Below, in pieces: positions 1-30,914 of a DNA stretch of 30,914 nucleotides. The number at the start of each line of letters is the position of its first letter. The first letter of the stretch is position 1. The notes below the pieces were generated by a model. That model saw nothing but the letters and a program-made list of their open reading frames with translations. It ran no database searches and was not told where the DNA came from. This stretch comes from a virus: positions 1 through 30,914 of IMG/VR virus record IMGVR_UViG_3300032268_000267; one strand, given 5' to 3'. Both the position numbers and the translations under genes were made by a program.

Positions 1-189
1 GTTATTAGTAAATCACAAGAGAATAAATCAAAAGGTAATATTAGAAAAAGTTTGATAAATGGTGCTGAAAATGCTGGCGGATTTTATAGACCTGATTATT
101 TTGTTCAAAGAAATGGTTTCAACGACAAAGGAACAAATAGTCGTTATTACGACATAGACTGCTGGTTTAATAATTTGATAGATGTATAG
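1..189 (+). CDS. C-terminal end of a DNA methyltransferase (5'-truncated by window edge)
   Basis: An open frame runs in from base 1 and stops at 187-189, giving 62 residues. It carries VISKS near the start and ends in NSRYYDIDCWFNNLIDV. Blocks of the form 'LNDG-x-ISKS' and 'SRYFDIDxWW' are familiar from the C-terminal part of phage N4/N6-adenine or cytosine methyltransferases of the DPPY type. No catalytic motif lies in this piece, so the SAM-binding part must be upstream. A DPPY-type methyltransferase start lies at the other end of the window (30252 onward), and its frame would continue into this one if the ends were joined. The stop overlaps the start of the next gene by 8 nt. What is seen is the C-terminal block; the family is recalled; the link to the right-hand gene is inferred. 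Confidence 0.6.
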   Translation, partial: VISKSQENKSKGNIRKSLINGAENAGGFYRPDYFVQRNGFNDKGTNSRYYDIDCWFNNLIDV

Positions 190-562
190 CAAGGGTATTA
201 GTTGGATAGATGATTGTAGGATTCCGTTTGTGGATGATATAGATTTGGAACAAACTACACATCAAAAAACAAAAGGGGATAAATACGGAAATGGTAAAGG
301 GTTTCATAAAGAACCTATTATTATGCAGATGTATAAACCTCAAGGTCGTTTCCCCGCTAATCTATTAGTATCAGATGATATGTTGAATGATGGAGTTATT
401 AGTAAGAGTGAAGGACGAAAGATATATGAGAATGAAAATATAAACATAAATAATAATGTTTATAATGATGGTTGGAAAAGACAAAAAAGTGATATTAAAG
501 ACAAAGGAACTAATAGTCGTTATTACGACATAGATAAATGGTTTGATAAAATAATAGAATAA
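182..562 (+). CDS. Second copy of a methyltransferase C-terminal region
   Basis: This 126-residue protein starts at an ATG inside the last codons of the preceding gene. It shows KGISWIDDCRIPF (about residues 4-16), then GRFPANLLVSDDMLNDG (about 56-72), VISKS, and ends with NSRYYDIDKWFDKIIE. In phage DPPY-type methyltransferases these blocks come after the catalytic half, so here the catalytic half is absent. Its last part duplicates the preceding gene: bases 124-159 and 500-535 match at 34 of 36 positions. It may be a separate target-recognition or partner subunit, or a decaying remnant of a tandem duplication. The frame is intact and the base composition matches the neighbours, which favours an expressed protein. 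Confidence 0.6.
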   Translation: MYSKGISWIDDCRIPFVDDIDLEQTTHQKTKGDKYGNGKGFHKEPIIMQMYKPQGRFPANLLVSDDMLNDGVISKSEGRKIYENENININNNVYNDGWKRQKSDIKDKGTNSRYYDIDKWFDKIIE

Positions 563-563
563 T

Positions 564-728
564 ATGCCAAAATCAAAATTGAGAAAGAACCACAAACAGA
601 AGGTTCAAGCGTGGAAACAAAAGAATGAGAATATCACAAAACAATTTAACAATAAACTGAGAGCAGCAATAGCATCACAGAATAACCCCAACCTTGAAAA
701 TGGGGAAATGAAGATTCAAGTTTCTTAA
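564..728 (+). CDS. Small basic hypothetical protein upstream of terminase
   Basis: A 54-residue frame starts ATG 2 nt after the previous stop and ends TAATG, sharing its last base with the start of the terminase gene. The first 20 residues are strongly basic (MPKSKLRKNHKQKVQAWKQK), and the remainder is probably helical. I do not recognise a domain. Tight coupling to the large terminase suggests a role in packaging or DNA binding, but that is inference from position. A second tiny basic protein sits beside the small terminase at 30122-30250, so both terminase genes have a tiny Lys-rich neighbour. Confidence 0.55.
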   Translation: MPKSKLRKNHKQKVQAWKQKNENITKQFNNKLRAAIASQNNPNLENGEMKIQVS

Positions 729-1867
729 TGAAGATACAAACCACATCGGTATTTGAGACCCTCCTTAATTCAGATAAGAGGATAAATGTATTTCAAGGTT
801 CATCAAGAGCCAGTAAGACATATAATATCCTAATATACTTTATTTACAAGTTATTGAATGAGGACAACAAAACATTATCTATTGTGAGAAAAACTTTACC
901 AGCACTCAAGGGGTCAGTATTACGAGACCTCAAGGAGATACTAATAAAGTTTGACTTATACAATCAGAATGATTGGCATTCTGTAGATGGATATTATCAG
1001 TTGGGGACAAATATGATTGAATGGTTCTCGGTGGATGATGAAACAAAACTACGTGGTAGGAAAAGGGATTACCTATTCATCAACGAAGCAACAGAAGTAT
1101 CTTACGATGAATACATACAATTGATGCTACGAACATCAGATCTCACAGTAATGGACTTGAACCCCTCCCTATGGAAGTCGTGGATATATGACCTTGAAGG
1201 ACAAGAGGATGTCAGTTATAATATCACAACCTATAAGGACAATCCATTTTTGTCAGAAGTTCAAGTTCAAGAAATCGAGAAGCTCCAACACAGAGATCCG
1301 AACCTGTGGAGGGTATTTGGATTGGGTGAGAGAGGACTTCCCACCAAAATGGTATTCTCACATCAGCAGAAGTATTCAACCTTACCAGAGGGTTCTAAAT
1401 TGCTTGGTTATGGAATTGACTTTGGATTCCAAGATCCTTGCACTTTGATACAAGTTCATAAGAACGGGGAGTCAATTTATTGTAAGGAATTGTTGTATCT
1501 CAGAAATATCACCATACCTGACTTTATCTATAAGATAAAGGACTTGGGTATAAACCTCAAAGATGATTTCATTTGTGATAGTGCAAATCCCCAATCTATT
1601 GAAGAATTAAGACGACAAGGTATCAATGCGAAGCCAGTAAAGAAGAACTCCATATTACACGGCATTGATCTTATTAAACGAAACAATTTTTATATTCACG
1701 AATCATCTACAAATCTTGAACAAGAGTTATTAAGTTATGTTTGGAAAACTGACAAAAATAATAATAACCTTGATGAGCCAGTGGATGATAATAACCACTT
1801 AATTGACCCCTTACGCTATGTCCTTGAAATGAAGGTATTTCGTAATACGGGAGTTTACGTAATGTAA
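728..1867 (+). CDS. terL: Terminase large subunit (PBSX/Terminase_3 type)
   Basis: This 379-residue protein is the ATPase-nuclease motor that packages DNA into proheads. The N-terminal ATPase has a Walker A-like loop GSSRASKT (residues 24-31), a RKTLPALKGS segment (54-63) typical of the family, and Walker B YLFINEA (115-121) with the catalytic acidic pair. The C-terminal RNase-H-like nuclease shows GIDFGFQDP (acid at about D231), ICDSAN (D284) and HLIDPLRY (D360), giving the expected metal-binding acids. It is somewhat short for the family (often 400-450) but has every motif. It overlaps the upstream small gene by one base. The small subunit is probably the gene at 29689, at the other end of the window. 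Confidence 0.93.
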   Translation: MKIQTTSVFETLLNSDKRINVFQGSSRASKTYNILIYFIYKLLNEDNKTLSIVRKTLPALKGSVLRDLKEILIKFDLYNQNDWHSVDGYYQLGTNMIEWFSVDDETKLRGRKRDYLFINEATEVSYDEYIQLMLRTSDLTVMDLNPSLWKSWIYDLEGQEDVSYNITTYKDNPFLSEVQVQEIEKLQHRDPNLWRVFGLGERGLPTKMVFSHQQKYSTLPEGSKLLGYGIDFGFQDPCTLIQVHKNGESIYCKELLYLRNITIPDFIYKIKDLGINLKDDFICDSANPQSIEELRRQGINAKPVKKNSILHGIDLIKRNNFYIHESSTNLEQELLSYVWKTDKNNNNLDEPVDDNNHLIDPLRYVLEMKVFRNTGVYVM

Positions 1868-1883
1868 GCGATTTTAGAAAAAT

Positions 1884-1893
1884 TATATTTATA
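1884..1893 (+). promoter_or_regulatory. TATATTTATA start-proximal motif, copy 1
   Basis: TATATTTATA ends 5 nt before the ATG at 1899, in a short gap after the terminase gene. It fits the Bacteroidota -7 element TAnnTTTG apart from its last base. The same ten bases recur at 11565, 14749, 21536 and 26136, with close variants elsewhere, so it is likely a phage promoter core giving a nearly leaderless mRNA, or a translation-start element. No clear -33 TTG is visible. Confidence 0.55.
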
Positions 1894-1898
1894 GATAT

Positions 1899-2642
1899 AT
1901 GGCAGGAACATACATAGAATACGACAGTAAAAAATTCGAACTCCAAGAATTAACCATTGAAAAATGGCAGAACATAATGAAGTTCAAAGACATATATGAT
2001 GAAGTCGATATGTATATTATGATGATATCTGAAATGACTGGTTTGGAACCAGAGCAAGTCAGAGATGGGGATGCTCAAGCGATAGTTTCTTGTGGTGAAT
2101 TATTACATTCATACATCAATCAAGAATCGAAACAAGTGTTCCATACTATGAAACACAAAGGTGTTGAATATGAGTTGGTCGATTTTAGTAATATAACATT
2201 CGGTCAGTTTGTAGATATTGATAGTTTTGTAATGAAGGACGAATCCTATAAGGTTGCCAATCTAAATGAGTTGGCGGCATATTTATACACTGAGAAGGGT
2301 AAGAAGTATGGTGAAACAAACTTCAAGAAGAATATAGAGAATTTCAAACAATTACCTTTGAAATATATTGAGGGTGCCGTTTTTTTTTTATGGACTTTAG
2401 AAAAGGGATTGTTCGGTCTTTCGGAACTTTATTCAAAGAACAAGTGGATGTGGAGGGGGATAAAGATAGTAATAATTTCTCGAAATTTTGGGGATACTAT
2501 ATCTGGATTGCTCAACTCTCAGAGAACAAAGTTTGGAAAGTTGATGGTATTACTAGTCTCCCCCTTATTCTTTGTCTCAACCATCTGTCGTATCTTAGTG
2601 ACTTACGTTCGGAAGAAGAGAAAGCAATTAAAAAACAAATGA
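1899..2642 (+). CDS. Tail assembly chaperone-like protein, zero-frame product
   Basis: This 247-residue frame begins with MAGTYIEYDSKKFELQELTI and reads as a soluble acidic-helical protein for about 162 residues. It then crosses a run of ten T (2380-2389). After that the zero frame turns into a hydrophobic and basic tail (VLLVSPLFFVSTICRIL, then RKKRKQ) unlike the first part. The -1 frame over the same bases looks like a normal protein and ends in an ATGA overlap with the next gene. This layout resembles tail assembly chaperones (lambda G/GT type), where a -1 slip makes a longer form that binds the tape measure. The tape measure is about 10 kb downstream here rather than next door. A homopolymer length error in the assembly would give the same picture. 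Confidence 0.6.
   Translation: MAGTYIEYDSKKFELQELTIEKWQNIMKFKDIYDEVDMYIMMISEMTGLEPEQVRDGDAQAIVSCGELLHSYINQESKQVFHTMKHKGVEYELVDFSNITFGQFVDIDSFVMKDESYKVANLNELAAYLYTEKGKKYGETNFKKNIENFKQLPLKYIEGAVFFLWTLEKGLFGLSELYSKNKWMWRGIKIVIISRNFGDTISGLLNSQRTKFGKLMVLLVSPLFFVSTICRILVTYVRKKRKQLKNK
2384..2390 (+). promoter_or_regulatory. -1 ribosomal frameshift slippery heptamer T TTT TTA
   Basis: Read in the zero frame of the 1899 gene, the bases are T|TTT|TTA. This is the U UUU UUA heptamer used by HIV-1 and by several phage tail chaperone genes. A -1 slip leads into the open frame that ends at 2656. I did not identify a convincing downstream pseudoknot by eye. Confidence 0.55.
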
Positions 2643-2656
2643 AAGAACAAAGATGA
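2390..2656 (+). CDS. -1 frameshift extension of the tail chaperone-like gene
   Basis: This is the -1 frame entered from the slippery site. It has an internal ATG at 2390, but the likely product is a fusion of residues 1-164 of the 1899 protein with this 88-residue extension. It contains NFSKFWGYYIWIAQLSENK followed by a 'VDGITSLPL...LNHLSYLSDL' stretch. That resembles a W-x-Y...LA...F-x-V-x-x-LPL pattern I associate with C-terminal parts of chaperone proteins in Bacteroidota phages (recalled, not searched). It ends KKQMKEQR, with TGA overlapping the next ATG as ATGA at 2653. That coupling is typical of real gene ends and favours this frame as functional. Confidence 0.6.
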   Translation: MDFRKGIVRSFGTLFKEQVDVEGDKDSNNFSKFWGYYIWIAQLSENKVWKVDGITSLPLILCLNHLSYLSDLRSEEEKAIKKQMKEQR

Positions 2657-3657
2657 CAAAAACAGTAAATGCTCTCAATCTAAAAAATATAGTCGATGAC
2701 TTTCAGTTATTGGCTAATAGACACAAACAAATAAACTCATTCGGATTTGGTGATTTGGATGAGTTCACTTATCAAGTAGATAGAAGGGATAAAGTCGTTA
2801 ACCCAAGCGATCAATCACCTTACTATCCATATCTTTATGTTGTTCCCGCTAATGTAATCCAAGAGTTTGGGTTTATGACATTTGAGTTCAACTTGATCGT
2901 ATCTGATATTATGAAACGTGATATGGATAATATGACTGACATATTGTCTGATACATTGCAGATAATGAATGATGTTATATCTATGTTCAGATTATCTGTT
3001 ACAGAACAACTCGGAAACTATAACGAATATTATTATTTGGATGATGCTGTAACAATGGTTCCATTCATTGAAGAATATGAGGACTTATTGTGTGGATATT
3101 CAGCAACCATTAGAATCAAAACCAAAACTTACTTGGATAGATGTGTGGCAGCATTTGATGACTTCCCCGCTGATCCTTGTGTTTCACCAACACCTACTCA
3201 AACAAATACCCCGACTAATACACAGACACCTACTCAAACACAAACTCCAACTAATACGGGAACACCTACTCAAACACAAACCCCTACTCAAAGTCCAACT
3301 GCTACAACAGGATCTAGTCCAACCCCAACATCAACTAGTACTCCTACTCCAACGACCCCATTGACATATTCCACAATAAGTTTATGCACTAGCAACGGGG
3401 TAAATGGTTTCAATTCAACAAATGATATTTGTTCTGGAACTTGCACCCCTGTCACAGTTTACATTTCACAGACAGGGATAACAACCTTCCAACAAGCTGC
3501 AATAACTTATGGGTTACCGATCTATACATCACCTGTTTTCATACCAGCAAACTTATATGATGGTAATTCTCAATGGTATGGTTCAACCGATAAATCTGAA
3601 ATATTCCAAGTTGATAATGACGGAGCAATGTCATTATTTGGAACCTGTCCAACCTGA
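2653..3657 (+). CDS. Tail-completion/terminator-like protein with Thr/Pro linker and displayed module D
   Basis: The protein has 334 residues in three parts. Residues 1-176 form an alpha/beta domain with FxFNLIVSDIMKRDMDNMTD and DILSDTLQIMNDVI helices; I associate this pattern with small neck or tail-completion proteins of Bacteroidota phages (tentative). Residues 177-236 are a low-complexity TPTQTNTPTNTQ linker. Residues 237-334 are a Cys-containing domain with FQQAAITYGLPIYTS and EIFQVDNDGAMSLFGTCP. The last domain recurs at residues 1580-1674 of the 1814-aa protein. A neck-sized structural protein carrying an exposed adhesin-like module is unusual and implies that the module decorates the virion away from the tail tip. 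Start and end are fixed by ATGA coupling and a clear stop. Confidence 0.7.
   Translation: MTKTVNALNLKNIVDDFQLLANRHKQINSFGFGDLDEFTYQVDRRDKVVNPSDQSPYYPYLYVVPANVIQEFGFMTFEFNLIVSDIMKRDMDNMTDILSDTLQIMNDVISMFRLSVTEQLGNYNEYYYLDDAVTMVPFIEEYEDLLCGYSATIRIKTKTYLDRCVAAFDDFPADPCVSPTPTQTNTPTNTQTPTQTQTPTNTGTPTQTQTPTQSPTATTGSSPTPTSTSTPTPTTPLTYSTISLCTSNGVNGFNSTNDICSGTCTPVTVYISQTGITTFQQAAITYGLPIYTSPVFIPANLYDGNSQWYGSTDKSEIFQVDNDGAMSLFGTCPT
3181..3360 (+). repeat. Thr/Pro/Gln/Asn linker repeat DNA (linker of the 334-aa protein)
   Basis: This is a degenerate 6-12 nt periodic array of ACT/ACA, CCA/CCT, CAA and AAT codons giving TPTQTP and TNTP units. It joins the N-terminal domain to module D. Confidence 0.8.
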
Positions 3658-3663
3658 TAACCT

Positions 3664-4221
3664 ATGTATGATTTAACAGAACAACAACTTCAACAATTAG
3701 GTGATATGTTTGCCGCTTTTTATAGACAAAAAATAAAGGCAAAAATATATCCATTTGGGAACCCTTCAGTTAGGGGTCTATCCAACAAAGTTGCGTCTGG
3801 TAAGTTATTGAATAGTATAAAGACAAAGGTCATTGAAACACAAGATGGACTTATGTTGGAAATAGAATATATGGACTATTTCAAGTATGTTAATCTTGGT
3901 CGTAAAAAAGGTGGTAAGTTTGTTCCAATCAAAGCATTATTGGATTGGATAAAAATTAGGGGAATACGAAGACGTGATAAGAAAGGACGATTCGTAAAAG
4001 GTAGTCAGTTGAGTTTAGCATTCGCAATACAAAAGAACATACATAAGTTTGGTATTAGAAGAACCAACATTTATGATAAAGCCTATGATTCATTGGAAGA
4101 TGTTTTAATGAATCCTCCACCAGAATTTAGAGATGATTTTGAAAGATTATATAATGCAGTTGGAGACGACGTGGAAAACTTCATTATCAGAACATTAAAT
4201 AGAGAAATACCATCAAAATAA
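3664..4221 (+). CDS. HK97 gp10-like tail completion / neck protein
   Basis: This 185-residue basic protein shows the shape of the HK97-gp10-like family. An N-terminal helix precedes SGKLLNSIKTKV; then comes the hallmark MDYFKYVNLGRKKGGKFVP (about residues 72-90), followed by helices with AFAIQKNIHKFG. In phages of this type the protein sits at the head-tail interface or end of the tail tube. It lies between the tail-completion-like gene and the hub genes, consistent with a neck role. The start ATG is 6 nt after the previous stop. Family assignment rests on this motif pattern. Confidence 0.65.
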   Translation: MYDLTEQQLQQLGDMFAAFYRQKIKAKIYPFGNPSVRGLSNKVASGKLLNSIKTKVIETQDGLMLEIEYMDYFKYVNLGRKKGGKFVPIKALLDWIKIRGIRRRDKKGRFVKGSQLSLAFAIQKNIHKFGIRRTNIYDKAYDSLEDVLMNPPPEFRDDFERLYNAVGDDVENFIIRTLNREIPSK

Positions 4222-4222
4222 A

Positions 4223-5899
4223 ATGAGCTTCAATTTAACAATATTACAACAACCCCTATCGGTAACAGAAACACATTCTGACCACACTTGGAATGTGGCA
4301 TTAAATAGTTATTCTGCTTACACCGATATTCGTTTGGTTGTGGACATCTATAAGAACCCCTATCAAAATGATATGGGTCCTAATAACACAACTGGTTCAA
4401 CACAAGAATCAGGTAAAATAGCTCGACTACTTATCCCATCCAATGAGTTTGGAAATTGTATCTTCAATGTTGAAACGATTATCAGAAATATTGTAAAACC
4501 AAATCCTCGAAATATGTCGATGATTTATGACACTGATACTGGTTTTGCAGAATCTGACCCCTATGCTGTATCTGTAACAAATTCATCATTGGTGAATGTG
4601 GACAAAGAAACATCACAAGCAACAATCAATAATTTACCTATAAATTTCATAAGTTATTCTAATGGTTTCAATGGTGGTTATAATGGGTTTGAGAACATCT
4701 ATCATATCAACGAATATCGTTTGATTTTTGGGGTTCAGTATGCAAGTGGAGGGACAACTACCATCATAATAGATTCGTCAAACTACGGGGTTTATTCAGG
4801 GTTCACAGGACAAACAATAAATCCTCTTAGTGCTGCAACCCAACCTTATGGTGTGATGGTATGGCCTGGTGTTCAAGACAATAAAAGATATGGGGTATCG
4901 GACAATCCATATCTAAATTATTATTATTCTGGTGTCAATCTAAATGGTCAATATAACTTTTGGAATACAAAGGTATATGACTTCGCTATGAATAGTGGGG
5001 TTATTCCATTCAACATAAATGGTAAGTTTATGGGAACATTTGGTGAGGAAACAAAACCAATGACCATCCTAAATGGACAACCAATTCAAACAAGATATAG
5101 ATCTCATTATTATACTTGTCCTATTGTATTAGGATTTATGTATGGTGAGAACCCATTGTATGATAACTCATCAGTAATTGAATCTGTGAGTATCTTACAA
5201 AAGAATGGGCCAAATGCTCAACTTAACTATGATGTGGTTTATTCACAACCTATTTCATACACTCAAAACCCCACAAATTATAACTCATTCTTGGGTCAAA
5301 GAATTGCATATGTCAATTGGAAACAAAACCCTAATGTAAGACCAAATAGTGATGTAGCGATCTTCTTGTCAAGTGGATCTTGTGATACCAACTATTCTGC
5401 TGGTGTATCTGAAATTGTTCAATACAAGATGATGGAACCTGAGTGTTTCAATGATCCTGTAAACTTCTTGTTTATCAATAGAAATGGAGTATGGGATACA
5501 TTCACCTTCACAAAGAAATCTCAATATGCTAAGACCCCACAAAAGAAGATATATGGATCACAGAAGACATTAAATTCAACGGTATGGAATATGCAAAGTT
5601 ATGATTCATCTGAAACAGTTTATTATGGGGATGCAGCAGAATTTATGACAGTAGCATCAAACTTTGTAAAACAGAATGACGTGGATATAATTGAAGAATT
5701 GATTATGTCCCCAACTGTATATGTTATTAAAGATGATTGGACACCACAAGATAATCAGTCATTGATATATCCATATTTATTACCAGTTCAAGTGTTGAAT
5801 AAAGAGGTGAAGAAATATCAACAGAAATACGACAGAGTATTCCAATATGAACTTGAATTGAAATTAACCCCTTATAGACAATATAACTTACCTTACTAA
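4223..5899 (+). CDS. Large structural protein, probably baseplate/tail (unknown family)
   Basis: This 558-residue, beta-rich protein has no signal peptide and no membrane segment. It starts MSFNLTILQQPLSVTETHSD 1 nt after the previous stop and ends with YELELKLTPYRQYNLPY, its TAA sharing a base with the ATG of the 1814-aa gene. I do not recognise a named domain. Its composition (Asn, Tyr, Ser, Gly rich), size and coupling to the hub/fibre gene suggest a distal-tail or baseplate component that works with the next protein. Function is inferred from position only. Confidence 0.6.
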   Translation: MSFNLTILQQPLSVTETHSDHTWNVALNSYSAYTDIRLVVDIYKNPYQNDMGPNNTTGSTQESGKIARLLIPSNEFGNCIFNVETIIRNIVKPNPRNMSMIYDTDTGFAESDPYAVSVTNSSLVNVDKETSQATINNLPINFISYSNGFNGGYNGFENIYHINEYRLIFGVQYASGGTTTIIIDSSNYGVYSGFTGQTINPLSAATQPYGVMVWPGVQDNKRYGVSDNPYLNYYYSGVNLNGQYNFWNTKVYDFAMNSGVIPFNINGKFMGTFGEETKPMTILNGQPIQTRYRSHYYTCPIVLGFMYGENPLYDNSSVIESVSILQKNGPNAQLNYDVVYSQPISYTQNPTNYNSFLGQRIAYVNWKQNPNVRPNSDVAIFLSSGSCDTNYSAGVSEIVQYKMMEPECFNDPVNFLFINRNGVWDTFTFTKKSQYAKTPQKKIYGSQKTLNSTVWNMQSYDSSETVYYGDAAEFMTVASNFVKQNDVDIIEELIMSPTVYVIKDDWTPQDNQSLIYPYLLPVQVLNKEVKKYQQKYDRVFQYELELKLTPYRQYNLPY

Positions 5900-8800
5900 T
5901 GAGTTTACGAATCAGGACTGTAATATCAGGTGTTCACAAATACTTGGATTTATTTGATGATGAAGATATTTTGATGTCATTCTCCGTTGGGGAAATACAA
6001 GATATCACATCAAAGAACTCAAGTTATTCAAAGGCATTCACATTGCCAGGAACGAAGAACAATAATGAAATATTCAACTATTTTTATGATATAAACTCAA
6101 CACCTTTGGATTTTGACCCGAATGATAAATTTGATGCAATTATATCTTGGGATGGTTATGAGATACTAGTTGGAAATATTCGTTTGGATGGGGTTACGAT
6201 TCAAGATGAAGATTTTACTTATCAAGTTACGTTCTATAATCAGGTTGGAAATTTAGCTGCAAACATAGGGGACAAATTCTTACGTCAAACTGACTTATCT
6301 CATTTATCACATCCATTCACATCAGAAGTTATATTACAATCTAATGTTGATTATAACTTATTCCCATTAACTGGTGCGACAAACTATTCATATCAGAATG
6401 GTAAGACGATGTGGGGGCTTTATAATATCGGTTATGATTATACTGGTAATACCCCATTTGTTGATTATGTTGCAACCCCTTTGGTGGAATTTTCAGATTT
6501 GGTTGATGGTGCTTATGACCCTTCAGAAGGTCATTTTGATAATTTTAATTTCCCTGTTAGAGATTATTACTACAAACCAACAATTCAGATTAAAGAATTA
6601 TACTCAAGTATTATTAAAGATGCGGGTTATGAAATACAATCTGACTTTTTTGATACATCTTACTTTGAAAGATTTTATATGCCATTAAAGTTCTTGGATG
6701 AAACCCCATATTCAAGAAACGCTTTAATTCCTTGTTATACTTACATAAATGAAAACTTTTTATTTAGTGGTTCAACTTCAGCATCCACCAATCCGAGTTC
6801 AGGAATAACTTGTAATAATCTTAATTTGTCTGCTAATACTACAAATTTAGCAATACCAGATCTTTATCAAGGAGTATACGATTTTCAGTTCAATTATACA
6901 ATACAATCAAACGGAATTTGTGAGTTTACCATAGTAAACACAGGACCAGGTAATATGACTTTTAGTTATGTTGATAATACACTTCAAGAATTTGTAGTAA
7001 CAATTCCATCTTCAGAAATTGGTATTCCATATACTTATCAAGGGACATTTCTTAGTGTTCAAAGTGGTAATGGGACTGTAACGTCAAGCTCAACTTCAGG
7101 AGCAGCTTTATATGGTCTTATAAGTTATCAACAAGATGATTTTCCTGGTCAAACATTTTATGAAGGGCCTTTTGCTGTGAGATTCGATGAGAATTGCACC
7201 TCTCAATTTCAAAGTTCACAAGTAGAATCTATAGCTAGATTTTCTTTCGTTCGTGGCCCATTCTCAACTCCAAAAATCAATTATCAAATACAATTTTATT
7301 TTGAAGGTAATAATGTTGAAATATCAGATTTCAAGTTTCAGATTTTTGATGCACCAAGATTTCTTTTATCAGGTCAAACATTTGATTATGCTTTAGAATT
7401 TCCTGATAATGATTATAAACAGATAGATTTTATAACTTCAGTCAATAGATATTTTAACTTAGTAGTTGTTCCAAATCCTGATAAACCAAGCAATTTAATT
7501 ATTGAACCAATAGTTGAATATTTTGGTAAGGGTGAGTTATTAGATTGGACGACAAAAGTTGATTACAACCAATTGCAATCAGTAGCACCAACGACCTCTC
7601 TTATCAATGGAACTTTAGATTTTAACTTTCAACTTGACCAAGATTATGCTAATCAAGATTTTAAGAGTGCATCCAATAAAGTATTCGGCACAGATAAAAT
7701 AAATCTGAATATACCATATAAGAACTCAAATATAAATTTTTCATTGATTTTCTCATCCCCTATTGATATCACCATAAATAGCGTGCAGAGTAATTATCTG
7801 ACTTTATCTTCATTTTCTAAGATTAAGAATGTCGATAGTCAAGGGACAAGTTTACAACAATTCCAACCATTCAAAATATTACCACGTGTTGTATTCAGAG
7901 GATTGACATTACCTGCTTTGAATTATGGTTTCACAAGAGTTTTCGGTATCACGCAATTTTTCACTTATGAAGTGCCGTATTATATGCAATCGTTTGCAGA
8001 ACAATTTACACTTCGAACATTCACCAACATCAATAGATTTACAACTTATCCATTCAATTATAGTGGTTTTTCTCACTATATTAACTTCAAAGGTGAAGAC
8101 GTAACTACTATTCAACCAAGAGAATTTGAGTTTATTGCAGAGGACTTATATGACATCTATTACAAAGATTATATTGATGATCTTATTAGTCCTGAAAACA
8201 AAATATACAAAGTAAAAATATATCTTACACCTAATGAGGTAAAACAACTTCGTTATGATGAAAAAATACTAATAAAAAACTCAATATTCAGAGTTAATAA
8301 AATAGAGAACTTCAATTTATTAGAACCATCCATTTGTGATTTAGAACTCATTAAGTTGACAAAGACCTATGATGAACATAAAGTATTATATTATGAGTTA
8401 GTTCCTTGTGCGGGAGGGGCTAGTAGATATTGTAATTCTGATCTAAATTTTAATCTTTATGCCTACATAGGAAACTATGTAACTTTATATGATGATAGTT
8501 TGAATGCTTTAGGTTGTCATCAAGTTCTTCAGGGCTATGATAATCCAAGTAATAACTATCAACATTATTATATCGCTTCAGGATATACTTTTAATCAAGT
8601 AAATGCTTATTCTGATTGTGGATGTTCAGGTTTAACTGCATTTAATGTGGTTCAGGATGGTCAAGCGGTATTACCTCCACCAACACCATCTCCAACCCCA
8701 ACTAATCAAGTAACACCAACAAATACATCTACACCAACACAGACACCAAGCAACTCAGCTACTCCGAGTATGACAGCGAGCAACACTCCTACTCAAACTC

Positions 8801-11343
8801 CGACTATGACTGCTACCCAAACTTCAACACAAACACAGACTCCGAGTCAGACAGCAACTCAAACTCCGACTGTAACACAGACGCCAACTAATACTGTGAC
8901 TAATACTGCAACACAGACACCTACTAATACTGCGTCTAACACACCAACACAAACTCCTACTAATACATCAACTCCTACTCAGACAATAACTCAGACTCCG
9001 AGCAATACGGCAACTCAGACACCTACTAATACTGCGTCTAATACACCAACTCAAACCGCAACAAATACTCCAACAAATACGGCAACCCAAACACCAACTA
9101 ATACTATAACTCAAACTAAAACTCCAACACAGACCCCAACCAATACCGCAACACAAACTCAAACACCTACTCATACTCCGACACCATCGTCAACTCCAAT
9201 ATGCACAGATGAGTTGGTATTGACAGGTTTCACTACAGGCGCAACTTATGCAAATGGAACATACTATAGATTGGAAACTTACTCTGGTGGAACATTCAAT
9301 GTTGGATGGGGAAGATCTGTAGGATCAGAAATTTATTTTGTAGAAGGAGCATTCAGTGGAGATGGATATTCTTATAGTGTATTCTATAAAGAGATTCAAC
9401 CGAATGTTTATGCAACTTTGATTAAGACTAATCTTTGTGATTTCGGGGGATGTGATTGGGCTTTATTTAGAACGACAGGTGGAACATTGGGACAAGTTGC
9501 ATATGAACCAACTTCTAATGGTGCATTTTCGGTTACATTCGATCAAGGTTTCGATTATAACGGGGTTAGATTCATAAATCCTGGTATTCAAGCTTTGACA
9601 CAGGTAACTGTATCATATCCTTTTGTTTGTCCTACTCAAACACCGAGTGTGACACCAACAAATACTGCAACTCCAACTGTAACCCCAACAAATACAGCTA
9701 CTGCAAGTGTAACTCCGACTAGAACGGTAACACCTACTAGCACACCAACACCAACAGCAACATTGTCCACAGGTAATACCGATGCAAATCTATATCTTGA
9801 AGCCGTAGTTCAAGCAGGTGGAACTGGTATAACTTCAACTGTATCAGCAGCAACACAAACCTTATTTGCAGATCTAAAAACATGTGGTGTTTATGATAAA
9901 TTGGATGCTCTATATCCATTCTTAGGTGGAACTGCAGCATCTGCTAAATGGAATGCTAAAAATCCTGTTGATACAAATGCAGCGTTTAGATTGACATTCG
10001 CAGGTGGTATGGTTTATAATCAATCATTCGGTATTCAAGGTAATGCTAGTAATGCTTTTGCGGATACATATTGGGTTGAAAGTGCACAAACACCAACGTC
10101 AGCAAACACAACTATTGGTTTCTTTATTTCAGTTTCAGGAACAGCTGGCTACGAAATAGGAAGACAATATCCTGGTGGTTGGTTAGCGTTAAATGGTTCA
10201 TTATCGAATAATACGATTGGGTCTATTCAAAACTCAACACTTGGAAACTTAACTGCAACGACCCCTTCTCAAGCAATAAACTTCTTCGGTTTAACTAGAA
10301 CAAATAATTCGCAAGTTTCATTTGTGAGAGCAGGTGGAGGAGTTCAAACAGTGACGAGAAATACGGATGTTGCCCGTGCTGGTCAGTCCTTAGCTATTTT
10401 ATTTGCGGCTGGTTTTGGTGGATATTCAAATAGGGGATTAGGAACAGCATTCATTGGTGATGGTTTAACCACAACTGAATTGGGTTGTTTGAGAGATGCA
10501 ATAACAACATTCAACACAACATTAGGTAGAAATATTACTGATCCTAGTGTTTCACCAACCCCAACACCAACAAATACATCAACTCCGAGCAACACCCCAA
10601 CTAATACAACAACTCCAACTTCAACATCGAGTAGCTTCACACCATTAACACTTTGTGTTGATACAGGTGGAATTGGATGGAATACTGATACGGATGCTTG
10701 TAATGGTTTCTGTAACACTCAAACCGTATATGTCCCACAGGCTGGTGTAACTTCATTCCAACAAGCGGCTGTAACTTATGGATTACCACTATATAGTAGC
10801 ACCACATTTACTATAGCAAATAAATTCAATGGTAATAATAAATGGTTTAAGTCAGTAGGAGGAGGTGAGGTATTCCAAGTTGGAACAGATGGTTCAATGT
10901 CAGTATTCGGAGCTTGTCCATCACCAACTCCAACACAAACCTCAACCCCTACGAATACACCAACTGTGAGTGTATCTTCGACACCAGCATCAACACCAAA
11001 TTCAACACCAACTAATACCCCAACTAATACAAGAACTCAAACACCAACTCCAAGTGTGACACCATTACCAACAATTTATACACACGGAACAGTATTGGGA
11101 ACTTGTAGCAATTATTGTAATACAAATTATAACATAACAACATTAACCACAGCAGACGGAAACTATACATCTTTAACTATCGGTGATACGATATATGGAC
11201 AGGGTGGGGTTGCAGGATTTGTAGCATACTCCAATGTATCAACAGATACAACGACTGGTCCATTCAAGATTGCAGAAATAAATACAAGTGGTGTCGTAAC
11301 AGGTCTATTCGAATGTATCGGTGGAAGTTGTTCTCCAATATAA
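5899..11343 (+). CDS. Giant tail hub/fibre protein with five displayed modules on Thr/Pro linkers
   Basis: This 1814-residue protein is the largest in the window. Residues 1 to about 833 form a hub-like region; it begins MSLRIRTVISGVHKYLDLFD and has SYSKAFTLPGTKNNNEIFNY, a pattern I recall from tail/baseplate proteins of Bacteroidota phages. Then follow modules separated by TPTQTPTNT linkers: A (about 834-926, Cys-rich), linker 928-1100, B (1102-1244), linker, C (1293-1551, jelly-roll-like composition), linker, D (1580-1674), linker, E (1725-1814). B and C recur in the 788-aa protein, D in the 334-aa protein and E in the 218-aa protein. Modules are likely receptor-binding or carbohydrate-binding domains displayed at the tail tip, which is inference. 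The linkers contain almost no charged residues and no Asp, so the known Bacteroidota O-glycosylation motif D-S/T-A/I/L/V/M/T is absent from them. Confidence 0.75.
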   Translation: MSLRIRTVISGVHKYLDLFDDEDILMSFSVGEIQDITSKNSSYSKAFTLPGTKNNNEIFNYFYDINSTPLDFDPNDKFDAIISWDGYEILVGNIRLDGVTIQDEDFTYQVTFYNQVGNLAANIGDKFLRQTDLSHLSHPFTSEVILQSNVDYNLFPLTGATNYSYQNGKTMWGLYNIGYDYTGNTPFVDYVATPLVEFSDLVDGAYDPSEGHFDNFNFPVRDYYYKPTIQIKELYSSIIKDAGYEIQSDFFDTSYFERFYMPLKFLDETPYSRNALIPCYTYINENFLFSGSTSASTNPSSGITCNNLNLSANTTNLAIPDLYQGVYDFQFNYTIQSNGICEFTIVNTGPGNMTFSYVDNTLQEFVVTIPSSEIGIPYTYQGTFLSVQSGNGTVTSSSTSGAALYGLISYQQDDFPGQTFYEGPFAVRFDENCTSQFQSSQVESIARFSFVRGPFSTPKINYQIQFYFEGNNVEISDFKFQIFDAPRFLLSGQTFDYALEFPDNDYKQIDFITSVNRYFNLVVVPNPDKPSNLIIEPIVEYFGKGELLDWTTKVDYNQLQSVAPTTSLINGTLDFNFQLDQDYANQDFKSASNKVFGTDKINLNIPYKNSNINFSLIFSSPIDITINSVQSNYLTLSSFSKIKNVDSQGTSLQQFQPFKILPRVVFRGLTLPALNYGFTRVFGITQFFTYEVPYYMQSFAEQFTLRTFTNINRFTTYPFNYSGFSHYINFKGEDVTTIQPREFEFIAEDLYDIYYKDYIDDLISPENKIYKVKIYLTPNEVKQLRYDEKILIKNSIFRVNKIENFNLLEPSICDLELIKLTKTYDEHKVLYYELVPCAGGASRYCNSDLNFNLYAYIGNYVTLYDDSLNALGCHQVLQGYDNPSNNYQHYYIASGYTFNQVNAYSDCGCSGLTAFNVVQDGQAVLPPPTPSPTPTNQVTPTNTSTPTQTPSNSATPSMTASNTPTQTPTMTATQTSTQTQTPSQTATQTPTVTQTPTNTVTNTATQTPTNTASNTPTQTPTNTSTPTQTITQTPSNTATQTPTNTASNTPTQTATNTPTNTATQTPTNTITQTKTPTQTPTNTATQTQTPTHTPTPSSTPICTDELVLTGFTTGATYANGTYYRLETYSGGTFNVGWGRSVGSEIYFVEGAFSGDGYSYSVFYKEIQPNVYATLIKTNLCDFGGCDWALFRTTGGTLGQVAYEPTSNGAFSVTFDQGFDYNGVRFINPGIQALTQVTVSYPFVCPTQTPSVTPTNTATPTVTPTNTATASVTPTRTVTPTSTPTPTATLSTGNTDANLYLEAVVQAGGTGITSTVSAATQTLFADLKTCGVYDKLDALYPFLGGTAASAKWNAKNPVDTNAAFRLTFAGGMVYNQSFGIQGNASNAFADTYWVESAQTPTSANTTIGFFISVSGTAGYEIGRQYPGGWLALNGSLSNNTIGSIQNSTLGNLTATTPSQAINFFGLTRTNNSQVSFVRAGGGVQTVTRNTDVARAGQSLAILFAAGFGGYSNRGLGTAFIGDGLTTTELGCLRDAITTFNTTLGRNITDPSVSPTPTPTNTSTPSNTPTNTTTPTSTSSSFTPLTLCVDTGGIGWNTDTDACNGFCNTQTVYVPQAGVTSFQQAAVTYGLPLYSSTTFTIANKFNGNNKWFKSVGGGEVFQVGTDGSMSVFGACPSPTPTQTSTPTNTPTVSVSSTPASTPNSTPTNTPTNTRTQTPTPSVTPLPTIYTHGTVLGTCSNYCNTNYNITTLTTADGNYTSLTIGDTIYGQGGVAGFVAYSNVSTDTTTGPFKIAEINTSGVVTGLFECIGGSCSPI
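8680..9198 (+). repeat. Longest Thr/Pro linker repeat of the 1814-aa protein
   Basis: About 173 codons of TPTQTPTNTATQ-type units. A 26-base segment at 8914-8939 is repeated exactly at 9016-9041, an offset of 102 bases (34 codons), so the array has grown partly by segment duplication. Confidence 0.85.
9631..9768 (+). repeat. Thr/Pro linker between modules B and C
   Basis: A degenerate repeat encoding TPTNTATPTVTP units between the two globular modules of the 1814-aa protein. Confidence 0.75.
10551..10638 (+). repeat. Thr/Pro linker between modules C and D
   Basis: A short degenerate repeat coding SPTPTPTNTSTPSNTPTNT-like sequence. Confidence 0.7.
10921..11070 (+). repeat. Thr/Pro linker between modules D and E
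   Basis: A degenerate repeat encoding TPTQTSTPTNTP and SVSSTPAST units, ending just before module E (IYTHGTV). Confidence 0.75.
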
Positions 11344-11349
11344 AAAAAT

Positions 11350-11547
11350 ATGAAAGTAGGATTATTAACAATAGAACAAAAAGATCAGTTGGTTGGTGTT
11401 CAACTCCAACACGACTGGTATTTCAATCCTGTCCAAGATGGAAATGGTGATTGGATTATATCAACACAAGAAATAGATAATAACACGAATGTCGATGTTA
11501 TTTGGGTAAAGGACTTACCATTGATTGAATATGTTCCTTTAGCCTAA
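11350..11547 (+). CDS. Small companion protein of the 1814-aa fibre
   Basis: A 65-residue acidic protein starts 6 nt after the giant fibre gene. It contains GLLTIEQKDQL, YFNPVQDGNGDWIISTQE and VDVIWVKDLPLIEY. The 74-residue protein at 21291-21515, which directly follows the other long fibre gene, shares the same blocks (YFNPVQDA-N-WIISTQE and IWVKDLPLIEW). Such strict pairing suggests a fibre-specific partner, perhaps a chaperone or a small capping subunit, but I know no characterised family. No signal peptide or membrane helix is visible. Confidence 0.7.
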   Translation: MKVGLLTIEQKDQLVGVQLQHDWYFNPVQDGNGDWIISTQEIDNNTNVDVIWVKDLPLIEYVPLA

Positions 11548-11564
11548 ACCAATAATAAAAAAAA

Positions 11565-11574
11565 TATATTTATA
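11565..11574 (+). promoter_or_regulatory. TATATTTATA start-proximal motif, copy 2
   Basis: Identical to the copy at 1884 and ending 3 nt before the ATG at 11578. It lies in a 30-nt AT-rich gap after the companion gene. It would start a transcript at or very close to the start codon. Confidence 0.55.
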
Positions 11575-11577
11575 AGT

Positions 11578-12234
11578 ATGAGTTGTTTAACATATACACA
11601 TAATGACCCTTTAGATAGTGGGACAAAATACATTTCAGGAACAACCTGTTTGGGAACCACAGATGTTTATAATCTTAATTTTGGTGATTCTGTATGTATG
11701 GAAGCCGAACTTCCCATTATCATATGTGATGGTATAACAATCAGTGGTAGTTGTAATAGTCCTGTTGTAACACCAACACCGACTCAAACCCCAACTAACA
11801 CAAGCACTCCAAATCAAACTCCAACTCCAACATCAACATTAGGAATAACCCCAACTCCAACTACTACTACAACACCAACTAAAACACCGACTAGCACTCC
11901 AGGTCAATCACCGACACCAACAAGCACATTGACTGCAACTCCAACTCCAACAGGATTACCTCAAATTTATACTCACGGAACGGTTAGAGCAACTTGTTCT
12001 GACTTCTGTAATGCGAATTATCAAATAGATGTTCAAACACCAGCAGATGCTAGTTATGCAGCACTTACAATTGGAGATACAATATATAATCAAGGTGGGA
12101 CAGCAGGATATGTTGCATATGCTGCAACTTCAACCGATACATCAACAGGTGTATTTAGAATAGCACAAATTGATACAAATGGTGAAATATTAGGAATATT
12201 CATTTGTGTTGGTGGATCTTGTGACCCTTTATAA
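11578..12234 (+). CDS. Short structural protein carrying displayed module E
   Basis: A 218-residue protein with three parts. Residues 1-62 form a small Cys-containing N-terminal domain (four Cys; begins MSCLTYTHNDPLDSG). Residues about 64-126 are a TPTQTPTNT linker. Residues about 130-218 are a module starting IYTHGTV and ending GGSCDPL. The C-terminal module is closely similar to the last module of the 1814-aa protein: both have the TIGDTIY-x-QGG-x-AG core and end in GGSC-x-P. It looks like a second, shorter carrier for the same adhesin-like module. It has its own promoter-like motif, so it may be made in different amounts from the giant protein. Confidence 0.7.
   Translation: MSCLTYTHNDPLDSGTKYISGTTCLGTTDVYNLNFGDSVCMEAELPIIICDGITISGSCNSPVVTPTPTQTPTNTSTPNQTPTPTSTLGITPTPTTTTTPTKTPTSTPGQSPTPTSTLTATPTPTGLPQIYTHGTVRATCSDFCNANYQIDVQTPADASYAALTIGDTIYNQGGTAGYVAYAATSTDTSTGVFRIAQIDTNGEILGIFICVGGSCDPL
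11767..11955 (+). repeat. Thr/Pro linker of the 218-aa protein
   Basis: Degenerate repeat of ACN/CCN codons between the N-terminal domain and module E. Confidence 0.75.
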
Positions 12235-12240
12235 TGACTT

Positions 12241-12378
12241 ATGGAAATTAAATTTATAACTGACGAAGGGGTAAATGATACCCCAAAACAAATTAACACA
12301 TATCTGAATCACTTACAAGGTAAGATGAAAAGTTTGTTGAATTATAATTACCTATTGGAATCCCTTAACATAAGATAA
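12241..12378 (+). CDS. Small hypothetical protein upstream of the tape measure
   Basis: A 45-residue frame (MEIKFITDEG to YLLESLNIR) fits neatly between the 218-aa gene and the tape measure, with a 1-nt gap to the next ATG. It is predicted to be mostly helical and mildly basic. Genes just before a tape measure are often tail chaperones, and a short helical protein would be compatible, but nothing specific is recognisable. The tight packing is the main reason to call it. Confidence 0.5.
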   Translation: MEIKFITDEGVNDTPKQINTYLNHLQGKMKSLLNYNYLLESLNIR

Positions 12379-12379
12379 G

Positions 12380-14728
12380 ATGGCTCAAAAAAGAATTGAC
12401 ATAAAATTCAATGTAGACGATAAGTCAGTAAAAATTGCTGGTGAGGAAACAATGAAGTTGAGCCAACAGGTTCGACTATTAAAGGCTGAACTTGCTAGTG
12501 GTAAATATTCTCAAGAAGAGTTTGAGATATTAGCAACCAAATTGGGGGATGTTGAAGACCAAATGGCAAAGACCAAAACAAGGTCTGGTGACTTATTAAC
12601 ATCCCTTCAACTTATACCAGGCCCCATTGGTGAGATTGCAAGTAAGTTTAATGGAGCAATTGCTTTATTGAAACAATTCTCAGGTTTCAGTTTCAAGGAC
12701 TTAAAATTTCAATTCAAGGAAACTCTTAATGATGTAAAGGACATTGGAAAATCATTAGCAGATGCTACGGGTCTTTCATCACTTTTTGGTAAAACAGTTC
12801 AAGCAACTCAAGAGGGATTCGGTGCTGTCAGTGATGGTGTAAAAACGGCAACCATTAGTGTAAAGGGTTTTAGTAAAGCATTAGTTGCGACAGGTATTGG
12901 TGCTATTGTCGTTGCTGTTGGTCTTATTGTTGCTTATTGGGAGGATATTGTAGGTCTCGTCAATGGGGTATCTAGTGAACAAAAAAAGTTAAATGAGTTA
13001 ACCCAAAAAAATCTTGAAATTGAACAAAAGAAACTATCTGATTTAGATGGCCAAACTAATCAACTCAAACTTCAAGGTAAGACAGAGAAGGAGATTCTCC
13101 AACTCAAAATACAACAAAGTAATCAAGCCATAACTGCGGCAGAAGTTGCGTTACAGAGTGCTGAGGATACTAAAAAGGCTCAAGTTGACGCCGCGAAACG
13201 GAATCAAACAATTTTATCTGGTTTATTACAATTCATAAGTATTCCAATCACAGGGATTTTAGCAACAATAGACGCAGTCAGCGTCGGCCTGAAAGAATTA
13301 GGGGTAATAGAAGAAGCACTCACATTACGTGAAGACACCTTTGATTATCTTTCTTCATTTGTTTTTGACCCCGAAGCGGTTGAAGAAGAAGCACAAGCAG
13401 TCGTTACTACACAACAAGATACACTTAATAAATTAAAGGAACAGCAGGCTGGTTATCAGTTAGCAGTCAAAGATATTGATAAACAGGCAGCGGATAAAAA
13501 AGCGGAGACCACCAAAGAAAATAATGCTAAGGAACTTGAGGCTCAAAAAATCCTTGATGATGCAAAATTACAACAGCAATCAAAACGAGCACAGGAAGAA
13601 GCTGCAATTGAAGCAGATTATCAGGCAAAACTTCTAAAGTTAAAAGAGGCTGGTATAGAGGATGATGGTAGTTTGTTAGCACTACGAGATGCTAAACTCA
13701 AAGAATTAAGGGATAAGTATGCCGCTGAAGAATTAAAGAGACAACAAGATTTACAAAATCAACTCAGAAAAATAGAAACATCAAGGACTGAAACCTTGAT
13801 GGATGATGCACAACTTGAGATTGATATTGTGAATCAAAAGTATGAAGCACTTATTGCTGCGGCGAAAGCTAACAATGAGGAGTTCAAAACTTTAGAAGCA
13901 CTACAAGCAGCTGAAATAGAAAAAATAAGAACTGATGCTACACTCAAGGAAAACGAAAGATTAGCGGCAAATGCTGAAAAGACAAAACAAGATAATCTAA
14001 AACTTCTACAAGACGAACAGGCTTACGAACAAGAAAGATTTGCAATGAAGGCACAGGCATTGGATGGTATCATTCAACTTGCTGGTGCTGAAACTGCTGT
14101 TGGTCGGGCAGCTTTGGTTGCAAAACAAATCCTATTGGCAAAAGAATTAGTATTGGAGGTTAAGAAAAATATTGCATTCTCAAAAAGTGCATTGGCTCGT
14201 TCCCAAGTCGCTGTGGCTGAAGGCACGGCACAAACCGCAAAAATTGGTTTTCCACAAAATATAATTCCGTTAGCATTATATGCAGTTCAAGCTGCCAGTA
14301 TCATTGGTGCAATTATTAGTGCTACGAGAGCTTCAAAAACTTCTGTAGATGTCGGTGGATTAGAAGGTGGAGCAGGAACCGCACCAACCGCAGCAGCACC
14401 AACAGGAGTGGTTGCAAGAAGAAATCAAGGTGGATTTGTTTATGGTGATGGAGGGTCAATTACTGATTCCATACCAGCGATGTTATCCAATGGAGAGTTC
14501 GTGATGAATGCAAAGTCAGCATCGATGTTCTCACCAATGTTGACAGCAATGAATGATGTTGGAAACTTGCCAAATATAGGTTTACCACAGTCAATAGGTA
14601 ATCAGTCATTGGTTGATGTTATGGCTCAAACTGCCAACAATAGACCTATCAAAACTTATGTGACAGCACAAGATATGTCTAACCAACAACAGTTTGATAG
14701 AACCATTAAATCAAGGTCATTGATATAA
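12380..14728 (+). CDS. Tail tape measure protein
   Basis: This 782-residue protein sets tail length and occupies the tail lumen. Residues 1-70 are helical. A hydrophobic helix lies at about 167-187 (ALVATGIGAIVVAVGLIVAYW) and a weaker one at about 268-292. Long charged coiled-coil segments run from about 200-260 and 345-560, rich in Lys/Glu/Ala/Gln. The C-terminal part has QGGFVYGDGGS and SIPAMLSNGEFVMN (about 683-712), a signature often seen near the end of tape measures. Length would suggest a tail of roughly 115 nm using the usual 0.15 nm per residue rule. Start follows the previous stop by 1 nt. Family is clear from architecture; tail length is inference. Confidence 0.85.
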   Translation: MAQKRIDIKFNVDDKSVKIAGEETMKLSQQVRLLKAELASGKYSQEEFEILATKLGDVEDQMAKTKTRSGDLLTSLQLIPGPIGEIASKFNGAIALLKQFSGFSFKDLKFQFKETLNDVKDIGKSLADATGLSSLFGKTVQATQEGFGAVSDGVKTATISVKGFSKALVATGIGAIVVAVGLIVAYWEDIVGLVNGVSSEQKKLNELTQKNLEIEQKKLSDLDGQTNQLKLQGKTEKEILQLKIQQSNQAITAAEVALQSAEDTKKAQVDAAKRNQTILSGLLQFISIPITGILATIDAVSVGLKELGVIEEALTLREDTFDYLSSFVFDPEAVEEEAQAVVTTQQDTLNKLKEQQAGYQLAVKDIDKQAADKKAETTKENNAKELEAQKILDDAKLQQQSKRAQEEAAIEADYQAKLLKLKEAGIEDDGSLLALRDAKLKELRDKYAAEELKRQQDLQNQLRKIETSRTETLMDDAQLEIDIVNQKYEALIAAAKANNEEFKTLEALQAAEIEKIRTDATLKENERLAANAEKTKQDNLKLLQDEQAYEQERFAMKAQALDGIIQLAGAETAVGRAALVAKQILLAKELVLEVKKNIAFSKSALARSQVAVAEGTAQTAKIGFPQNIIPLALYAVQAASIIGAIISATRASKTSVDVGGLEGGAGTAPTAAAPTGVVARRNQGGFVYGDGGSITDSIPAMLSNGEFVMNAKSASMFSPMLTAMNDVGNLPNIGLPQSIGNQSLVDVMAQTANNRPIKTYVTAQDMSNQQQFDRTIKSRSLI

Positions 14729-14748
14729 TGGCATAAACTAAGAAGGAA

Positions 14749-14758
14749 TATATTTATA
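14749..14758 (+). promoter_or_regulatory. TATATTTATA start-proximal motif, copy 3
   Basis: Exact copy ending 5 nt before the ATG at 14764. It marks the switch from tail genes to head genes, so it is a reasonable promoter for the head operon. Confidence 0.55.
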
Positions 14759-14763
14759 ATTGA

Positions 14764-16359
14764 ATGAAAATCGTTGAATTACTTATTGATGATGAATTTG
14801 AAGAATCAGGTATCGAAGCCATTTCTTTAGTTTCAACACCAGCACACGAAGAAAATTGGATTGCGTTCAACTCGGAAGAACAACCCGAAGTTGACAACTC
14901 TATTACATACAGAATTGTGGAGGATGACTTCTGTGCTAACAATCCACTCCTTGACACATTAGGAGAACCATACAACAACTTAATTGATGAAGGATGGGTG
15001 TTGACTAAGGTTGAACAGATGACCCCTGAGAGGATACTCAAAATGAGTCGTGAGAAGTTCTCTGATCCAAACGCAGAATCACAAGAAGATACAGTTCAAT
15101 TTAGAATAAGATTCAAATATGTAGGTCCACGAGACAACAAGAATCGTCAGTTTTGTGCTGATATGTTATCAAAGAATCGAGTTTATAGAATTGAAGACAT
15201 TGAACAATTATCAAACCCCGAGTTTGGTAATTATGACATTTTTACTTGGAGAGGTTCATTCAACTGCAGACATACTTGGGTAAAACTTATTTATACCGCT
15301 GAAGGTAAAATCAGAAACTCTGGTGATTCAACGAGAGGACTTGAAGCAACTGATCCATTATCAGCAGGATTACAACCTGATACAAGACCAGGACCAACAA
15401 TTAGATCAGTAGATCAAGGTAGGGGTGGAGATCAATGGAAAGAAGGAATGCCAAGAACTGGTCCAAACTTATTCGCAGAGGACAAAGGACTTGAAGATGC
15501 TTGTTGGGAGGGATATGAAGCAATTGGAACTAAAATACTTGATGGTAAAGAAGTTCCAAATTGTGTTCCAATCAAAATGACAGAAGATGATTTTGCTGAG
15601 AGTATTACAGATTATCCTCAAGGTGTAAGAGACAGAGCCAGAATGGCTGTCGAATGGGCTGATGAGAATGGATGGGGTTCTTGTGGAACTCAGGTGGGTA
15701 AAACCAGAGCATCACAGTTAGCAAACGGAGACCCCATTTCAGTGGACACGTTGAAGCGCATGTATTCATATCTATCAAGACATAAGGTTGACCTTGAGTC
15801 ATCAAAGACTTATGAAGATGGATGTGGTAAGTTGATGTATGATAGTTGGGGTGGTGAAGCCGCATTGACTTGGTCAGAAAGAAAATTAAAGCAATTGGAG
15901 AATGAGAAAATGACATTCGCAGTTGCTAGTGAAGATAAAATGATAATCATCGGAGCTGCTATGGTTCCAAATAAGATGATTCACAGATATGATATGTTTG
16001 GAAATAAGTATTATGTTTATTTCTCCAAACAATCTATTAGGAAAATGGCTGATAGGTTCTTGAAACAAAAGAGAACGGATGAAACTTCAATAGAACATAA
16101 CGGAATTAAGTTAGGTTCTGACAAAGTTTATATTACTGAAAGTTGGATTAGCGAAGACCCCAAGAAAGATAAGTCCTCATTATATGGATTTGAATTACCT
16201 GCGGGAACTTGGTATATTCAAATGAAAGTAGATGATCCGAAGGTTTGGGAACTTGTCAAACAGAATGCTTTGAGTGGATTCTCGGTTGAGGGTCTATTTA
16301 GAGAAAAGTCAGTTTTTTCTAAAGAGAAAACAAAAATAAACCAAATAAAAAACTACTAA
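14764..16359 (+). CDS. Composite prohead protease (XkdF-type) with inserted MuF-like and other domains
   Basis: 531 residues in a mosaic. Residues 1-38 (GIEAISLVSTPAHEENWIAF) match the N-terminal strand of XkdF-type prohead proteases. Residues about 110-175 resemble the C-terminal part of MuF minor head proteins (KYVGPRDNKNRQFC, then GSFNCRHTW). Residues 247-270 carry a CWEGYEAIGTK...VPNCVP motif. Residues about 284-378 are a helical domain with GSCGTQVGKTRASQLA and GCGKLMYDSWGGEAAL, seen in other phage head polyproteins. Residues about 383-512 return to the XkdF protease, with candidate catalytic His445 (SIEHNG) and Ser507 (SGFSVEG) and GTWYIQMKVDDPKVW between. The protein should cleave scaffold and capsid during head maturation. 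It lies directly before the scaffold-like and capsid genes. Confidence 0.75.
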   Translation: MKIVELLIDDEFEESGIEAISLVSTPAHEENWIAFNSEEQPEVDNSITYRIVEDDFCANNPLLDTLGEPYNNLIDEGWVLTKVEQMTPERILKMSREKFSDPNAESQEDTVQFRIRFKYVGPRDNKNRQFCADMLSKNRVYRIEDIEQLSNPEFGNYDIFTWRGSFNCRHTWVKLIYTAEGKIRNSGDSTRGLEATDPLSAGLQPDTRPGPTIRSVDQGRGGDQWKEGMPRTGPNLFAEDKGLEDACWEGYEAIGTKILDGKEVPNCVPIKMTEDDFAESITDYPQGVRDRARMAVEWADENGWGSCGTQVGKTRASQLANGDPISVDTLKRMYSYLSRHKVDLESSKTYEDGCGKLMYDSWGGEAALTWSERKLKQLENEKMTFAVASEDKMIIIGAAMVPNKMIHRYDMFGNKYYVYFSKQSIRKMADRFLKQKRTDETSIEHNGIKLGSDKVYITESWISEDPKKDKSSLYGFELPAGTWYIQMKVDDPKVWELVKQNALSGFSVEGLFREKSVFSKEKTKINQIKNY

Positions 16360-16371
16360 ATCAATAACAAG

Positions 16372-17301
16372 ATGAATAGTAAAAAAACCCTTGAAAAAAT
16401 TATACAAATTCTTGGTTTATCTCCACAAGTGTTCTTTGAATCAAAAACTGATCAAGGTATCACAATGAAGATGGAAGGTGAACTAGAGTTAGGGGCAATG
16501 ATATATGTAGCTACGGAGGAAGGTTTAATCCCCGCTCCTGCTGGTGATCATATGTTAATGGATGGAACTAAAATCGAAGTTGATGAGGATTCTAAAATCA
16601 CCAAAATTGATATGGGTGGTATCGAAGTTGAAATCGAAAAAGAAGAAGAAATGAAAGAAAAATTCGCAGATGTCAAGTTGAAAGACGGTGAGATTATGAG
16701 AGTTGAAGGTGACGTTCCAACTGTGGGTCGTTTAACCAAGAAAGTTTCTTATGATGGAGCTTTGTTGCCATTCACTGATGGTGATTATGAAACTGAAGAT
16801 GGAAAGATTATTTCAATCGTAGGTGGAGCAATTGAAGGTGTCAAAGAGAAAGGTAAGGATGAATCCTTCACCATCGCAGAGACAGCTCAAGGTGCTAAAG
16901 TTGAATCCAAAACATTCGATGTTGGGGAAGAGGTCTATGTCCTTGATGGTGATTCTAAAACTCCTGCTCCTGATGGAGAACACCAAGTTGTTCTCAAAGA
17001 CGAGAGTGGAAACGAGAACAAAGTTAGATTTATCACCAAAGATGGTATAATTACCGAAAGAGAAAATGTGGAAGAAATGTCAGCTGAAAAAATTGCTGAG
17101 TTGTTTTCTGCAGCATTGAAAAAAATCGAGAATAAGATTGACGTTCTCGTAACTAAACAAACTGAACTCGAGTCAAAGTTCAAAAAGTTCTCCAAAGAAC
17201 CAGCTGGTGACCGAGTTTACAATCAAAAAACATTCGCTGAATCTCCATCAATCGATAGAATGGAATCATTCAAGAGATTGAGAGAAGCGATGAAAAAATA
17301 A
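16372..17301 (+). CDS. Scaffold-like head protein with three beta repeats
   Basis: A 309-residue acidic protein lies between protease and major capsid, the usual place for a scaffold. It contains three related units of the form 'V-x-DG...PAPDGEH...DG..I.V...I': about residues 40-80 (GLIPAPAGDHMLMDGTKIEV), 105-156 (ALLPFTDGDYETEDGKIISI) and 184-232 (TPAPDGEHQVVLKDESG). These are followed by a Lys/Glu coiled coil at 233-275. An initial 30-residue segment is helical. The repeat unit is familiar from head proteins of Bacteroidota phages (recalled). Scaffold role is inferred from position, acidity and the C-terminal coiled coil, and it may instead be a capsid-lining or decoration precursor processed by the protease. 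Confidence 0.65.
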   Translation: MNSKKTLEKIIQILGLSPQVFFESKTDQGITMKMEGELELGAMIYVATEEGLIPAPAGDHMLMDGTKIEVDEDSKITKIDMGGIEVEIEKEEEMKEKFADVKLKDGEIMRVEGDVPTVGRLTKKVSYDGALLPFTDGDYETEDGKIISIVGGAIEGVKEKGKDESFTIAETAQGAKVESKTFDVGEEVYVLDGDSKTPAPDGEHQVVLKDESGNENKVRFITKDGIITERENVEEMSAEKIAELFSAALKKIENKIDVLVTKQTELESKFKKFSKEPAGDRVYNQKTFAESPSIDRMESFKRLREAMKK

Positions 17302-17325
17302 ACATAAATAAAAAATCATACTAAA

Positions 17326-18282
17326 ATGAAAAAATTACAAAAAATGAATTTTAACTACGACCTTGGCGGATTGTCAGCGTATGTAGACCAACTTTCATCT
17401 GATATTATTTCTGAAGCTGTATTGTCCCCTGTGACAATGAAATATGTAAACGTTGTTCCTGGTATTAAAGGAACTCAGAACGTAAACCTTTTGAGCGAGA
17501 CATTGTCTGTTCAAACTGGAACTACTTGCGGATGGAACGATGCGGGTGATGTAACTTTCTCAACTGTTGCTTTGTCGGTTCAGGCTTTGAAAGTAAACCA
17601 ATCTCTTTGTTTGGAAGAATTAAATACCCTTTGGTTAGGTCAGTATTTGACTCCAGGTTCTTATAACGAGCAAGCTCCATTCGAGCAGGCTATCGTTGAC
17701 CTTCAGACAAAACAAATTAAAAGATACAATGAAGACATTGTATGGAATGCTTCTTCAGGAAGTTCAACTTTCTCTGGTTTCATTGAATTGTTGAATAACA
17801 CTGCTGGTGTTGTTAAATTGACTGGTGCTACAGCTCTTTGTTCTGTAACTGGTTCTTCAACTGTAGAACAAGCTAATAGAGTATTGACTCAGGTTGATAA
17901 CATCATAAATGCTTTGAATAGAAACATCTATGACAGAGACGATATCGTTATCTTTATGTCTCAGCAACAGTTCAAGTGTTACTTGACTGCTATCAGAAAC
18001 GTAAACAACTTCCACTTCACTGAACCAACTTTGGGTCAGGTATATGAAACATTCCACCCACAAACTAAATACAAGGTTGTTGGTGTTCCAGGATTGAATG
18101 GTTCTAACTTAATCGCAGCTGCTCCTCAACAATACTTTATGGTAGGTGTTGACTTGATGTCTGATGAAGATTCTTTCAGAAGCTGGTGGTCACAAGATTT
18201 CCAAGAGGTAAGAATTATGTCAGCTTGGAAGATCGGAACTGCAATCGCATTCCCTCAGTTCTTTGTAACTAATGGTCTATAA
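17326..18282 (+). CDS. Major capsid protein (HK97-fold expected)
   Basis: A 318-residue protein follows the protease and scaffold-like genes and is followed at once by a strong terminator, as expected for a highly expressed capsid gene. It has an N-terminal segment (NFNYDLGGLSAYVDQLSSDI), a central beta-rich domain with repeated hydrophobic segments, RNIYDRDDIVIFMSQQQF near residue 200, and a C-terminal FRSWWSQDFQEVRIMSAWKI segment typical of the P-domain/A-domain end. The annotated start is the first ATG; an in-frame ATG six codons later (MNFNYD) is an alternative. Codon use is cleaner than in neighbours (more AAC, GTA, TTG), consistent with high expression. Confidence 0.85.
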   Translation: MKKLQKMNFNYDLGGLSAYVDQLSSDIISEAVLSPVTMKYVNVVPGIKGTQNVNLLSETLSVQTGTTCGWNDAGDVTFSTVALSVQALKVNQSLCLEELNTLWLGQYLTPGSYNEQAPFEQAIVDLQTKQIKRYNEDIVWNASSGSSTFSGFIELLNNTAGVVKLTGATALCSVTGSSTVEQANRVLTQVDNIINALNRNIYDRDDIVIFMSQQQFKCYLTAIRNVNNFHFTEPTLGQVYETFHPQTKYKVVGVPGLNGSNLIAAAPQQYFMVGVDLMSDEDSFRSWWSQDFQEVRIMSAWKIGTAIAFPQFFVTNGL

Positions 18283-18284
18283 TT

Positions 18285-18309
18285 AAGGGGGAGTTTGTCT
18301 CCCCTTTTT
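18285..18309 (+). terminator. Rho-independent terminator after the major capsid gene
   Basis: AAGGGGGAG, loop TTTGT, CTCCCCTT, with one bulged G, then a T run. It lies 3 nt after the capsid stop and would separate capsid mRNA from downstream genes. Confidence 0.8.
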
Positions 18310-18346
18310 ACCACACATAAACTAAAAAAACTAAATATAAAAAAAT

Positions 18347-18874
18347 ATGAGTTGTAATTTAGCAGCTGGTATCACACTTGGTTGTAGAGACAATGCGGGT
18401 GGTGTTAATAAAGTTTGGATTACTGATTACGATAATATCGCAACCGTAACAAAGAACTCTGGTGACACTATCACAGCTATTTCAGGAACAGGAACATTCT
18501 ATTCTTTCGAGTTGATCAGAACTACTTCTGAGATGACTGAAACTATCAATGCATCACTTGAAAACGGAACTGTATTCTATACTCAAGAATTGACAATGTT
18601 CTTTGCAAAACTTGAACAATACAAGCGTAATATCATCAAAACCCTTGCACAATCATTCAGATTGGCAGTTATCTTTGAAGATAACAATGGTTCCTACTTC
18701 TTATTAGGTGAGGAGTATGGAATGTTCGTAAGTGCTGGTTCTAACGTAACTGGCCTTGCATTAGGAGACAGACAAGGTTATAATCTAACCCTTCAGGCTC
18801 TTGAGCAATTACCTATGAATGAACTTAGCGGACCAATCGCTTCTGTCGTTCAAGGTATGACAGTGCAATCCTAA
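18347..18874 (+). CDS. Structural protein, possible tail tube
   Basis: A 175-residue beta-rich protein (MSCNLAAGITLGCRDNAGGV start) flanked on both sides by terminators, implying its own abundant transcript. It contains EMTETINASLENGTVFYTQEL (about residues 57-77) and ALGDRQGYNLTLQALEQLP (about 138-156). I associate 'GDRxGYxLTLxxxE' endings with tail tube or tube-like proteins of Bacteroidota phages, but only from memory. Size fits a tail tube monomer. It could also be a head decoration protein. No start other than 18347 is sensible. Confidence 0.55.
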   Translation: MSCNLAAGITLGCRDNAGGVNKVWITDYDNIATVTKNSGDTITAISGTGTFYSFELIRTTSEMTETINASLENGTVFYTQELTMFFAKLEQYKRNIIKTLAQSFRLAVIFEDNNGSYFLLGEEYGMFVSAGSNVTGLALGDRQGYNLTLQALEQLPMNELSGPIASVVQGMTVQS

Positions 18875-18880
18875 ATATTT

Positions 18881-18914
18881 ATCACAGGGGGGTCAAATCC
18901 CCTGTGATTATTTT
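18881..18914 (+). terminator. Rho-independent terminator
   Basis: A perfect 10-bp stem ATCACAGGGG (18881-18890) / CCCCTGTGAT (18899-18908) with an 8-nt loop and a following TATTTTAT. It lies 6 nt after the 175-aa gene. Confidence 0.8.
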
Positions 18915-18922
18915 ATACACAG

Positions 18923-21289
18923 ATGATATTATTAAAATCCAACCAATTAAATAAGATTGTTGTAACGCTCACACAGAACACTACTGTTTGCGATCCTGAA
19001 TATCTATTTCAATTTGTTCATATATTCTCCAAACAAGAGGTTAAATTCATTTTGCCTGATGTATCACCGCATCCAACGAGATATAATCAATTTGAATTTG
19101 TTGAAGGTCAAGGTGTGGGTCAGATACCATTCCCTTATGAAGGACAATATAATTATTATGTGTATGCCCAACCCTTTGGTTCAGGTAACCTGAATCCATT
19201 GCAAGCCACCGAGTTGGTTGAAAATGGTATTGCTGACTTCATTGTTGTAAGTGCGGATACAACAAATGAATATTATTTTGAGTTTATTTCCAATGATGAA
19301 ATAAATTCTAATACTATTTTTGCTCCTGATGAGATAAATCCTCCAACAGCGACTCCTACTCAAACAACAACTAGAACTCCAACTCCTACTCAAACACCTA
19401 CTCAAACCGCAACTCCAACTACCACTCCAACTAATACTCCTACTAATACTTCAACACCAACTAATACTCCAACTCAAACAAATACTGCAACACAAACGCA
19501 AACTCCTACCCAAACACAAACTCAAACTCAAACAAATACTGCAACACAAACGCAAACTCCGACTCCAACCCCATCTAATACTCCAAATGCAGTTTGTCCT
19601 GAATCATTCACTGTTAGTGATGCTATTTTTAGTCCTGTGTTTGATAATGGAGTTTATGAAAGACAATATTTGGCTTCGGGTCAAACATTCCAATCTGGTT
19701 ATGTTTTATCTAACTCATTGAGTGGAGGATATGTTGTATTAGGAACAGCTCCTGACGGAAATAATTACAGCATATTTCAATATCAAGATTTTAGTGATAT
19801 AAATACTGTCTATGTTCGTTTCAATTTATCAGGAGAATCACGTGGATGGCATAGTATGGAACAATCTGTAAATATTTTGTCATCAGGTTCTACTTGGGTA
19901 GGAGCAGCTATCAACTTATTTGATTTCAGTGCTGCTACAACTAGTTCAATTGATTTTGGGGGAATTAAATTCCCAAGATCAGGTATGAATTTAGGAGGAT
20001 ATATTACTTATCCAGTAGTATGCCCTACTCCAACTCCAACTAGAACTCCAACTCAAACTCCAACAAATACTCAAACTCCAACAAATACTCAAACTCCAAC
20101 AAATACTCCGTCTCAAACTCCTACGCAGACAGCAACCAATACTTCTACGCCAACTCAAACAGCAAGTAACACCCCAACTCAAACACCAACTCAAACACCA
20201 ACAAATACTGCATCTCAAACCCCTACGCAGACAGCAACCAATACTGCTACTCCAACACAAACTCCAACCCAAACTCCTACAAATACTGCAACTCAAACAC
20301 CAACAAATACTGCTAGTCCGACTAGAACTCCGACTCCAACAAATACTGCAACTCAAACACCAACAAATACTGCTAGTCCGACTAAAACTCCGACTCCAAC
20401 AAATACTCCAACCCAAACATCTACACCAACTAATACTGCAACGGTAACTTCCAGTCCAACGATGACTCCAACTCCATCTACAACTCCTCCGCAAGGTCTT
20501 GCTCAAGCTCAGTTGTATCTCAATACAGTTGTGACATCAGGTGGAACAGTTGATGCAACTGCATCAGCGGCAACAATAACAATGTTCTCATCTTTATTCT
20601 CTAATAATTTATGGGATAAAATATATTCTTTCTATCCTGTTTTGGGTGGAGTTGCTGGATCACATTGTTTGGACGCTAAAAATCCATTATCTGGAAATAC
20701 TTTGGCATTCAATGGAGGATGGACTCACAATTCAAGTGGTATGCAACCTAATGGAACAAATGGATATGCAGATACTAATTTTAATCCATTGACAAGAATT
20801 GGAGATGGTAATACTTCTTCTTTAGGTATTTATGTCAATTTGCAAGGAACAGTTGGAGATAGAATTTACGATATGGGTGTCGCACAAGATGCTACATTAT
20901 TGACTGATATGTGGAATCTCACAGCAAAAAGAACATCAGGATCTGGTAATAATACTCTATTTGATTCTGGTGATTATCCTAATGCTAGAGTTGAAACAAC
21001 ATCACAAGCATCGGCATCAGGTATGACAATAGGTTCTGTGAGGAGTTCAACAGATAGAATTTTATATAGAAATGGATCAAGTATTGCAACTCAAACTACA
21101 AACCAAGCTATTCAATATGGTAATAGAAACTTGGTCATTGGAGCTCAGAGAGGTGCTACTATAGATTTTTATAGCTCCAACAGATATGCATTTGCATTGA
21201 TGGCTTCAGGTTTAACAAATACTGAAATAGTTAATCTATCAAGTATAATAAACACGTATCAAACTTCATTAGGAAGAAACACATATTAA
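18923..21289 (+). CDS. Fibre protein with displayed modules B and C on Thr/Pro linkers
   Basis: 788 residues. Residues 1-140 form an N-terminal anchor domain (MILLKSNQLNKIVVTLTQNT, then a 'YLFQFVHIFSKQEVKFILPD' pattern familiar from small structural proteins of Bacteroidota phages). Linker about 141-222; module B (about 225-367, begins CPESFTV and ends PVVC); linker about 368-523; module C (about 525-788, begins LAQAQLYLNTVV and ends SLGRNTY). B and C are in the same order as in the 1814-aa protein and share short blocks with it, for example 'LGRN' at the module C end and 'YP-x-LGG' inside. The anchor differs from the giant protein, so the same adhesin pair is mounted on another virion site. 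The gene sits among head genes, far from the tail genes. Confidence 0.72.
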   Translation: MILLKSNQLNKIVVTLTQNTTVCDPEYLFQFVHIFSKQEVKFILPDVSPHPTRYNQFEFVEGQGVGQIPFPYEGQYNYYVYAQPFGSGNLNPLQATELVENGIADFIVVSADTTNEYYFEFISNDEINSNTIFAPDEINPPTATPTQTTTRTPTPTQTPTQTATPTTTPTNTPTNTSTPTNTPTQTNTATQTQTPTQTQTQTQTNTATQTQTPTPTPSNTPNAVCPESFTVSDAIFSPVFDNGVYERQYLASGQTFQSGYVLSNSLSGGYVVLGTAPDGNNYSIFQYQDFSDINTVYVRFNLSGESRGWHSMEQSVNILSSGSTWVGAAINLFDFSAATTSSIDFGGIKFPRSGMNLGGYITYPVVCPTPTPTRTPTQTPTNTQTPTNTQTPTNTPSQTPTQTATNTSTPTQTASNTPTQTPTQTPTNTASQTPTQTATNTATPTQTPTQTPTNTATQTPTNTASPTRTPTPTNTATQTPTNTASPTKTPTPTNTPTQTSTPTNTATVTSSPTMTPTPSTTPPQGLAQAQLYLNTVVTSGGTVDATASAATITMFSSLFSNNLWDKIYSFYPVLGGVAGSHCLDAKNPLSGNTLAFNGGWTHNSSGMQPNGTNGYADTNFNPLTRIGDGNTSSLGIYVNLQGTVGDRIYDMGVAQDATLLTDMWNLTAKRTSGSGNNTLFDSGDYPNARVETTSQASASGMTIGSVRSSTDRILYRNGSSIATQTTNQAIQYGNRNLVIGAQRGATIDFYSSNRYAFALMASGLTNTEIVNLSSIINTYQTSLGRNTY
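19345..19587 (+). repeat. First Thr/Pro linker of the 788-aa protein
   Basis: A degenerate array of ACT/CCA/CAA/AAT codons linking the anchor domain to module B. A CAAACAAATACTGCAACACA block occurs twice. Confidence 0.8.
20024..20490 (+). repeat. Second Thr/Pro linker of the 788-aa protein, with recent DNA duplications
   Basis: About 155 codons. Bases 20281-20340 and 20341-20400 are a 60-bp tandem repeat differing at one base only. An 18-bp unit CAACAAATACTCAAACTC also repeats near 20060-20105. Near-identity means these copies are recent compared with the diverged rest of the array. Confidence 0.88.
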
Positions 21290-21290
21290 A

Positions 21291-21515
21291 ATGTTAGTAG
21301 GATTATTATCAGTAATAGAGAAAGAAGCAGTAGAAGGTAAACTATATACAACAGATAGTTATTTTAACCCCGTGCAAGATGCTAACGCTAATTGGATTAT
21401 ATCAACTCAAGAAATGGAGTTCTGCACCAATGTAGATTATATTTGGGTAAAGGACTTACCATTGATTGAATGGACAGGTTATTATTGTCCATCAGGAACA
21501 ACTATAAACCAATGA
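21291..21515 (+). CDS. Small companion protein of the 788-aa fibre
   Basis: A 74-residue acidic protein starts 1 nt after the fibre stop. It is a paralogue of the 65-residue protein at 11350-11547, sharing LVGLL at the N-terminus, YFNPVQDA-N-WIISTQE and IWVKDLPLIEW. It has an extra C-terminal YYCPSGTTINQ with one Cys. Both companions follow a long module-carrying fibre, which suggests that a fibre gene and its companion duplicated or moved as a pair. Function unknown; a fibre-assembly partner is the simplest guess. Confidence 0.7.
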   Translation: MLVGLLSVIEKEAVEGKLYTTDSYFNPVQDANANWIISTQEMEFCTNVDYIWVKDLPLIEWTGYYCPSGTTINQ

Positions 21516-21535
21516 TGATGCAATTGACAAAATAG

Positions 21536-21545
21536 TATATTTATA
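21536..21545 (+). promoter_or_regulatory. TATATTTATA start-proximal motif, copy 4
   Basis: Exact copy ending 3 nt before the portal ATG at 21549, in a 33-nt gap. Likely promoter core for portal and connector genes. Confidence 0.55.
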
Positions 21546-21548
21546 ATT

Positions 21549-22751
21549 ATGGACGAACAAATAAAACAAAATAAAGACTTTTTACAAGTATTCGACTTCG
21601 CAACAGCCAGGGTTCCCTTGATTGAGGAAAACCTCATTATAAACACAAGAACTCCCTGGGTTTACTATGGGGTCGCAAACTTGGCCGCTCAAGAGTTAAT
21701 TCGTCTATACAACACTTCTCCGACTCACAGAGCCGCCATTACATCAAAGTGGTATGGAACAAGGGGTGAATCAATATCATTGAAATTAGGGGATAATCAG
21801 AGGTTATTGATGGCAAATAGCCTCGGTGATAAAGTGTATGATATATGGGATAAGGCGTGTCTCGATTTTATATTATATGGTGGGTTTGCCATCAATGTTG
21901 TATGGAGAAAAGATAGGGATATGGGATTCGATATGTATTATATGGACTTCTCCAAATTGAGAGCAGAAAAATCTGATTTCCACGATAGAATCCATAATTT
22001 CTATTATAGTTCAGATTGGGCATTCCCTAAAAAGTTTGTTCCAAGAAAGTTACCAGCATTCGACATTCAAAATGAAGAACCTTCACAGGTTTTTTATTAT
22101 ACCACACACTCAGCTGGTAATAACTATTATCCAACCCCTTCATATTGGGGTGGAGCAACTGCTATATCCACACAGATAGAAATATTCAACTGGCATTTCA
22201 ATAACATTGTGAATGGTCTATCACCATCGTTATTTATTGCTTTGAATAGTGGTATTCCTGATCCTGATCAGAGGGAAGAAATTTACAACACACTTGTTAG
22301 CAAATATGCTGGTTCTAATGTCAGTGGTAAATTGATGTTGACCTTCTCGGATGGTAAGGAACAAGCACCTGAAATTACCCCAATCCAACACAATGGTTCT
22401 GATAGATTATGGGTTGAATTAAATTCAATGGTTCAAGAAGCGATCTTGACCGCTCACCAATTATCTTCACCTGAATTATTAGGTATTATGACACCTGGTA
22501 AGTTGGGAACAGCTGACCATTTGGAAGCACAAGACCACTTTCAAAACTTGGTTATCAAACCACTTCAAACTGAAATAAAATCTGTATTTGAAAAGTTATT
22601 AACTATCAGAGATGCTGGTGCTCCAACTCAAATAGAAATCAAACAATTCGAGATGGTAACGATGAAAGATGCGGCTCCAACCATAGATATAAATAAAAAT
22701 GAAAATGTTGGAGTTGTAAAAGACGAAACAATCCAAGAAAACCAAATATAA
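21549..22751 (+). CDS. Portal protein
   Basis: A 400-residue protein that forms the dodecameric ring at the head vertex through which DNA enters and leaves. It shows the expected order: an N-terminal stem-like part with RTPWVYYGVANLAAQELIRL and SPTHRAAITSKWYGTRG, a clip region, NWHFNNIVNGLSPSLFI, and the helical QEAILTAHQLSSPELLGIMT followed by the long C-terminal helix (ADHLEAQDHFQNLVIKP). This matches HK97/SPP1-type portals of about 400-450 residues. It is encoded downstream of the capsid, unlike the usual portal-protease-capsid order. It is followed at 1 nt by the connector gene. Confidence 0.87.
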   Translation: MDEQIKQNKDFLQVFDFATARVPLIEENLIINTRTPWVYYGVANLAAQELIRLYNTSPTHRAAITSKWYGTRGESISLKLGDNQRLLMANSLGDKVYDIWDKACLDFILYGGFAINVVWRKDRDMGFDMYYMDFSKLRAEKSDFHDRIHNFYYSSDWAFPKKFVPRKLPAFDIQNEEPSQVFYYTTHSAGNNYYPTPSYWGGATAISTQIEIFNWHFNNIVNGLSPSLFIALNSGIPDPDQREEIYNTLVSKYAGSNVSGKLMLTFSDGKEQAPEITPIQHNGSDRLWVELNSMVQEAILTAHQLSSPELLGIMTPGKLGTADHLEAQDHFQNLVIKPLQTEIKSVFEKLLTIRDAGAPTQIEIKQFEMVTMKDAAPTIDINKNENVGVVKDETIQENQI

Positions 22752-22752
22752 T

Positions 22753-23367
22753 ATGTCTCAAGCATTAGTTCCACAAAATATTCTTTTAGTATCAGAAACA
22801 AAATTGAAGAATTTTACTGATATTGACCAAAACGTAACCTCTGCGGTGTTGCTACCTTTCATTGGCGTAGTCCAACAAACCAAGTTAGAATACATACTAG
22901 GACGACGTTATTACGTTGAATTGTTGAATCAAGTTCAAACTAGCACTTTGACAACAATCAATAATAATTTCCTTCAATATTTCTGTCAACCATTGTTAAT
23001 TTGGGCAGCTTACGCAGAATGTTTACCATCCATCTTTATGAGAATAAAGAATAATGGTATTGTTAATGGTTCTGAAAAGACCATCACCATAAGTGAGATG
23101 CAATATATGCAAACCAGAGCTGATGACAGGTCTCAATTTTTCGAGAGAAGAATGATTGAAGAGATAATTTTTAATTCATCTAATTATCCCGCGGTTTACA
23201 GCTACACGAGCACAGATGGTATGAGACCTCACTTGGGTAAAAACTACTTTAGCGGACTTCATCTTAATAATGGCCCTCGTTATCAAGGATTGAATGTTGG
23301 GCCTGGATCAGGCCCATTAACCTCTGTAATTTACAGTGATCCCACTTGGGCTTGTTGTGGATGGTAA
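22753..23367 (+). CDS. Head-tail connector/adaptor protein
   Basis: A 204-residue, largely helical protein begins 1 nt after the portal. KFxxFTDIDQNVTS-type helices, LPFIGVVQQTKLEYILGRRYY and WAAYAECLPSIFMRI resemble the small helical adaptor ring (gp6/gp15-type; I recall a DUF6712-like family in Bacteroidota phages). Position after portal supports this. The C-terminal 50 residues (GLHLNNGPRYQGLNVGPGSG onward, ending CCGW) are glycine-rich and probably extended. Confidence 0.65.
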   Translation: MSQALVPQNILLVSETKLKNFTDIDQNVTSAVLLPFIGVVQQTKLEYILGRRYYVELLNQVQTSTLTTINNNFLQYFCQPLLIWAAYAECLPSIFMRIKNNGIVNGSEKTITISEMQYMQTRADDRSQFFERRMIEEIIFNSSNYPAVYSYTSTDGMRPHLGKNYFSGLHLNNGPRYQGLNVGPGSGPLTSVIYSDPTWACCGW

Positions 23368-23376
23368 TTTGATATT

Positions 23377-23634
23377 ATGAACGAAACGATACTATTACTT
23401 ATATCAAACGCATTAACAGCAATAGCTGGTTGGTTTGTTGGAAAAAGAAAAGTTACAGCAGAGACAGACAACCAAGTCCTAAAAAACTTGGAGTTAGCCA
23501 TATCTGTTTATTCTCAGATTATTGATGACTTGAAAAAAGAAATCGAATCATTGAATATAAAAATACAAGAATTGGAGAAGAAGATAGATGACCTTCATCA
23601 AGAAAATAAAAAATTAAAATCTTTAGTTAAATAA
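23377..23634 (+). CDS. Small membrane-anchored coiled-coil protein
   Basis: 85 residues. An N-terminal hydrophobic helix (about residues 4-21, LLLISNALTAIAGWFVG) is followed by a basic patch KRK and a long coiled coil (about 34-84) of Leu/Ile/Lys/Glu heptads. This could be a holin- or spanin-like lysis protein, or a virion-associated membrane protein. No lysis enzyme gene is adjacent, so the function stays open. Its stop overlaps the start of the next gene by one base. Confidence 0.55.
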   Translation: MNETILLLISNALTAIAGWFVGKRKVTAETDNQVLKNLELAISVYSQIIDDLKKEIESLNIKIQELEKKIDDLHQENKKLKSLVK

Positions 23635-24446
23635 TGCCATTACCTACCAAAAACGAACAGGAAACGGACAACGAGTTCATCTCGAGATGCGTTGGTAAAG
23701 TTGCTGATGAGTTCCCTTCCATAGAACAACGACTGGCAGTTTGCTACAGCCAGTTGGAAAAGTTCAAAATGTCGAAAGAGGAGAAAGAGGATAAGTTCAT
23801 TGTCCAACCTCGAAAGAAAGAAAATAGGGGGACTTATCTAAAACGTTGTTCATCTAATTCTAAGATGAGAGAGATTTATCCGTATATGAAAGAACGTATG
23901 GGATATTGTCTCAATGCGTATCAAGAATATTATAGATGGTGGGGTAAATTTGACAATGGCGGGATTCCTGAGGAGTCAGCGTTAGGTAGATGTATCGCAA
24001 GAAAAAGAGCTCGAGGAGTTGAATATAAACAAGCCTACAGAGAATGTGCTTCTAAGGTGGTTGTTCCAAGCACCCCTATTGTATTGGGACAGGATCTAAT
24101 TGTTGAACCAGTATTTTTTAGTGAAATGAATGTATTGGGTTATATGACCAAATATTTTTATATCTGTCCTGGTGCTCAAGGAACGTTCGAACATTTGATT
24201 AGCATGAATCCTGATGAGGAAACTGCTGGTATGATCAGAAGTGCGGCACAAATCGCTGATAATGTATTTGAAATAGAGAAGAAAGTTTTGGAAGATAAGA
24301 AGGCTAGTCAGGAACAACTCCAACAAGCTGAAATATTGGTTGATGACTTCTATAATCTAATGGATGAAATAGATGAAGAATTGGGTATGATCCACGACGT
24401 ATCGTATATGGATGGACATATCGAATTGATAGAATCTTATATATAA
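23634..24446 (+). CDS. Cys-rich minor head protein with three Cys-pair helical repeats
   Basis: A 270-residue protein. The N-terminal 150 residues hold three similar units with paired Cys about 17-24 apart: FISRC...RLAVC (about residues 15-42), YLKRC...RMGYC (about 67-91) and LGRC...YREC (about 115-137). I recall the 'FI-x-RC...QR-x-AVC' pattern at the N-terminus of other phage head proteins. The C-terminal half is helical and acidic (MNPDEETAGMIRSAAQIADN; coiled coil to the end). It probably is a minor virion component, because it is co-transcribed with portal and connector. Metal binding or disulfide bonding by the Cys pairs is inference. Confidence 0.5.
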   Translation: MPLPTKNEQETDNEFISRCVGKVADEFPSIEQRLAVCYSQLEKFKMSKEEKEDKFIVQPRKKENRGTYLKRCSSNSKMREIYPYMKERMGYCLNAYQEYYRWWGKFDNGGIPEESALGRCIARKRARGVEYKQAYRECASKVVVPSTPIVLGQDLIVEPVFFSEMNVLGYMTKYFYICPGAQGTFEHLISMNPDEETAGMIRSAAQIADNVFEIEKKVLEDKKASQEQLQQAEILVDDFYNLMDEIDEELGMIHDVSYMDGHIELIESYI

Positions 24447-24482
24447 ATGACAATAAACAGATAAATAAAAAAAAATAAAAAT

Positions 24483-25934
24483 ATGAGTTTTTCAATCGCA
24501 AATACCTCGGCTTCAGCGGTTATCACAAAGATATCCACACCGAGTAGCGTGACTGGCACATTGTCAGTGACAAGTGGTTCCCTACCCCTCTTTGCAGGTG
24601 GGATTGTTAGTGGAACAAATACAACCATAGATGATCAAAAAGGTGCACCTGGTGGAACATTTCAAATGATGTTACAACAGGGTGATGCTCAAATTGACGC
24701 CTATGTAAATAATACATTATATTCAAGTGCTAGATATTCTTCAGGTTTGATTCAAGTTCCAACCCCAATTCTAACTGCATCTGATAGTTTGACTATGGCA
24801 ATTTCTGATCCTGACTTCGATTGTTATACATTGAGTGCTTGGCAGAGTGGAGCATCCAACCCTGAAATGATGATAGAACAACCTGATGGAAAAATTGTCT
24901 ATGTGGGTTATTTCACATCTTATGGTTCAACTGCAGCAAATAGAATAATCAGATTAAATGCTGATTTCAGTGTTGATGATACATTCGTTTATGGAACAGG
25001 TTTCAATGGTGATGCAACAGCATTAGCAATTCAGTCAGATGGTAAGTTAATTGTTGGAGGAAACTTTACACAATATAATGGAACTGCAAGAAACAGAATG
25101 GTAAGATTGAATACTGATGGTTCTTTGGATACATCATTTGGAATCGGAACTGGTTTCAATGCGACAGTATGGTCAGTATTGGTTCAATCTGATGGAAAGA
25201 TTGTTGCTGCTGGTGATTTTGCTACTTATAGTGGAGCATCAAAAGCAGGTGTTGTTAGATTGAACACAAATGGTTCAATCGATTCTACATTCTCATCTCC
25301 AAGTTCAGTAAATAGCACTGTATATCAATTAGCACAACAGAGTGATGGAAAGATATTGGCAGGTGGATTATTCACTTCATATAGTGGAGTATCCGTTGGA
25401 GGTCTTGTTAGATTGACAACTGCTGGTATTATCGATTCAACTTTCCCAACATCAGGTGTAACTGCTGGTGGATTTCTTGGTGTATATGGATTGACAGTAT
25501 TATCAGATGATAAAATAATGATTGGTGGTAATTTCTTAACTTATAGTGGTGTTTCTTCAAGAGATATTGCAAGATTAAATTCAAATGGAACTTATGATGC
25601 AACTTTCAATGTTGGTAGTGGATTTACTGGTGGTGATAGATTCGTATTGGATATAACAGAAACAAATGGAAAATATTTTGTTACTGGTGTATTTGATAAC
25701 TATAATGGAACAGCAGTAGGTGGGTTGGTTAGATTAAACTCTGACGGTTCAGTTGATACAACATTCAACACAGGAACTGGTATTGGATATAATCCAGCAT
25801 CTTTTGGTGAACCATCGTTGGTGTTGTCTAATGGAAATTATAACATCTCGGGGACATTCTCTACTTATAAGGGAGTAACTGTTCCGAATATGATTGTTAT
25901 TGATCCATTCGGGAACTTATTGAATTGTGAATAA
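24483..25934 (+). CDS. Delta-60/DUF5122-type beta-propeller virion protein
   Basis: 483 residues. Residues 1-118 form an N-terminal beta domain with no signal peptide, likely a virion anchor. From about 120 to the end there are seven copies of a unit 'QxDGKI-x-x-GG-x-F-x-x-Y-x-G...RLN-x-DGS-x-D-x-TF', the last one degenerate. Seven units fit a seven-bladed propeller. The delta-60 repeat (TIGR02608-like) is known mainly from large bacterial surface proteins. A receptor-binding fibre or head-fibre role is inferred. It ends the structural gene run and is followed by two terminators. Unlike the module-bearing fibres it has no Thr/Pro linker. Confidence 0.72.
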   Translation: MSFSIANTSASAVITKISTPSSVTGTLSVTSGSLPLFAGGIVSGTNTTIDDQKGAPGGTFQMMLQQGDAQIDAYVNNTLYSSARYSSGLIQVPTPILTASDSLTMAISDPDFDCYTLSAWQSGASNPEMMIEQPDGKIVYVGYFTSYGSTAANRIIRLNADFSVDDTFVYGTGFNGDATALAIQSDGKLIVGGNFTQYNGTARNRMVRLNTDGSLDTSFGIGTGFNATVWSVLVQSDGKIVAAGDFATYSGASKAGVVRLNTNGSIDSTFSSPSSVNSTVYQLAQQSDGKILAGGLFTSYSGVSVGGLVRLTTAGIIDSTFPTSGVTAGGFLGVYGLTVLSDDKIMIGGNFLTYSGVSSRDIARLNSNGTYDATFNVGSGFTGGDRFVLDITETNGKYFVTGVFDNYNGTAVGGLVRLNSDGSVDTTFNTGTGIGYNPASFGEPSLVLSNGNYNISGTFSTYKGVTVPNMIVIDPFGNLLNCE

Positions 25935-25972
25935 TTATTGATTACCAAGATACTATTTAGTATATTTAATAT

Positions 25973-26044
25973 TGAGGGGGGAGTCATCGTGTTTTTACTC
26001 CCATTCACTGATTATCTTTTTTGTCATATCCCCCCTCATTTTTT
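25973..26044 (+). terminator. Long-loop terminator with an overlapping alternative hairpin
   Basis: TGAGGGGGGA (25973-25982) pairs perfectly with TCCCCCCTCA (26029-26038), followed by TTTTTT. GGGAGT (25979-25984) can instead pair with ACTCCC (25997-26002), and the two stems exclude each other because they share GGGA. Confidence 0.7.
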
Positions 26045-26063
26045 GCATACCTTTTTTTTTATA

Positions 26064-26096
26064 AAATCAGATACTAAAAATATCTGATTTTTTTTT
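26064..26096 (+). terminator. Rho-independent terminator ending the structural gene region
   Basis: A perfect 10-bp stem AAATCAGATA / TATCTGATTT with loop CTAAAAA, followed by a T run from 26088 to 26096. With the preceding hairpin it insulates structural genes from the small-gene region. Confidence 0.85.
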
Positions 26097-26135
26097 ATTT
26101 TTATACTTTACCTGTAGGACTTTTTTGATTATCAT

Positions 26136-26145
26136 TATATTTATA
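26136..26145 (+). promoter_or_regulatory. TATATTTATA start-proximal motif, copy 5
   Basis: Exact copy located 14 nt before the ATG at 26160 and just after the double terminator. Position at the head of a new transcription unit supports a promoter role rather than only a ribosome-site role. Confidence 0.6.
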
Positions 26146-26159
26146 AGAAAGATAAAACT

Positions 26160-26339
26160 ATGGGACAAACAAAAAGATTACTTGAAGACATCCTCGAAGA
26201 GGAAATTTATCCTTGTGATATGGATTATCAATATCAGCAATGGGTTATGAATAAACAACTACAAGATCAAGAAGAATATATCAAAAACTATCTTGAGATG
26301 CAATCAGCATATGAGGAGATGCTAGCTGACAGATATTGA
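26160..26339 (+). CDS. Small acidic hypothetical protein
   Basis: A 59-residue protein (MGQTKRLLEDILEEE start, one Cys at 19) predicted to be almost wholly helical, with Gln/Glu/Tyr-rich heptads in the second half. First gene after the terminators, stopping 1 nt before the next ATG. No family recognised. Early regulatory or host-takeover function is a possibility from position only. Confidence 0.6.
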   Translation: MGQTKRLLEDILEEEIYPCDMDYQYQQWVMNKQLQDQEEYIKNYLEMQSAYEEMLADRY

Positions 26340-26340
26340 T

Positions 26341-26553
26341 ATGGCACAAGATAAAGACAGACAAATCGTAACACAATCCCAACTAAAGTTAGTTATGGAC
26401 TATTCCAAACAAATTGGGGTAAACTTGAAACTCAAAGAAGTTATCGGTGTGACTAATGTATTGGTTGACTATTGTATCAATGGTTATAGTAAGGAACTTG
26501 GAGATAGATTGGATTCTATTGATAAATTTATTCAATCCAAGTTTGAAGAATAA
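26341..26553 (+). CDS. Small hypothetical protein
   Basis: A 70-residue protein with MAQDKDRQIVTQSQLKLVMD at the start and KEVIGVTNVLVDYCINGYSK in the middle, helical throughout. It forms a two-gene operon with the 59-residue protein. The length and mixed charge would fit a small DNA-binding or anti-repressor-type protein, but no motif proves it. Confidence 0.6.
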   Translation: MAQDKDRQIVTQSQLKLVMDYSKQIGVNLKLKEVIGVTNVLVDYCINGYSKELGDRLDSIDKFIQSKFEE

Positions 26554-26563
26554 AATAAAAAAG

Positions 26564-26573
26564 TATATTTATT
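26564..26573 (+). promoter_or_regulatory. TATATTTATT start-proximal motif, copy 6
   Basis: One-base variant of the motif. No convincing gene follows: the frame starting at 26579 overlaps a better minus-strand gene. A terminator lies 70 nt downstream, so this copy may drive a small RNA. Confidence 0.5.
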
Positions 26574-26578
26574 GATAT

Positions 26579-26650
26579 ATGCAGATTCAAAAAAGGGTTT
26601 GTTACGCCATTGATTCCCTTTCCCCCTTACTCACTAGTAAGGGGGTTTTT
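26579..26650 (+). ncRNA. Candidate small RNA (two hairpins)
   Basis: From the motif to the terminator T run there are about 72 nt. AAAGGG (26592-26597) pairs with CCCTTT (26616-26621), and this hairpin abuts the terminator stem at 26622-26645. This is the plan of many bacterial small RNAs: promoter, hairpin, terminator. Its 3' part is antisense to the end of the minus-strand gene. The call rests on sequence layout only. Confidence 0.35.
26622..26650 (+). terminator. Rho-independent terminator
   Basis: CCCCCTTACT (26622-26631), loop CACT, AGTAAGGGGG (26636-26645), then TTTTT. A perfect 10-bp stem. The stop codon of the minus-strand gene lies inside it; the minus direction lacks a T run. Confidence 0.85.
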
Positions 26651-27058
26651 ATTTACATTAACATTTTTATTTGGATTTCTCACTCCATTGGCAAACCATT
26701 GAGATTCTTCACTTTTGCTTCTTTTTCTATATTTCATTGGTTTCTTCATTGTGGGGTTATATCTGTCAATAAATTGTTGATGAATATCTTTATTAACATC
26801 ATACCCCATTTGTTTTAATAATTCCCACATCAACTCATATTCTTCTTTTCTAACACCAGATAAAGAGAAAAACTTTGAGTCTGGTTGTCTCCACATTTGA
26901 TTGAATGGGTGGACAATATGATCTTTATTTACTTTTACTCCGTGCTGTTTGCATGTCTTGCAAATGGGCAATTTACCACCTCGACAATTTTTACATCTGT
27001 AAAATGATTCGATGGATTTTTCAATTTTACATGCGTTGCAGATTTTCTTTTCTTCCAT
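26627..27058 (-). CDS. Zinc-ribbon-like protein (only minus-strand gene)
   Basis: 143 residues. The N-terminus has CNAC (residues 8-11), YRCKNC (about 21-26) and ICKTC (about 32-36), six Cys in three CxxC pairs in 30 residues, typical of a treble-clef or zinc-ribbon found in phage HNH nucleases and small regulators. The remaining part is basic (MKKPMKYRKRSKSE near the C-terminus) with a W-rich central helix (YELMWELLKQMGYDVN). It may be an HNH-like nuclease lacking a clear His-Asn-His centre, or a nucleic-acid-binding regulator. Its opposite orientation and own motif copy (27062-27071) suggest separate control. Confidence 0.6.
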   Translation of the reverse strand: MEEKKICNACKIEKSIESFYRCKNCRGGKLPICKTCKQHGVKVNKDHIVHPFNQMWRQPDSKFFSLSGVRKEEYELMWELLKQMGYDVNKDIHQQFIDRYNPTMKKPMKYRKRSKSEESQWFANGVRNPNKNVNVNKNPLTSE

Positions 27059-27264
27059 AACAATAAATATGTTGATCTGATAAAAAGTTTAGGTGGAGAT
27101 AAAAATAATTGTATTACCCATTTTTCTTTGATTACAGAGGACTTCTATATCAAAGTGGTATGAAGATATGACTTGAGGACAAGTCGTCTATAAACACCCT
27201 TAAAATCAGTCAAAATATTTTTGTAATATTTTTTTTATAATATTTAGATTTTGTATAGGAACAA
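27059..27264. other. Divergent intergenic region between minus-strand gene and structured-RNA unit
   Basis: Together with the following RNA, a gap of about 320 nt without a credible gene. It holds the minus-strand promoter-like motif (27062-27071), a hairpin GACTTG / CAAGTC with loop AGGA (27170-27185), and AT-rich palindromic AATATT repeats (about 27215-27245). No coding potential was seen. Confidence 0.5.
27062..27071 (-). promoter_or_regulatory. Minus-strand copy of the start-proximal motif
   Basis: On the minus strand the sequence reads CATATTTATT, then 3 nt, then the ATG of the zinc-ribbon gene. The same motif and spacing on the other strand support a real start signal. Confidence 0.55.
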
Positions 27265-27274
27265 TATATTTATT
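27265..27274 (+). promoter_or_regulatory. TATATTTATT start-proximal motif, copy 7
   Basis: A copy identical to that at 26564. It immediately precedes a structured RNA of about 100 nt instead of an ATG. Confidence 0.5.
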
Positions 27275-27275
27275 G

Positions 27276-27374
27276 ATGTCCCTTCTGACAACATAGGACA
27301 TTAAAGAAATTATAGAACCCCTGTAAAGTATTCCTTGAAGTCAGAAGCAAGTGGAGAAATATGGGGGTTTTTTT
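27276..27374 (+). ncRNA. Candidate structured RNA with kissing loops and a terminator
   Basis: Hairpin 1: ATGTCC (27276-27281) pairs with GGACAT (27296-27301). Its loop contains CTTCTGAC (27282-27289). Hairpin 2: a stem AACCCC (27316-27321) / GGGGTT (27364-27369) encloses a small helix CTTG (27334-27337) / CAAG (27348-27351). The loop of that helix contains GTCAGAAG (27340-27347), the exact reverse complement of the hairpin 1 loop. A run of seven T follows (27368-27374), as in an intrinsic terminator. It could be a free small RNA, or an attenuator/riboswitch controlling the HTH gene that begins at 27382. I do not match it to any known riboswitch. Confidence 0.6.
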
Positions 27375-27381
27375 ATTACTA

Positions 27382-27747
27382 ATGAAAAATAAAATTAGTG
27401 AAATTGAAATAATGATTAGAGGTATATTAGGAAAAGATAAATTTCTAATGTTGAATATGACTCTAATAAAAAAGTTAGATCCTAATAGTGCTTGTTTTTT
27501 AACTTATCTTTTAGATAAATATGAGTTTTTAGTGAAATCTAAACAAATTGAAGATACTGAGGGGATGTCAGTGTATAGAAGAGAATTATCTGATAAACTG
27601 AATTTAAGTCCTTATCAACAACGAAAAATTGAAAATCAATTATGTTCATTGAATTTAATTTCAATAAGAGAAATGAGAGTTGAACAAGAAACTTTTAATT
27701 TATATTATTTTCATATCGCTCAGATTTATGATTTCGTTGAAAAATAA
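27382..27747 (+). CDS. Winged-helix DNA-binding protein, possible replication initiator
   Basis: 121 residues from ATG 27382. An in-frame ATG exists at 27361, but it lies in the terminator stem of the upstream RNA and would add MGVFLLL, so the later start is preferred. The middle part YLLDKYEFLVKSKQ and SVYRRELSDKLNLSPYQQRKI followed by ENQLCSLNLISIREM looks like a winged helix with the recognition helix at about residues 75-95. The pattern 'L-x-x-L-x-L-S-x-x-x-x-R-x-I-x-x-L' is shared with phage replication and regulatory proteins. It is followed directly by an iteron-like array with a long palindrome, so a role in initiation of replication is plausible but unproven. Confidence 0.55.
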   Translation: MKNKISEIEIMIRGILGKDKFLMLNMTLIKKLDPNSACFLTYLLDKYEFLVKSKQIEDTEGMSVYRRELSDKLNLSPYQQRKIENQLCSLNLISIREMRVEQETFNLYYFHIAQIYDFVEK

Positions 27748-27752
27748 CTATA

Positions 27753-27904
27753 CCCCCATTAAAAAACTAAACCCCCCCCTAAAGAAACTTGAGGCTGATA
27801 CTATAACATTACTATATTATAAATAATAAATTTAATATAGAATAGTTATAGTATCCCCCTTAAAAAACTAAACCCCCCCATAAAGAAATTTAACCCCCCT
27901 ATAG
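27753..27904 (+). repeat. Origin-like array: C-tract direct repeats flanking a long palindrome
   Basis: Direct repeats R1 (27753-27790) and R2 (27855-27891) share CCCCC, TTAAAAAACTAAA, a 7-8 C run, and TAAAGAAA followed by CTT or TTT. A partial third copy is AACCCCCCTATAG (27892-27904). Between R1 and R2 lies an inverted repeat, GATACTATAAC (27797-27807) and GTTATAGTATC (27845-27855), with further imperfect pairing inward (CTATATTA / TAATATAG) around an AT-rich centre. Repeats plus AT-rich hairpin next to a DNA-binding gene resemble a replication origin; an operator array or attenuator is the alternative. Confidence 0.6.
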
Positions 27905-27908
27905 TAAA

Positions 27909-28112
27909 ATGAAAAATGAAATTAAATTACATTATGAAATAGTTGAAGAAATAATCGATATGTTGAAAGAACATCAAGAGCATCAATTATATCTTTTGAC
28001 TGATTATACTCAGTTTGAATTATATGAAGACAGATTATGTTATGCTAAAGATTATATAGAAGCAGGAGATATGATACAACATCTAAAAGAATTATTAAAT
28101 GAACGAACATAA
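27909..28112 (+). CDS. Small hypothetical protein
   Basis: A 67-residue, acidic, helical protein (MKNEIKLHYEIVEEIIDMLK) begins 4 nt after the repeat array. It overlaps the next gene by 14 nt. No domain recognised. Its place beside the origin-like array and HTH genes suggests an early gene. Confidence 0.55.
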   Translation: MKNEIKLHYEIVEEIIDMLKEHQEHQLYLLTDYTQFELYEDRLCYAKDYIEAGDMIQHLKELLNERT

Positions 28113-28284
28113 CCCCGAGTTTCAGAGAGGCAATGATTCTAATCTTACTTCAATGGAAAGATTAAACCAGCATCAGATATGGTTACAGAAGCAACATAAA
28201 GATGTTAGAGATAATATCAATTCAAAGATAAAGGTTGAAGAGAAACCAGTTCAAGGTTTTCCCAAAGATGAAATCGAAGATTAG
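28099..28284 (+). CDS. Small hypothetical protein
   Basis: A 61-residue, Asn/Gln/Lys/Asp-rich protein (MNEHNPEFQRGNDSNLTSME start). Helical in the centre (LNQHQIWLQKQHKDVRDNIN) with a Pro-containing acidic end. Overlaps the upstream gene in another frame. Unknown function. Confidence 0.5.
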   Translation: MNEHNPEFQRGNDSNLTSMERLNQHQIWLQKQHKDVRDNINSKIKVEEKPVQGFPKDEIED

Positions 28285-28289
28285 ATTTT

Positions 28290-28299
28290 GATATTTATT
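28290..28299 (+). promoter_or_regulatory. GATATTTATT start-proximal motif, variant copy 8
   Basis: A one-base variant of TATATTTATT ending 3 nt before the ATG at 28303, matching the spacing of the other copies. Confidence 0.4.
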
Positions 28300-28302
28300 A
28301 TT

Positions 28303-28563
28303 ATGAAACAAAGATTAGAACAAGAACTCGGACAATTCATTAACTTGATGGATAAGCAGTATTTTGAGGTATCACCAGAAGATAGGGATTCAATTGCAAG
28401 AATGGTGATCATAAGAGAATTTTTAGATTTGAAAGCAGATCCGAGTTCCTTACCCATATATCTTGAATATCTCTCAACGAAAGTAGATCATTTCAAAGCA
28501 AATGAAAATTATGAAGCAGCAGATTTCTTTGAAAGAATAAAAAATCAAATTATTTCATTTTAA
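28303..28563 (+). CDS. Small helical hypothetical protein
   Basis: 86 residues from ATG 28303 (MKQRLEQELGQFINLMDKQYF). A TTG codon five codons upstream would extend the frame but falls inside the start-proximal motif, so it is rejected. The sequence is helical, with SPEDRDSIARMVIIREFLDL and a final ENYEAADFFERIKNQI. No family recognised. Confidence 0.55.
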   Translation: MKQRLEQELGQFINLMDKQYFEVSPEDRDSIARMVIIREFLDLKADPSSLPIYLEYLSTKVDHFKANENYEAADFFERIKNQIISF

Positions 28564-28564
28564 G

Positions 28565-28597
28565 TATTGACCATAGTCAATATAGTGTGTATATATT
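28565..28597 (+). promoter_or_regulatory. Sigma70-like promoter overlapped by an operator-like palindrome
   Basis: TTGACC (28567-28572) is followed 17 nt later by TATATA (28590-28595), or 19 nt later by TATATT. TATTGAC (28565-28571) and GTCAATA (28576-28582) form a perfect 7-bp inverted repeat with loop CATA over the -35 region. The next gene encodes an HTH protein, so self-repression is likely. Confidence 0.6.
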
Positions 28598-28615
28598 AGT
28601 ATAACAAAAAAGAAT

Positions 28616-28870
28616 ATGAAAAATTTGAATGACAGAAGAATTTACAACTATCTTGTAAATGAAATGTGCACCAGTCTCACTTTGGGAACCAAAGTAACCA
28701 ATACCCAAATAGCAAAAGATTTGGATATTTCAGTTTTTACTGTAAGGGATAAAATTATCAAAATGGTAAAAAAAGGGTATCTAAATTCACATATTGATTA
28801 TTTCGATGAGAATAACAAATATGTTCAAAGAAAAATAACAAAAGGGAGCATCGAGCCATCAATGTTATAA
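28616..28870 (+). CDS. Winged-helix transcription regulator
   Basis: 84 residues. The segment VTNTQIAKDLDISVFTVRDK (about 27-46) followed by IIKMVKKGYL is a classical helix-turn-helix with wing, as in small phage repressors and MarR/GntR-like domains. The remainder is a short basic C-terminus (KYVQRKITKGSIE). It is preceded by a strong promoter overlapped by a palindrome, which suggests autoregulation. It lies between early small genes and the sigma-like gene, so it may time their expression. Confidence 0.65.
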   Translation: MKNLNDRRIYNYLVNEMCTSLTLGTKVTNTQIAKDLDISVFTVRDKIIKMVKKGYLNSHIDYFDENNKYVQRKITKGSIEPSML

Positions 28871-28882
28871 TTCGAATGTATC

Positions 28883-29380
28883 TTGATACAAGGTTGGATT
28901 CAGGACAATCATAATAGATTGTTCGAAATAACTACAAAAATAAGCAAAGGGCAGAATACAGATGATTTGTTCCAACTTTGTATAGAAGAACTTCTGAATA
29001 ATCGGGTGATAGATTCTGTGCCCGATAATCAGAAGTTTTTTTATTTTGCTAGAATTGTCAGAAATCAATACCATTCAAAGAACAGCAAATTCCATAAAGT
29101 ATATCGCAAACATCAATTTACATCTTTGGATTCGAATATTGATATAGCTCAAGAAGAATACGAATCCCCATTTATCACAATGGAATGGTTGATTGAAGAA
29201 GTTGAAAAGATAAGAAAAGAACAATGGTATCTTGGACAAATCTTCTTATTATATTTATCAAAGGGGGGGAACCTGACAAAATTATCTAAACTTACAGGTA
29301 TTCCGATCAATAATCTATCAAGAGATATTAAAATTGTGAAAGGTATACTGAATAATAAACTCAACGAAAAAATTAAATAA
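28883..29380 (+). CDS. Sigma factor-like protein (TTG start)
   Basis: 165 residues. The only in-frame start near the upstream stop is TTG at 28883; no ATG lies in frame before residue 98. The first half (GWIQDNHNRLFEITTKISKG, then DDLFQLCIEELLNN and FFYFARIVRNQYH) has the order of sigma-70 region 2: helix, 'DL-x-Q', then 'fl-x-x-i-x-RN'. The second half (FLLYLSKGGNLTKLSKLTGI, then INNLSRDIKIVKGILN) resembles the region 4 helix-turn-helix. I recall similar sigma-like proteins in Bacteroidota phages. It may direct host RNA polymerase to the phage motif TATATTTAT(A/T); that link is inference. No divergent codon use. Confidence 0.65.
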   Translation: MIQGWIQDNHNRLFEITTKISKGQNTDDLFQLCIEELLNNRVIDSVPDNQKFFYFARIVRNQYHSKNSKFHKVYRKHQFTSLDSNIDIAQEEYESPFITMEWLIEEVEKIRKEQWYLGQIFLLYLSKGGNLTKLSKLTGIPINNLSRDIKIVKGILNNKLNEKIK

Positions 29381-29381
29381 T

Positions 29382-29708
29382 ATGGGCTGTAATTGCAAAG
29401 GTAATAAACGACAAACCAAAACTGTTGTTGTAAATAACGAAGTTCATATACAAACCGAACCTATGACATTAGAATCACTTATTGGGGATCAACAACCCCC
29501 ATTCACAAGACAAGAAGTTCAACGAGCTCTTGATTACCTTGCTGGTATAACAAGTTCCTATGATGAGAAATTATACCTCTACGACTTTCATAACAAGTAT
29601 CACAGAGAACAACTACAACCAAGTTGTGCTGTGTGTTTACCAAGAATCCAAAGTCGTATAAACGATATGAAAATCATATTAGACAACTATGACAAAAAGA
29701 GTTTATAA
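29382..29708 (+). CDS. Small Cys-containing phage protein (MGCNCKGN start)
   Basis: 108 residues. It starts MGCNCKGNKRQTK, with further Cys at about 82 and 85 (CAVC), so a CxC/CxxC zinc site is possible. The middle part (PPFTRQEVQRALDYLAGITS) is helical. Small 'MGCNC' proteins are common in Bacteroidota phages near the packaging genes (recalled), but their role is unknown. It overlaps the small terminase gene by 20 nt in another frame. Confidence 0.55.
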   Translation: MGCNCKGNKRQTKTVVVNNEVHIQTEPMTLESLIGDQQPPFTRQEVQRALDYLAGITSSYDEKLYLYDFHNKYHREQLQPSCAVCLPRIQSRINDMKIILDNYDKKSL

Positions 29709-30144
29709 ACCAACTGGTAGACCTATTGGCAGACCAAAGGTTACTATGGATGAGTTCCCCAAAGGTTGGAAAGAAGAGTTAATTAGAATGGGGAAAGAAG
29801 GTATGTTAGATATTGATTGTAAGGTATATCTTAACATTTCCAACGAGACATTTACAAGAATGATGATTGAAGAACCCGAATTTGCGGAATCCGTTTCTAT
29901 GATGAGACAATTATCTCATTCTTGGTGGGCTAGATTACCAAGAGAAGCATTCGGTTCGGGGACATCAAAACAGATGAACTCAAACCTTTATTCATTGGTA
30001 ATGAGAAATAAATTCAAGGACGAATGGAACAATGCAGAATCCAAAGTTGATATCACAACTCAAGGAGATAAATTGGATTCCAATAAAAAGATTGAAATAG
30101 AAATTGTAAGGAAACTGACAGATGGCGACAAAGACAAAAAGTAA
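29689..30144 (+). CDS. terS: Terminase small subunit (putative)
   Basis: 151 residues. N-terminal basic part (TGRPIGRPK, then FPKGWKEELIRMGKEGM) followed by YLNISNETFTRMMIEEPEFA, MMRQLSHSWWARLPREAF and NLYSLVMRNKFKDEW. This order ('GRPK', HTH with 'ETF', 'S-x-x-WW', 'N-x-x-L-x-x-x-x-x-x-NKF-x-x-EW') matches small terminase subunits of several Bacteroidota phages in my memory. It would recognise phage DNA and recruit the large subunit. The large subunit is at the other end of the window; joining the ends would place them about 1.5 kb apart with methyltransferase genes between. Confidence 0.65.
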   Translation: MTKRVYKPTGRPIGRPKVTMDEFPKGWKEELIRMGKEGMLDIDCKVYLNISNETFTRMMIEEPEFAESVSMMRQLSHSWWARLPREAFGSGTSKQMNSNLYSLVMRNKFKDEWNNAESKVDITTQGDKLDSNKKIEIEIVRKLTDGDKDKK

Positions 30145-30250
30145 TACAGAAAGAAAAATCCTACTCAACAAAAAGAAAGCGGGAGTAGCAAGAAAAAAGT
30201 TTAGTGGTAAAGACCAAAAACCTAAACGATATAGAGGACAAGGGAGATGA
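30122..30250 (+). CDS. Tiny highly basic protein
   Basis: A 42-residue protein (MATKTKSNTERKILLNKKKA start, ending in a Lys/Arg-rich KPKRYRGQGR) overlaps the small terminase by 23 nt and stops 1 nt before the methyltransferase ATG. Over one third of residues are Lys or Arg. Nucleic-acid binding during packaging is a reasonable guess; there is no recognised domain. Confidence 0.5.
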   Translation: MATKTKSNTERKILLNKKKAGVARKKFSGKDQKPKRYRGQGR

Positions 30251-30251
30251 T

Positions 30252-30914
30252 ATGAAACAAGAGACACAAATGTTCTGTGGGGACTCCGCAGTTGAACTAT
30301 TAAAAATCAAAGATAATTCCGTAGATATGTTATGTTCTGACCCTCCGTATGGATATTCGTTTATGAATAAGGGTTGGGATAAAGTATTACCAAATACAGA
30401 AATATGGAGACAGAGTTATAGGGTATTGAAACCTGGTGCGTTTATAACAATTATGGCAGCACCAAGAACGGATGTATTATGGAGAATATCACGAGACCTT
30501 GAAGAAGCGGGGTTTGACTTATCATTCACCAATATTGAATGGGTGTATCATAGTGGATTCCCCAAAGCAACAGATGTCAGTAAGTCATTAGATAAAAGAT
30601 TAGGTGGTGAGAGAGAGGTTAAAGATAAAGTAGTATTACCATATAAAGATAAAAATAGAAGTCCATTAAAGGTTGATGATGGATGGAATGAAAATAGTAT
30701 GAAGGCTGAGTTTGATATTACCGAACCAGCAACTGATTTAGCAAAAAAATACGAAGGTAGTAAGGCAGGTTTCCAGCCGAAACCTTCAAGGGAAATAATC
30801 ATCGTTGGAATGAAACCATTTAGTGAGGGGTCGTATGTTGATAAGGTATTAAACTTTGAGGCATTACCAGATAATATCAAGATGACTTATCCACTTATAC
30901 AAACCCCAAAACCA
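30252..30914 (+). CDS. DNA methyltransferase, N-terminal part (runs off window)
   Basis: 221 residues are visible without a stop. Near the start are FCGDSAVELLKIKDNSVDML and the catalytic SDPPYGYSFM (DPPY at residues 30-33), the motif IV of N6-adenine/N4-cytosine methyltransferases. YRVLKPGAFITIMAAPRTD follows, then FTNIEWVYHSGFPKATDVS and the substrate/target part with KPSREIIIVGMKPFSEGSY. It should methylate phage DNA and protect it from host restriction or mark it for packaging. If the window ends are joined, the frame continues directly into the fragment at 1-189, but the expected GRFPANLLVSDD block would be missing, so some sequence may be absent at the join. Confidence 0.85.
   Translation, partial: MKQETQMFCGDSAVELLKIKDNSVDMLCSDPPYGYSFMNKGWDKVLPNTEIWRQSYRVLKPGAFITIMAAPRTDVLWRISRDLEEAGFDLSFTNIEWVYHSGFPKATDVSKSLDKRLGGEREVKDKVVLPYKDKNRSPLKVDDGWNENSMKAEFDITEPATDLAKKYEGSKAGFQPKPSREIIIVGMKPFSEGSYVDKVLNFEALPDNIKMTYPLIQTPKP

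Follow-up and report, generated by a model that had tools for sequence, protein, structure and literature searches.

Rep leaders of the pT181 and pIP501 type consist of a promoter, a structured leader and an intrinsic terminator ahead of a replication initiator gene, and loop-loop contacts matter in them. The put RNAs of HK022 are two-hairpin RNAs located just past an early phage promoter, and in lambda a phage promoter is associated with a short terminated RNA at the late operon (PR' and 6S RNA) or beside the origin (oop RNA). A two-hairpin RNA unit that invites comparison with these systems can be read directly from the sequence at positions 27273-27374 of the window, the whole 30,914-nt stretch of virus DNA analyzed here (positions 1 to 30,914 of IMG/VR record IMGVR_UViG_3300032268_000267), and is named the kissing-loop terminator leader in this analysis. 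With a probability that we put at roughly 0.55, it represents a new family of attenuator leaders that act in cis in Bacteroidota phages, a kissing loop forming part of the terminator of a replication operon. Gene timing in Bacteroidota phages is little known, and because three named isolates whose hosts are in culture carry the leader (the hosts include Cellulophaga baltica #18 for phi18:3 and Flavobacterium sp. LMO6 for snusmum), its function is directly testable. It would be an intrinsic terminator in which the loop serves as a conserved site of tertiary contact; we know of no other example, and targeted literature searches found none.

The elements of the unit all lie on the plus strand. 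Hairpin 1 (27276-27301) has a stem formed by ATGTCC (27276-27281) and GGACAT (27296-27301) and a 14-nt loop composed of CTTCTGAC and AACATA, the former being the 5' part of the loop and the first kissing strand, K1 (27282-27289). A single-stranded, A-rich and nearly invariant linker, TAAAGAAATTATAG (27302-27315), leads to hairpin 2 (27316-27369), with an outer stem of AACCCCUGUA (27316-27325) and UAUGGGGGUU (27360-27369), a conserved internal loop (AAGUA/GAAA), and an inner stem of CUUG (27334-27337) and CAAG (27348-27351) that extends beyond the bulged T27352. The apical loop (AA plus GTCAGAAG) holds the second kissing strand, K2 (27340-27347), and GTCAGAAG is the exact reverse complement of CTTCTGAC, giving an 8-base loop-loop match. 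Seven T (27368-27374) follow the G-rich arm, the signature of an intrinsic terminator, and the predicted terminator indeed combines a GC-containing stem with a U run directly after it; the T run is retained among family members. A start codon at 27361, within the terminator arm, was ruled out by the relatives, which read ACGGGGG there. The original prediction of two hairpins with exactly complementary 8-base loops before a T run is thus present in full in the sequence, and its hairpin 2 was right as to loop, stem and T run, although the inner stem and the conserved internal loop had been missed. The fold of the window leader (-27.2 kcal/mol, z = -2.4 against shuffles) is modest by itself. A chance match had been called unlikely, and complementary 8-mers in loops of 14 and 10 nt are indeed expected by chance in about 21 x 4^-8 = 3e-4 of hairpin pairs; at that rate, however, the match in one sequence alone is only suggestive, and it is the homologues that decide.

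Three relatives, all with the kissing-loop terminator unit, were recovered through similarity to the downstream protein, and the loop pairs of the window and these three are CTTCTGAC/GTCAGAAG, GTCTTCAC/GTGAAGAC, GTTCTGAC/GTCAGAAC and CTTCTCAC/GTGAGAAG. Patterns drawn from outside the loops gave contigs L006, L007, L010 and L012, looser patterns gave two more groups with different stems, and blastn with the short RNA as query gave Cellulophaga phage phi18:3, where the unit is intergenic and unannotated and lies at about 3172-3074 on the minus strand of KC821620. A covariance model made without the kissing pairs retrieved L082 (CTCATCAC/GTGATGAG) as well as a second L180 copy (GGTCTCAC/GTGAGACC), the loops being complementary along their full length in both. 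Blastn from this second copy extended the family to the Flavobacterium phages snusmum and hattifnatt, which carry the loops GCTTCGAC/GTCGAAGC; the snusmum unit lies at about 9708-9815 of MN812234. The leader is therefore distributed over uncultured phage contigs and the isolated phages phi18:3, snusmum and hattifnatt. Altogether, seven distinct loop 8-mers were found (CTTCTGAC, GTTCTGAC, CTTCTCAC, GTCTTCAC, CTCATCAC, GGTCTCAC and GCTTCGAC), and every one of them is complementary to its partner loop at all positions. The most frequent 8-mer was itself contained in the patterns that retrieved some group members, which biases its frequency, and these members are not independent evidence for the kissing helix, whereas the remaining members are; those retrieved without requiring loop complementarity are still complementary, with different 8-mers.

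Across 19 sequences, all 8 pairs of the kissing helix are formed in 100% of cells, with two-sided changes in 4 of them. In the same 19 sequences, 17 of the 25 pairs of the whole structure are doubly changed (11.2 in shuffles), and the covariation score was 0.437 against 0.146 in shuffles, with slid registers reaching at most 0.138. The three other helices co-vary as well, and two-sided changes occur in every helix, including 6 of the 7 pairs of the hairpin 1 stem across the family. The covariation of the outer stem is understated, since MAFFT misaligns this stem between subfamilies. Compensatory changes in both loops, as expected of a structured RNA with a kissing loop, are thus found, and the leader structure, including the kissing helix, is strongly supported by the comparison of sequences. 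The proposal of a kissing-loop RNA between promoter and terminator is borne out by this covariation, and no homologue lacking loop complementarity, which would have spoken against it, was seen among those found. Within the window clade, identity between the window and L002/L003 is 94-95% in the RNA, the unpaired linker and loop tail included, compared with 43-53% in the 200 nt upstream and 75% in the downstream ORF.

Complementarity alone does not separate pairing within one molecule from pairing between two, and loop 1 of one RNA might instead bind loop 2 of a second molecule, producing dimers or rings like those of phi29 pRNA, a reading for which the different loops of copies within one phage could also be cited. 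We regard it as very improbable, as the linker of 13-14 nt is probably sufficient for an intramolecular contact (an estimate from geometry only) and no pRNA-like three-way junction is present.

The RNA appears to fall outside described families. The suggested Rfam search returned no match at the gathering threshold in Rfam 15, and a relaxed search gave only weak ones, the best sub-threshold matches being exemplified by BTnc231 (17.4 of the 80.4 bits needed); no published description of such an RNA was found in the literature searched, which covered few subscription journals. Beyond the family, blastn of the 2-kb region found no match among phages, plasmids gave chance matches only, and a scan of genome contigs gave 14 matches, none of them with a kissing partner. 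The covariance model found none in 395 Bacteroidia genomes, a weak negative given that 10 candidates were scored per genome. Because no convincing unit was seen in Flavobacterium phage 6H or Bacteroides phage B124-14, the device is not universal. Mimicry of a CRISPR repeat and a ToxI-like antitoxin were set aside as readings, since the stems are free to change in sequence and the downstream genes include no recognizable toxin.

A promoter-like motif had been noted before hairpin 1, and the box itself stands, but it is of the Bacteroidota -7 type (TAnnTTTG) and not sigma-70; a scan for sigma-70 promoters matched about as often as in shuffles, and the Bacteroidota box was adopted instead. In the window, the box is TATATTTA (27265-27272, plus strand), which agrees with TAnnTTTG at 5 of 6 positions and ends 3 nt 5' of hairpin 1, and the same TATATTTA occupies this position in most of the window clade. 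Members outside this clade mostly have an exact box ending 3-5 nt before hairpin 1, so the putative promoter conforms to the Bacteroidota sigma-A type in 6 of 6 positions in most of them. Over half of the 24 members compared carry an exact box at fixed spacing, against a background of 2% in random 29-nt stretches. The promoter box and the isolated relatives indicate that the host of the window virus is probably a member of Bacteroidota. In Flavobacterium, transcription starts 4-5 nt past the -7 box (PMC6847099), and the TAnnTTTG consensus is also given elsewhere (PMC9723704); the transcript of the window leader should therefore begin at hairpin 1, with a predicted +1 at about 27277, and should end at the T run to give an RNA of about 97 nt. 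Antisense -7 boxes opposite the leader were found in 7 of 22 members against a background of 14%, which is no clear enrichment, and at scattered distances; none is present in the window.

This predicted transcript would coincide exactly with the structured RNA, both of its ends lying within structure, which speaks for the main rival to a cis attenuator, a free sRNA acting in trans. The unit would then be a free-standing gene of about 100 nt, with its own promoter and terminator, acting on a host factor (RNA polymerase, ribosome) or an mRNA, and its intergenic site would merely be favoured. The unpaired linker TAAAGAAATTATAG and the loop tail equal the helices in conservation, which would suit such an RNA, as would the distance to the next ATG in phi18:3: the ATG of the operon lies about 7-50 nt past the terminator among members, and about 50 nt past it in this phage. 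Against this, the unit sits directly before replication operons in unrelated phages, and the downstream gene has no separate promoter box, a sense -7 box being found 0-60 nt past the terminator in none of 22 members. Moreover, the loop 8-mers do not recur elsewhere in phage genomes beyond chance, which gives no sign of a phage target that covaries with the loops. An sRNA is, on balance, rather unlikely. Among the roles offered by the original prediction, namely a small RNA and an attenuator or riboswitch controlling the operon, that of an attenuator-like leader agrees best with the data: in many phages the unit immediately precedes the replication operon, and no other promoter box stands between them. 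With no such box between the terminator and the first gene, the downstream operon seems reachable only by read-through, although in phi18:3, L180 and snusmum the preceding genes run in the same direction and promoters upstream of the leader could feed the operon as well.

In the window, the first gene of this operon (27382-27747, plus strand) encodes a 121-aa wHTH-like protein without family match, its ATG lying 7 nt past the T run. It is placed with replication initiators by position only, its counterpart in L003 being likewise without family match; in relatives, replication initiators occupy its position. Small ORFs, an HTH protein and a methyltransferase make up the rest of the co-directional operon (27909-30914, plus strand), which, were the contig circular, would run on as far as the terminase large subunit (728-1867). 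Both contig ends (30204-30914 and 1-562) apparently lie within DNA methyltransferase sequence, as would seem to be expected for a circularly permuted or circular genome. Between the first two operon genes (27745-27905), C-tracts (TTAAAAAACTAAACCCCCCC repeats) flank an imperfect inverted repeat, GATACTATAAC...GTTATAGTATC. Elsewhere in the window, a strong terminator hairpin, CCCCCTTACTCACTAGTAAGGGGG-TTTTT (26622-26645), is found near the end of the rightward operon and adjoins a leftward endonuclease VII-like gene (26627-27058), and presumed structural proteins (2653-3657, 5899-11343, 11578-12234 and 18923-21289) have long, low-complexity stretches rich in Thr, Pro and Gln (PTQTPT).

Among the homologues, the genes after the leader mostly start DNA replication, and their families are unrelated to each other. 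The next gene encodes a DnaD-like helicase loader in phi18:3 (gp006), replication initiation or O-like proteins in L143, L153 and L009, primosomal-protein relatives and DUF6291 in L108 and L180, a DnaB-like helicase in L182, an AAA_24 protein in L183 and a helicase in snusmum. The second L180 copy is followed by an HNH gene, a Gp157-like ORF (our own reading, without family match) and ERF. In L186 (3087; MN812234 9791) and L187 (1587), the annotated helicase start falls inside the leader RNA, and the ATG after the terminator is the likely start. Since the downstream proteins are unrelated, a single protein binding its own leader is unlikely as a common mechanism. The consistent proximity to initiator genes could also point to an origin-linked RNA, priming or activating phage replication as a primer or R-loop, with the kissing fold setting its 3' end; this seems very unlikely, as some copies precede HNH or recombination genes.

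A descriptor requiring only a -7 box, a 5' hairpin, a terminator and a loop-loop match of 6 or more matched 18 distinct places in 2.1 Mb compared with 0.5 in shuffled DNA; one of the 18, in L014, looks like chance. Besides the family, the descriptor picks up smaller units whose loops differ, and these are supported by few sequences. A GTCGTCG/CGACGAC unit precedes an HNH gene in L180 and snusmum and is also found in mumin, and a TAGTGG/CCACTA unit precedes an HNH-like ORF in L208. Such smaller units stand directly before NUMOD4/HNH-type endonuclease genes in L180 (7120-7225, minus strand), L209 (13649-13745), L210 (about 11150-11250) and L208 (about 12380-12483, minus strand). In L181 (about 11580-11678, minus strand), a unit with the 6-nt loops GGTCAG/CTGACC precedes a Gp157-like ORF, a place comparable to that of the second L180 copy, whose loop pair differs. 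L180 itself holds three candidate units, with loops that are all different. Such leaders with differing loops, each before another gene, fit a cis device better than a single trans-acting sRNA. More tentatively, they might belong to a general class of kissing-terminator leaders, a modular timing switch in which several copies with different loops each lock the terminator of one middle operon and share one joint release signal. If this were true, replication, recombination and homing endonuclease operons would be released together by a phage or host signal.

Returning to the attenuator, a plausible sequence of events can be drawn. Host RNA polymerase would start at the TAnnTTTG promoter, with the transcript beginning at the hairpin 1 base, and would make hairpin 1, the A-rich linker and the hairpin ending in the U run in that order. 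Loop 2 precedes the U run by about 20-27 nt, so it should already be out of the polymerase by the time the U run is transcribed, and would be free to pair with loop 1 when the decision to terminate or continue is taken. The default product would be the terminated RNA of about 97 nt, and the replication operon would be expressed only through read-through. Candidate signals include a phage-made antitermination factor, a host factor, a metabolite and polymerase speed, any of which might alter the kissing fold or the polymerase and so set the timing of the replication genes. We infer read-through control from the position of the unit and the absence of another promoter box, and likewise infer termination in vivo and the direction of the kissing effect. 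Against an attenuator, visual inspection of sequences revealed no helix that could act as an alternative antiterminator.

Alternatively, the leader, alone or with a phage factor, might act like put or nut and make the polymerase resistant to termination across a long operon. Its location just past the promoter, the two conserved hairpins with conserved loops and the long co-directional operon downstream would be compatible with such a role, and several leaders per phage could make up one regulon. Hairpin 2, however, doubles as a terminator that carries a U run in the members, unlike the hairpins of HK022 put, and this possibility appears improbable.

The attenuator leader proposed here thus resembles several known systems in part. 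Like phi29 pRNA, it is a phage RNA with complementary loops, but those of pRNA are short and intermolecular and belong to another fold, and the window phage has an ordinary TerL of the Terminase_3 type and no Rfam match that would place its leader with pRNA. In purine and 2'-dG riboswitches, too, kissing loops organize a conserved RNA ahead of a gene; here, by contrast, there is no three-way junction, the terminator lies inside the kissing fold, and the downstream genes are unrelated. Lambda PR'/6S and oop share with it a short terminated RNA from a phage promoter, whereas control in lambda is exerted by Q at the DNA or by antisense, with no kissing terminator. HK022 put RNAs are likewise two-hairpin RNAs close after a phage promoter; the put hairpins, however, antiterminate and are not terminators, and the leader has no Rfam match. 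The pT181/pIP501-type leaders have the same layout of promoter, leader, terminator and initiator gene, with termination driven there by an antisense RNA from the opposite strand, whereas here the partner loop is located in the same RNA.
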